From assembly GCA_022393335.1 (NCBI GenBank), contig JAJEKB010021002.1, forward strand, positions 1,092,696-1,156,695: a stretch of 64,000 bases of DNA. The letters run 5' to 3'. The notes under the pieces are model-generated. The model saw only the letters and a list, made by a program, of their open reading frames with translations. It was not told where the DNA came from and made no database searches. Position 1 is the stretch's first letter. Each line of letters starts with the position of its first letter. The DNA is from Macrotrachela quadricornifera. Lineage: Eukaryota > Rotifera > Eurotatoria > Philodinida > Philodinidae. The translations under genes and the position numbers were made by a program. Positions 1 through 64,000 of the stretch are shown one piece after another.

Positions 1-2
1 CT

Positions 3-104
3 GATGAGGATCAAGAAAATTTTCTTTATGATAACGAAAATCTGGTTATACTTGAAGTAGGGATTGGAACATTTGAAACATATTTCACGACGAACCGCTG
101 CTAA
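3..104 (+). other. possible 3' coding tail entering from the left edge
   Basis: An open frame runs from base 3 to a TAA at 102-104 and reads as a mixed acidic and hydrophobic stretch ending in NRC. It is open at the window edge, so it could be the last exon of a gene lying to the left. No domain was recognised and chance cannot be excluded at 33 codons. Confidence 0.2.
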
Positions 105-743
105 CTTTACCTACGTTTTCCTCCAGTCATTTTTAAAAAATCCAACCGATTTCCGAATACCCATATATTCTAAAAGAGCAGTCTTTAACCCACCTTCCTA
201 TAATAAAAATAAATCTAGATTTGTTTGAGAAAAATTGAGTTTTCTAAAGCACATGAATGAGAGACCTCCTCAATATATTTATTCAGCTAAAGAACAATTT
301 TCAATTTATTAAAAGCAATGTGTACTTTGTGCACTCTGTTTTGTGGAGTAAGTGTAAAACAGGGTGTATTTTGGAGGCAGTAGGTGTTCTGTACATTTTG
401 CTTCCGCTTGGTACACTTGCTATTAGAAATACTGAAGTTAAGGGCAAGCTATATTTTAACCCCGTTAGATCTGTTTTGATCTCAAATTCTGAACATCTCT
501 GATTTTATTATAATATTAAATATTGAACACATATCTTCTCAGACAATAAGCTATATAAATTCACAATAAATATAAGCCAAGATTAAAAGAATATTGAACA
601 TAAAAAGCAAAGAAATAATTGTTATTAATAAATAAAATACAGTAGTGTATTCTTTATTCGATAAAATTCTCAATAAATAATCAACTAGACTATTTTCTAT
701 TTGTTCTAAATGAAGAAAAAATAAAATAAAAATAATAATATTT
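105..743. other. intergenic, AT-rich
   Basis: No convincing gene. An 81-codon frame at 257-502 has no recognisable domain and looks fortuitous. Several AATAAA-like hexamers occur on both strands, as expected between two gene 3' ends. Confidence 0.5.
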
Positions 744-2680
744 TCATAAAAATAAAATTACTAACTGATTTCGTTGACCTTGTAATCGTGTTCTTAACGT
801 TGTTCTATATCTCTTAACAGTAGTACGAAGTTCTGTCCTATATAATTTTGATGGTAAAACAAATATAACAAGACAAAGCATTGATGGGAGAAATGAAACA
901 AAATATCCAATAAGATATAACCATGGTTTTCGAGTTGATTCAATACAACCTGAAACAAAAGATATAATTAAACGTGGTAAAGCAAGAATAGTTAAAAGTA
1001 TTGGAGCGATTAATAAATGACGATGACGTTGAAGTTGTTGTAATAATAATGAACGATGACGGGATTCTGTATTTTCCACACGTGTTTTTTGTCTAGCTGT
1101 CATTACAATAATAATAATAGCTGACATAATATTAGTAATAAATGGAATAAAAAAATGAAATATATGAATAAATTTATCATAAAATTGAATATTAGATGGA
1201 TAAGTAAGAATACACCAAATACGTTTTTCATCATCATTATCATTACTATTTAAAAGACGTCGATAAATTGGATCATGAATTGTTGTTGAAATCATAAAAA
1301 TAATTAATATAATAATCATATATTTAGCCATTTTAATACTCTTTTTTTTACTAAATTTTGGTCCTTTAATTGCATTAAATGCTCTTTCTGTAGCAACACA
1401 TGCATTTAACCATTTATCCATATATAAACAAATTCTTAATATAAAATCAATTGAATGACATTGAATATTAAGAAATGAATGATTTGTAATATATGATATT
1501 TGTGTTATAAGTAATATTAAATATTTTAATAATAATATAATTGAAATAATTATAGTTGTTATTGATGTTCCTAATAAATACAAACCACATCCAACTTTTT
1601 GTGTTTCTTTATTCATAAATGTAATTAATGATAATATTCCATTTATAAAACCTATAATAAACATAATTATTGTTAATGATAAACTAAATTTAATAATAAA
1701 TGTTTGATAATTAATATTAATATTTGGTTGAATATGATAACCTAAGATTCCATCAAGTGATAAATCAAATATATTTGAAATAAATTCACATCTTATTCCA
1801 TAAGTACATTTTGGACAAATACATATTGATGTTTGTGGACAAATTAAATTATCTTGTAAACATTGTGCACCATGTTCACAATTACTTAAACCAAAGCAAT
1901 CATGTTTTATTAATGAATTAAATTCAAAACAATTAGATAAACGATTTATACCAAATTCATAACAAAAACAAAAATAATTTTCATCATAAAAACAAGATAA
2001 TAATGGTTTATGATTTCTTTGACATGGTAAATGATAATATTTAATTCGACGAATAATATGATAATTAATTATAGTTTCATTAAATATTTCATTTATATGT
2101 TTACAATGATCTGATGAATCAATTCTTTTTGATATATTTATTTTTTGATTCGATGTTTTTTCAACAGTAATTAAATAATAATTATTATTAAAAAGTTCAA
2201 TAAAAGCAATATGAAATGGATGTGACCAACGAATACTAATTGAATTTTGATTAAGAGGAATATTTTTAAAAGTAGAACCATTTTCTGATGGACCATTATC
2301 AATAGCTCGAATAAAATGAATTAACATAACATTTGGTAAAATAATATTTTTATCAAATGATAATATTATTTCATTATCAATTATTTCACATCGTTTTCCA
2401 CTAAAACCTTTTGGACAAATACATATAAATTTTTCATTAGATATTATATATTCATCAATAGGTATACATTGACCACCATTTAAACATGTCGAAGTTTCAT
2501 TAGATTGACAAATTGTATGTTTCAATAAACAACGAGAACTCCATTTGTTCAAAGGACAAATACAAATTGATCGATTATTTGATAAAATTCCAATACATAA
2601 TGAATCAGCTGAACACATACATTTATAAGATATATTACAAGATTTTCCAGACCAACCAGAATTACATTGACAAAAACTAA
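744..2680 (-). pseudogene. 3' half of transposon-split LDLR-A/EGF/7TM receptor gene
   Basis: Encodes the C-terminal part of a large cell-surface receptor. Reading inward from the break are the rest of an EGF module (CQCNSGWSGKSC), a second EGF module (CLNGGQC then CICPKGFSGKRC), a cysteine-rich linker, a third EGF-like module (CEHGAQC then CICPKC), and a seven-helix rhodopsin-like domain. The domain starts near residue 307 of the 624-residue open frame and has an ERAF motif after helix 3, in the DRY position. The frame ends with an Arg-rich cytoplasmic tail. The long open frame begins at an internal Met (2618), but coding continues in frame to 2680, where the transposon starts after the target duplication. 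Joined to 13512-16326 it gives one uninterrupted 1583-codon frame. Ligand unknown; adhesion or lipoprotein-type sensing is only an inference from the modules. In this allele the receptor cannot be made intact. Confidence 0.85.
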
Positions 2681-2688
2681 GATTTTTT
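2681..2688. repeat. left 8-bp target-site duplication GATTTTTT
   Basis: GATTTTTT directly precedes the transposon terminus ACGTAGGATATC. The identical octamer follows the other terminus at 13512-13519. Confidence 0.85.
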
Positions 2689-3431
2689 ACGTAGGATATC
2701 TTATCACCCGATTCGAGTATTTCTTCTCCCGATTCGATTCCAAATGGATTCCAATCTCGTTATCTTGGTTTCCAAGTGTAACTTGACGAGCTCTATCGAT
2801 TCCAAGCACCTATTCCCCTCATACACCCCCCCTAACCCCCCGAAACCCAAAAAATCACTAAAAACTACCTAAAAAAAACCTAAAAAACACGCCAATTTCA
2901 GAAATGTCATTCCCGATTCGTTCCTAAGCCGATTCCAATGAAACCAAGTAGGTTTCCAAGTGTAACTCGATGAGCTCTATCGATTCCAGGGATTTTTTTT
3001 CTCACACGACCTTTCTTTACCCTCAAAATATCCCAAAAACCTGCAAAAAATGCTAAATTTCCTCGAAATACCCTTCCCGATTCGCTTCCAAGTCGATTCC
3101 AATGAAATCAAATAGGTTTCCAAGTGTAACTCGATGAGCTCTATCGATTCCAGGGGTCTGTTTTCTCACAAGACCTTTCTTTACCCTGAAAATACCCCAA
3201 AAACCTGTCAAAACGGCCAAATATCCTAGAAATACCCTTCCCGATTCGCTTCCAAGTCGATTCCAATGAAACCAAGTAGGTTTCCAAGTGTAACTCGATG
3301 AGCTCTATCGATTCCAGGGATTTGTTTTCTCACAAGACCTTTCTTTACCCTGAAAATACCCCAAAAACCTGTAAAAACGTTCAAATTTCCTCGAAATACC
3401 CTTCCCGATTCGCTTCGAAGCCGATTCCAAT
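2689..3431 (+). repeat. left terminal inverted repeat, tandem-unit array
   Basis: Four copies of an anchor reading GAGCTCTATCGATTCCA occur with final T of CTATCGAT at 2800, 2984, 3148 and 3312. Spacings are 184, 164 and 164 bp. The outermost unit has a distinctive C-rich stretch (2822-2850), mirrored in the outermost right unit. The array ends near 3431, after which the two ends diverge. Confidence 0.85.
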
Positions 3432-4357
3432 AGAATTGATGATGATTCTAGATAGATTTCAACTTGGTCTTTTGATTACACACCCCATTCATGAATTTGG
3501 TTTGTGTTTGTGCCTAAAAAGTTGCGAATTACTTTATTGCTGGTAGCCAATGATATTCACAAACGAAAGTTATTGTAATTTGCAGATTTGTATTTTATTT
3601 TCAGAAAAATAAAGAATGATTACAATACAGAGCACACTTTTTAATGGAATTTATCTCAAAAGAAATAAAACTATTAACTATATTAATAAGCGAAATTTGT
3701 ATTACAGAAGAAAATATTTTTTTCACTTTCTCAAATCTTGAGCGGAAAAATGAATATTATAAAAATTAAAGAGATGATCAATTTTCTAAAGAAAGAATTT
3801 ATGATTATAATTTCCATGTCAAAATATATTCGATATGTTGCTAATTGAATTACATTACATTTTGAATAATAAATTGTATATATAAGATTAGTTCTCTTTC
3901 GATAGGTCAGATATTCATCTAAACGGATCCTGTGGCAATGGGTTTTATCTTTGAAATGAAAAATTGTTAAAACAAAATCTGATATCATAAAGAAAAAATA
4001 AGATGTGGAAGAAAAGACGTTGCTTTTTCGATACGATCGTCTACAAGATTGTATTATGCTTTGCTTTTCATCATCTAAGTGGTGTACCTGATTAGATAGA
4101 TGAAAAGATATTATATGAAAAAATTATTTTTCTCGTCGGATGTCGTCAAATGAATTTTTTCTATATGGCGGTATTGTAATATCCATTGGTCGGCTTGAAA
4201 TATTTGTTTAATAGTGAAGAAAAAAACGTCATTCATTTATTCTCAGTTAATCACATAGATCGACAACAGCTATTTATTTAATCACAAATTCTAATACTGC
4301 TCTTGGCTGAATCAGGAAATTGGTTTTATTACAATTTAATTATATTGATATAGTCAA
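3432..4357. other. non-coding 5' region of transposon
   Basis: AT-rich sequence between the left repeat array and the transposase start. An 85-codon minus frame at 3731-3988 shows no domain and is probably chance. The transposase promoter should lie here, but no element was assigned with confidence. Confidence 0.4.
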
Positions 4358-7300
4358 ATGATGTCTGATCCGAATTCACATAAAGTAGGTAAGGATATTT
4401 GGACACTTACTAGTCTAGAAGAAATAGTTGCTGCTATTGCTTCACTTGGTGATCGTTATAAAGAACTAAATGAGGAGACATGGCGATTAAATGCTAAAAC
4501 AAAATTATCGACTTCACTTTGGGAGCAACTTATTAAAAAATTAGAACTTGATAATACTGAAAAAAGGCGCCACTCTTTGTACAATATATGGAGATCAACA
4601 GTTCATTGCGTTCCTGAACGTGTCAAAAAAGAATTAGAAAGAAGAAAGAAAAATATAATTGATGAAGATAATGATAATATCAATGCAGAAGAAGAAGTAT
4701 CTGTTCAAAAGAATAATAATGTACAATTAATGCCTGACCCATCATTACCGTTACCTGAACCGCCGAATACACGTACTCGTAAGGCAAAAACTCTAAATGA
4801 TAATATTATTGAACAGTCAACTGTCAGTGAAGTATCATTTATTTTGACTGCAGCTGAATGGAAAGCTGTAGTTAGTTGCACAAAAAAAGAATTACATAAG
4901 GGTTGGACAAAAATATTTTCCGACAAACTAACTTCATGTGGAATAACATGTGCATTACAATTTTTTAAAACACACATTAAAAAAGGAAAAAGAAAACGAC
5001 ATTGTAAATATTTTTGGTGTCGTTCTAAGTGCACTGGTGAGTATTGCACTAGATCATATTTTATTAAACTTGTAGGTAGTGTGGATTTCAACGGATCACC
5101 AACATTTCGTACACAAATCTCAGGTACAGAAAGACATGATGCTGAAATTGCAACAATGAAACGTCAACTATGTGGAGAGGAACGGTATTGTGTCGGTGAG
5201 GAGTTGTCTTATTTATTACACTTAGAAACTACATTGTGATGATCTATTTATTTTAGGAAAGCGAGCAAATGAAATTGGTCCTTTAGCAGTATTTCGTGAA
5301 CAAGTAGAAGCTGCTGATGAGAATTTGCTCGCAGCAGGGAATTACACTGAATGTAATACAATTGAAGTAATAAAAAAAGCAGCGGTCGATTATCGTAAAA
5401 AACATCAAATAGACGAAAATATTTACACAGCATGTCGCATTATTGCTTCTGCTTATGATAAAGCAGATGTCACGTCCACTAGTGTGAAAGGTGAGTGATT
5501 AATATATTAGAAGAAAATATTTTGTCTTTTTTTCTCAGGATACGTTCAAGTTTCTGGTGAAATGCCATTTCGTGCACATCTTTTTTCTGAACCACAAATT
5601 GAGTTATATGCCAATTATTGTAAAAAGGAAAAATATTCATATGTTCATGTCGATGCTACGGGTGGTGTCTTAAAACGCATTTCCGGACAAGATCAAACAT
5701 TACTTTATACAATGGTTTTCAAAGATGGAACTGATTCTATTAATACTATTCCGCTTGCACACGCATTTCTTTCAAATCATACGGTTCCTAGCATTACTTA
5801 TTTCTTAGGAAACGTAGCACAAGAAATTACCGACTTAAAAAAAAAATTAATTCGTCCTTCTTTTTTTGTAATTGATTTTTCTGCTGCTCTTATGAATTCT
5901 ATTCTTCAAGCATTCAATCAAGAAAGTATCAATACTCATTTAAATCGATGTTGGAATGTTTTAAATCGAAGTTATAACACTGTACAACTGCGAGAATTAT
6001 CATTTATACATTTATGTTGTGCTCATGTAATTAAAGCCATAGCAAGAAGCTTAAATGCTGCATGTATAGATAAAAAAATTCGACGAGGTATATTACATAT
6101 ATTTATGCTTATTTTATGTGGCAATAATCTCAATCAATTATATGATATTCTTGGCTTAGTGATTGATATATTCGGTGACCCAGACGAACAGAACGCAAGA
6201 GAAAAATTCGAAAAATTACTCTCTCTTGAATTAGATATAGATGAAGAAAGTGTTACTTTATTATCTGATCACAAGAAAACATTAGAAGAAGCGAAAAAGG
6301 AAAATGATAAATTAAAAGTTGTAGATGAATATTTTCGTTCAAGTACTGCTATTATCCATCAATCACCTTTTAATATAGAAGCTATTCGACGTTATCCTCA
6401 TCTTAAAACTCTCATTAATAACAAATCCAAGTATGATACAAATGTTAATCCATTATTTTCTCCACTTCTTATCCGTATTTTCTATCGATGGTGGGCGTAT
6501 TTACCATTATGGACAGGCGTACTATGGAATTTTGAAGAACGATATTCAAATAATCTGGAAATTAATGCATCTGTTATATATAATCCAATACGTCATTCAA
6601 ATGCAGTTATTGAGAGTTATTTTCGTACATTTAAAAATAGCATTTTAAAACAGAAAGTTGGCACTCAACCACAAAAAATAATCGAAGAACTATATCGAAG
6701 CATCCAAGTACAACTTAAAGCTCTTCAATACGAAGTAACACAAAGTTCAAAAGGAAGAAAACGAAAAATGAACCGAGATGGAGGTTGGGCTAAAAAAGGT
6801 ATTGGTAAAAAATGCCGAAATCTATATGGAAAAGCAATTGATGCATTTGCATCAAAATATAATCTTTCAAAAATGAAAAATGCTCAACCGAATAAAGTTA
6901 CAAAAGACAACAGGTATAATCTTTAAATTTAAAATACTGTAACATTATTTCTCTCTTTAGTGAAGAGGATACCGCCTCGAGCGTTTCATCATCAGATCAA
7001 TCTCCAACTCCTCTTGATGAATTAAATGATAAGATCTGTTCGAGGTAAGACAAAAATTTTTTTTTTCATACAGACGGATACTTAATTTTTTTTCCAGAGA
7101 ACCTTCTGTGTCAAGTAACAACAGTTCTCGATCATCCTCACCTAAATCTGTTATAGTGGTAAGTAACGAATATTCTATTAATGATCGATTGAATTCAGAT
7201 AAATCGACATCCGACGATCAACAAAGTAAACTTCCAGTTAAAATTGACTTTGATAACGATGACCTCAACAACAACATGTTTTCCATTCTGGACACAGTGT

Positions 7301-8590
7301 ATTCTAGTGACAATCGTATGTATTAATATCGAAGTTTTGGATTAGGAAGATAAATTTTTCTTAATCTAGAATACATGTTACCAACTACTCAACCTTCGTA
7401 TCACCCAGAGGCACTGATTGATGGTCATTTAATGCAATGGCCACGATTTGGAATAAAAGAAGTCATTTTCAGGGGTAATTAAAGAATAAAAAATTAATGT
7501 TTTGTTCGCTGTAGGTAATTTCATATAATCTTTTTTTTTAAGGTCGATCTTATACTCTCACTAATACTTGTCCTACAGATTCGGCATTATTTGCATTATA
7601 TTTTATATATAAAACTGATATTAATATTGCTGGGACATTAAATCATGCACCTAAAACATCAGCATATTCAACACTTGTTAAAACTTTTCGTACAGTTGAA
7701 AAAGAAGGTTGGGATGCTGCTCGTCTTAGCTGGTTGCATGAGCATGGTATCTTACAACATGCCGCTGAGAAAAAAAGTCTTTTTGGCTCAGCAGACAAAC
7801 AAGTATTTCATTTTCTTATGCGTGAACAACAGCATTCTTCTCAGATTGAATGTTCAAGAGTTCAATGCAAAAAAAGAAGACGTAACCGAACAAACACAGA
7901 ATTGTGTCTTTTGTGAGTATCGTTTATTCGAATTGCTTTTTTAAACAATAAAATTTTGTTGTTAGCACGTTTGAAGATTACATTCGAGATTTTAATAACG
8001 AAACTACTGATGCTTGTGATATAATGATGGTACGATCTGATGAAATAACTACAGAAGAAGCACGTGAATATAAATATCGAAGTGTTACAATGCTAACAAC
8101 TGATGGACAGCCAGACGAGTATGATTATGTCACGTTATTTTATTTTTTCTAATAATATTGAATTTTTTCTTCTTCTTTATAGGCATGCATGGGTATGCAA
8201 TGCCACTGCTCATGTGTCTGTGGCTAATTTTACACATAGTCATCCGCCGATTATCATAGTTAACATCAGACATTTACCAAAAAATAAAAAAGGATCTGAT
8301 GATCGTTCTCCTCAATTACTTGATTTAATACGCGAGATAAAAATCAATTCTATAAAGTAAATTATTTAAACGTTTATTTTTTTTTCTAACTTTTTGTAAT
8401 TTTTATTGTCAGATACAGACTGGGAGCGGTAATACATCATAGATATCAACCTGTTGAACATTTTACCGCTACTCTCCTCGGTAGTGACGGTCAACTATAT
8501 TTATACGACGATTTAAAAGGTGTAAAAAAATTGTCAACTTCAACAGACAAAATAGTCTATGCAGTTTATACTCAAATCTATACAATTTGA
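4358..8590 (+). CDS. DDE transposase fused to a USP-like cysteine peptidase
   Basis: Ten exons: 4358-5195, 5257-5490, 5539-6913, 6961-7044, 7098-7315, 7370-7474, 7543-7912, 7966-8118, 8183-8356, 8413-8590. They total 3729 nt, a 1242-residue protein, and every intron is GT-AG and 48-68 bp. Residues 1-210 are a charged N-terminal region. Residues 216-235 hold a Cys-rich, FLYWCH/WRKY-like knot (CKYFWCRSKCTGEYC). The likely catalytic acids are D396 (HVDATGG), D470 (VIDFSA) and E716 (HSNAVIESYF). A CxxH motif (CCAH, 517-520) sits between D and E, as in Mutator-like transposases. A Ser-rich linker (about 820-900) leads to a C-terminal domain with the order Cys-His-Asp of ubiquitin-specific proteases: C961 in NTCPTDSALFAL, H1200 in VEHFTATL and D1216/D1217 in LYLYDDLKG. 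The transposase should cut at the tandem-unit ends. The peptidase may deubiquitinate the transposase or a host factor (inference). All key residues appear present. Confidence 0.75.
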
Positions 8591-9552
8591 CAGCTATTGT
8601 ATTATTCAATTGTTCCTTTCTTATTTGTTTTACAACTGATATTTCTGTTAGAAAATTTTGTTGAAGAAAATGAAATAAAACATGATTGTCAAAAAAAAAC
8701 ATATATACGATAATTGATCACATATCCAAATATGATTATCTATTTATTCCAATCAATTCATCGTTCATCAATATAAAAATAAAAGAATGAAAAGAAAATT
8801 TTTTATTTGTGATATATAAACTTGAAAGATTTTTAGTCAACATTAACATAAAATGATTGATGAATAAGAGTAGTTATAAATTTTGATGCATTGATTCTAT
8901 TAGATTTATAAAAATAATTTGATAGCAAAAGAGTAATATGTATATATTTAAAAGGCTCATATTATTATTCTTCCTCACCTTCAGATATATTTGAATCAAT
9001 AAATAAAATTATTCATTGAAGAAAATAACATAGTGCCATAAGGGATAAATAAGATGACCGATTGAATAGACGTCAGCTCATAATAGGCACAAATTAGACG
9101 GATATATGTCTATGTCATTTTGATTGACTTGTAAACAATAACACTTATTTATCAGTATGTACAAAGTTGAAGCTCATCATCGAAGAAAAAAAGGATAAAT
9201 GAACAGAGGACTAAATAGAAAATCATGTAAAAGACAACTCATTCATATATGACAAATACTCGTATTATTTTTGATAAATATATATTCAAATAATAGTATG
9301 TATTCATATACATCAATGTTCTTTTTCTTTTTCATTGCAATATCATTGTTTTGCTCATAAATACATCAAAGAAGAAACATAAAAGAAAGAATAAAATCGT
9401 CTAACTTGTTGAGGTTCACTCTTTGAAAGTACCCATTATCAACAAGGTTACATTGATGAACAAATATGTAATTTAATTATCTATTGGATCCACAAATCTT
9501 TATATATACAGCCAAAAAAGCAGGATAATTTTCATTCAATAAAATAACTATC
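8591..9552. other. non-coding spacer inside transposon
   Basis: AT-rich spacer between the transposase stop and the first cargo gene. No open frame of interest, no repeat unit and no RNA gene was recognised. It must contain the transposase 3' end and the promoter of the small membrane protein gene. Confidence 0.4.
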
Positions 9553-10152
9553 ATGCATTCAATTATCTTCTTCTCTACTCTTTTCACATTCGCCATATCT
9601 GCTCATGTAAGTTAATCTCATTGATGTATATCGATTCTTATAATTCATTTCAATATTATAGATTTATAGTAATTACGAGCAGTACGTTGAATATGAAATT
9701 TCAAACAAAAACACCACTACCATTATTCCTCATAACACCACCATACCTCTTGTCATTACCACCACAAATATTATTGATAAAGCTAAAAGCGCCTCAAAAA
9801 CAATTAAAGATTATACTGAATCTTTTGCTATTCTTTTTCCTTCTGTCTTCGGTGCTATCACAGTAATTTATGCAATATTAATGTATGTAATTAAATTTTA
9901 TAAAAATAATTTTAAATTTAAAGTAAGAAATTATTTAAATTTTTTTTTTATTAATGGTAACTTCTTTTAGTGGTCTTGGGTAACAATTAAATCGCCGGCA
10001 GAATATGAACGTCGTCGTCGAAGAACAAATGGTGAATAAATAACGATCAGTTTCTATTTATGATTTTTTTTTTCCTTTTAGATGAAGTTACTTCAAATGA
10101 AAATTCGCCACGTATTGAAGAAGTATATAATTCAATAGATGCCATTGTATAA
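9553..10152 (+). CDS. small type I membrane protein (transposon cargo)
   Basis: Four exons (9553-9606, 9662-9922, 9971-10031, 10082-10152) sum to 447 nt, 148 residues; each junction is GT-AG and keeps the frame. Exon 1 is exactly a signal peptide (MHSIIFFSTLFTFAISAH). The ectodomain of about 55 residues is rich in Thr, Ile and Asn with several N-x-T sites. One transmembrane helix (about residues 74-98, FAILFPSVFGAITVIYAIL) follows, then a basic cytoplasmic tail with an Arg run (YERRRRR). The C-terminus holds EVYNSI, which fits a YxxI sorting-type motif. No family was recognised. It sits in the same orientation as the transposase and the glycoprotein gene, so it probably travels as cargo. Function unknown. 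The four consistent splice joints make a real gene likely despite the small size. Confidence 0.65.
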
Positions 10153-10603
10153 ATTTTCTTTTTTTTTCTTATGTTTATATCTTATTTGTTTGTCTTATTT
10201 ATTTAATAAATTACAAAATATTTCTTTTAATAGATGAAATATATTGACTTGTTTATTTGATGTTCTTATATCAAATCGATGTATCTTTATCAACTTGATG
10301 ATAAAGAAAATATCAAAAAGATATATATCTTGTTTGTGATGATCAAATGAATTTTTAATCGTGTGTCGAAGAGAACACATTCGCGAGATATCTTTTTATA
10401 TATTATAACAAACTTTCACTCTTTTTTTCTTCCAACCATTTCTCATCGTTTTTTTTTGATAATTTTTTCTTGTATACAGACACATATATATATATAATAG
10501 GCAATTTGAAGAAAACATTCTTTTGCCCGATCTGTTATTCACATAATATTTCGTAACACAAGTTTCAATCATCGATATAAATATTCATTTCCATTGAGTT
10601 AAG
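10153..10603. other. non-coding spacer inside transposon
   Basis: AT-rich spacer. A TATAAATA at 10576-10583 lies only about 20 bp before the next ATG, probably too close to serve as its TATA box. No other feature was seen. Confidence 0.35.
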
Positions 10604-12109
10604 ATGCTTGATGTTTCTAAATCAGTGTTAGTGTATTCCATGATTAACTGCATTACAGTTGTTACACTTGTCTCCATAAGAGAATTGTCAACTGATGATA
10701 TCATTGTTAATATCAATAAAGGTTATGCTCTTCAACGTATTGGTACTTATTCAACGAATATGGTAGAAGAAGTTGTGCATACATTTTTATCACTCGATAA
10801 TTTTTGTGCCGTACAAACAACGAACGCTGTGTGTAAATATACTTCATCATCGCCAGCGACAAACATTATTGAACTTGCCACTATAATAACATCTGATCAT
10901 ATAAGACACACATCATTTAGTTATGACAGAGATAATGCGTCACAATTGATTGCAAAAGATTTAAACCGTGTTCTTGTACAACATAAGTCAAATGAATTTC
11001 TTCGAGATACTCAATCAAATATTCATTTTATTAATGACAAATTTTATTATAGCAATAATGCCGCCAAATTATCACCAGCAACAACTTCTATTAATACCGT
11101 TGATAATAATAATAATATACTACAGTTTCGTCCAACATCAGTAGATATGATTATGAAACAAATTAACAACAACAAAATAAGTTTTGAATATTTGTCTCTT
11201 GCTGATTTAAAATTGTTTTTAACAATTGTATTTTCCAATCTTGATAATTCGTACAAGATTAATGATGTTGAAGATTCTTTAAATGCTTTTTCTCAAATAG
11301 TCATTGGACAATCTATCTATGCTCTACGTTATTGTGGATTAAATAGACAACATTCATTGTCTTCAAAACCATGTCTAGTAATTTCAACATTATTTATACG
11401 AACTCCATCAAACAGTCCATCAGTTTATTCAATTTATCGTTTGTTTCCGTTACCAGTAGTTACTAATGGTAATAAATATATTTATTCTGATCTTCCAAAA
11501 ATCATAGGAATTAATTCTGTTGAACAAACACTAATTATGTGGAACAATCTATTTAATAACAATAAATGCACATTCTCACCTATCGTGTTATGTCATATCA
11601 CACCTATTTCAATATCATTATTGTCATCGTCATGTCTATCTCAATTATTTGACGATTACCAATCTGTTTCAAATATGTGTCAAGTAAGTCGAACACAAAA
11701 TATTGAAAAAGCCGTATTACGCATTGATGATGGACTATGGCTATTTTATAATACGAATCGTACATTTTACTGTCAAGTTTATTCGCATCTATTTCAATTG
11801 ACTGAAACTATGTCAATTGATGCACCAGCCATTGTACGTATACCGTGTCATAAGACAATGATATGTCCGGATTTTCAATTACCTATCACGACGTGTAAAA
11901 CAAATCGAATTATCGTCACACCTGGTTTTGAGTTCAATATTCTAAATTTACCTCAATTTGTCGTACCAATTAAAAACATGACACAAACGCTTATGTCACT
12001 TCATCATATACAGCTAGAAAAATCAATCAAAGAAATGATATCGACTTTCTCATTAAAACAATCAAATTTTCAAGATACACTCCGTGAATTTGCATTATAT
12101 ATTTTATGA
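10604..12109 (+). CDS. secreted or envelope-like glycoprotein (transposon cargo), cut at membrane anchor
   Basis: A single-exon frame of 501 residues. It starts with a hydrophobic signal (about residues 6-24) and has a long ectodomain with cysteines and N-glycosylation sites (NRT, NMT). Its C-terminal third is Cys-spaced and then heptad-like just before residue 501. This layout recalls the stem region of F-type envelope proteins of insect retroelements and baculoviruses, but the resemblance is by eye and weak. The frame ends with TGA at the start of a hydrophobic stretch. Sequence beyond the TGA stays open to about 12223 and would encode a membrane span and basic tail. As it stands the product would be soluble or loosely attached; whether TGA is a lesion, is read through, or is natural is unknown. 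No GT donor precedes the stop, so an intron is not an obvious escape. Could instead be an unrelated surface protein. Confidence 0.5.
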   Translation: MLDVSKSVLVYSMINCITVVTLVSIRELSTDDIIVNINKGYALQRIGTYSTNMVEEVVHTFLSLDNFCAVQTTNAVCKYTSSSPATNIIELATIITSDHIRHTSFSYDRDNASQLIAKDLNRVLVQHKSNEFLRDTQSNIHFINDKFYYSNNAAKLSPATTSINTVDNNNNILQFRPTSVDMIMKQINNNKISFEYLSLADLKLFLTIVFSNLDNSYKINDVEDSLNAFSQIVIGQSIYALRYCGLNRQHSLSSKPCLVISTLFIRTPSNSPSVYSIYRLFPLPVVTNGNKYIYSDLPKIIGINSVEQTLIMWNNLFNNNKCTFSPIVLCHITPISISLLSSSCLSQLFDDYQSVSNMCQVSRTQNIEKAVLRIDDGLWLFYNTNRTFYCQVYSHLFQLTETMSIDAPAIVRIPCHKTMICPDFQLPITTCKTNRIIVTPGFEFNILNLPQFVVPIKNMTQTLMSLHHIQLEKSIKEMISTFSLKQSNFQDTLREFALYIL

Positions 12110-12397
12110 GGTGTGTGTTGCATCTTCGTTATGATCGTCTCGTATATGTTTAAATTCATCAAATATAAAGTATTGAAACCAATAAACAGTCTTGATTCTC
12201 AAATTCAAGACATTATTAACTTTTGATTTTCATGATTCTTTCTAACTATTGCTATTCATACTAATACAAATTGTTTGTTATATATAATAAAATTCCTCTA
12301 ATCTTCTAATCAAATTAAATAAAAAGAAAATTGTAAAACAAACTATTGTGAGGATAAAAGTACGAAGCCATCAAACAAAGAAAGTGTCTTCTTAGGT
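12110..12397. other. 3' region of glycoprotein gene, then non-coding
   Basis: The first 110 bases continue the glycoprotein frame past its TGA as a hydrophobic then basic stretch, closing at a second TGA near 12223. The rest is AT-rich with no frame. It ends at the inner boundary of the right repeat array. Confidence 0.45.
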
Positions 12398-13511
12398 CGA
12401 TAGAGCTCATCGAGTTACACTTGAAAACTTACTTGGTTTCATTGGAATCGACTTGGAAGCGAATCGGGAAGGGTATTTCTAGGAAATTTAGCATTTTTTG
12501 AAGGTTTTTGGGGTATTTTGAGGGTAAAGAAAGGTCTTGTGATAAAACAAATCCCTGGAATCGATAGAGCTCATCGAGTTACACTTGGAAACCTACTTGG
12601 TTTCATTGGAATCGACTTGGAAGCGAATCGGGAAGGGTATTTCGAGGAAATTTAGCACTTTTTGCAGGTTTTTGGGATATTTTGAGGGTAAAGAAAGGTC
12701 TTGTGATAAAACAAATCCCTGGAATCGATAGAGCTCATCGAGTTACACTTGGAAACCTACTTGGTTTCACTGGAATCGTCTTGGAAGCGAATCGGGAAGG
12801 GTATTTCTAGCAAATTTAGCCTTTTTTGCAGGTTTTTGAGGTATTGTGAGGGTAAGGAAGGGTCTTGTGATGAAACAGACCCCTGGAATCGATAGAGCTC
12901 ATCGAGTTACACTCGGAAACCTACTTGATTTCATTGGAATCGACTTGGAAGCGAATCGGGAAGGGTATTTCTAGCAAATTTAGCCTTTTTTGCAGGTTTT
13001 TGGGGTATCTTGAGGGTAAAGAAAGGTCTTGTGAGAAAACAAATCCCTGGAATCGATAGAGCTCATCGAGTTACACTTGGAAACCTATTTGATTTCATTG
13101 GAATCGACTTGGAAGCGGATCGGGAAGGGTATTTCTAGGATATTTGGCTGTTTTTACAGGTTTTTGGGGTATTTTGAGGGTAAAAAAAGGTCTGGTGAGA
13201 ATAAAAATCCCTGGAATCGATAGAGCTCATCGAGTTACACTTGGAAACCTACTTGGTTTCATTGGAATCGGCTTAGGAACGAATTGGGAATGACATTTCT
13301 GAAATTGGCGTGTTTTTTAGGTTTTTTTTAGGTAGTTTTTAGTGATTTTTTGGGTTTCGGGGGGTTAGGGGGGGTGTATGAGGGGAATAGGTGCTTGGAA
13401 TCGATAGAGCTCGTCAAGTTACACTTGGAAACCAAGATAACGAGATTGGAATCCATTTGGAATCGAATCGGGAGAAGAAATACTCGAATCGGGTGATAAG
13501 ATATCCTACGT
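12398..13511 (-). repeat. right terminal inverted repeat, seven tandem units
   Basis: The anchor TCGATAGAGCTC recurs at 12398, 12561, 12725, 12889, 13053, 13217 and 13401. Spacings are 163, 164, 164, 164, 164 and 184 bp. The order mirrors the left array, with the distinctive G-rich outermost unit (13355-13385). Three more units than the left end, so the arms are unequal. Confidence 0.85.
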
Positions 13512-13519
13512 GATTTTTT
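13512..13519. repeat. right 8-bp target-site duplication GATTTTTT
   Basis: Exact copy of 2681-2688, directly outside the right terminus CCTACGT. One copy belonged to the original receptor gene, where it encodes part of KKN in the interrupted EGF module. Confidence 0.85.
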
Positions 13520-16326
13520 TTATTATTAAAATATTTAATACAATGACCATGATGACAAATTTTATCTGAACATATTTCATTTGTATTCATAATAGGTGGA
13601 ATATTAAGCTGAAGAGAAATACGTTCGACAGGTAAAAATGGATAATTAAGTGGAAGAAATAAACTTCCACGATATTTAAATAAAATTTTTTCATATATAT
13701 CAATGTGAATAAAATAATTTTTTGTTAAATTTTTTGGTCGAGTCGAATAAAGTAAATAAATATTATATTTAACTTTACAATGTTCAACATAAATATAAGT
13801 TAATTGTTGATATGAATGAATTATTCTTTCATTTGTATCATCCATAAGTGAAATTATTATTGAAAATAATGTTTTTCGTGAATCAGAATATGTTTGAAAT
13901 TTTAATGTTAAACTAACACGATCATTTTGATATTGACATTGTAAACCATAATAACTAGGTGGACAAAGACAAACTATTCGACTATTATTATTATTTAACC
14001 AATTTTGAAAAGGTAAACCACGATGACAATATTGATCAGATTTATCAATTATTTCAACTGACTTAATATGTTTCATTTCATCTTTCGGAATTGATTCTTT
14101 TAATTTATTGACAGAAAAATGTACAATTGTCATTTTCTCCAAATCAACAGGACGTCGACAAAGAAATTCTTGAACATCAGTGCGACTTGATTTATAATCT
14201 GAATCACAAACAAAATTCAAAGGACTATTTGGCTTTAGACTTCGATTACATATTGGTTCATAATCTTCATACATACATTGCTGACGGCCATGACATCGAC
14301 CAAAAGACGATATGCACGGTTCAAATGTATTGTTCTTACAATAAAAATTGAATATATATGGTTGATGAATATTTGATCGACATAATTTTGGTTCATCAGT
14401 AGCACCAACACAATCAATATAACCATCATTTGCTTTTGAAATAGGTAAACACATTAGTTTATATGTATTAGGTGAAATACAAATATGATGATAAGATGGA
14501 CATCTTAATAATGGATATAAATCACAATCAACTTCATCAGCTCCATTAAAACAATTCCAAAATCCATCACATCGTGTATATGTATTATTACATTGCCAAT
14601 ATTCACATTCACTTTCATCAGTTTCATTTCGACCATCAATATTAATTGAAAATAATTCTATAAAACCATCACAAATTGTTGTAAATGATATATGTTTTTT
14701 CTTATAATGTTCAATTGTATATTCATCATCACATACACCAGGTTCTTCTGAAAAACAATCACATTTACCATCGCCGACCATTTTTAAAGGTAAACATTGA
14801 CTTCCTTCTGTACATCTGAAAAACATTTTTGATCCAATTGTAGGACAACTACCATTGATTGGTGAACAATGTTCATCATCTTTATAATCACAATCTTTTT
14901 TACCATCACATAGACGAGATTTTGAAATACATTTTGAAGAATTTATGCATTGATACATTGTTGTATAATTACAAATATTTGAATTATTATATTTAATTAT
15001 ATTACAATGAGAAAAATAACGATCGAATAATAAAATATACCTAGTTAATCTATTATATCTTGATTCGACTGAAAATTCAAATGGAAAATCCTGTAAACGA
15101 CGACACGTTATATTATTAAATTTAAGTAAATTTCTATTAGGATAGAATCCATCACAAAGATTTTCATTGTAACAAGCATAATCAGGAGCATACGAATTCA
15201 TCGAAGGTAGAAGAGTCATTTTCTTATAAGCTATATACATATGACCAAAGGCAAGTGGAGCATCGGGTATGACAAGTAGATCTGGACATGTTTCATTTAT
15301 TATTTGTTTGCATATATTTCTATCAAAGCATAAATTCACACATGCTGAATCAATATAATTTGTAATAGAATAAATGCATCGAAATGCTAACCAACAAATA
15401 TTTGATAATGATTTTGGTGTATCAGAATCAATTGATTTCATGAGTAAAATATTACGTGTTAATCGACATGAACTAGTTATTATTGCACCAATGGATCCAA
15501 AACGTGAAGGACATAAAATATCTTCACTACCGATTGTCGGTTCACTAGCCCAATTTTCTTCCACTGATTTTTGATAAAGATCAATTTCATCTGATTGATC
15601 GAGACATTCGAAAGTATTTTTATCTCCATCACGAAAGAATATTTTCGATATACATTGTCCACTATCACATTGACGTTCATTTTCATCACATTCTTGAGTT
15701 TCAATTTGCCAACAATTAACTTCATCTATTGCATTATTTAAACAATCAATATGTCCATCACATACTTCACTCCAATCAAGACATATGGATGGAGAACCAC
15801 GATTACATTCAAAATGAATATAACATGTCAAATTAGTAGGTTCATAATATTGTTGATAAAAATCATAAATAATATCATTTAATGATAAATAATCATCATT
15901 TTTATCAATATCTAATTCATATTGACATAATGATCCAAATTTTGGTAATGTACAATTGTAAAATAATTCTGTTTCCATTGAAGATAATTTTTGATTTAAA
16001 TAGAATTGATATCGTTCAATAACATCCATTGGTGCTGACCAAGAATATAATTGTTCACTTGTTAGATTTTCTTTTGAAAGTTGAGAAAAAGTAAATATTT
16101 GATTGTGATTTGGTTCGACAATTTTCCATATTGTTGGCCATTCAGTTAAACAATAAGAAATAATCTCATGGAAATTATTTTCTTTTTTAATATCAGCAAA
16201 TATATAAAGACAATTATATTGAAAATCAATATTGGTTATTTCATCTGTTAGATGAAGATTTATTTGAATTGAATTTGTTGTCGAATATAATAAAAATAAG
16301 TAGAAGAAAATCTTCATGAAATGCAT
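13512..16326 (-). pseudogene. 5' half of transposon-split LDLR-A/EGF/7TM receptor gene
   Basis: Reads from ATG at 16326 with a signal peptide (MKIFFYLFLLYSTTNS). A series of LDLR class A modules follows, recognisable by CDGxxDC...DE...C patterns such as VCDGHIDCLNNAIDEVNC and LCDGKKDCDYKDDEHC. Next come a first EGF module (CLCPPSYYGLQC), a beta-rich stretch, and the opening cysteines of a second EGF module (CHHGHC) that is cut by the transposon. An open frame continues past 13512 into the transposon for about 30 codons to 13414, so a truncated secreted protein with a foreign tail could be translated. The native continuation is at 744-2680. LDLR-A modules bind calcium and ligands outside the cell. 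Family-level function in rotifers is unknown to me. No introns are needed. Confidence 0.85.
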
Positions 16327-16688
16327 TTTTCAATTTTTTACTGATTTGTGAATAATTGCAAAATGTTGTGTTTCACAAATAAGATTTTTTTAAAAACAGA
16401 GATCATGATTTTAATATTAATGAAAACAATTTGTTCCTGTATCCTGTGTTAAAAACTTCAACATGTCCAATATATTCTTGAAAGATGATGCTGCAAAAAT
16501 TTTGCCTTGCCATTGTTTTAAACGGAACTAACTCTTAACATAGGAAACAAAAGTTTTTTTTTTCTTTTACGTCAAAATAATTTCAACATTTTTATTTCTC
16601 AGACAAATACTTTAATAAATATTTCATATGAAATCGATAATCTACGTCTATGAAATTACACAATTGAAATTGAAATTATAATTAACTA
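16327..16688. other. upstream region of receptor gene
   Basis: AT-rich sequence upstream of the receptor ATG on the minus strand, so its promoter and leader should lie here. No specific element was identified. It is bounded on the right by a foldback element. Confidence 0.35.
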
Positions 16689-17850
16689 GCGAAGGAATCT
16701 TCCCAAGTGACACCCTCCATTTATACTCGTGTTTTTTCTATAGGTAAGACTCATAGCGTAGATAAGAGCCCTAAAAGAGTTTATGCTCAAAGTCTGTTGT
16801 CGCTGAGATGTTGCGTTTTTAAGGTGTTGGGATAAGTCACTACCGTGGTTGTCTCAGGATCATCAGAAAAACTCATTTTGGAATTGCGACTTGAAACTTT
16901 CTATAGAGAAAGCTCTCATTGAGAGTGGGTTATTGTGAAAGTTTCAGACCTGTTCCTTGTTCCTATCCTGAGATACGGGTAAGATAACCTATTCTCACAT
17001 GTAGAGGCAAGCTTTGCTGTTCTTATTTGTCATTAGAAGTATTCAGAAAAGCTGGAACTCTTACAATAAACCACTCTCATTGATACCTCTCTCTATACAA
17101 AGTTTCAAGTCGAAATTCTAAAATGAGTTTTTCTGATGTCCCTGAGAAGTAGGGTCCGGCGGGGCTATCCCGATCTCGAGTAGAGGTGTAAGTCGACACT
17201 TCAATTGGCGGCGGCTTAAAAACTAAATTTTTTTTTTGGATTTTCAGCGAAGAAGGCTCGAAGTTTTTAGGAGCTTTTTACAAAAATTCCCGCAGCTTTG
17301 AGAAATTTTTTAACACAAAAGGGAAAATGATACTATAGAACGTTCTTATTAGGAATTAGATGAGAAGAATCATAAAAACTTATCCCGAATACCGAAAATA
17401 TTCAAAAATTCAGCATTTTGTTTATACGATAGCGGCGGCGGCGCGATTTTTTCCCTAAAAATCGGCGGCGACGGTAGCTCAGTCGATCGGCTTACATCTT
17501 TAATCCCGAGGAAATACTTTGATGGGTTTTAAGTATGGATGAGTCGTATGCACAGAAAATGGTAACGGCATCGAAAGTCCCGAAAAAATATTTTGCCGGG
17601 ACCGAGATGGAGACGGGTTTCTGTCAAGTGAGAGGCGGCCGGGATCGGGACGGGGAAACTCGTTCTCGCCGGACCCTACTGAGGACACCACGGTAGTGAG
17701 TTATTCTTTTACCTTAAAAACGCAACATCTCAACTACAATATGCTTTGGGCACGAACTCTTTTAGGGGTCTTATCTATGCTATGAGTCTTACCTATAGGC
17801 AAAATATGAGCCCAAACGGAGAGTGTCACTTTAGGAAGTTTCTTCGTAAG
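16689..17850. mobile_element. foldback MITE with long inverted arms, MULE-like
   Basis: The left arm (16689-about 16935) and the right arm (about 17055-17149 plus 17679-17850) are inverted copies, for example GGTAAGACTCATAGC left against GCTATGAGTCTTACC right. They fold into a stem of about 250 bp with a loop of about 120 bp. AATTAACTA (16680-16688) and AATTAACGA (17851-17859) flank it, an 8/9 match to a 9-bp duplication as made by Mutator-like elements. No coding capacity. A second element is nested in the right arm. Confidence 0.6.
17150..17678. mobile_element. hAT-type MITE nested in the foldback arm
   Basis: Begins TAGGGTCCGGCG and ends CGCCGGACCCTA. It is flanked by CTGAGAAG and CTGAGGAC, a 6/8 match to an 8-bp duplication. 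The interior is GC-rich and shares a long segment with the element at 44171-44500, so they are one family. It is younger than the foldback element it interrupts. Confidence 0.7.
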
Positions 17851-17859
17851 AATTAACGA

Positions 17860-20395
17860 GATAAATGTTTGATAGATTAGTATGAATTAGGCGGTGCAGC
17901 TCATCCACATGAGCGTGCTCTATACACCCTTGGATCCTCAAGTACTATACTATGGGGGTACCTTTGGATCCCCACTGACTATCCTAGGAGATTCATGGGT
18001 GATCGGATCCTGTCGGATCTATATAATTTCTATAGGATCCGACATGGTTTAGTCGGATTCTCATCAGCTGAATTCCGGTCCAGATTTCGCGGGGATGTGT
18101 CAGAAACAGGATGAAATTCGACCGGATTTTATTATGTTTCCGTTACATTCCGACGAAATCCGACGCGGATCTGACCAAAAATAATCGGATCTACAGGTCA
18201 GATTGAATCTCCTGAGATACTAATGGGGTACCCTTGAGTCCTGAACTGCTATACCATAGGGATACCCTTGAATCTTCACCTACTACGCAAGGCTGAGATT
18301 AGAGTCCTATATATTATTGGCGTAAATAGTACATCAACACTCTCACTACTTACCAACTATCATAACATCGAATAATACAATATTTATTATAAAGTATTCA
18401 GCGAATAAGTAGCTAAAAAGTTGACAATGCTTTATGTTGCAAATATTTTTTAAGCAAGTGATCATTTCATTATGATTTATCGGAACAATAGATGAAGCTG
18501 AGCATACGAAGATCAACAAAGAACTGATTTCTGTGACCTTTTACCAGCAAAAATAATGACACAGACGGCAGAAGAAATCCAAAAGCACAGCAAACTAATC
18601 AGTTGATCCTGCACTGAGCCTAAAAAAATTCAAAAGATTCGCTTTCACCAAGTTTTTTGTTTTACCTACGAAAGATCTAATTTCCTTAGCTAAACGAACC
18701 TTCCAACCAACCCTATAAAAATATGTTTCTTATAGTGAAAAAGAGAGAATATAAATTGTATTTGATTGATCATTACAAAGGAGGTTCTTCCATATCCAAA
18801 TCATACAATCAAACCAACTAATAGAAAGATCTGTTTGAGTAGATCGCACCCGATCTGCCCAACTATCACAACAGTTATGCTAATGACATTTGATTCTTAA
18901 GAATACTGTAAAAAGAAGACATCATAGCGAACTATTAAGGTTTATCAAATAGTATGGAGAAGCGGTTCTTTATGATACCTTTTTTTTATTTTTAAGAGAT
19001 CAGGTTCGTTTCAGAAACTAATCATAAAATAAGAGAAAAACACGAGAAACCAAATTTGTCGCATTCCTCTAATAAGAGAAGTACATGTGGAAAAATCAAC
19101 TCGATTTTGTAGTTTCTAACTTTCTCTTCGAATTATTCATCTTCCAACTGGAAACTTTGCGAACCCTTCAACCTATTTAGTCAATTATTAGTAATTCTAC
19201 TCAGATGTTTTCCACCGATATTACAACTACCTTTCCGCTGGCCACATCTGCTTCACTATCATCATCTCGACTTTTATTCCATTTCTTCAACCTTACACTT
19301 TCACTTTAAAGCTAATTTACCAACTTAAAAAACATATATCCGCGACCCGTTCGCTATTACCTTCTCCACTGATTCCTACCATTCATACTCAAATCTCTCA
19401 CTTTCACCGTCAGATCTTCATCTCTATTTATTTATCTTAACACCTATGATGATTATGTTGGCCTCTCCAGCAACCATTCTCTTCTAACCTAAATCTATCG
19501 GCTATTATGTTTTCCTTCATATCTACCGATTCAACTTTGATTCTTCACTATCACTCTCATAGTGTTCAATCCTTTGTTTGCCTCACAGGCACTATACTGA
19601 TCTCAACATTAGCTTTTTCCAGTTGTGTGCTTTCATCTAGAATTTAATAATCATCATCACCCATTTTCTCCATACGGCTCTCTCTGTCAAACGCTTGAAT
19701 ATTATCCTACAGATCAAATATAAGTACCATTATAGTATAGATCCTAGAGACCCACTGGTACTACCATAGGATACCTTTTAAGGAGCTATAGGTATCCCAT
19801 CGGTATAAAAGTTAAGGACCCAAAGCCACCTCCAAAGTATAACGGTTGAGTACCTAAGAGTAGTGCATGGAAAGAGTTATAAAAGATGGCTCTAGATTGG
19901 GCTCGAAGTATTATAGAGACTACCAAGAGATAGCTCTTGAAAAGCTGTGGAGAAGAGAGTTAGCTAAGTTTTGAATAGTTATAGTGACTACTCTAAATGA
20001 ACTTTGAAGACTTATAGAGATTGTCCCTATATAGACTAAGGTACGTACCGCTCACGCTCATAAGCGCTCATGAACGTGAGTGTGAGCTGTACATTCCTAG
20101 TATGAATAATAAAAAAGATTTATTCATTTTAAAAGAAACTGTTGCTGTCAATTAACATTTATTCTGTTAAATATCTTAAGGCCACCCCTCCCCTCAAAAA
20201 TCGATCTCAGCACAGATACGTTCAAATGAGCTGAAATCTGGAGCTTATGTTGGAGCTGAAGTGAGGAGGCTGTGATAAAATTTTCAGCTCAATCTACTGA
20301 CGTTTGACAGAGATATGAACCCAACAAACGTCAAAAATTGTTCATTTTGTCCGCAAGATTTCTCTGTGGGTCTTCATTCAATATATAGATATTTT
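17860..20395. other. intergenic with degraded dispersed repeats
   Basis: No gene was recognised. 17990-18215 holds a GGATCCGACATGG-type repeat that recurs at 27001-27149 and begins and ends with GAGATTCA in inverted orientation. Short GTACCCTTGGATCC-like motifs recur at 17925-17975, 18226-18280 and 19720-19810. A hairpin of about 55 bp centred near 20069 (GCTCACGCTCA against TGAGTGTGAGC) looks like a transposon end remnant. Confidence 0.4.
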
Positions 20396-20618
20396 TTTGT
20401 TTGAAAGAGCATCTCAAGATGCAGGGCCTGTGAGGCTCCTTTTTTGTAAACTCTTATCTTTCAAGTGGAGAAAGGGATTCACAAGTTCACTCACTGAAAA
20501 AACTCTCAAAAAATGGCGCTCTAATTATAAAAATGCTTTTCAATATAATAATAATAACGCTTCATTCAAAAAGCCGAGCCTCACAGGCCTGCAGTTTGTG
20601 ATGCTCTTTCAGACGAAA
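20396..20618. repeat. short inverted-repeat element
   Basis: TTTGTTTGAAAGAGCATC plus the following 30 bases (20398-20444) recur inverted at about 20569-20618, including GGCCTGTGAGGCTC against GAGCCTCACAGGCC. The 102-codon open frame across it (20397-20705) mostly reads the hairpin and is unlikely to be a gene. Probably a MITE or a decayed transposon. Confidence 0.5.
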
Positions 20619-20705
20619 ATAAATGCGGAAACTTCGAATTTTATCCGAAAGTTATGTGTACTACAAAAAGTGTACCAGACAGATGAGTCATCCCAGAATG
20701 TCTAG

Positions 20706-23092
20706 ACACCAAAACTATCACGCGAAATCTTTTTATGAGCACAATTTCTGTTGACTGTTGTTCATCTAAAAGGATTTGAGATCGAATACAGCTTATATTT
20801 GAACTCTACGCTTTCATTTACCCTAACGACAATCACTTTTCTCATAACTCGATTTTTATTGGTTACTGCTCAATCAATGGGGTTTCGGGACAAATGGAGT
20901 AAAGATTCGAGTTCTTCGACCCAGAGAACTTCGAAGTAACATATCTGTGATCGGAAAATAGGCCCCTAATTCTTAGTCAATGAGACGGTTGACAACATTG
21001 GAACCACTTCCCGCATAATTATATTTGCCGTATAGATAACTTATGCTTCTTATTTATTTATGTATTATATACTATTTTATAGCTCGTAAAATTCTTTATC
21101 GAAGGGTATATAACAAACGGGAATTTTATGCGACTCTGGTAGAAAAATTTCTTACGACAACGGCGATATGTCGATCTTCCCGTGGAATAACAACTAACTA
21201 TCTTGAGTGTGTCCTAGGCATTTTAACCTTGTCTCGTGAACGGTTTATTCCTTTGAGCTGAAGAAAGTCTCAATTGGATAGAAAAAAGTTTAATCTATAA
21301 ATTCACTACACCCAAGTAGGTAAGTTATGAGATAAAAAAGTGATATAAGCCAAAAACTGTGTAAATTCAACGAAATACGTAGCATACTCCGAGAGGCAGT
21401 ATTTTAAACTTTTTTCACGTGGTGCACTAGGACTTGTATTTACTTTTTTATAATAAGACAGATCTCATCAGCATACATCCCTTGTCAGTAAATTGTAGGG
21501 AGAAAATACAGGCGTGCTAAGTTAGCATGCACCACACTATATGCGACCCTATTCGGTGACCGCTGACTCTACTCTTAGAATGATATAATATCTTTAGAAA
21601 TCACAAAAATGAAGTTCAGATTCGTGTTTAGCTTAGAAAACTGGGTAAGAAGAGCTATTTTTGAATGGATTTGCATTTATACCTAGCGGGATTACGATCT
21701 AGAGCAACCTCATGAACCTATAAGAGATATATGATAGATACAGGCCTCAGTATTTTCATAATAAATCACCAATATCAATAGTTATTGAGTTCAGATTTTT
21801 ACATTTCGATAGTCCTTTTGACTAGCTACAAAACCAGGCATTTAAGGAACCCAAAGCTACTGATTATCTAAGGCATGTCCAGGCATTTTGGCTTCCAGAT
21901 GCAGTTTTTGTGCATTTTGAGGCCTTTTTCAGGCGATGTTTTGTTAGAAAGCTACGATTTGGTTCAAAACTAATATCAGATTCGAAATCAGCGTTAAAAA
22001 CTGAGTTGATTTATATATGTTGTAAATAATCCTGAGAAAAATTTTTTTTTGAAAAAATCCCTGTACCACCCTCAGGGATGGTCTAGTGAATAATGACAAT
22101 TTTTTTCGATAACTCAGTCATTGCTTAACGGATCCTTCTCATCTTCGAATTCGACCGAGACATTGATGGGACTAAACTGTATAGAAAATTTCATCGTGAT
22201 CTGACTCTCCTTTCGACAGTTATCGTGTATACGGACCGCCGGCTGGTCGGCCGGACACACTGACCGATTCTAGAATGTACTCACTTTTTGAGTACACAAA
22301 AAAGCATACATCTCTATGTGACATATGACGTTCATATTTATACCAATGAGCCATCATCAGTAGACTCACTTATTCAGGAAAGTAAGACTTCTGAGAAATG
22401 TTAAGTTTAGTCGATTGGGCCTATTCGATAATGCTGATCATAAATATGAAATCAGATTTCATGTCTGGGAAAAATTGGAGAAACGATAGGTTATCAAAAA
22501 CTATGAAATACTTGAAAAAATGACACTTGACTACTTTACTCGGTAATCTTGTGCCATCTCAAATGTTATGTGTTAGTACTTTAAGTTCGATTATTTTATA
22601 GTGATGTTGTAGCGCTTGCTTCACTCTATCTAAATCCATAATTTGTTTTTTGTTCCCATGCACTATTAGCCCACGAGGCTGTCGAGAATGGAAAAATTTC
22701 ACCTTAAAATGATGAAAAAAAATTGTAAATTTTTATAATTTCGTGAGCCTCACATCTCTAAACTGAATGCTTTTGAAATTCTAAATATACAGTTTTGTAG
22801 CGCGTATTTCACTCTATAATCTGATGTATAAACCATATCTCTTGAGTGGATTATTTTTCGAAAAAAATTGCTAATACTTTGCAGATAATGAAAAAATGAT
22901 ATTCGTCAAAAGTTCATTAACGTGTGATAAATGTAATCTTCACAACTTCTGAAGGAACTGACGCATTAAGCTGAAACTTGGTAGTTTTTAGTTTCAAGCC
23001 ATGGCCTATCGTTTTCGATAATAAAAAACATAGGTCAAAATTTTCGAGAGTATGGCGATGTTCGATGGTCTCATGGCCGTCTCTTAATTGGA
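20706..23092. other. intergenic, no gene recognised
   Basis: Several short open frames (20751-20939, 21043-21261, 22917-23298 minus) have no recognisable domain and no splice-consistent extension. Composition is slightly richer in GC than flanking AT-rich spacers, as in decayed transposons. No terminal repeats were found. Confidence 0.4.
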
Positions 23093-23713
23093 ATGTATAC
23101 AATCTTCGAGTTAAGTTTTAATAGAAAAAGCCGAACAATCCATTTTTTATACTCAACAATACATGGTGACAAACGTTTTTTATCGAATTCTGTTCGAATA
23201 TTCATTAAAGAAAATAATATTGGTATATATTCCGAACAACAGCAACCATCATTAACTTCTTCAAATTCTATGCCAAACATTTCAACACCAGTTATCAATG
23301 AATCTCAATCTCATGTTCAAGTTACTTAACAATATGATCCTTTAGATGGACATGGTCTTTTAATTGCTAATCAAAGAATAGAAGAAAGTGATTCAATGGA
23401 TGTTGTGGATTCAAGTTCAAGAACATTCAATAATACAAATGAGTAAATCACATTTTTCTAATCAATTGAATCCTTAATTGACAGTTTTCTTCAATATAGA
23501 AACAATAATCGTGTCGAACTTGCATCGTCATCAGATATCATTTTCCAACAACAAACAACAAAACAAAGAAATCGAAATATTGGTATTGATAAAAATCCAT
23601 GTTCAACTGATGTTGAACAAAGTCAACATCAAATTAAAAATCAGGAATATAATCCACTTACGGGTCTCACAAATTCATCTAACCGTCGAATCAAACGTAA
23701 ACGACGGATTTAA
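23093..23713 (+). pseudogene. 3' fragment of an unidentified gene, broken
   Basis: Codon-like sequence runs from about 23115 through a TAA at 23327-23329 and continues in the same frame (QYDPLDGHGLLIANQRIEESD) to a GTAAAT donor near 23443. An intron of about 57 bp leads to a second exon from about 23501 that ends with a basic, nuclear-signal-like tail (RRIKRKRRI) and TAA at 23711-23713. The single internal stop and the missing 5' part mark it as a relic. Gln/Ser/Asn-rich with no recognised domain; it may be the tail of a transposon protein or of a nuclear protein. Confidence 0.45.
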
Positions 23714-24337
23714 TCTTGACATATTTTATTTCTAATACTTCATGGACAACGTTATAGATAATAACTTGTATTCCCGAAGAAATTCTTTTTCTAAAAAAGA
23801 TGACCAACCTTTTTTTTTCTATTTCTTCATTTTTGTTATGTACGTTCTATTTAATATTTTTTCAAAAAGATGATCAATATGTTATTACTTTATTTATTTA
23901 TATCTATTGCGTACTTTTCATCTACATGTCATCAAAAAGGTGATTGACTTTTTTTTTCATTTAATTTTATTTTCATCTTTATTATCTATCTCATTTAAAT
24001 ATAATATAAGAAATATACAAATATCAAGATTAACTAAATCTAATATTATTTTCATTCATCATGATTCGAAATTACGATATTGATTCGATATATTAAATTA
24101 GGAATTCCAACGAAATATTTCTGTCCATTGTTTTTTCTTTTTCCTCTTAGTTATTTTCATTAATCATACAAATTTCTTGATATGATCTTTTGAACAGTAA
24201 AGTATAATATTTTTTTAATTTATTTCGTCTAGTCTATTAGTTATCGAATATAATCGCTCTCAGTCCTTGATCATTACTATTTATCGTATCTTTAACTCAG
24301 CTGTTTTTGTCGTTCGATATTTATACTAAGTCAACAA
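23714..24337. other. intergenic, AT-rich
   Basis: Very AT-rich, with repeated AAAAGATGATCAA-like stretches at 23798-23945. No gene was recognised. Confidence 0.4.
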
Positions 24338-24809
24338 TCTTCTATATTATAATGTTGAGTGTGTGTGTGTGTCTGTCACCGGGTCAAAAAAACATCATGT
24401 TTCTTTGACCCATAGGTTAAAAAAACATGTGGTCAGATTCATCCGAGAGGTCAAAAAAACATGGTTTCAGATTGGTCTGAGGGGTCAGAAAAACATGGTT
24501 ATAGCTTGAAATCTAGAGCAAAAAATAGGCTTGGCTATCTTCTTCTATATAATAATGTTATGCGCCTCTGTGTGTTACCAGATTATAGTAAGAGGAGTGA
24601 TGGTAGAGATGGAATCAAAGTAGCCTATGATTTTTTTCAAAGAAATTTTTTTTATTTGTTACCTTTAAATAAATTGAATATCATGCAATAATCTATGTTT
24701 CAGAACAGAGATACAACTCTAAAAGTGTCTTTAAGATTTCTCTCGCCATCAGAAAAGATTTTCTCTACATAGTGAAAGCGGCCGTGCAGTATGCACGGGT
24801 TTCCGCTAG
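24338..24809 (+). mobile_element. non-autonomous Helitron
   Basis: Starts TCTTCTATATTATAATG after an A and ends in CTAG before a T, fitting Helitron insertion between A and T. A GC-rich hairpin (CGTGCA-GTA-TGCACG, 24784-24797) lies 12 bp before the 3' CTAG. GGTCAAAAAAACATG is repeated several times inside. A second 5'-like terminus (TCTTCTATATAATAATG) lies at 24541. No Rep/Hel coding. Confidence 0.7.
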
Positions 24810-25340
24810 TTTTCATATATTTAACCCTAGTACGACCGAGCTTATTTAGGCTTTTTTTGCAAATATTCCTCTAATTCAGGTTATGAGATTTAAGATCTGA
24901 TTTCATAGAGATCATTTCAAAACAATAATATTTTTTTATTTCTATGAAGAATTAAAACTACATTTCGCACTTCGTCAATTTTAAAAATTCTCAGACTACT
25001 AGTGTGGGTCAAAAATGACCCAGGTTGGGAGTACGAGGGTTAACGGACACATTATTCATCGAGCATGACTAACCTCATACTTCTTCAATACCAATCGTTG
25101 TTCAATAACAAACCATTCAAATTTCCATCTGATGGCTGGTACTCATCTCATACAGAATCATCTCATGCAAGTCGTACTTGCTTATAAAACATACCTAGTG
25201 ACATAAAGGTGAAGTAAGCCTGCCTAAACATTTTACTTAATCACATTATTCTCTCACAGCGTTCTTATCTTCTAACTGATATCCTGTTGTCGCCCTTTCA
25301 ACCACACTTGACACAATATTCAATCACGAAACGATGCGGG
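24810..25340. other. intergenic
   Basis: No gene or repeat boundary was recognised. A stretch around 24835-25040 is mildly palindromic (CCTAGTACGACCGAGC against GGGAGTACGAGGGTT), possibly a small MITE. Confidence 0.35.
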
Positions 25341-25369
25341 ATGACGACCCTTTAGCAAGCTCGCAATCT
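25341..25369 (+). ncRNA. degenerate hammerhead-like motif
   Basis: TGACGACCCTTTAGCAAG with the following CTCGCAATCTG aligns with the better motif 185 bp downstream, but the stem II closure and GAAA are degraded. Probably an older tandem copy of the same repeat. Confidence 0.35.
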
Positions 25370-25524
25370 GAATATTGGCTAGCTCCACTCATTCCACATT
25401 AAAGGACATCTATCGCTTCGAAAACAACTTTTTATATGACTGTTTCTCGATGATAAATAGATTCTAACACTCTATCTATGATTTTCGCAACCATTTGGAT
25501 GACTATTGCAGAGTTATAAGCCAA

Positions 25525-25555
25525 CTGACGAGTCCCTTGAGCAAGGACGAAATCT
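25525..25555 (+). ncRNA. hammerhead ribozyme core motif
   Basis: CTGACGA is followed by GUCC, a loop CTTGAGCAA, GGAC and GAAA. These match the invariant hammerhead core (CUGANGA, stem II, GAAA) with perfect stem II pairing. Such ribozymes are known in Penelope-like elements and retrozymes, including those of rotifers. Stems I and III could not be paired convincingly by eye, so self-cleavage is unproven. Confidence 0.5.
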
Positions 25556-25753
25556 GGATCTTGACATGTTGTACTCACCTTCACTCTCACACCCTTGTAG
25601 AGCTTTTCATGCTGCATCTTTTGATATATTTTGTTTATTTAGTCGAAAGCAATAAATGAGAAAAATAGAGGATGCAAAAAGCGGCCATTCATTATACCCC
25701 GCCTGATACACATGTTCAGTTTATCGTTTGTGCTGATCAATTACTTGGATAAA

Positions 25754-26590
25754 TTAAAAAGCGAAAGAAAAAGGTTGAGCAGGCTTTTTCGACGTAACAG
25801 TTGTTGTCGTAAAATCAAGTTCGTGTAACATTTGTAAATATTTCATTGATGAACAAAGTTTTTTGTGACTATCTTTCCAATGTTGAGTTTGACAAAGTTC
25901 ATTGCAATATAATGCTATTCGACATTTCGAACATTTCTTCAATGAGAGAGTCACCGGTATTGATTTTGAAGATGGATCAGACGAAACACGATGTTCATTT
26001 TCTTTCGAAGATAAATTTTGAACTGAATCTGATGGTTTTGCTCCACATTGAAAGCAAGCTTGAGGGCCCATCATCGATCCAAAAGTTTTGATGAGTGTTT
26101 GCATAGGACATTTGAAAATAACGACCAAATCACCATCTTCTTGTCGAATTCCAGTAGTTCCTTCGAGAAAATCATGTTTTTCAGGATACATTATCAAAAT
26201 TGTATGACCTTTCACTGCATCATTGAATGAGAAAGTAAGCGGAGTGTTACTTTCTTCGAGATAAAAATGAACTTTAACTTTTTCGTCAAATCGAGTACGT
26301 ATCACTAGAACGGGACGAGTCATGCAATAAACTTCTTCGATCTCTCCCATTAAACACCAACGACGAATTTGCTTGATACTACCTTTAATAAGACGCCAGT
26401 AAGGTTCACATGGTTCGTCTTCATGACAGATAGCATCAAAAGATGGACAGTCAACATGATTGTCCAACTTGTTTATATTAGGACAGTAATCAGGTGCAGG
26501 TTGTTGATCATCAGATTTGATGCTGACACTTTCATCACCAAAGCCACATGAACATGGTTTAATTGAAGCATTACTTGTCCACCCAAACAT
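25754..26590 (-). CDS. MYND zinc-finger protein
   Basis: 278 residues if started at the Met of MFGWTSNASIKPC (26590). An upstream in-frame Met at 26635 would add a hydrophobic 15-residue lead that looks like leader sequence. Residues about 10-70 are Cys-rich (PCSCGFGDE, DYCPN, CPSFDAICHEDEPCEPYW). The middle is a beta-rich domain of unknown type (about 75-175). The C-terminus carries a MYND finger (179-246): CFQCG, then CSKCRIALYCNELCQ, QHWKDSHKKLC, with a Ser-rich insert between the first two zinc ligands. MYND fingers bind proline-rich partners and often act in transcription or chromatin; partner unknown here. Single exon, complete, no neighbours in the same unit. Confidence 0.75.
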   Translation of the reverse strand: MFGWTSNASIKPCSCGFGDESVSIKSDDQQPAPDYCPNINKLDNHVDCPSFDAICHEDEPCEPYWRLIKGSIKQIRRWCLMGEIEEVYCMTRPVLVIRTRFDEKVKVHFYLEESNTPLTFSFNDAVKGHTILIMYPEKHDFLEGTTGIRQEDGDLVVIFKCPMQTLIKTFGSMMGPQACFQCGAKPSDSVQNLSSKENEHRVSSDPSSKSIPVTLSLKKCSKCRIALYCNELCQTQHWKDSHKKLCSSMKYLQMLHELDFTTTTVTSKKPAQPFSFAF

Positions 26591-27000
26591 CTTAATTTGA
26601 GTTAAAATTAACTGAAGGAAATGAATATTTATCAAGTTATTTCAACTAAAAGACAAAGTAGTTATACATACCGTTGTGAATCTTTTCAAAGCGTTTGAAA
26701 GAGTGGTAATGAAAAAAGATTTGAAAATATCTTATTATATACATGTATGTTTGTGTGGCACTGGGTTTTTTCCCACACCTTTTGTTGACATAATAATTGT
26801 CATGGCTGTTCTGTAAGACTTCTCGTAACAAAAAAACACCTTAGATAAAAATCTAAAACATATACGTATGGATGTGAGAATATCAGTATTTGTTTTATTA
26901 TTTATCCTGACTCATTAACATTTGACATCCAGATGATAGAAGAAAGATATTATTGTCAGCATCTAAAGATGTCGCTGTTAGACGCTAACTAACCCAGGAC
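26591..27000. other. 5' flank of the MYND gene
   Basis: AT-rich; on the minus strand this is the leader and promoter region of the MYND-finger gene. No specific site was identified. Confidence 0.35.
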
Positions 27001-27149
27001 ATTCAATCCGACCTGTAGATCTGATCGTTTTCGATCGGATCCGCGTCGGATTCCATCGGAATCCGATATCTTTCATGAAAAACCGACCGGATCCAACATG
27101 GTTTTTGTCGGATTCCCATCAGCCGGATTCCGGCCCGGATTTCGTCGGA
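27001..27149. repeat. dispersed GGATCC-rich repeat, cut by the gap
   Basis: Shares GGATCC..ACATGG..GTCGGATTC.CATCAGC..ATTCCGG with 18033-18085 in the same orientation. Its start (ATTCAATCCGACCTGTAGATC) is the inverse of the end of that copy, so the family has inverted termini. The right part is lost in the N run. Confidence 0.5.
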
Positions 27150-27549
27150 NNNNNNNNNNNNNNNNNNNNNNNNNNNNNNNNNNNNNNNNNNNNNNNNNNN
27201 NNNNNNNNNNNNNNNNNNNNNNNNNNNNNNNNNNNNNNNNNNNNNNNNNNNNNNNNNNNNNNNNNNNNNNNNNNNNNNNNNNNNNNNNNNNNNNNNNNNN
27301 NNNNNNNNNNNNNNNNNNNNNNNNNNNNNNNNNNNNNNNNNNNNNNNNNNNNNNNNNNNNNNNNNNNNNNNNNNNNNNNNNNNNNNNNNNNNNNNNNNNN
27401 NNNNNNNNNNNNNNNNNNNNNNNNNNNNNNNNNNNNNNNNNNNNNNNNNNNNNNNNNNNNNNNNNNNNNNNNNNNNNNNNNNNNNNNNNNNNNNNNNNNN
27501 NNNNNNNNNNNNNNNNNNNNNNNNNNNNNNNNNNNNNNNNNNNNNNNNN
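27150..27549. other. assembly gap, 400 N
   Basis: Exactly 400 N in a row, so the length is probably a scaffolding estimate or default. It begins inside a dispersed repeat, a likely cause of the break. Confidence 0.95.
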
Positions 27550-28514
27550 TTTTTCTTTCATATAAAAAATATGACTTTTTTAACGTTTTTTAAGATTTTT
27601 CAAATAGTTTTTTGAATTTTTTATCACGAAAAAATGATTCAGAAAATTTTGTCATATATACAGTTTTGTAGAGCTCGACGAGCTCTATCGAACCATGTAA
27701 AAATATCCAAGAAAAACACTTGACTTCAGTTTTGAATTACTGGCACCTTACTTTTCCACTGCAGAAAAAGCATAAAATTTCTTCAAGTTTCTAAAGTTCA
27801 ATATTAAAAAGTTTTCATAACCCTTACTATTTAGTATCAATAAACCCCATTTTTTACGGGCTTTCATTTGGTATAGAATTCATTATTTACTTTATGTGAA
27901 ATTATAGTGGTACCCCCTATAAAAGTATTTTTTCCAACCCTGTAGAATCACTTGTATGAATAATTTACTAGATAATATTCATAGAATGAATAGAATAGAT
28001 TCAATTGTAACAAGTGTTAATTGCTTTTGCTGGTTAGATTTTATTTGACTAAATTGAATAATCAAACATTATATGGTGCGACATAGATTTTATCAAAAGT
28101 TGTGTTACTACCATTAAATAAAAATCTAAACATTTCGAGATATTTTATATTTTATTCTATCAAATATTGATGATAGTTTGCCATGATTATTTATATTAAA
28201 TTGAATCTTTGAACAACATAAGTTTATCAAGACAGATGTGAAGCTAAACCTTGTTTTGTATATTCATTAAAGTTGTAGACAAAAACGAAGTTATAGTTCG
28301 CAAATATTATATTGAAAATTCTCTAAATCCTTTTATTAATGAAATATGGAAACAAACATAGACATCACGTGAAAAATATACATAATTGTTTCAAGACGAT
28401 TGTTAACTTCATACTCATCTAATATTATTAATTATTTTATAGAAGAAAAAATCAATATAATGTCACAGGAATCATTTTTGACATACTTTAGATTTGATTA
28501 AATATAATATTGAT
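27550..28514. other. intergenic, AT-rich
   Basis: No gene was recognised. It lies downstream of the oxidoreductase pseudogene on the minus strand. Confidence 0.4.
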
Positions 28515-30231
28515 TTAATCATTATTTAATATTTTTGGACAATTGAGATCTTGTGACCAATCATCACTCCCTACACAATTCTTACAAATGAATAATTCAT
28601 TTGGATCTACTAAATTTTTTATCGATTCAAGTCGATTTTAAATCGTTTGTGTACCAAAGTATTTCTGTTGCCAATTGGGTTCATTTGGATCAGCTTCATT
28701 CATATAACAACCCGATTGATTCCCACCTGCAATTATTTGCAAAATATTAACTTGATTTGTGACATATTTAGCAATATCTTGTTCATTTTCTGAAGTCATA
28801 TAAATCCATCCAATAGCATAGATCATATGGACAAGAGATGTACGCCATAATGGATTAGCACTATTATTATTATTCATATCAGATACATGTCCACCATCTA
28901 CAAGATGTCCAAGTAATGATGCTTGATTTTTCCTTTGTTTTCTGATATGAATAAATGCATGTACAACTTTATTAGGTTCATAACGAACAATTTTTTCAGG
29001 TATAAGACGCGAACCGAGTAAAGAATTTGTGCCTGTTGAATTCGATGGTGCCAATAGATAATTAAACAAAATATTAAATAATGGAAATGGATAAATCAGC
29101 TTGAATGTGAAATTGAAATCTGTATAATTCTGATGAAATTCATTAAATGTTGAATTGGCTGCTTTCGCATCTCCATTTGGTAGGATAAGTACAATGCCTA
29201 TGTTTGAATCAAGAAAAGAAAACTAATCAGACCAATTTCTATCTGCAAGTGTTGGCAAAAAATGAACAAAGTCATTAATAAAATTATCATAACGTATTGC
29301 ATTTGGTGGAATCATATCCATGATAACAGTTATAATCGGTGGTGATGGATAAATACGAATAATAGCATTGAGTACAATAGCAAAAGTTCCACCACCTCCA
29401 CCTCGTAATGCCCAGAATAAGTCACGATTTTGACAAGCCTTCACAGTCTGACGTTCTCCATCGGCTGTTACAATATCAGATTCAATAAGATTATCAACAG
29501 CCAATCCTTTCCATCGTGACAATGGACTATGACCTCCTCCTCCTTGCAAATAACCGCCTACAGCATCCACCTATTGCTGTTAAATTAAATTGTTCTAACC
29601 ATGGATATACTTCGCTCCATTGAACACCTGCACTCAGATGAATTACATTTGATAGAATATTCCCACATGTTGTATATTGTTTGATTAATGTCATATTTTT
29701 CATATAATATAGCCATAGAAGAAATGAACTCTTTGCGGTTGATCGACCCACATAATCATGACCAGTTGTTTTTAATAACTAAACGAAGATTATATTTACT
29801 TGCTATTTTAACAGTTGCCTGAACATGTTCAGGTAATGTTGCATTAACAGCTAATATAGATACAGATTCTTGATTACAGGATGAATTTTGTGAGTTTGCA
29901 TAGCACCTACTTGATTACTACGCCAGAATGAATTCGACTAATTTTTAGTAGCTATATTACATGCATTGACATTTAATGGATTAGAACGACAAATAGAAGC
30001 TGATGGAAAAAGTAAAATAAGACGTCCATTAATAGATAGATTGAATTTTTTCCAAACAGTACTATTTGGCCAACAGGTTGAATTATTTGAAAGACAACGA
30101 CAATGTCGTTCTTTAAAAAAAAACGTAAGATTATATTAATTCCCATTTAGTTTTATTCTACCTGCGATGGTTGAATGTCCGTTAAGAACAACAATCACCA
30201 AGAAAACATTATAAATTATTTGAATTAACAT
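28515..30231 (-). pseudogene. FAD-linked oxidoreductase (berberine-bridge-type) pseudogene
   Basis: The relic starts with a signal peptide (MLIQIIYNVFLVIVVLNGHS, ATG at 30231) and an intron of about 54 bp. It continues through the FAD-binding loop (GHDYVGRST), the flavin-domain motif GGYLQGGGGHSPLSR, the substrate domain, and the C-terminal BBE signature (RLESIKNLVDPNELF). Lesions seen: an in-frame TAG after ATKN, a one-base insertion before TGHDY, a frameshift at 29571-29580 (IGG then CCRRLF), an in-frame TAG at 29223, and a TAA after FGTQTI (28638). The family oxidises sugars, alkaloids or similar small molecules with bicovalent FAD and is common in fungi, plants and bacteria; in bdelloids it is a typical candidate for horizontal acquisition (inference). 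The copy cannot encode a full enzyme. Confidence 0.8.
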
Positions 30232-31242
30232 GTTCGTAGTTGTTTTTTTTTCTAATTAATTCGTTGCATATATATATCAAATGAAAAAATATTCATGCGT
30301 AATAATTTCTCCATGTACATACATCATTATTTCACTATGTAATTTTTTTAGCAAAGATTAATGCATATATTCAATGATTATGAATCAATAATAAAGTAAG
30401 GACGATAAGGACAAATATTTCATATGTTAATATTATTATAGGTGAGAGGTGAAGAACAACGTTTTATTAACCATTCTATAGTTACACACACCACGTGTAT
30501 AATGACGATTGATCAGCACAATCTTGAGGGTGAGGGTGAGGGTGAGGGTAGCCTCACCCTCACCCATCCTCAGGTTTCGTTCGCTCTATCAAATGGTATA
30601 TACTAAGTTGAGGAAAAAGTTCGTGGTCCTTTTCTTAGTGAAGACAATTAAAAAAGTGAACGGGAACTTTTTGGTCAACCTAATAATACTATTAGTAGCA
30701 TGTGTGAAAATTCCGCCTTTTCTCTTACCGTATCCCTTTTCTTTTTCTTCTATTCTTTTCATTTTTCTGTTTTTTACTTAATCAGTTTATTTACTTCCTT
30801 ATTACTTTACAAGCATGACCCAATGTTTTTCATAATTAATTATAACTGCGGCAAGTTAAGTAACGCATTGCATTAATAATGTAGTTTTTAGCTTAAATAT
30901 CTCAATTCCTCTGTCTGTTATCGTGTAAGCATTTCCGAGTCTGACATTGACTATCATAATAAAAATAAAGCTCGTAAACTTTAGGTTATGACTTTTATTT
31001 CAATAGAGACATAAACTGAACGTTCAATAAAGAAAGAGATCCAGTTTAAAAATGAAATGAGTGTCCCTGGTCGCAGATCATTGAATTGTCTGTATACATT
31101 ATTCGTTGTAATCGTGCTTCGAATAAGGCCGATTATTCTGTAATTGTGTTTGTCTATTTTGTCTCGAATTGATCACTCGATATGTATCAGCAAACTTTCA
31201 TGAAGTAGCTGCCAGTCTATCAATTGTTATTGGTGTACGAAC
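30232..31242. other. intergenic, with a G-rich palindrome
   Basis: 30524-30573 holds tandem GAGGGT on the plus strand followed by its inverted complement CTCACCC, so it can form a hairpin or G-quadruplex. The open frame across it (30509-30781) has no domain. Nothing else was recognised. Confidence 0.4.
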
Positions 31243-31978
31243 TTACAAAAACAGTTCGAGTAATTTCTCACGATAGTCAGTAACGGCGTTGTATTGATGA
31301 TAGACATTTTCGTGGCCACAATTACAATCGTCTCGATCGATTGAGCCGGAAAAAAGAACACCTTAACTGGAAAAATGGTGCGATCTTTTTGAAGTATGAA
31401 TCTTCCATTAATTCTTTTTTCAGTTAGTCCCGTTGTGCTTCGTCTATCGACTCACAATGCGTTACTATCAAACAGGAATTGTTTGATGCTTCAGGACCAA
31501 AATAATCGATCAATAATTGAAGTGATGCAATATCTTCTTGATTAATACCAGCTACTAGCGAAACGCAAAAACATATTGCGTGAAACTTTGTAATATCCAT
31601 ATTAATACAAAATCCAATAGTTTTTAAGATCGCTTCATTATCACGAATATCAAGTTCATTATTATTATGTTCAAACAGTCCGGGCGTGTCAATAATGTTG
31701 AGTACAATATCATCATTTTCCATATGAAATGCCTGAAAATGAGGATCTCTTGTGCCTGATTTAAGCGTCATCTCATCAGGTATACTCGTAGGATTAACTA
31801 GCAATGATTTAATGGTGGATTTTCCTGCACAAGTTCGTCCAATGAGCAAAATATTCTTGTGTTCAACTTTTTTCATTGGATACTTGCCATATTTTTTAAA
31901 GTCTCTTTCGAGTTCCTTCTTAATTTTATCACCCATTTGTGGATCTTTGATATCAGCATATCTGCTACGAATTGAATC
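31243..31978 (-). pseudogene. AIG1/GIMAP-like GTPase pseudogene
   Basis: The exon begins after an intron-type acceptor (TATTATCAG, 31979-31987) and reads as an AIG1-family G domain. It has a G1 P-loop GRTCAGKST, a G3 DTPGLFE, and THCES in the G4 position. The frame then meets TAA right after AQRD (31424-31426). Family-like sequence continues in the same frame (LKKELMEDSYFKKIAPFF) until a single-base frameshift. In the shifted frame it goes on as GHENVYHQYNAVTDYREKLLELF to a GTAAGT donor at 31243. So the G domain is preserved but the C-terminal helical part is broken by one stop and one frameshift. Bdelloids and other animals carry many GIMAP-like GTPases, often linked with immunity. Upstream and downstream exons were not found. 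Confidence 0.7.
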
Positions 31979-34900
31979 CTGATAATACTAGAAATAATAT
32001 AAATTATGCAAACGTATGGTAATTGACAGTAACCGCGCGAGCGGGAGAGTCCAGAGGAGTGTACATCCCCGAAATAATTAGAAATTTTTCGTTTTTATTC
32101 AACGACGAGAGCGAATTGAGGGTGAAATTATAAAATGTTTATATGTAGCTGTAACTAATGAAAACACTTTTAAGAGAGATATTACCGCAAAATTAAGTCG
32201 AGAAGTTTTGGGGACGTTCTGTATTTAAAATGTGATCCATTACAGTGCATCATTATAACATGTACCTCAATCGTTTCTATTCTCTTTTCTTTCTTTGCTC
32301 TTGATTAAACCTCGCTTCTCTTTCCACTATTGCCCTGATTTTCATGTGTGTATATACACACGTGTGTCTTATAAAAAAAAAAAGAAAGAAGAAAATAGGT
32401 AATCCATAATAGTTAACGTTTATTGCTCTCTACTAGCGGGAATCGATAACAGGATGTAATACAATATTCAATCAGAAAAAGTTTTTTTTTCTATCATTAT
32501 GATCAGTATGCTAGTAAATGTTCATAATCTTCATCTATTGAAAACTGATTATTTTATGGTTAATTGAATACTTTCAATATGAAGAATAACCAGTTTATTA
32601 TTCGAAATAGACTCACAATAATTATTGATGGTGGTAGATCAGTCATCCCAAATGCTTGTTTTCTTTGTTGAATCTATATAGGTTTTCTTTCTAAATACAA
32701 TTGATCAGTATGAATTGTGACAAATAGTATGCGACCTGAAAAAACAATTAAGATAGAGAAAAGAGGTTGTTTCACGTCTTACTTTTAAATCTTGCTGATT
32801 GACACTTGGTGAAACGAATGAATGATTGTGAATATGGACACTCATATTTATACTGCTTATACTGTGGAAAAAATGTTCTGCTTTCACCATAAGATTGTTT
32901 ATTCCTTTTAAATTTTGGTAATTCCTACTGACTCAAGGTGGGAGAAAAGTGACATCAGATGTTTCTTACCAACGATTCAATAACACAGAAAAGAAAATTG
33001 GTAATTTCTTTTCAGTAACAAGATTAACTCGGCTTCATTTCATAGAATAATTTTAATTTCGAATCCGTAGAACTTTCATTTTAAATCAGAAGAAAAGAAA
33101 AAGTCGATTCACTCATTCTTCCAACTTGATTCAGGGGTGATACTTGATCTTTACTATACTCTGAAAAAGTAAAGTAAAGTAATATAACCAAATTCATTTT
33201 AATATTGATTTATCAGCCCATTATCATGCATTGATAGAGTTACAACTAGAAATGGCACTTTAATTTTACTTAACCAGGAGATAAATGAGTTAAAATTTAC
33301 TTTTGTAAAATAAATAGCCAAATCTATTTTGAATTTGATGCCATCATATAATTATTGATTCTGCTGACTGAATATAGAAAATAAACTAGTATAGATTGCA
33401 CATACTCTTGGGTCCTTTATTACTGTATACCGGAGGTATCATAAATCGTCAAATATTATATATTGTGGTACTCTTGGAGCCCCAAATAATTTTTATTGAT
33501 CAAAATGATCATTCAAGAAAAAAAAATTCCTTATTAGCGTCCACAGATGTCACTTAGTGACGCTAGCTATGTTGTCTCTTTAATTCTTTGATGTTTCTTT
33601 TCTTCCTTTGAACTCTGGTTATTCATTGATTATTTTTTTTTCTTGGACATATAGTCCCTCTTGTTCGTTTCATATTCTCTCTTTTGTTTTTCTTGATTCT
33701 GATCTTTCTTTGTTATTGATTTTTTTCTTTTGTTTATTTTATTTTTTTACCAAAATAAAACAGTTCATCTCATCATCTGAACATCATTCTAGTCATTATT
33801 TATATATCACAAAATATATCTTAGGTAGGACCTATCATTTCTTTATGTGAACTACTAGTACAGGCATCATTTGTATATTTTTTCCCGTTATGGCCTACGT
33901 GTCTTTCATGTAGGATATAGTCTATCACATTTCATCGGCATTGAGTGCCTCACAGTATGATGCATGAAAATGATCGAAAAATTTGCTCAGCATTGTGTAT
34001 CAAAACAACAATTCTTTATCGTTTGAATGAACGATCAACGTAAGAAATGACAAAGTGCTTCATCCAGTTGAGTCAACTGATATTTCGTTTGTTTTCAGAA
34101 TATGAGGAGGAACAATAATAATTATTTGACAGACATTGTTCATCAACTTTCACAGACCCGTTAGAAAAGTGAGAGAGAATTGACTCCTTTCAGTCTTTAT
34201 CACGTTGAGATCTATAACGCTAGTTTACTCTAACAATGAATTGCACCGATCAAAACGTTTCGTCCAATGACATTTACGAGAAATTACATTCGTATTTTTG
34301 TCAATGTCTCGACGATATTAAATAGTCCGGGCAAGTGAGGCATATCAGAGTTTGATCGGAGTTTTAAGATTTCTCACATTTTTCAGTGGTCGAATATCAT
34401 TGAATCCGGATAATTTCAATGGAATCTCGTCAGACAGATACCGAAAACACAGTATCAGGATTCCAATGGTCGGATTCGATCGAAATTTAGAATCATTTCG
34501 ACATGTTCCAGTAAACAGATATGTCTGATCGAATTCTAAAACTGAGAATTCGTCAGACTCTATGAGATCCTGCGAAATAAATCGGCTTTTTCGGTAGGAT
34601 TCGGCAGTCAGATTATTTGACCAAGATATCCATGTCTCTGAATGGCTTTTGCTTGGTTGGAATAGGCCAGTTTCTTCATGGCGCGGTGAGTTTTTTGCCG
34701 TGGAAGTTCAGCAACCATTCTGGGGATAGACTCTACTATGTTTTCGATGTATTCCGACTGGAATTCGGTTGCTAAGGCATAAAAGAGCCTGCTGAAACGA
34801 TATCCAAATACAACAGAATCAAGCAACTTTTTGGCAGTTTCAGCACTAGGAGTGTTCGATCCAGATTTCTAGAAACATTAGCTTTCCGACAGTTTTCGCT

Positions 34901-35109
34901 GTAATTCTCTAAGAAACGGGTTGGAGAGTCTGAGAAAACCACCCTATTCGATCAGTTTCGGTCGTTCTTGGATCTTAGCATCATCGTCCTGGATAGTTTT
35001 TACTGGATAGTTTTTGCTAAACAAAATACTTCAAGAATACAACTATGCATAAGACAATCAGTAAGAATATTTTTTTCTATTTATGAAAAAACATGAAAAA
35101 TTAGTCAGT
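31979..35109. other. intergenic, 3.1 kb
   Basis: No gene was recognised. Runs of short frames (32705-32890, 33608-33850) have no domain. 34360-34620 carries degraded copies of TCGGATTC/GGAATCTCGTCAGAC motifs related to the GGATCC-rich repeat family. A 72-codon minus frame at 34608-34826 has an even, charged composition and could be a fragment of a transposon protein, but no motif supports it. Confidence 0.4.
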
Positions 35110-37654
35110 TTATTTAGGTAAAACAGTTGTTGGTTTTGGTATACAATAATGTATACTATGATGAGATTTAGTCAGATTTAATATATAATTTTCACGAATA
35201 CCGTATCCCCCATGTTTAACATATGTATAATTATTTTCAATTCTACCAGATAAAATACCGCAATTTATTAAAGATCTAATAGCAGTTATTACTGATCTTG
35301 ACAGTGGAGTAGTAGTATAATCACCAATAACACCGATTCCTTAAAAATAAATAGTTAAAATATTCCTTTCTGTGAATTTTCAAAACATATATACCAATTG
35401 CTTTGTCATTATAACCATAGCAATGTCTACCGGTATAGTTCCATCCTCTACCTTCATATATGCGACCATCACCACCTACTAAAAAATTATAGCCAATATC
35501 ATCCCATCCATTTGTAATCATATGAAATCTTTGCCAGTGTTGTATTATTGATATACAAGAATTTCGATTTTCACACTCGTTACCGGCTGTATGAAGCATA
35601 GCAACGTATGAAACAGGTGTTGACAAAATAGTATAATTGCTTTTTGGCCCATCAGCATTCCAAACAGATCGATTTAAAATTTTTGGACACCTACTTTCAA
35701 ACCAATCTGAAAAAAACAATATTTTCCCAATCTGGCATATTCTCCTAGCTACTATATGTTAAATATTTCATTTTTTCAATTATTCCTCTGATTGATATCA
35801 CAAATACAAGACTAATTATGTAATTTATGCTGAGAGTTTCAGTTCTACAGAATGAAAACTTATTGCCAAGAAAACTACAAATCTATATATATAAAGAAGA
35901 AAGTTTGTTTGTTTGTTTGTTTGTTCGCTTATAACTCAATCCCGGTAAAAGCTAGCGTCACCAAATTTTCCATGGTACCTCCCCAGGCCCAGAGGAAGGT
36001 CATGGCGGGGTCACCCACCGAGGGTGTGGGTGATGGGTGGGTGGGTGAGGGTGAGGGTGGAATCTCACCCAGATATTACTGTAATAGCTAACATTACCAA
36101 ACTTTTCATAGTGCTTTCCCAGACTTAGAGGTAGGTCATGGCGGGGTGACCCATCGAGGGTGTGGGTGAAATCTTACCCAGATAATGCTGTATTAGCTAA
36201 CATCACCAAATTTTCCATGGTGCTCTTCTGAGTTCAGAGGCATTTGTAAAGAGTGCTGTTACCATTAATAGGAGTAGGAAGGAGGCGTCTGGGTGAAATT
36301 TCACTGAAGTTCTATCGCAATGAACTTTGCGTTATTTTTCCAGAAATTTCGCGAATCTGTTATGATTTTAAGAGTAATCGTTTTTTTATCGAGGATTCTT
36401 TGGTTTAAATTTGAAAATTGGATGTTTCTAATTTATATATATAAAGGAGAAAGTTTGTCTGCCTGTCTGTTTTTTATACATTTGGACATCGCACGAGTTG
36501 AGGGTGTTAAACTTTTCGTGGCATACTCTTAGGTCTCGAGGAAGGTCAAAATGGATCAGAATGACTGGCGAGAGGATTGGGCTGAAATTTCACAACAGGT
36601 TATGGTACATTACAATTTTCTCCAGTTTTTCAAAAGCTTCAGAACATATGCTGCCATTGTTAGAATATCTGCCTGTTAGTGCCAGTTTTTTTGCACTGGG
36701 TATTGGTATAAAGTATGGAAATACGCATGAGTGAAGAGAAAGACTGTTATACCCACACACTATTTGCTGAATTATCCGATTTAAAAATGAATATAAGTGT
36801 ATGCACGGCGGGATATGTAGTAATAATAGATGAAAAGGTCTTAATCAAGCCTTCTATACATCTTCTGTCGTTTTCTGACATGATAAGTTTCCAGTATGGA
36901 GATTTCCCGAGCAACGCCGGGTACTACCGCTAGTGTCTTATATATTTATGTGTTACTGAAGCGAAATTATTTTGTCCTGTATATTTCTCTATTATTTTAT
37001 ATTTTATTTAAGGCCTTTAGCAGTTTTTAGTTGTCTCTTAAAACATAGCTTTCTGATGAAAATATCATTATAGGGATATCTTCAACTGAGAACCATGTTT
37101 TGAGACGTAACCATCGACTGTTAAAGATCTAGAATGAAATATCGGATAGCAGATAAATATACAAAACAACGAATTTTCGTTTCAGTAACATATGAATATT
37201 GTTAGTAGTGTTAATGTGATCGTACTTCTGGAACGTTTCCTATTGTATTACTTTCTCGTTATTGTTTATATATTATTATTTGATATAGTTAATAAAAGTA
37301 GAGGTTAAGTTCGAGGACATTTTCGAGCTAACTAATATTTAAGACATGTTTGCAATCTTCTTGTCAAAAAGTCTTCGTTCTAAAGAACTGAAACTTTCAG
37401 CATGAATTGAGTATTCAATTATCTAGTTTATTTTCATTGAGGGATATAAAAATGTGATATGTAATACCATTTAGTGTTGTTTCTTCTTCAGTTTGTGTTT
37501 TATTAATTATAATGTAACGTATAACCATAATCAAACTTGAAATAATAAATAGTACAATACCAATACATATACATTGTGAGATGGTAGTCTTTCTTCTTTT
37601 CTTTGCATGGAATCGGAGATCTACCAGTACTTTTCCTAAAGAATTCATATACAT
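35110..37654 (-). CDS. membrane-anchored peptidoglycan recognition protein (PGRP)
   Basis: Three exons, 37654-37468, 35706-35395 and 35339-35110, sum to 729 nt, 242 residues. Both introns are GT-AG and phase-consistent. Residues 1-25 are cytoplasmic and basic (HAKKRRK) and 27-50 form a signal-anchor helix, giving type II topology. From about residue 64 is a PGRP/type 2 amidase domain: WNADGPK, LHTAGNEC, IQHWQRFHMITNGWDDIGYNFLVGG (split motif), GRIYEGRGWNYTGRHC. The first zinc-ligand His (LHTAG) and the active-site-region Tyr (IGYNF) are present. The usual C-terminal HRDxxxTxCPG region reads KHGGYGIREN, so a His remains but the Cys ligand is gone. It therefore probably binds peptidoglycan or related polymers without cleaving them (inference). 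Intron 2 is 55 bp; intron 1 is 1761 bp because a Helitron lies in it. Confidence 0.8.
35882..36933 (+). mobile_element. non-autonomous Helitron in PGRP intron 1
   Basis: Starts TCTATATATATAAAGAAGAA after an A and ends CTAG before a T. The stem CCCGAGCAACGCCGGG lies just upstream of the 3' end (36906-36921). TTTG is tandemly repeated at 35902-35925. Internal segments (ACCAAATTTTCCATGGT, GGTCATGGCGGGGT) recur two to three times. A second 5'-like terminus lies at about 36432. It is antisense to the PGRP gene. Confidence 0.7.
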
Positions 37655-38462
37655 ACTAGAGATTTCTTCAGAAAATGTTATCTTTTCTCTATTAACAAAA
37701 AAGAAACACTAGAAAATAATGAATGCGGTGTGCTAGCATCATACACATGCACTTCTCGACATCATTTTATTATTATTACGCTTACTAGGCTACATTTATC
37801 GGCATTGAAATGATGTACTTCGTAACGCGAGACTCCAGAGATTAGAGAAGCGCTAGACAAATGTTAGAGCGTTGTTAGAAATTCCTCTGTTTCGAGACAT
37901 TATAAATGTTTTCGAATTTCTGGATACATATCTTGTGTTCGTCACGAATGAGCTTTCCAATAGGATGAATGTTACTGGCGGATTGTAATTTCTACCTGAT
38001 AATTAAAGATTAGACGCCGGTCACAATATATCAGCTAATACAAAACAGAACGAGTGCTTCTAACTAATTTTAAATATCATCTTTCATCACACTTTCCATT
38101 GCGAGGCGAGGTCTGTGTCCATAGGTGTGGAATCTGCTAGGCTTTCTTGGTACCACGTAGGCAGATTTGAAAAATTTTCTGATATGTTAAATATGCCTGT
38201 GTTATGATACTTTGGGATTTTTCTTGGCAGTCGACTATGACTTTCAGTTGAATTTTTGACTAGATAATAAGAGGTTTGCAGATTTATAGAGAAAGACTTC
38301 CTCTATAAATCCACATACATCTTTTTATCCGGTCAAAAGAACATAGTCGCTTTTTGCATTCCTGTCTGTATGTTAGAAATGTCAAACACAAATAAAATCA
38401 ATAATAGAATTGTAAAAGGCACAGTATCATTTATAGTGAAGAGCTGTATGAAAATGAGATTG
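37655..38462. other. PGRP upstream region and spacer
   Basis: On the minus strand this is the PGRP 5' flank. A hairpin GATTTATAGAG-AAAGACTTC-CTCTATAAATC sits at 38280-38310 within a slightly longer inverted repeat (TTTTGAC at 38253, GTCAAAAG at 38332), probably a small foldback element. Confidence 0.4.
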
Positions 38463-38711
38463 TAGTGATGTAACTAGAACAGTGGTGACTCACTGGCGGT
38501 GCCACTCATCGTTTGATTTTAACTTTTTAACTAAATACCGTGAAGGTCTGAACTTTTTATTATAAATTTCGCATCAAAGGGTGGTAGATCTAGTGAAAGT
38601 TCTAAGTCTTCATAACATTTAGTTGAAAAGTTAAATGCAAATAAAGAATGACGTCACCTTCTACTGCTTGAGCACCGCCAGCAAGTCACCACTGTTCTAG
38701 TTACGCCACTA
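38463..38711. mobile_element. hAT-type MITE next to the ART gene
   Basis: 249 bp. It begins TAGTGATGTAACTAGAACAG and ends with the inverse (CTGTTCTAGTTACGCCACTA). Flanked by TGAGATTG and TGAGATTA, a 7/8 match to an 8-bp duplication. The end sequence TAGTGGCGTA is shared with the full-length hAT at 45578-49036, a possible source of transposase. It lies 27 bp beyond the ART stop codon. Confidence 0.75.
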
Positions 38712-38738
38712 TGAGATTAATTTATTTTTTTAAGAGTA

Positions 38739-39926
38739 CTACTTACTTTTCTCTTTATTATTATTTATTTGTTGATCATCTTCACATTCTTCTAAATCAA
38801 TTTCAACTAATACTGGTGGATGAAGTATTGGATTATTTTCAATTCTATCTTTAATTTGAAATACTGAAAATGGTAATATTAATACTTCTTTTTCATCTTG
38901 TACTGTTGATAGATGTTCAATATCAATAGCAGTTTGATTTTGTTTAATTGTATATTTTAATAAAACAGATATTTGTTCGAAATCCTGATGATCTAATGTT
39001 TGTTGTAAAATATTTTCTTGATTATTTCCAGCAAATATTTGAGCAACTGAACGATTTTTAGATGTTGATGCAAATGAACGATTTAATATATGATTACCAA
39101 TAGTATAATGTTTTAAATCATTTCTTGTCAATAATAATCCTCGATAAGTAATACCTTTATATTTATATTTCTGTATATCTGGATGATTAATTAATAAAGT
39201 AACAATATGTACTAAACAATTAATTAAATGATATTTAGTTGGTGAAGATGAATAAGATGATGTATCAAAATAATCTAATATATATAAAGCTAAATGTTTA
39301 TTAAGAACACGATGAAAATTATTAGTTAATGTATAAGCTTTAATAAAATATTTTAAATAATTTTGTTCTTGAATAGCTTGTTTAAAAAAGCTTTCTAATT
39401 TATTTGTTTCATTTTTGGAAAATTGTTCTTGTTTAATTAAATAATCATTCAAATAATATTCAATTATTTCAATTAATAATTTTGTTATTAAATGATGTTG
39501 ATTATCATAAGTTTTATATAAATCAATTTCTTCACGAAATTGTTTACGTTTTTCTATCAAATTCTTTGCAGTTAATGAACATTCAATATAATCATAATCT
39601 TGTATTTCTTCATGAGAATGAAATAAATTGGAATTTTTCAGAAATAATTTTTTTATTTCATTCATTTTAAATTCATTATTAGATGTTAATTCATATGAAA
39701 TATTTTCAAATGATTTTAATGTACGATTTGTTAATAATAATTGAATTGATTCACTGTATCCATAAATACTAGCACAATGTAATGCTGTCATACCATATGG
39801 ACCCATTCGAGTAATCGTTTTAATATTATCGTACAATTTAAAATACTTTTCGATTTTATTATTTTCATTAATGTCAGATAAAATCGTGTTTAATGGAATT
39901 GTCTCTTCACTAACAGTTTCTGTCAT
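38739..39926 (-). CDS. ADP-ribosyltransferase with N-terminal ankyrin-like segment
   Basis: 395 residues, single exon, ATG at 39926. Residues about 40-70 contain one ankyrin-like repeat (GMTALHCASIYGYSESIQLLL). The middle is helical and charged. The C-terminal third is an R-S-E class mono-ADP-ribosyltransferase fold: R262 (TYRG), the STS strand (SFASTSK, 284-290), and the ARTT-loop ExE motif E345-K-E347 (DEKEVLILP). These residues bind NAD and transfer ADP-ribose, with ExE favouring arginine acceptors. No signal peptide, so the enzyme should be cytosolic. The triad looks intact. The last codons lie against a GTAAGT sequence, so a further 3' exon is conceivable. Bdelloids carry many such genes, often with repeats at the N-terminus; target unknown. 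Confidence 0.75.
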   Translation of the reverse strand: MTETVSEETIPLNTILSDINENNKIEKYFKLYDNIKTITRMGPYGMTALHCASIYGYSESIQLLLTNRTLKSFENISYELTSNNEFKMNEIKKLFLKNSNLFHSHEEIQDYDYIECSLTAKNLIEKRKQFREEIDLYKTYDNQHHLITKLLIEIIEYYLNDYLIKQEQFSKNETNKLESFFKQAIQEQNYLKYFIKAYTLTNNFHRVLNKHLALYILDYFDTSSYSSSPTKYHLINCLVHIVTLLINHPDIQKYKYKGITYRGLLLTRNDLKHYTIGNHILNRSFASTSKNRSVAQIFAGNNQENILQQTLDHQDFEQISVLLKYTIKQNQTAIDIEHLSTVQDEKEVLILPFSVFQIKDRIENNPILHPPVLVEIDLEECEDDQQINNNKEKSK

Positions 39927-42900
39927 CTAAAAGTAAAATAAATGTAATGAGAATCGTATGATTGGCTGTTCGCTTAGAAATCAGACTAATGTCCATTTAA
40001 GAGTTAAACGACTGCCCAGGTGAAAGAATATGTCATCGTAAATGGCCTTGAACAGTAAAAAACGGTCACCCTGAGGCCATCGTGTACAGTAAATCGTAAA
40101 ACGGCTTGAAAACGACGAAAAACTACAGTCGTTTCCTTTAGTCGTTTCCGTCTCACCTGAAACGACAGCCGTAAGGGCTACCGTTTTTCACCGCTATCAA
40201 ACCGTATTCCGTCGATAGATTAGAATCTATTGCCTTTTGTCAAAAAAAATTATATATATACATATGAACGGTAACTTATTTTGAATGTAATGATTATTTT
40301 AAATATAACAATTAGTTTTAAAAAAATAATTATTTTTTTTGTTTAGGCTGGTCAAATACCAATATAAATGGTAAGTTATTTTAAATAAAATGATTATATG
40401 TTTACTTAGAATTGCAATGTTATCCTCAAAATTAACAATTAGTCGCCGATATTTGCCCGATTTTGATGGTATGGATACCACAGTAGAGAATTTTAAATAC
40501 GATAGTATACTGTGATTGTACATCGTTGGATTTCGTCGTATACGATCATATATGAGCATCGTAATGCTCGTCCTGAATAGTTATGATAGAGTCGACGAAA
40601 TGAAAGCTGCTACTACCTGGTGTAAAACGTCAAAAAAAGACGGCGCATTTTAGGCATGAAACGGCTGGAAAACGGCATCAATACGATTCATGGTTATTCA
40701 TCGGAAACGGCGCCGTTTCCATTCCGGTAAAACTACATATACAAATCTGGATTAACGGATTACGGTGTTAAAGGGCGAAAAACGGCATCCGTTCATGTCC
40801 ATTTCCTGCACGAATTTAGCCGTTTTTTTAGTCGTTCCATGCCTTGCATGGCGCCGAAAACGGCACTCAGAATCATCGATCTGGGTGTGACCATTTTTAA
40901 ATAACATTTGATCTGTCAGGACTATCGAGCTGGTGGTTGAAAAAAATAGATTCGAAAGCGTCCTTCTGTACCATTCGCTTGAGCTCATAGTCACTTTTTC
41001 ATGACTCTTTACAGGTCGATGTTATTTTTTTCAAAAAATTTTTTATGATATTCTAAGTCCTATTGTACCATATTATGGCTGAAGTTCCGCTGTATATATG
41101 AAACAAATTTTCACGATTTCATACAGTCTTTCTAATCTCTTTTCTTTAGTAAGATCACATTGATGTATGGTAATAATATCGTATATGCAGTGGAATTTCG
41201 GCCACAGCAGGAGTTAGAATGTCGAAAAAGCTCGTTAAAAAAAAGACACAAACAATATATCGACGTATAAACAATCATAAATAAAAGTGACTGGGAACTC
41301 AAATGAATCCTAGAAAACTACGTCTCAAAATCCACTCGTTCGAATTACGCAATCGGAAACTTGATAGCTTTAGTCAATCAAAAGTTATTCAAAAACTGGC
41401 CATGACCATTGAACTCTCAAATGGACATTAGTTCTGCATGCAAGCTTGACTAAATAGAAAAAAAAAAGTTCAATACTATAGTCGCTGACATTTGCTCCTT
41501 TAGTTTTTTTTCTTATATGATCGCTGTTGATAATTAACTCATAAATTCAATAAAAAAGTTCTCACTAGAATTGAATCACTCAATAAATGATAATACATAA
41601 CAGTTGACTGAATCGACAGAGTAAAATAGAAAAACTATTATGATTTTCGTGTTTACATACAGAGAATTCAAACTTTAACATGATCTTTTGATTTAAAACT
41701 ACACAGATAATGTGAAAAAGTCAATCATAATCTCATTCTCTTTATTTAACTTGGTATGCTAGATAGAATTTCTTCATCTAATTCTGCCTATTCGAAAACA
41801 AAAGGTTATTGTCATTAATGTCAATGAGAAAAAGACACTTCCACTTTCTCACTTTTTGAAAGTTAAACAGACAATGGATATAACTTCAATGAGTTTTTTT
41901 TGTCTATGTGCATGTATTAAATCAGAAATATTCTTCGTCTCGGTTGTCTCAATTTAAAAAAGAAGAACGTGTATCAGAGATCTGTTAGAATAGAAACCTT
42001 TCTTCGAATATATTTGATAAAGCTTTTCACTTAACGCGCTGCCGGCAAAATTTTTTATGTGGGTCGTTGTAAACACCGTTTTAGATTGGAAAGTTGCTCC
42101 AATCATGTCTGCACTCTCTATTGAATGCAGCGTTCAATTGAGAGATGGTTTTGGTCTCTTAATTACATAACTTCGAATAAAATCATAGCGATCAGTTTGT
42201 CCACCCAGGTCGATCGTGCTAGTGGACGGATCCCGCCGGAACCTGCAGGAAACTAGGCTTTTTCCGGAGAATTTCCGCCGTTTCCAGGCCGGATTAAAAC
42301 GGAAACGGCAGGAAAAAATCACGGAATATGGAAACAGTATTTCCGTCGGAATTTCTTCGTACCGGAACTGTTCGAATCCTTTCACTTCCAGCAATCGGAA
42401 AAAGCTGGAAGAATTCAATATCCCACAGGGTAATCATTGGAATCACAGCGTAAACCATCGGAAACGGCAGGAACGAAACCGTAAACCGGTGAAAATCGGA
42501 ACGTATCCTATTCTTAAAAACCTACTAGATTTCTCATACTACTTTCAGCATTATTCTTCAAAGCTCATTATTCAACTTATCATAAATTCTATTTCTGATG
42601 AATATGATTCTTTAAATATTTTCCCACGATTATTCAGAAAAATTCTTCAACATTTCAGTTAGCATTTTCTCATAGATTTCTCGATGGATTTATAAAGGAT
42701 TTTACTCAAGATTTATCGAAAAAATCAAGAATTTCTCAATGAATTTTCAGGATTTCCTTGAAAATTTCTCGAAAATTTCTAGGATTTCCCTTAGAATTTC
42801 TCTAAGATTTCTTTGATTTCCCTAACAATTTCTCTAGAATTTCCTGAGTATTACTCAACGATCTCCAGGATTTCATTGGAATTTCCTCAAGCATTACTAG

Positions 42901-43045
42901 AGGATTTCTGCGTGTCTTTCACTGGGATTTTACTAGGATCACTCCTAGTCTCTTCATTTCATTAGGATCATTCCTAGTTTTGCTGGTAAATCTCTGAAAT
43001 CGTTTCCAAAAAGTGCGCATGAAATGAGAAAAAAACACTTGTATA
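39927..43045. other. repeat-rich intergenic region
   Basis: 40020-40200 and 40620-40870 contain many copies, in both orientations, of AACGGC/GCCGTTT motifs, probably two decayed inverted-repeat elements. 42216-42490 has GGAAACGGCAGGAA motifs of the same style; its 148-codon frame is probably repeat read-through. 42680-42990 is a degenerate short-period repeat of GGATTTCTC/TTCTAGGATTTCC. 41000-42120 shows nothing recognisable. Confidence 0.45.
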
Positions 43046-43815
43046 TGGGCAATTCCATTTGTTAGGGACGTGACGTCGCAAAATTAAAATGTTTATATCT
43101 CTGGTTAACAAATTTCTTTAGAGATAGTTTTTTTATGGCATAGGCATACTAAGTTACCCTATGTAGCCTGAAAAATTCAGCCATGTAACTCTCCGTTTAG
43201 AGAAGTTATCAGCAAAAAGTAGCGTTAGGGACGTGACCAAAAAAAAGACATCAACTTTCACTGCGAGTTCTTCAGCTTAAAAAACCACGAACTTAAGCAG
43301 TATTCTTGAAAAGTAAATAGTACATGCTGTAGGTGACATTCGATAATACAAAACTTCTATCTGACGTTTTTTCTCAGTATGCTTAGATTTTTCAGAAACT
43401 GTAATTTACTTTTTGTTAGGGACGTGACACAGTGCGAATAGACTATTTTTGATCCTTTTATATTTCTGCAGATACTTACTGATTTGTCGCTAAACTTAGG
43501 ACTCCTATTCTTCAAAGTGTGCTCTTTCATAAATCATATTAAGAAACTATTTTGCATTTTGTTAAGATTTCTAACAAATTTGAGTACTAAGAGGGGGGTT
43601 TTAACGGTTCTTTTTTGATTTTTTAAGATAAATTTACGTAATATGCTCACAACTTTGTTAAAACAGGTTTAGTGATTTTTAAAACTATGGGAACGAGAAA
43701 CGAACACCATTTTTCATAAACTGGAAAGCACAATTTGGAAATATACTAAACTTTTGCAATAGAGCTTCGACTTTTACAAAAAACGCATTAGTCCCATTTT
43801 TCGTGGAATTGCCCA
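43046..43815. mobile_element. 770-bp inverted-repeat element
   Basis: Begins TGGGCAATTCCA and ends TGGAATTGCCCA, flanked by TATA on both sides, so TA duplication is likely. GTTAGGGACGTGAC occurs three times inside (43061, 43224, 43415). No open frame. A TA-target MITE, for example Tc1/mariner-type, fits. Confidence 0.6.
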
Positions 43816-44162
43816 TATATAGTTGTTAGGCTGTAAAACAAAACGGTGAATGATTAGTAGTCAGAAATGTTATTTAAATTGTATTTAAATCTGATTTTTA
43901 GGTTTTTTTTGGAAATTTGAACAGTTAGTTAATTAACTCTTTTCAAAGGGGATGTTTCAGTTGAATTTTTTTCCCTATAGTTCTCCAAAAAAGATTTACT
44001 GGGAATCTGAATTTTTTCTTAAAAATGTTTGAAATACTCTAAAATCATAGAGAAGATTTTGGTGTATCCACTAGTGAAAAAATTGTCACAAAAATACAGG
44101 TAGAGCACTTAGAAACTTATTTTTTTTTATTAAGCTAAGTATAGCTGAGATTATACAATTAC
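43816..44162. other. intergenic
   Basis: AT-rich spacer; nothing recognised. Confidence 0.4.
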
Positions 44163-44170
44163 CCTTCGTC

Positions 44171-44500
44171 TAGGGTCCGGCGGGGCTACCCCGATCCCTA
44201 ATTTTTTCCCGAACCTGATCCCGATCCCGTCGGGACCGGGATCAAAATCCCGACTTTTGTCCCGACGGGACGGGATCGGGACGGGTATCCCTGTTAAAAA
44301 ACGAGATCGGGGCTAGGAATCCCGAGGAAATACTTTAATGGGTTAAAAGACTGGGTGATTCGTATTCACAGAAAATGCTCACGGCATTGAAAATCCCGAA
44401 AAAATATTTTACCGGGACCGGAACCGGAATCGGGACGGGTTTCATTCAAGCGGGACAAGATCGGGATCGGAACAAAAAAACCCGATCCCGCCGCACCCTA
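44171..44500. mobile_element. hAT-type MITE
   Basis: 330 bp, starts TAGGGTCCGGCGGGG and ends CCCGCCGCACCCTA. A perfect 8-bp duplication CCTTCGTC lies at 44163-44170 and 44501-44508. It is GC-rich with repeated CGGGATCGGGA and is the same family as 17150-17678. Confidence 0.85.
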
Positions 44501-44508
44501 CCTTCGTC

Positions 44509-45235
44509 TATCAGCATAATTATACATTTTCCTCAGGTGGGGTAAATGTATAATGCTGATAGTTATCTCTGAAAAACCATCATCACTACACTACACGATC
44601 AGATTTTGAAAAACTAATTTTACAGATCGGTAGAGAAAAGATTTCTATAGATATATTGTGAAGAAAGTTTTTTAAGATATTGGAAAATAAAAACATTGTA
44701 TAAGTTCTAAAGGACATGATTGATTTTATTACATATTTACCTCATCTTACTCTAAATCATTAGAAAAGAACGCATGCTTATTTCAAGTAACTAGAGAGAA
44801 TTGAATTTTGTAACTTAATGTTGTGTGCAGAATTTTGATAGATCTGTCACTGTTGGGGAGAATTTCATATATTTTTGAAGATTCTATTAAAGTTTCCGCA
44901 TAGTTGGAAATCTAGTAAGACGTTCTTATTATCGAACTATTATGAAGTCCTATAAAAATATTTTCATTCTCCATAGTCTAAAAACAAGAAAAAATATATT
45001 AAAATAAATTTTAAAGCTGTTTATCATTATATTCATTCTGGATTTTTTGACGAACTTTGAGAATAGAAGTGATAGATTTTCTAGCACGATCGTATAACAA
45101 AAATTTTGAGATTTCTGACAAAACAGTGAATAAAAACAAGACCCTGATCGTTTCATATAGCTACCTTACAATCTAAAGCTATAAAAAATACAAAGAACTG
45201 GAAAAAGTCTATCGTAAAAGATTTTTTTGGAGAAA
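44509..45235. other. intergenic
   Basis: AT-rich; nothing recognised. Confidence 0.4.
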
Positions 45236-45537
45236 TACCCAGTGGAAAATTTTAGGATTAAATCTAGCAAATCCTGTAATGATAACCAAGATTATCCAAC
45301 CTGATAATTCTGCGTCATCATCCAGATTATAATATATTGCAATCGGATTTTTAATCTACTGTAATCAGAGGAATCGATTTTGATACGTACCAAAATCGAC
45401 TTTCTACGATTGTAATGGATTAAAAATCCGATTGCATTATATTATAATCTGGATGATGATGTAGAATAATCGAATTGATAATTTTCATCGTTATTGCAAG
45501 ATTTACCAGATTTAATCCTGAAATTTTTCATTGGGTA
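45236..45537. mobile_element. fully palindromic MITE
   Basis: 302 bp that pair end to end: TACCCAGTGG at the left against CATTGGGTA at the right, continuing through GGATTAAATCT/AGATTTAATCC and CAATCGGATTTTTAATC/GATTAAAAATCCGATTG to the centre. Arms are about 80-90% alike. No frame. Confidence 0.65.
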
Positions 45538-45577
45538 CTTTTCATCGATGACCGTTAATGATTGCTGGATAATCGGT

Positions 45578-48500
45578 TAGCGGCGTAACCAGGATTTTGG
45601 TCTAGGGGGGCCGGAGCTCCATATACGGTTCTTTGTGTTCTTTTATTTGATTCAATCACTTATTATTTAAGTATTCTTTATATATAAATCAGTAAATATA
45701 CAGTTCATGGTTCTATATTTATTACAGAATAACTTAATTATATCAACATAATTCTACTATTTATGTGTTTTGCAGCGAACACATCAACAACTTTATCGAA
45801 ATCTATGTCGAATTCTCTTTCAATAGCTAACACACTAAGATCGCTAAGTCTTTCATCACCCATTGAATTTCTTGCATAAGTTTTTATCAACTTCATTTTC
45901 GAAAAGGTTCTTTCACATGAGACAGATGACACAGGAAATGTTAAACCACCTTTAATCAAAGCAATAGCTGTAGGAAAGGCTTGTTTCATAGGTTTTAATT
46001 CATGAAGTACATCGAGCACAGTTGATAATTTAGAATTTTTAATCATAGGTTTTATCACAGAAATTTCGTTATGTATCATATTTTTTTCTAATGATAAATG
46101 ATCAATTAATGGTTGTAACATTTCCACATCTAAAAATTTCCCATTTGTTGGAGATAATGATGCAATACTATTTGCTATTTGAAGATTATGACTAGAGAAG
46201 CGTTCATTTAATTCAATTAAAATAGAATCAATTGTTGGAAAATACATTGTTTTTCGAAAATATGCTTCACTTATGTCATAATCTCGATGTCCAAGTGTTG
46301 TTGTAACAATACAATCTTTAAAACGTTCTGAAATTGTTTTTGGACGTCTTATTTTAACAGATGCATTCATATCGATTCCATTTTCATTACAAAATGTAAC
46401 TGCTTGATGATATAATTCTGTAAATAACTGTTCGTCTCTCATGAGTTTTAGTTGTTCACAAATAGTTGTAATAAGATTCTGTGCACTACCAAGATCAACA
46501 CATACTCCTTTGGAATAAAAAATCAAAAAGGAAATTCTGCTGTCTTATTCTCAAGAAAAAATGAATGTACCCTTTAACTGATCTGAAAGAATTTTAATTG
46601 GACCAAGTAAACGATGTAAAATAAACATAGCAATTATAAACATTGAATCTTTCACAACCAGGAGCAAACCTTGTGCTTCAACAGCACGACTACCACCATC
46701 ATGTATCAAATCTGTCAATGCTGCAATAAGTGCTGAATAATTACATTTAATTGAATCAATTGATTTAAATCTCGAATCCCATCGAGTGTTTCCCCATTTT
46801 TTTAATGTTAAAGTTGTATCTAATTAAAAAATACAAGTAAAGCTATATGAAAAATGTGATCAATTTAAATCTCTTTACCTAATTCTAACAATTTCTGTGC
46901 TTCAGAAAAATAACGATTAGTAACACCTGATGCTGTAAAATAAGTATGAATTTTAGAAATGATAGAAAAGAATTCATCAATATACGGTACAACCGAGCAA
47001 ACATCACAAACGACTAGGTTTATACGATGAGCCATACAATGAATATATATGGCTTTTGGCATAAACTGCCGTTGCAAAATTATATGCACTCCATTTTCAT
47101 CTCCTGACATCACCGATGCTCTAAAGAAGGAAATATGAAAGATCACGGAACCTAAACGCCCAGTTTATCTTTAATATACCCATCGTAGCACTGAGCTATA
47201 CACATTGAGAGAGGAATGTTATGTTTGTTCAAAAAATCACTAATCTCTTTTGCTAAAGTAACAGCATCAAATCGATGAAGACGAATAAATCCCATAAAGA
47301 ATTCTTTTATCTGCCATTGTTCATCAACCACACGAAGACAAATAGATAGTTGTTTATTATGACTAACATCTGTTGCTTCATCAGCTAATAACACATATAC
47401 ATTTCCATTCACCTAAAACAACAAAATGCATGACACAGTGATGAAGCGAAGGTAAAACTGATAATTTAATTAATTCAAATCGATTACAACATATACATAA
47501 ACTTTATAGGTTTTTAATCAAACTACACTTAGAAACATTTTTGTCTTACCTTTTCAGCAATATTATTACGTATTTGATTAGCCATTATATGCAATAATTC
47601 ATTTTGAATTTGAGGCGACAGATATGTAGCATTACCTGCACTCTCCTCTAACACAGCTCTAGCTAATGGATCAGTTTTAGCCGACCATTTTAATACTTCA
47701 ATCAGATTACCACGATTAAGTGAACTAATAAAAAAGAATACATTTGTTTAATTTATATATTGAAAATGAATATTATGATACTCTAATTACTTACTCAATA
47801 CTTTCGTCATGTCCTCGAAGACCTATTAATTGTTTAGCACATAGTAAAATTGCCGAACTGATTTTTATTAATTTCTGACGATTATAACGTATTTGTTCAA
47901 CTCTTGATTTTTCAAGAACATTAAGTACACTTGCATTTGTCTTTTGACGTAATTGATATTCAGAAAAATTTGTTGATGATGTTATATGTGCTTGGCTTTT
48001 AATATGTTTATCAAAACCTCGATCACTTGCTAAAGCCCGTTTCCAATTATTAAAACCACATGTTGTAAAGGCATCTCGTTGATTTCGTGCTGGCGTGCTG
48101 GATTGAGAAAAATGACGGCAATAGTAACAAAAACCACAATCCAATTCTATTGAATATTCGAGCCATGGACGGTTGACATACCATTTAACTTGAAATGATC
48201 GATTCTCTTTATCAACAGGATAAACAGCTAAATGTGGTTGTGATGGTGAATCTCGACTCGGCTGGCTAATATCAGTAGGAAAAACTTTTGATAAAGTTTT
48301 TAGTGACGGGTCATCAGCAGTTGAAGATGAATTCGTAGAAGTCGTACATACATCAATTAAAATATGATCAGAGATGGTTAAATCATTGGTTTTGTTCGAA
48401 AAAGAAGATGATGTTGATGATGAACATGAGTCATTCGAAGTACAGTTTAAACTATTATTACTATCTCGAGATTTTTTACTTCATATAACGAAACTATCAA

Positions 48501-49036
48501 GAGTAGCATTTCGTTTACAAAAGTTTCTATTTTCCATATGAATCTTTACTGTTTAGATATTTTTTTTAGAATTAATATTTTATTTTATAAGAGAAACACT
48601 TTTGTTCGTTCGTTCTTTCGTGATTATCGAAATATTTCTATTAGTCTATCATTTAAGACCAGTAGCATCGAGAAAAATACCTTTATCGGCTTTGTATACA
48701 GTCTACTCAAATAAAATTTATCATGTTTGTCTATAGTTGAACAAAAGATTTCTCGAATACAACAAAATCGAATTATTTCATTCAGAAAACTTTTATAAGT
48801 CTTCCTGTAATTTCTATCGATAGATGTCGTTTGTTTTAAATAATGAGAATAAATGGTAATCACACGTGAAAATCAGGCATATCTTGTGCGAAAATGTTAA
48901 GAAAAAATTATTAAAAATCTAACAGTCTGCATCAAGCTCGAACTTTCCAGAGGAAACTCGAAAGTTTCTAGAAGGAGCTCAAAAGTTTCTAGGGGGAGCT
49001 CAGCTCCCCCAAGCTGCCCCCCTGGCTACGCCACTA
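45578..49036 (-). mobile_element. full-length hAT transposon
   Basis: 3459 bp with a perfect 8-bp duplication TAATCGGT at 45570-45577 and 49037-49044. Short imperfect inverted ends (TAGCGGCGTAACCAGG against TAGTGGCGTAGCCAGG) are followed by subterminal GGAGCTC motifs. It contains one six-exon transposase gene on the minus strand. Confidence 0.9.
45738..48537 (-). pseudogene. hAT transposase (ZMYM1/DUF4371-like) with one nonsense codon
   Basis: Exons 48537-47795, 47724-47550, 47412-47180, 47120-46879, 46819-46571 and 46507-45738 sum to 2412 nt (803 residues). All junctions are GT-AG and in phase. From the N-terminus: a Ser-rich lead; a TTF-type zinc finger (DCGFCYYCRHF, then GFDKHIKSQAH); a ribonuclease-H-like core with VLLADEATD and CYDGASVMSG (the last motif restored across an intron); an insert; and the C-terminal hAT dimerisation region (PVSSVSCERTFSKMKLIKTYARNSM). 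The only lesion seen is TGA at codon 19 (48481-48483). Start at a later codon could bypass it, though no nearby Met was found before the zinc finger. In an intact copy the protein would cut and paste the element and might mobilise the MITE at 38463-38711. Confidence 0.8.
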
Positions 49037-49044
49037 TAATCGGT

Positions 49045-50457
49045 TTTAATCTGTGATAATCTCTTAAGCTGATTTTAGTGTAGCAGTTACTCTTTGATCG
49101 ATTCGAATCTATTTTTACCTTTTACTTGGCTTGACATTGTTACTTTTTAATCAATCATAATTGATTATTGTTAGATAATTCATTTTAATCATTTATTACT
49201 AGCTAATCAATAATAATTGATTATTCTTATATAACTGGTTTTCATCGATTATTGCAATATAATCGATTTTAATCAGGTATATCGAGAAATATGGTTTTTC
49301 TCCATATTCGACCGCGAAACTCTCGATAAGTCTATGGTTTTTTCAACTTTCAGTGTTAACAAACTATAGAGTTACCATTGTGCTAAAGTCAGACACATAT
49401 ATTAAAGTTGGAACTCCTGTATAAATTGTTTTAAAAATGAGATGGCGCAATTACATTAGAAATCGATTAAAATTGATTAAAGCCATAATAATAAATTATA
49501 ATGGATTAAAAATAAAAAAAAAACGATTAAAATAGATTTTCTCTCAGAAAACCTGACCAACCCATTAAACACTTAGTTAATCTTTGTCTATTTCCGCTAA
49601 AATCGATTAAGTTTCATTACCTTCCACAAATTCTCAATATTCGATTAAGAGTCTCAATGGTTTTAATCAGCTTCGACACGAACCGATTAAATTCGGTTCC
49701 AGTTGGTTGTCCTCGAAAATATTCTAACTAAAATGAGATTATTTTTGATTATTTCGGCAGGATCCAGATTATTCTTTGAATAATCCGATTTTTCCACAGA
49801 AATTCGATTAAAAATTATTTTCATTCGTGTTTTGACATTAAAAAAATCTTTTTTGAAGCATTGAAATCCGTTATTCAGGTTGCAATCAGATTTCAACTAA
49901 ATTTCTAATTCAAACAATCGATTTCTCCGATTTTAAGCACAAATCAATCATAAATATGATTTCAATCGGATTTCAATCACATTGGAAATCAAGGATATTA
50001 GATTATTTTGATTTCGACCTAAACTTAATCACAGAATAATGATTTGATTAGATTCCAATCGAATTTATAAACAAGGACAACCAATTTTTCTGATTTCAAT
50101 AGATTTCAAATAGGATTGAAATAACAGAAATTGATGATCTTCGATTACAAATCTGATTGGAATCTATTCAAAGCATTATCCATGGTTAAGTTTATGAGGG
50201 AAGCAAAAAAATGTGTTACCTTTGATTTCAAATCTATTTGAAATCCGTGAAAATCATTATGTATGATTGAGCGAAGATTGAAATAAGAGAAATCGATTAT
50301 CTTTGATTATAAATCCAATCGAAATCTATTCAAATCATTATCTATGATTAAGTTTAGCTGGAAATTAAAACAATCTATTACTTCTGATTTTAAGTCAGCT
50401 TGAAATCCATTAAAATCATTATCTATGATTTAGTTTAGATGGAAATCAAAAATATGT
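49045..50457. other. intergenic, ATTGATT/GATTTCAATC-rich
   Basis: Dominated by short degenerate motifs (AATCGATT, GATTTCAATCGGATTTCAATC) in both orientations; 49900-50110 is loosely inverted relative to 50130-50450. Probably one or two old foldback elements. No gene. Confidence 0.4.
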
Positions 50458-50465
50458 GTCTAGAA

Positions 50466-51236
50466 CAGGGTTGCCAGATGAAAATTTTAAAAATCAGAAT
50501 TTTTTTTTCAAATTCAGAAAACGATCAGAAATTTTTTTTAGAAAATCAGAAACTAATCAGAAAGGTAGTTTTTTGCAAGCCAATTGGTTTTATGCTAAGA
50601 CAGTAGCATGGAATACTCTGATGAGTTTCTGTTTATTGACTTATAGTTCTAACTCTTTTTCGTAGAGAAGAGTCTTGCAAACATAAATTGTCTGATCGAT
50701 TGATTGATTGATTGATTGTATGTCCGCACAAGGTCAAAAAAACATTTTATTAATATTTTCTATAAAACTTAATCGAAGGGTAATCAGGGTCGAGGCACTG
50801 AAATCTGATGTTAGTTTTTAAAATTTTTTTTTGAACTACTTTTTACGTAAAGGATCACTTTTTTTATTGTTTAATCGTATAATCTACAATAAGGCTATGA
50901 GAAAAAGCGAAAAATAAGGATTTATTATAAGCTTCAGTTCACATTCAGTAGCTGACTGTATAACTTCGACATTACCAGTCATCAACAGAGAGAAAAGATG
51001 GTGCAATATTAATCTATTATAGTAATGGATTATGATAAGATTTAATTTCGCTAAAAAAGCTGTGATATGATTTAGAAAAGTTCAGAATCCAGGAGAAAAG
51101 CAGGAATAATTATCAAAAACAGGAAAAATCAGACGAGAGTGCTAAAATCAGGAAAAATCAGACTGTCAGAAGGAAATCAGAAAGGCGTCCAAATTTCAGA
51201 CATTGTTCTGACTTTTCAGACAATCTGGCAACCCTG
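50466..51236. mobile_element. hAT-type MITE, 771 bp
   Basis: Starts CAGGGTTGCCAGA and ends TCTGGCAACCCTG with a perfect 8-bp duplication GTCTAGAA at 50458-50465 and 51237-51244. Subterminal AATCAGAAA/TTTCTGATT motifs are repeated. A GATT microsatellite lies at 50697-50718. The 69-codon frame at 50456-50665 is incidental. Confidence 0.85.
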
Positions 51237-51244
51237 GTCTAGAA

Positions 51245-53333
51245 AGCAAAAACATATACACCTACATGCTCTCATTAAAACTTCAGTTGTTAGATTTCAA
51301 CTTTGTAAACAATTTTAATACCTTCATTCGTATGCTTGTTACCAGACAGGAAACGATAAGATATGATTCGTATCCGACCATTCATAAGAAATCAATGAAA
51401 TTGCTATTAGGAACCGTACAGGAAACGATAGTATACGATCCATATCCAGTAAACCATAAAGACCACAGGGAAACATCGTCAGGAACCGTTCTGGATACGA
51501 TAGTCGGATCCAAATTTCACATCCGAAGCCAGTAATATCCAAAAACTAGACTGGATACGAAGACTGGGACCGGCGTTAAAATCCTGCTACAGGAATACAC
51601 CGGAATTTTATCAGATCCGGCTAGTTCCTGCCGTACAAAATTGACATAGGTATTTGATTCCTATCTTTTTTACTTGATTTATTCATGATTTCTGTCATAA
51701 TGTAAGGTTTTTCTTTGTTGCAGATATATTTATGCTTACCATATTTAACTACATAAAACATAGATAAGATTACAATCATCCACACATAAGTAATATTATT
51801 ATCTATATGTAATCTACTACATACTATGAAAAACTATCATTTACAATCTACATAAGATGTGAATCATTGTAGACATCTTCTAAATGTATAGACAAACATA
51901 AGGACATAACACAAATAATGGCACTTCATATATTCAACTGGACATTACATATCAAAATTTTCATAGAATACTCAAAGTGCAAGTTTCAATAGGTGCACGA
52001 CTGAAATATAAAAGTTATGAAAAAAAAATAGTAGTCACAAAAAAGAGCATCTCTCTCGCTGAGGGTGAAGCCAAAACTAGTTGACGACTATTCGTATAAA
52101 ACATTGTTTCTCTTCTAATCGTGTAATTTTCAACAATTCCAAATCCAAGAACATATATCTTCAGCTTTTACCTTCAATATATTCTTTCTAATTTCTCATT
52201 TACTCTACAATACTCTAAATTTTTTTTATCAATATTCTAAATTACTTCAATTTAATCGAGTGTTTTAAATCGTATAATCATTTATTCATAACACGCCACT
52301 TGATAAGCCCCTTGAGTAAGGACGAAACCGGTCGCGGTATGCTCTTCTTAGTATTAATAGTTTTGATTAGAAATAATCATTGATTAATACTAGCAACTTG
52401 AGAAGATAGATAGTTAGTAAGATAGAAACATGAGCATGTCATGGTACCTATACTCACCCTCACCCTCAATACCAATACCCCAATATGCTCTTGGTATTGT
52501 TACATCCCTATCCGGATTAGTAGAAAATTTTGGATATTGAAACGTCTTCGATGAATGATTCCAGATGATACTGTTAAAATTGTAACGGCAGCTTTAAAAT
52601 ATTTTTTTAATTTAAAGTGCGCTGTTCCACTTAACAAATCAGATCAATTATATATCATTATAGATGGAGCATGCTGATCCAAAAACCAAACAATCACAAA
52701 TAGGAACTTTCACTGATGTTTTACGTATCAATACTGTTCTTCTGTTTTTGTGAAACATGATCAAAACGGAGTATTGAAGTGTATAGGGATAGAAACTTGC
52801 ACCCAGTTTCCTTTGTCTCCTCCGTCTTCCTCACCCGAATAGATGTGACACATGTTGTAGCAACGCCCCGATTACAGACGTAACAGACACCTAAGCACCG
52901 CTCCCCTTCCCTCTTCAGGGGTGCGTCAATATTTTTTTAAAATGAAAACAAACAAACAAACATTCAAAAAGCTCAAAAATTCCTTTTAATAGCTTGCGTA
53001 AATGTGTTTTTTCTCTTTCTGACTGTGTGGCAAATTCAATAACCTTTTCATAGTTTTTTTAAAGAGTGATGACTCATTGTAGATAATGTTTCTTTTGCAT
53101 AAAAAAGTAAATAAATACATTGGAAAAAGTGGTAAAAATTGAAATTTCCATTTTTCGGTGACACACTTAATACTTCCGTCAGCAGGAAGTAAAACTGGTA
53201 TATAATCAGTGACAAAGATTTACATTTTAAAAAGTTATTTACATGAGCAGTAGAGGAAAGAGCCAGCAAGCTTGTGTTATGTCACTGAAAGCTGAATTTC
53301 TGGGTGAAAAGTTCTGTACACTGTCTTAATCTC
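51245..53333. other. intergenic with degraded repeats
   Basis: 51325-51600 carries repeated CAGGAAACGATA and CGATCCATATCC motifs, likely a decayed foldback element, so both frames there are incidental. A hammerhead-like relic is listed separately. The rest is AT-rich with no gene. Confidence 0.4.
52299..52330 (+). ncRNA. degenerate hammerhead-like motif
   Basis: CTTGATAAGCCCCTTGAGTAAG followed by GACGAAACC aligns with the motif at 25525. The loop and GACGAAA are kept, but CUGANGA is altered to CTTGATAA, so it is probably inactive. It shows that the hammerhead-bearing repeat is dispersed. Confidence 0.35.
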
Positions 53334-53956
53334 ACGAGGGAACATATTCAACTGTCAAATCGCTTTCCGCTTGGTTCCGTTGCCATTCGATTGGTCTTGG
53401 TGAGTAGTGAAAGAGTCTATTTTGGTTTGGTTGTCTGGCTTTCTGTTATTGACTTATGGGCATTTTACTGGATTTTTGACCTATGGGCATGGAATTTCAT
53501 GAGAACCTGAATGATCGAATTTCGAGCTGAAATTTTGTCCATAGACAGCTCTCATAGTCATTAGAAAATTGCCAAAGTTTGATCCTGAACGAATGCATCG
53601 TTATCGAGATACTCAGATGTTAAAAAAACGTCTCTTTTCGACAGTGTTTCGAATAGGGATATTTTCGATATAAGCTAATATCTCTGAAAGGGTACGTTTG
53701 TCCTGGCTCAAACTTTGGCAATTTTCTAATGACTATGAGAGCTGTCTATGGACAAAATTTCAGCTCGAAATTCGATCATTCAGGTTCTCATGAAATTCCA
53801 TGCCCATAGGTCAAAAATCCAGTAAAATGCCCATAAGTCAATAACAGAAAGCCAGACAACCAAACCAAAATAGACTCTTTCACTACTCACCAAGACCAAT
53901 CGAATGGCAACGGAACCAAGCGGAAAGCGATTTGACAGTTGGATATGTTCCCTCGT
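53334..53956. repeat. near-perfect 248-bp inverted repeat (palindrome)
   Basis: Arms 53334-53581 and 53710-53956 are inverted copies with very few differences, separated by 128 bp. Their translations give the same peptide from both strands (frames at 53304-53510 plus and 53780-54019 minus), so these frames are not genes. No clear target duplication. It could be a young foldback element or an assembly or replication fold-back product. Confidence 0.75.
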
Positions 53957-54111
53957 CAGTTCTACTTTTCTCATGTTACTGTTTTTTGAATTCAATGTTT
54001 GACTATCACTTCTTTGCAATCGATTAGTTTCTTTATATTTTATTTTTTAGTATAACCAGACTATTGTATTTTCTTTTATTACCGTGTTCAATTTTCATAA
54101 CTTCAGCCCAT

Positions 54112-55019
54112 ATGCCAGTCACTCATCGTCGACATAACTTTCCACATAATTTTCCATTATGTCCGCAAGTTGGCTTTGGTGCTTGGTGGAATAGACCTCG
54201 TCGAAAACTGGCATTGATATTAGGTAATCGATACTATGAATCGGGCGGTTCGTTGAGGAATCCTGTGAACGATGCTAATGATATGGCAAGCAAATTGTAT
54301 AATATCGGATTTGAAACAACACTGGGTATAGATTGCAAGTGCCAGGAAATGAAAACGACTCTCGATGATTTTGTTTCCGAAATACAATCAGGTGATGTTA
54401 TTCTATTTTTCTTTTCTGGGCATGGTTGCCAATATGAAGTAAGTGATCTGAGATTGTTCCTCTGAAAAGAAGTACTTTAGAAAACTATAACCTTTATCTC
54501 TTTTTAAAGCATGAAAACTTTCTGATTCCATCGGATAATTGCGGCCTGTCATCTTCAAATTTAAGACAACGGGCTTTCAGTGCACAAAGAGCACTCGACA
54601 GCATACAAGTTTGTAGCCCATATGTGAGTATCTTTCTCTTGGACTGCTGCCACAGTGATTTTCCTAGCGTATCTGACGGCAAGAGCAGAGGAGCGGCATC
54701 AAAACTTCAGCTAGGTCTAAGTCCAATGTATGCAACAACAGCTGGATCACTCATTGGTTTTGCTTGCCAACCGGGCCGGGTAGCAAGTGATGGGAATGGA
54801 AAAAACGGATTGTTTACGAAACATATTCTCCGATTCATTTCCAAACCTTGGGAAGATATTCGGAATTTATTGGATGATGTTACAACAGGCGTATCCGAAG
54901 AATCAGGTGGTGAACAAGTCCCATATCAAAGCAGTAGGATTACCCATGAACAAGTTTGTCTCAATTGGAATCATCCAATGTATCCGGATCATGTGCCAGT
55001 AGGATGCATTTTGTCCTAA
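54112..55019 (+). CDS. caspase-fold (C14) peptidase
   Basis: Exons 54112-54438 and 54510-55019, intron 71 bp (GT-AG), 278 residues. The first Met of the frame is MPVTHRRHNF; a CTTCAG acceptor-like site lies just upstream, so a non-coding or further 5' exon is possible. The p20 region has KLALILGNRYY, LRNPVNDANDMASKL, the His motif FSGHG (H104) and the Cys motif LLDCCHS (C156), as in metacaspase- and paracaspase-like C14 enzymes. The region after C156 matches the small-subunit part (YATTAGSLIGFACQPG, GLFTKHILRF). No prodomain was seen. Such proteases cut after basic or acidic residues and act in cell death or stress signalling; specificity here is unknown. Both catalytic residues are intact. 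It stands alone, 155 bp right of the palindrome. Confidence 0.8.
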
Positions 55020-55582
55020 TACAAGAATATTAATAGTCAGAGGAAACATTACCGTGTTTTTTATTTGCTATATGCTGCCAACGCGAAAGGCATCGATTAC
55101 ATAAGAAACTAATGAGAATCGTTTCTCAATCGTTTTGCATATATTGCTATCTGACATTTTCTTTCATTCCAATCTATTCTTCTTTCTTTCTCTTCCGTAC
55201 ATATAGCTATCTATTTTCTGTTCTTTGTTCACTCTAGCATCTCAACTAAATTAAGGATATTACTTTGGAAACCGTTTTTTTCTATACATTTCTCAACAAA
55301 AAAGAAGATTATTCTCGACTTTTTTCTCTTTTTATCGTTTCTCGTATGTAATCATTTTTCAATAAATAAATTCATTAAATTGTTCTACAAGAAACTATCT
55401 TGAGAGTGAGGATGTGTAGAAATAGGCCGTTCTTGTGGGTGAGTTTACAAGAATATTCCAAACAACTTACGACGGTCGTTTCGTCCGTGCTTAAGGGACT
55501 CGACGAACAAGTTCTGAATTTTCATTCGACTGCATAAAATTAAAACTTAATTTAAAAGAAAGTTATGAAAGCTTAATACTTA
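55020..55582. other. intergenic, AT-rich
   Basis: Downstream of the caspase-like gene; AATAAA-like motifs near 55361. Nothing else was recognised. Confidence 0.4.
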
Positions 55583-57357
55583 CGGTTATCCAACAGTAAT
55601 GGCGGAGGCTCTTTTTCCTTATTTATAGGTAAAAAAGATTTCTTTTTTTCCCAATAGATAGAGCGAATGATGCTCTATTTTTTTATACTAATCGATCTAT
55701 ATTCAACTACGAGCATTATAATAAAATCTGGGCAAAAACTTTTTTCGTTGAATTCTAGCTGGTTATATTAGTGCATAAAATCATTTACACATGTTTTTCT
55801 TCGTTTTTTTTTCGTTCTTTCATCATCATTTTCTTATCTCTTTTGATAACTAATAATCTTTATATTTCACAGTGGCAAGTAATAGTAATACAACAAAAAA
55901 TACTACAAGGGCAAGTTTATCAATTGTTTATTTTATCAAATATTCGAAATAATCACCTTGATTACCTATACATAATTCCATTCTTTCAATCCATTTTTCA
56001 AACGTTTTCTTGTATTCTTCGTTACTCAAAGAATACATGATATTGACCACCGCGTCACATAATGATTGTGAATCTCTTTGATCAGGCAGATTATCTTTGA
56101 TTAAGTCAAATAATCAAAAATCGTAAGAAGATAAGTCGGGAAAATTAGGTTGATGTGGCATTATCGTAAAACCTTCTGATTCAAGATAAGCACACACATC
56201 CTTATGAACACGTGGTTTTCCATTGCTATGATGAATTTTAATGTTGTGGCTTCCACATGAGGATCTTTGGCGTTTTATTTCATCGATAAGAGGACGTAAA
56301 CAGTTATCAATATAATAATGGTGGTCTATAGTTTGCCCTCGTTCCAAACGATGAATAAGCAGAGGACCGTTCGACTTGAAAAAGATGGTCATTAAGCTCC
56401 TTGGAGCATACTTACTCTGACGAACCACAGTAGATGGAAGACCTCCTCTTTTTACTCACGCTGCATTTGACGACTTTCGACCAATCTGTTTATGATAAAA
56501 CCAAGATTCGTCACCAATAATTATGTCACATAATCGCCATGTACCTTGTTGAAATTTTGATAAGTTTTCTTTACGTATTCGAACTCGTTCAGCCCGTTGA
56601 AAATCGGTAAGATCTTTGGGTATATAACGTACGGTAATCTTCCTAAGGTTTAAACGATCGGTGATGATTCAATGAATTGTACCATAACTTAAACCAGTTT
56701 GCTCCTGTAAATCTTCTATTGTACGATAAGGATCATCATCGATAAGCTGACGAGTGTGATCGATGTTTTCAGATGTTGTTTCAATAATAGGTCTACCAGA
56801 TCGTGCTTCATCTTCAAGTTTTTCTCGACCGTTACGAAATAACTTGGACCATCTTTCCACTGTTCTAAAAGAAGGAGCTTGATCACCATAAACAGAATAC
56901 AATTCATCACGAATAATTCTTGCTTGAATATTAAGTGCAGTACGTGTTTTGACGTAGAAACGAAAGTTTTCTGTACTCATTTGGGACAAGAAAATAGGAC
57001 CAGACTTAAACTTGATTTTTTTCAATCTTTTTTGAATATTAACAAGTAGACGATACGTGCACAGAAAATTAATACGACGGACGCGATGATGTGTTTGAGA
57101 ATAATGTGTACAGGAATGATTAGTTATTGAAAGAGATAGGAAAATGATGATGAAGGAACGAAAAAAAAACCAGGAAAACACGTGTAAATGATTTTATGCA
57201 TTATTATAACCTGCTAGAATTCAACGAAAAAAGTTTTTGCCCAGATTTTATTATAATGCTCGTAGTTGAATATAGATCGATTAGTATAAAATAATAGAGC
57301 ATCATTCGCTCTATCTATTGGGAAAAAAAGGCCTTCGCCACTACTTTTCGATAACCC
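55583..57357 (-). mobile_element. mariner element with long inverted repeats
   Basis: 1775 bp between TA dinucleotides (55581-55582, 57358-57359). The ends (CGGTTATCC against GGGTTATCG) extend into inverted repeats of about 250-275 bp, including CCCAATAGATAGAGCGAATG and GTTGAATTCTAGC, much longer than the usual mariner ends of about 30 bp. One broken transposase lies inside on the minus strand. Confidence 0.75.
55928..56980 (-). pseudogene. mariner transposase, three in-frame stops
   Basis: 350 codons from MSTENFRFYVK to GDYFEYLIK, the usual mariner length, all in one frame. The N-terminal helix-turn-helix region (APSFRTVERWSKLF, GRPIIETTSENI) and the first catalytic Asp (IGDESWFYH) are recognisable. 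The second catalytic position reads HHSNGKP instead of HDNxxPH, and the third region (SSYDF then stop, LFDLI) is broken. Stops at 56669-56671, 56456-56458 and 56114-56116. Clearly dead. Confidence 0.85.
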
Positions 57358-57507
57358 TAAGTATTTCGAAGAAATGAATAAAAAAAATCATAACGATTTT
57401 TTATATTTTAATATCTGGTCAAAGTGCCATTGTAATCATCGAGTCGATTTGTGTTCGACGAAACTTAAAATTAATGAATCAAATTTTTCAAAAAATCAAT
57501 CTATTTA

Positions 57508-58808
57508 GGACTAACCAAAAGTTCCCAGATTATTAAAAAAATATATGAAGACAAAGAGAAAGTTCGAGTTTTATTTTATTAAATGTTCAAAATAGTCACC
57601 ATGATTATTTATACAAAGTTCCATCCTTTCTAATAGTTTGTCAAAAGTTTTTTTAAATTCTTCTTTTGGAATATTTTTCACCACCTTGGAAACCGCACGA
57701 GCCAATGATTTTTCATCTAGTTGATCAGTTAAGTTTCGTTTGATGTAATCATTTAGCCAATAATCACACGGCGCAAGGTCAGGTGGATATGGTGGATGTG
57801 GCATTACGTTGATACCTTTTACTGTTAAATAATTAATAACATCTGAATGACGATGGGGTCCAGCATTATCATGAAGCAATTTTATGCCTTTTGTACCATT
57901 TGGCTTTCTTTGCTTCCATATTTCTTTGACAATAGGCTTGAGGCAATTTTCTATATAATAGTCGTGATCTATAGTCTCGTCATTATCAACAGCATGTATA
58001 AGAATAGGACCATTTGATCTAAAGAATATACAAAATAAATTTTTTCGTTCAAATTTACTTCGACGAACAATAGTTGTTGGTAATTGACCTTCACTAACCC
58101 AGCTTGCATTGGTTGACTTGCGACCAATCTGTCTATAGCAAATCCATGTCTCATCACCTGTTATAATATCACATAATCGCCAGGAACCATCACGAAATTT
58201 CGCCAAATTTTCACGACAAAGTTTAATTCTTTCTTGCTTTTGTTTATCAGTCAACTGATGGGGTACCCAACGTGATGTAACTTTTTTCATCTTGAGACAG
58301 TCGTGGATAATTCGTTTTATTGTACCATAAGAGAGAGAAGTCTCAGCTATAATATCATCATAAGTTGAATGTGGATCATTGTTGATAACCTGCCGTATCA
58401 ATTCAATATTTTCATCTGTAAGTTCGGAAACCGGACGACCAGATCGAGGATCATCATTGACATCTTCTCTCCCTTCACGGAAACGCTTTGCTCACTCTGC
58501 AACTGTTGGATATGATGGAACCTTGGATTCCAAAGCTGTTGTAAGTTCTTCGTGAATTGTCTTTGGATTTATCCCCAAAATGGTTCGAATTTTTATATAA
58601 TATCGATTGTATGCATTATCCATTTTTGAAATTTTTTTTAGTTTGAATTAAAGTTTATCTGGAAAAATACTGTATTTAAGTGCAAAATAGATTTAGTATA
58701 TATACTTTTATACACAAGACATTCCACTATTTATTCATGCAAAAAACACCTCAATGCTAATTGGTTTATAAAATTGCCAGTAGCAATCTGGGAACTTTCG
58801 GTTAGACC
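57508..58808 (-). mobile_element. mariner element, canonical size
   Basis: 1301 bp, TA at 57506-57507 and 58809-58810. Ends are GGACTAACCAAAAGTTCCCA and its imperfect inverse (TGGGAACTTTCGGTTAGACC), about 25-30 bp long. A single transposase frame fills the interior. It lies 150 bp from the first mariner and in the same orientation. Confidence 0.9.
57571..58623 (-). pseudogene. mariner transposase with a single nonsense codon
   Basis: 350 codons from MDNAYNRYYIKIRT to GDYFEHLIK. The catalytic triad is complete: GDETWICY, LLHDNAGPH and PPDLAPCDYWL, giving a D34D-type spacing. The WVPHQL linker motif is also present. The only lesion is TGA at codon 44 (58492-58494), where the family normally has Trp (TVAxWAKRF). 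It is therefore a very recently inactivated copy. About half identical to the neighbouring copy by eye. Confidence 0.85.
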
Positions 58809-58810
58809 TA

Positions 58811-59179
58811 TGTATTGTTTTTTCGATTGTAGGAAAAAGCGTATCGATTTCTGATGCCAAATAGTTCTCAAAATATCTTCAAAATTAATGTCGTCTATAT
58901 AAGAATTTTCTACATATTTCTATAACTGTCTTTCACTGTGATCCCTACATCAATGATCTATGATATGAGAAAGTTAAATTGAGTTTTGTGAAAGATTCAT
59001 ATAGTATTTCGAATTTCATCAAACTAATAAGAAAATGCAGTCAATTGACATTTTTCTCCGTAACGTATGCTGTCAGATCACGTACTATTTGTAACTGTCG
59101 GACATCTTCTTTTTAATTTAGTATGTCAAATGCAATCAACATCATTTTATGCTTATTTACATCTCAATATTTTTTTTCT
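58811..59179. other. spacer
   Basis: Short spacer between the mariner and the retroelement relic; nothing recognised. Confidence 0.4.
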
Positions 59180-59848
59180 TGCTTTTTGTTGATGTTACAA
59201 AAAGATTATCAAATGATCAGGCTGAAAGGTATGTGGAGACGGTAAAGTCTGCATCTACCGGGATTGTTCATGATGGATATAATGTAACCAATACATTAAT
59301 CAAATTCTTATTCAACTATAGAACAACTTCATAGACAACTACAGATTCAACACGAACAGAGCTGTTTCTACAACGTCCGTTAAGGACTGTACTTAATTTC
59401 CTAAGACCAAATTATGCGGAAGCAACAAGTACAGCTCGTGCTCGTTATCAATCAAATTTTGATCAAAAAATAAAAGAACGTTATCTTAATTAAGGTTAAT
59501 GTGTTTGTTGGAGATTTTAAATCATCATCAGTCAAAGTTAAATACAAGCCTGTTTACTACTGCAACGATAAGGATGCTCGGTTATGGTTAGTCAAAGTTG
59601 GTAATCAAATCAAATCGAGACAATCGATAGATAACGACGAAAAAAAGTATACCATCATTTTATTGAATGATGTCTTCCAGTCTAATACAACTGAACTTGA
59701 TCAAGACACTAATTCATCAATATTTACACCAATATCTACACCAATGGCTACAACAGCATCTTCTCAAACTGATCAAGATTCGCCATTAGTACGACGTTCA
59801 ACAAAAGTTCGGAAATCAGTACGTCGTTATATTGAAGAAATTTAAGGT
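59180..59848 (+). pseudogene. integrase C-terminus of a gypsy-like LTR retrotransposon
   Basis: KRLSNDQAERYVETVKSA followed by LIKFLFNYRTTS is the end of a retroviral-type integrase core (S-N-G-Q-A-E-R-x-V motif). In the same frame after a stop (59332-59334) comes TELFLQRPLRTVLNFLRPNYAEA, then a frameshift into a C-terminal chromatin-binding-like tail (59501-59845). All upstream gag-pol is missing. An AAGGTGGAGAGA purine tract (59844-59855) precedes TGTGATGTAG, which may be the start of the 3' LTR at 59856. Confidence 0.7.
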
Positions 59849-60464
59849 GGAGAGATGTGATGTAGAGGTATTAACTATTTATCTTTTCTTTCTGTTCTCT
59901 TCCTACAGATGTTATTATTGTATTCTTTTCATTATGCTGCTATAGGAATATTTCAAGAGAATATTCCACTTGGGTTTCCAATTATTCTTAATGAATACAC
60001 CTAGGACATTTTTCAAGTAATACAAGACGTGACAGAAAATATTTATTCGATTATTTTATGTCGTGTTAAACATAAACATTTACAGATTCCAATAAGTCAG
60101 GTAGACAAAATAAAAATAATTCTTCTGCGATGTTAATATTGAGTGACAACTCAGCTTGATACTAGATACGCCACACTCCCCGAAGATGTGATTACATGAT
60201 TTGCTAATAATACAATTAATTCAACATGTTTTATAGAATATGAAATAGTAGCTATATAGTTTGGAAAAATACAGATTCCAAAGAATGAAATCGAGGTTAA
60301 TCATAAAAAAATTAAGTTAAGTAATAGCAATTCTAACAGTTAAGACTTTGCCTGTAGTCATGAACTTTCTATTCTAATAAAAAAGAAAAAGATTTGATTA
60401 AGTCATTTTAACAACAAGTAAATAGTTTTATTTACACGAAATGAACTCCATTTTGGCCAATCAT
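59849..60464. other. possible 3' LTR, then spacer
   Basis: If TGTGATGTAG at 59856 is the LTR start, its end was not found because no 5' LTR is present for comparison. The rest is AT-rich with no gene. Confidence 0.3.
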
Positions 60465-60730
60465 TTACCAAACACGTTCTTTGGGTTCATCATGAGCGAG
60501 TCCAGATCTATGGCGACTATGTTTAAATATATGATCTTCGTATGGAATATGAACTTTGTCCAAGGCTTTAACAAATAATAAACTCTTTTGCGATTTGTAG
60601 TTTGGTGAGTTCATTTCCAATAAATCCATGCAAGAGATAGTGCACGTTCATTACTTATCATAGGAGGAAATTTCGATTCTATTACACGATATATTACGAA
60701 ACTCCAGAGAATTCGTTTGGCTAGAGGCAT
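60465..60730 (-). pseudogene. coding-like fragment, unidentified
   Basis: On the minus strand MPLAKRILWSFVIYRVIES leads to ERALSLAWIYW. After a one-base shift a second frame continues to HRSGLAHDEPKERVW and TAA at 60465-60467. The composition looks like real protein. The total is not a multiple of three, so one frameshift or a missed intron is needed. No family was recognised. Confidence 0.3.
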
Positions 60731-61274
60731 TTTTTTGTCTAGTGCAATCTATTTCAACTTCTACTCCAGCTATAGTCCGAGTATTTCAAAAATGAGATGT
60801 ACAATTCCTGAGAATTTTTATTGATTGTAGTAAAATTTGGATGAGAAGAATTTCACCTTCACCTTCACAATTGAATAAGTCCAAAATGAATATTTCACAA
60901 AATCTCACTGTTTTTTCAAAAATTCTCTTAACACCAATACAGTTTATTTACGAATGGCAGACTACCAGGTATTACTTTTAATTATGCTTCTTTCATAAGG
61001 ATCGCCTAATTTGATCACAAGAAAATCATAAATGACGTCTTTTTTTTTTATAAAATATCAAATTACTATTAGATAAAGATTAAAAATATTGTTATAAACA
61101 CGTATCAAAAATAGTGAGAAATGATTTTTCTATTTATTTATAGAACATGTCATAATATAGGTCAAAATTTTCTGTCAACTTTTCTCTATTGATAGAGATA
61201 TAAAAGAGCTTTGTTTTATTTTCTATTCACACAACATTAATACAATTCTTGTTGAAATACATACACAAATAATA
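60731..61274. other. 5' flank of the pentapeptide gene
   Basis: AT-rich. TATAAAAG at 61199-61206 lies about 70 bp before the ATG and is a plausible TATA box for the pentapeptide-repeat gene. Confidence 0.45.
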
Positions 61275-62547
61275 ATGAATCGTGTCGAACCAATGAATAC
61301 TATCCCTACTGTTCGGAGTACGACAGCCAACAAAAACGCATCGAAAAATAATTATTTTCATCTAACATTCAAAGATTTACTTACAATACTCACTGCAACA
61401 ACGATTCCAATTGCAATTGGTATCTATACAGCTGTGACAACTGATCAACAAATCAAAGCAGCTAAATTGGCAGCTGATAAACAACAACGTATTGCAGATG
61501 AATCACAACAACAACAACTCTACAACAACTTCATCGATGACATCTATCAATTACATAAAGATGGTGAATTGAACGGTACGGATGGTCCATGGGCGTTTGC
61601 TAATGCCCGTTATCGAGCTATACATCGGCAACTAGATATAATTCGAAAGAGACATGTTTTACAATTTCTCAAAGAACAACAACTCATTGGTCGAGATCAA
61701 TGTCAGACTGGATGTGAAAATAAACAGTTGGTTGATATAATTCGTTTGAATGAATTAAATTTTGATGGTCTTCAATTAATCAGTGAAACTGGCAAATTAA
61801 ATCAGTTGAATTTCAAATGTGTTACACTTGATCGTGTGTCACTTGTTAATGCAATGATAACGAATGTCGATTTAAGTGGAGTGACATTTGAAGGATCCAA
61901 TCTGAATGGTGCTAAGTTTACTGGTTCAACGTTAAAATGTGTAAAATTTAACGGGACAAAGTTGGATGGTACAGATTTCGGTGATTCCAATTTGGAAGGT
62001 GCACAATTTATTGGTGTTGATCTTTCAACAGCTAAATTATCAAGACAACAGCAGCAGCAGTTGACAACGAAAACTACGACTACGTCCATTGGAACAACTT
62101 TCACAAAATCAACTACATCATCAACTATAGGTCAAGCTGGTATGTATTGTACAATCTTTGTTAAAAGCTCTGTAACAGACTCCTTATATCAGATATACAA
62201 ATGTCAAGTACGATAGAAACAGCGTCACAAGATGACAAACATTCACTGACTGCTAAATCAAGTACAATGAAAACAATATCGGCAAGTGAAAAAAACATGC
62301 AAAATGTGGAATTAAGTCCAACACCTGAAGGTTAGAAACTTTTCTAAATCTCTCCCTGTTAACGCATTGCTCTTAACTAACTTCTTTGGTTCTCTTTTTC
62401 TTAATGTTAGGAATGACATGGTCGAATGATAAAACAACAGGTGTCACAAGTAAGTTAACTTTGTTGTGGCTTATTTAAAAGACAAGTTGTGATTTTGTAA
62501 TCTTAATTGTTGTTCTAGTGACTTCAATAGCATCTAGTCAGTCGTAG
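61275..62547 (+). CDS. membrane-anchored pentapeptide-repeat protein
   Basis: Four exons, 61275-62139, 62193-62330, 62411-62449 and 62519-62547, total 1071 nt, 356 residues; all introns GT-AG. Residues 35-54 form one hydrophobic helix (LLTILTATTIPIAIGIYTAV). A short coiled-coil follows (IKAAKLAADKQQRIADESQQ), then a helical region with DQCQTGC (about 142-148). A pentapeptide-repeat solenoid spans about residues 158-255, with the A(D/N)LxG-type pattern: VDLSGVTFEGSNLNGAKFTG. A Gln run and a Thr/Ser-rich tail complete it. If the first intron is not removed, the frame stops at 62216 with an alternative tail, so intron retention would give 313 residues. Pentapeptide proteins are mainly bacterial; animal copies like this in rotifers are usually attributed to horizontal gain followed by intron gain (inference). 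Function unknown. Confidence 0.75.
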
Positions 62548-63085
62548 ACGGTCTTTTTCGTCGGATACACCTAATAAGACAGATTACCTTCGTTGAAATT
62601 TTTTTCTTTGTCCATGCCACATGAGTTGTGTGAACATATTATGTAGTTCAAGTGTAGAATTCGTGAAAATTAGGCGAATAAATGTTCTTGAAACGATCAA
62701 ACATAATAGGAAAGTTGAAGAGTTTTACTGCAAAGCAGACATTGAAATAGTAGTACCGGTTACTAATACAAGAGGAAGATAGCGGATCCTGATGGATCCT
62801 ATGATGTAAAAGAATTCGAAAGAAAAAATGCAAAGAAACTGACCCAAAAAATGAAAAATCAATTCAGCAATTATCGATGCGAAAGGAAAAGTGAATTCAA
62901 CTTGATGAGTTTCATTGAATTGTGTTTAATTCTCAGCGATTTTGCGATACCTGACTGTGTCTATCAGGATCCAAGAGGACCCATATTTTCTACATTGATA
63001 AGAGATTGATATAAAACTAAAGACACATCTGACGTAGTTGTACTTTCTTTCGATTTTCACCTCTTTTTCTATATTATATTTTCAG
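62548..63085. other. intergenic
   Basis: 3' flank of the pentapeptide gene; nothing else was recognised. Confidence 0.4.
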
Positions 63086-63248
63086 CCACGCGTTTTCAAT
63101 ATCACAACCCTATGCTCAATCAATTTTCATTGAAAACAAGAATAAACCACAGTGGGATCTCCCAAGTAAAAATTTGAAGGATCAAGACATACCAATTGTG
63201 GCCAATAACATCAAGCAGAATAGTGAAGTACGAGAAGTTTTAGCATAA
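63086..63248 (+). other. possible last exon of a leucine-rich-repeat gene
   Basis: After a TTTTCAG acceptor the frame reads 54 codons to TAA at 63246-63248. WDLPSKNLKDQDIPIVANNI resembles one ribonuclease-inhibitor-type leucine-rich repeat (L-x-x-x-N-L...I-A-x-x-I). No upstream exon was identified in the window, so this is a relic or a chance match. Confidence 0.25.
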
Positions 63249-64000
63249 AGGATCCAAATATAGAGTCGATACTGTCATTCGGCTAGACTATCAGGAGCAT
63301 ATTGAGTAAAGTTAATAACTCGTATTGCAAAAGTCTTTAGATAAAATGTTTTCTTCAGTTTTCGATCATTTAAAATTATTTTGAGAAAATAGCAAGTACT
63401 CAACTAAAATTAGAATATGATACTGTCTCTAAACGTGAATTCAAAATTTTTCTCTAAGTTGAAGTTATTTCTGAAGAACAAATTTTTGATGAGGATCATA
63501 AAACATGTTTGAACAGAGTATTTTAGGCAATACAATTTTGTATTTTGATTCAAGCTACCCCAATTAAATTCTAGGAAAGTGTCTTTATACATCAGTTTGT
63601 AAAACAAAGCTTACTCTACAAAATGTCCGATTAACTTTGTTTTTTTTACATATTCTTGCACAGCATCAGAATCTGCTTTATTTCAAATGCCAAAAACCAC
63701 AAAAACATCTCATGAAACATGGAAATTGGCAAGATGTCTCTAGATTTTGATTCATTTAAGTTTTAGTTTATCGTTAACCGTGTTTTGCTTGAATATTAAA
63801 TTCCTCACAAAAACAGAAAGTAATAAACATCCCGAAATATCCTTTAGAAAAATTACAGATTATGCGTTTGTATAAAAATTTGCAGAATTTTCTCGAATGT
63901 TTTAGAAAATTTAAGAAAAAAATGCAAGAATTTTGTAGACAACCTAATATTACTATAAAGCCAACTGGAGTAGCAGTAGAAGTTAATGAGTTAAAGATAA
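63249..64000. other. intergenic to right edge
   Basis: AT-rich; nothing recognised. Confidence 0.4.

What the first reader, a model, noticed from the sequence alone, without database searches (positions are those of the whole stretch)
2689..13511. 10.8-kb Foldback-like transposon carrying membrane-protein cargo
Seen: exact inverted termini, 8-bp duplication, tandem-unit inverted repeats and three plus-strand genes, two of them encoding signal-peptide proteins (one type I membrane, one envelope-like). Known: Foldback/NOF elements have such repeats but are not known to me to carry a secretory-pathway pair together with a peptidase-fused transposase. Inference: an undescribed family of large cargo-bearing transposons, perhaps with virus-like traits.
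Basis: partly seen in the sequence, partly recalled or inferred. Interest (0 to 1): 0.9.

Follow-up and report, generated by a model that had tools for sequence, protein, structure and literature searches.

The report
DNA transposon carrying viral fusion protein
A jumping gene of bdelloid rotifers carries, next to its transposase, a small membrane protein and a virus-type membrane-fusion protein, which could let a simple cut-and-paste transposon travel between cells or animals.

Summary
A 10,823-bp element (2689-13511) has inverted repeats of 164-bp units, identical outer 226 nt and an 8-bp duplication, and interrupts a host receptor gene. It encodes an intron-containing 1,242-aa transposase, a 148-aa one-pass membrane protein and an envelope-like protein.

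The 'cargo' is not random. In this genome five copies carry all three genes in the same order; 11 of 11 loci with >=80% identical envelope gene have the repeats; two families with 41-47% identical envelope proteins keep order and small gene. A model of a full-length homologue matches viral class I fusion (F) glycoproteins (Foldseek E 2e-13 to an insect RNA-virus glycoprotein, 8e-12 to baculovirus F, 4e-6 to RSV F). Most stop-free copies differ with omega about 0.3-0.45. The window's copy stops before its membrane anchor.

Against: an empty copy and a family with transposase but no envelope gene exist; no conserved furin site; 35 of 69 envelope loci show no link; fusion and transfer are inferred; the transposase is only weakly MULE-like.

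Best reading: a MULE/Foldback-type DNA transposon with a viral-type fusogen as a core gene. My searches of open papers found no description.

The parts
2681..2688 (.). left target-site duplication GATTTTTT
   Evidence: identical to 13512-13519
2689..3480 (+). left terminal inverted repeat with 3.4 tandem 164-bp units
   Evidence: outer 226 nt identical to the right end
4358..8590 (+). transposase gene, 10 exons (4358-5195, 5257-5490, 5539-6913, 6961-7044, 7098-7315, 7370-7474, 7543-7912, 7966-8118, 8183-8356, 8413-8590), 1242 aa, no internal stop
   Evidence: splicing; 15 bdelloid homologues; weak MULE domain match in 3 of 15 relatives
7370..8590 (+). C-terminal part of the transposase with conserved TCPxD..LF.LYF and HFTATLI motifs (cysteine-peptidase-like by my reading, unproven)
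   Evidence: alignment; no Pfam peptidase match
9553..10152 (+). small one-pass membrane protein, 4 exons (9553-9606, 9662-9922, 9971-10031, 10082-10152), 148 aa: hydrophobic N-terminus, 2 N-glycosylation motifs, TM, basic tail
   Evidence: relative fused to transposase models in Rotaria sordida and exons recognisable in two divergent families
10604..12109 (+). envelope-like (class I fusion glycoprotein-type) gene, 501 codons then stop; ends just before the membrane anchor of its full-length relatives
   Evidence: fold of a homologue
12110..12226 (+). continuation of the same frame after the stop (38 codons), where full-length relatives have the membrane anchor and tail; not translated in this copy
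12397..13511 (-). right terminal inverted repeat with 5.5 tandem 164-bp units
13512..13519 (.). right target-site duplication GATTTTTT

Best explanation
It is a recent insertion of a cut-and-paste DNA transposon of the Mutator/Foldback type in a bdelloid rotifer. The transposase recognises the repeat-filled inverted termini and inserts the element with 8-9 bp duplications. Besides transposase, the family encodes two secretory-pathway proteins as a stable module: a small one-pass membrane protein and a type I glycoprotein with the fold of viral class I fusion (F) proteins. Shown: ends, duplications and empty site; the module's conservation; constraint on the envelope gene in most stop-free pairs; the fold match of a homologue. 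Inferred: the glycoprotein fuses membranes, and the pair helps element DNA pass between cells or individuals (for example in vesicles), which would let a DNA transposon persist in an asexual host. No capsid or polymerase gene was recognised, so packaging would need vesicles or a helper. The window's copy has an open transposase but a truncated envelope protein, so it could move itself but probably relies on other copies for an anchored envelope protein.
For: Ends, duplication and empty site. 8-9 bp duplications at 6 of 10 copies examined at both ends, window included. Transposase + small gene + envelope gene, same order and strand, in 5 copies; a sixth (C4615) keeps the last two. 11 of 11 loci with >=80% identical envelope gene have the repeats within 12 kb. 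Divergent families C3883 (envelope 47%, transposase 31-69% by piece) and C2127 (41%; 29-63% by piece) have the same order and a small gene between; the 12-mer ACGTAGGATATC, with at most one mismatch, lies in the flanks of nine further envelope loci. C4649 and C4268, with only the first 85-95 transposase residues found, keep open envelope frames. Constraint: omega 0.28-0.33, Fisher p 0.005-0.03, for 5 of 6 stop-free pairs put to the test, against 0.92 for a pair with stops (all pairs). Fold: 33 BFVD matches at E<=0.001, 24 of them named glycoprotein, fusion/F or spike protein and 9 uncharacterised or unnamed; 37 PDB matches at E<=0.001, 36 entitled paramyxovirus or pneumovirus F and one 'viral class I fusion proteins'.
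Confidence: 0.55

Rival explanations
1. The glycoprotein is kept because it protects the host or the element against related viruses or elements, for example by occupying a receptor (superinfection exclusion), not to carry the element between hosts. Host benefit would favour copies that have lost the transposase but kept the envelope gene.
For: Envelope gene stays open and constrained in transposase-deleted copies (C4649, C4268). The window and C1274 both have the 501-codon anchorless form, which could be secreted. Viral-type F fold.
Against: Linked to a transposase across families with only 41-47% envelope identity, more typical of an element gene than of a host gene; many copies are broken.
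Confidence: 0.2
2. Passive cargo: an ancestral copy captured a viral glycoprotein gene and it hitchhikes without function.
For: Broken and truncated copies are common; the closest stop-free pairs show more nonsynonymous than synonymous changes; an envelope-less family with transposase persists.
Against: Omega 0.28-0.45 in the 7 of 10 stop-free pairs of this family with at least 5 synonymous changes and 0.28-0.35 in 3 of 3 of the second family; 26 invariant columns, 12 of them cysteines, across 20 members down to 29% identity; small gene kept with it.
Confidence: 0.12
3. The element is one integrated part of an unknown enveloped DNA virus of rotifers that uses a MULE-like integrase; capsid and replication genes lie on other segments or in a helper.
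For: Viral F-type fold; secretory pair; horizontal persistence would be explained.
Against: No capsid or polymerase family recognised in the element; deletion derivatives with duplications look like ordinary non-autonomous transposons.
Confidence: 0.08
4. Chimeric assembly or nested insertion: a retroelement envelope gene happened to land in a transposon.
For: Bdelloid LTR elements of the TelKA clade carry paramyxovirus-type env genes (PMC5408684, passages).
Against: Same arrangement in five copies and in two other families; no long direct repeats other than the repeat units of the ends; the TelKA env matches the Pfam fusion family by profile according to that paper, this one does not.
Confidence: 0.03

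Closest known systems
Tm1 Mutator/Foldback elements of root-knot nematodes (PMC3169594, passages seen)
   Same: Composite inverted repeats of tandem units like Foldback elements; 8-10 (mostly 9) bp duplications; transposase-bearing and MITE-like members.
   Different: Tm1 elements are about 1-2.6 kb in the passages seen, one encoding a 496-aa protein; no membrane or envelope gene is mentioned there. Different termini.
Nematode Maverick/Polinton elements with a putative fusogen (PMC10680173, one passage seen)
   Same: A DNA transposon of animals that carries a viral-type fusogen and is linked to horizontal transfer.
   Different: Mavericks encode integrase, DNA polymerase and capsid proteins; none was recognised here, and the element is a small inverted-repeat transposon.
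TelKA LTR retrotransposons of bdelloids (PMC5408684, abstract and passages seen)
   Same: Bdelloid mobile element with a paramyxovirus-type class I fusion glycoprotein.
   Different: LTR retroelement with pol; its env matches pfam00523 by profile and has a furin-like site and fusion peptide according to the paper; here no Pfam match and no conserved furin site.
Teratorn, a piggyBac transposon fused to a herpesvirus (search listing only)
   Same: DNA transposon joined to viral genes.
   Different: 180 kb and largely virus-derived, against 10.8 kb and one viral-type gene here.
Drosophila FB/NOF (recalled; no sequence compared)
   Same: Foldback-type repeats with a long transposase gene.
   Different: No envelope-like gene known to me; homology of the transposases was not tested.

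Membership tests
Foldback-type transposons | long inverted repeats made of internal tandem units | tested here: met
   164-bp units, 3.4 and 5.5 copies, arms 792 nt, 91%
Foldback-type transposons | 8-10 bp target-site duplication | tested here: met
   8 or 9 bp at 6 of 10 copies examined at both ends
Foldback-type transposons | NOF-type transposase | not tested
   no NOF sequence at hand
Mutator-like (MULE) superfamily | MULE transposase domain PF10551 above the gathering score | tested here: inconclusive
   3 of 15 homologues match at E<=1 (best 0.0091); the one seen, P0051, scored 16.5 bits against a cut-off of 27.6; window protein not matched
Mutator-like (MULE) superfamily | D..D..C-x-x-H..E catalytic pattern | tested here: inconclusive
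   conserved HIDATGG, IDFSAALMN, CCCHVIHA, NAVIESYFRT blocks; the pattern's meaning is recalled, the fold model failed
Viral class I fusion glycoprotein (F type) | fold of the F ectodomain | tested here: met
Viral class I fusion glycoprotein (F type) | signal peptide and C-terminal membrane anchor | tested here: met
   hydrophobic N- and C-terminal segments in full-length relatives; not in the window's copy, which stops before the anchor
Viral class I fusion glycoprotein (F type) | conserved furin cleavage site | tested here: not met
   RX[KR]R in 3 of 39 relatives
Viral class I fusion glycoprotein (F type) | sequence membership of a Pfam fusion-protein family | tested here: not met
   20 members scanned at E<=1; no fusion family among the 25 of 33 families shown. 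So it works like an F protein but is not filed in a named F family
Viral class I fusion glycoprotein (F type) | membrane fusion activity | not testable with these tools
   needs an experiment
Maverick/Polinton | DNA polymerase B, retroviral-type integrase, capsid genes | tested here: not met
   no such Pfam match above a cut-off in the element's proteins; one rve_3 match at E 0.18, below its cut-off
LTR retrotransposon / retrovirus with env | direct long terminal repeats and reverse transcriptase | tested here: not met
   termini are inverted; no reverse-transcriptase match in the element's proteins

The most novel reading that the evidence does not exclude
A superfamily of infectious-like DNA transposons: cut-and-paste elements without capsid or polymerase that spread between asexual animals by making their own viral-type fusogen and a partner membrane protein, so that element DNA is carried in fusogen-bearing vesicles. 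Transposase-less derivatives that keep the fusogen would be satellites of such a system. This would be a route of horizontal transfer between naked transposon and virus.
Probability: 0.35. Interest if true: 0.96.

Novelty: new variant of a known kind. Interest (0 to 1): 0.87.

Why it matters
How transposons persist in ancient asexuals such as bdelloids is an open question; horizontal transfer has been suggested for DNA transposons, and env-bearing LTR elements were named as candidates for independent travel between hosts (PMC7943196, passages). A DNA transposon with its own viral-type fusogen makes that testable. It would also widen the range of elements known to acquire fusogens beyond retroelements and the large virus-like Mavericks and Teratorn, and offers a possible vehicle for foreign DNA in bdelloid genomes.

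Tried and rejected
Rejected: assembly chimera or nested retroelement (several copies, two other families). Rejected: random host-gene capture; no organism-named homologue lies outside bdelloids (5 of 44 rows, 12 of 55 and 15 of 15 carry an organism name; the other rows carry none). Led nowhere: viral-contig scan with the envelope alignment, 53 pattern matches, 0 confirmed; Pfam on envelope, small protein and transposase; PDB by sequence, best E 0.81; transposase model, mean pLDDT 37.2, not used for a fold search. Not answered: genome searches with the transposase N-terminus, with the small protein, and with a host flank for a natural empty site. The PDB second look lists only F-type proteins and an alphavirus domain; absence of other folds there is no evidence.

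Rows dropped before counts: loci L001-L008 (shorter cuts of the same places); repeat matches starting beyond position 40 in the listing; copies not covering a gene within 5 nt (so C4388's transposase, split over two loci, is not in the omega counts); 3 of 8 loci with too short a match (L044, L049, L057).

Against my reading, in one place: C745/C744 (transposase, repeat-like end, no envelope gene), C4565 (ends only), 4 of 10 copies without duplication, 35 of 69 envelope loci without detected transposase or termini, omega 1.4 in two close pairs, damaged transposase in C1274 and C4465, weak TM-scores, no furin site.

Full report
What is there. The window (G000:C4457:1092696-1156695 of a 450-Mb, 5,695-contig assembly) holds a 10,823-bp element at 2689-13511. 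Its ends are inverted repeats: the outer 226 nt are identical, the 792-nt arms 91% complementary, and they contain tandem 164-bp units. The 20-base terminus occurs twice in the window, mean 0.00 in 100 shuffles. An 8-bp duplication GATTTTTT flanks it. Removing the element and one duplication leaves a minus-strand host frame open for 1,584 codons through the junction; the ORFs on the two sides match LDLa, and EGF plus seven-transmembrane families. The insertion therefore interrupts a coding exon.

Genes. The transposase gene has ten exons with nine GT-AG introns of 47-68 nt and reads 1,242 aa without a stop. The second gene has four exons and encodes 148 aa with a hydrophobic N-terminus that I read as a signal peptide, two N-glycosylation motifs and one membrane segment. 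The third is a single ORF of 501 aa. The splice sites are my reading of the sequence, supported by homologous proteins but not by transcripts.

Host. The homologues that carry an organism name are bdelloid rotifers (Adineta, Rotaria, Didymodactylos): 15 of 15 for the transposase, 5 of 44 rows for the envelope-like protein and 12 of 55 in the profile search; the other rows are unnamed. The assembly is thus taken to be a bdelloid; its species is not known to me.

Copies in the same genome. The left repeat finds 49 matches (40 of 91 candidates scored). Five copies carry transposase, small gene and envelope gene in the same order: the window, C4465, C2967, C1274 and C4388. C4615 has lost the transposase by a deletion but keeps the other two. 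Four copies (C4419, C1711, C2996, C3228) share nearly the same deletion junction and keep envelope residues from about 203 on (C3228 in pieces); C4559 keeps the envelope gene, broken, and only 49 codons of transposase. C4565 is a 1.5-kb copy without genes (only its right end was compared letter by letter). Duplications of 8 or 9 bp flank 6 of the 10 copies examined at both ends, including two deletion derivatives (C1711, C2996); the one at C4388 lies in a simple repeat. So non-autonomous copies have moved, presumably with transposase from other copies.

The module is old. The envelope protein has 88 matches in the genome (86 of 183 candidates scored), which I grouped into 69 loci; the transposase core has 59 matches (66 of 66 candidates scored) in 43 loci. 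All 11 loci with at least 80% envelope identity have the repeats within 12 kb. Of the 69, 26 have the repeats or transposase core within 12 kb (three of these, C4522, C4341, C4937, on the opposite strand), four more have the transposase N-terminus next to them, and four more have only the terminus (C4433, C4469, C1543, C4528): 34 of 69. Of the other 35, four were read with 1.5-kb flanks and 31 were not read. Of the 43 transposase loci 19 have an envelope locus within 12 kb. In C3883 (envelope 47%, transposase 31-69% by piece) and C2127 (41%; 29-63%) the order is the same, and a small gene lies between, its exons recognisable by eye (SPAEYERRR in the window, SPSEYQRRR, SFQEYQRR); C3883 has the same terminus, C2127 runs off its contig. 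In Rotaria sordida two transposase gene models run into a relative of the small protein (38% over 53 residues, E 1e-9 for the single comparison). The 12-base terminus ACGTAGGATATC, with at most one mismatch, lies in the flanks of nine divergent envelope loci (C4649, C4268, C4637, C4433, C4499, C4469, C1543, C4528, C4156); by my estimate about 0.02 would be expected per locus by chance with equal bases. Of the 28 distinct envelope loci read with 1.5-kb flanks (the best-scoring ones), 22 have termini or repeat arrays and 23 have these or transposase on the same strand; C3834, C4463, C4338 and C3730 have neither, and C4937 only a weak transposase-like match on the other strand.

Counter-examples. 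Of 11 loci with a near-complete transposase core (398 or more of 454 residues aligned), 7 have the envelope gene, 2 lie on contigs that end too soon (C1727, C2151) and 2 (C745 and C744, similar contigs, perhaps the same locus) lack it: in C745 a repeat-like stretch follows about where the element should end, and no envelope match was found in the 2 kb read. So the envelope gene is not obligatory.

Constraint. Five envelope copies of this family have no stop in the compared 501 codons (window, C1274, C2967, C4388, C4465). Of their 10 pairs, 7 have omega 0.28-0.45; window-C2967 and C1274-C2967 have 1.40 and 1.39 on 1 synonymous and 5 nonsynonymous changes, and window-C1274 has 0 and 4. Fisher tests on six chosen stop-free pairs: window-C4465 0.28 (p 0.005), C2967-C4465 0.28 (p 0.008), window-C4388 0.42 (p 0.11), C3883-C4268 and C4649-C4268 0.33 (p 0.006 each, counts rounded), C3883-C4649 0.28 (p 0.03); a pair with stops gives 0.92 (p 0.70). 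In the second family all three stop-free pairs lie at 0.28-0.35 and pairs with stops at 0.57-0.92. C4649 and C4268, where only the first 85-95 transposase residues were found, are among the open and constrained ones. The transposase gives 0.03-0.27 in its core exon and 0.17-0.42 over three exons. Pairs are not independent and the method is simple counting.

State of the copies. In the window, transposase and small gene are open; the envelope frame stops at 501 codons, just before the anchor. C1274 also ends at 501. C4465 and C2967 are open to 540 codons; C4388 is open but runs on to 668, into the repeat; C4615 and C4559 are broken. In the first three transposase exons C1274 has a stop and C4465 a one-base deletion, C2967 neither; the small gene has a stop in C4388 and a 3-base deletion in C1274.

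How it most likely works. Transposase moves the element (shown by ends, duplications and empty site). The other two proteins go to the secretory pathway (inferred from hydrophobic N-termini and membrane segments). The glycoprotein most likely fuses membranes and so helps element DNA pass between cells or animals (inferred from the fold, conservation and constraint). The chief rival is protection against related viruses. I give about 0.9 to the identification as a Foldback-type transposon with a viral-type F glycoprotein and about 0.45-0.55 to the transfer role.

Comparison with what is known. Tm1 of root-knot nematodes has similar composite repeats and duplications, without such genes in the passages I saw. 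Nematode Mavericks carry a putative fusogen but also capsid and polymerase genes (one passage). Bdelloid TelKA LTR elements carry a paramyxovirus-type env that is recognisable by sequence profile (passages). A 2021 survey of bdelloid transposons has no occurrence of Mutator, MULE, Foldback or envelope in the held main text, and mentions env for LTR elements (term counts and passages). My searches of the open library for a DNA transposon with an envelope gene in bdelloids or otherwise listed, by title and abstract start, nothing of this kind except Teratorn; subscription papers and preprints were not searched.

Noticed in passing
744-2680 and 13520-16326 (-): The element interrupts a long host gene (LDLa, EGF, 7tm_1 matches); the frame is open across the empty site.
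   Followed up: yes
L017:2578-3910 (C3228): A second, divergent (about 30% identical) envelope relative lies inside a deletion derivative that also holds pieces of the usual envelope gene: nested or hybrid element.
   Followed up: partly
C4041 (two), C3088, C898, C2649, C4514, C4170, C4472, C4156 of G000; and C4419, C1711, C2996, C3228: Deletion derivatives of two families break into the envelope gene at nearly the same codon (about 198-208). Unexplained.
   Followed up: no
C4522, C4341, C4937 of G000: Distant envelope relatives (31-37%) lie about 4-9 kb from weak transposase-core matches on the opposite strand: perhaps a third lineage with another gene order.
   Followed up: no
L022/L023 (C4388): This copy is 13.2 kb; about 3.5 kb of extra sequence lies between left repeat and transposase, perhaps a nested insertion.
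   Followed up: no
56672-58491 (-), inverted repeats 55642-55811 / 57161-57330: Two mariner/Tc-type transposase pieces (Pfam) and a 170-nt inverted repeat pair (95%).
   Followed up: partly
45741-46544 (-): hAT dimerisation domain (Pfam E 3.9e-10): another DNA transposon remnant.
   Followed up: partly
53331-53611 / 53679-53959: 281-nt inverted repeat, 95% complementary, 67-nt loop: a long hairpin of unknown kind.
   Followed up: no
31427-31987, 38742-39926, 54447-55016, 61161-62213: AIG1-type GTPase, ADP-ribosyltransferase with ankyrin match, caspase-type and pentapeptide-repeat ORFs (Pfam).
   Followed up: partly
about 27150-27560: Run of N in the window: assembly gap or withheld stretch.
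   Followed up: no
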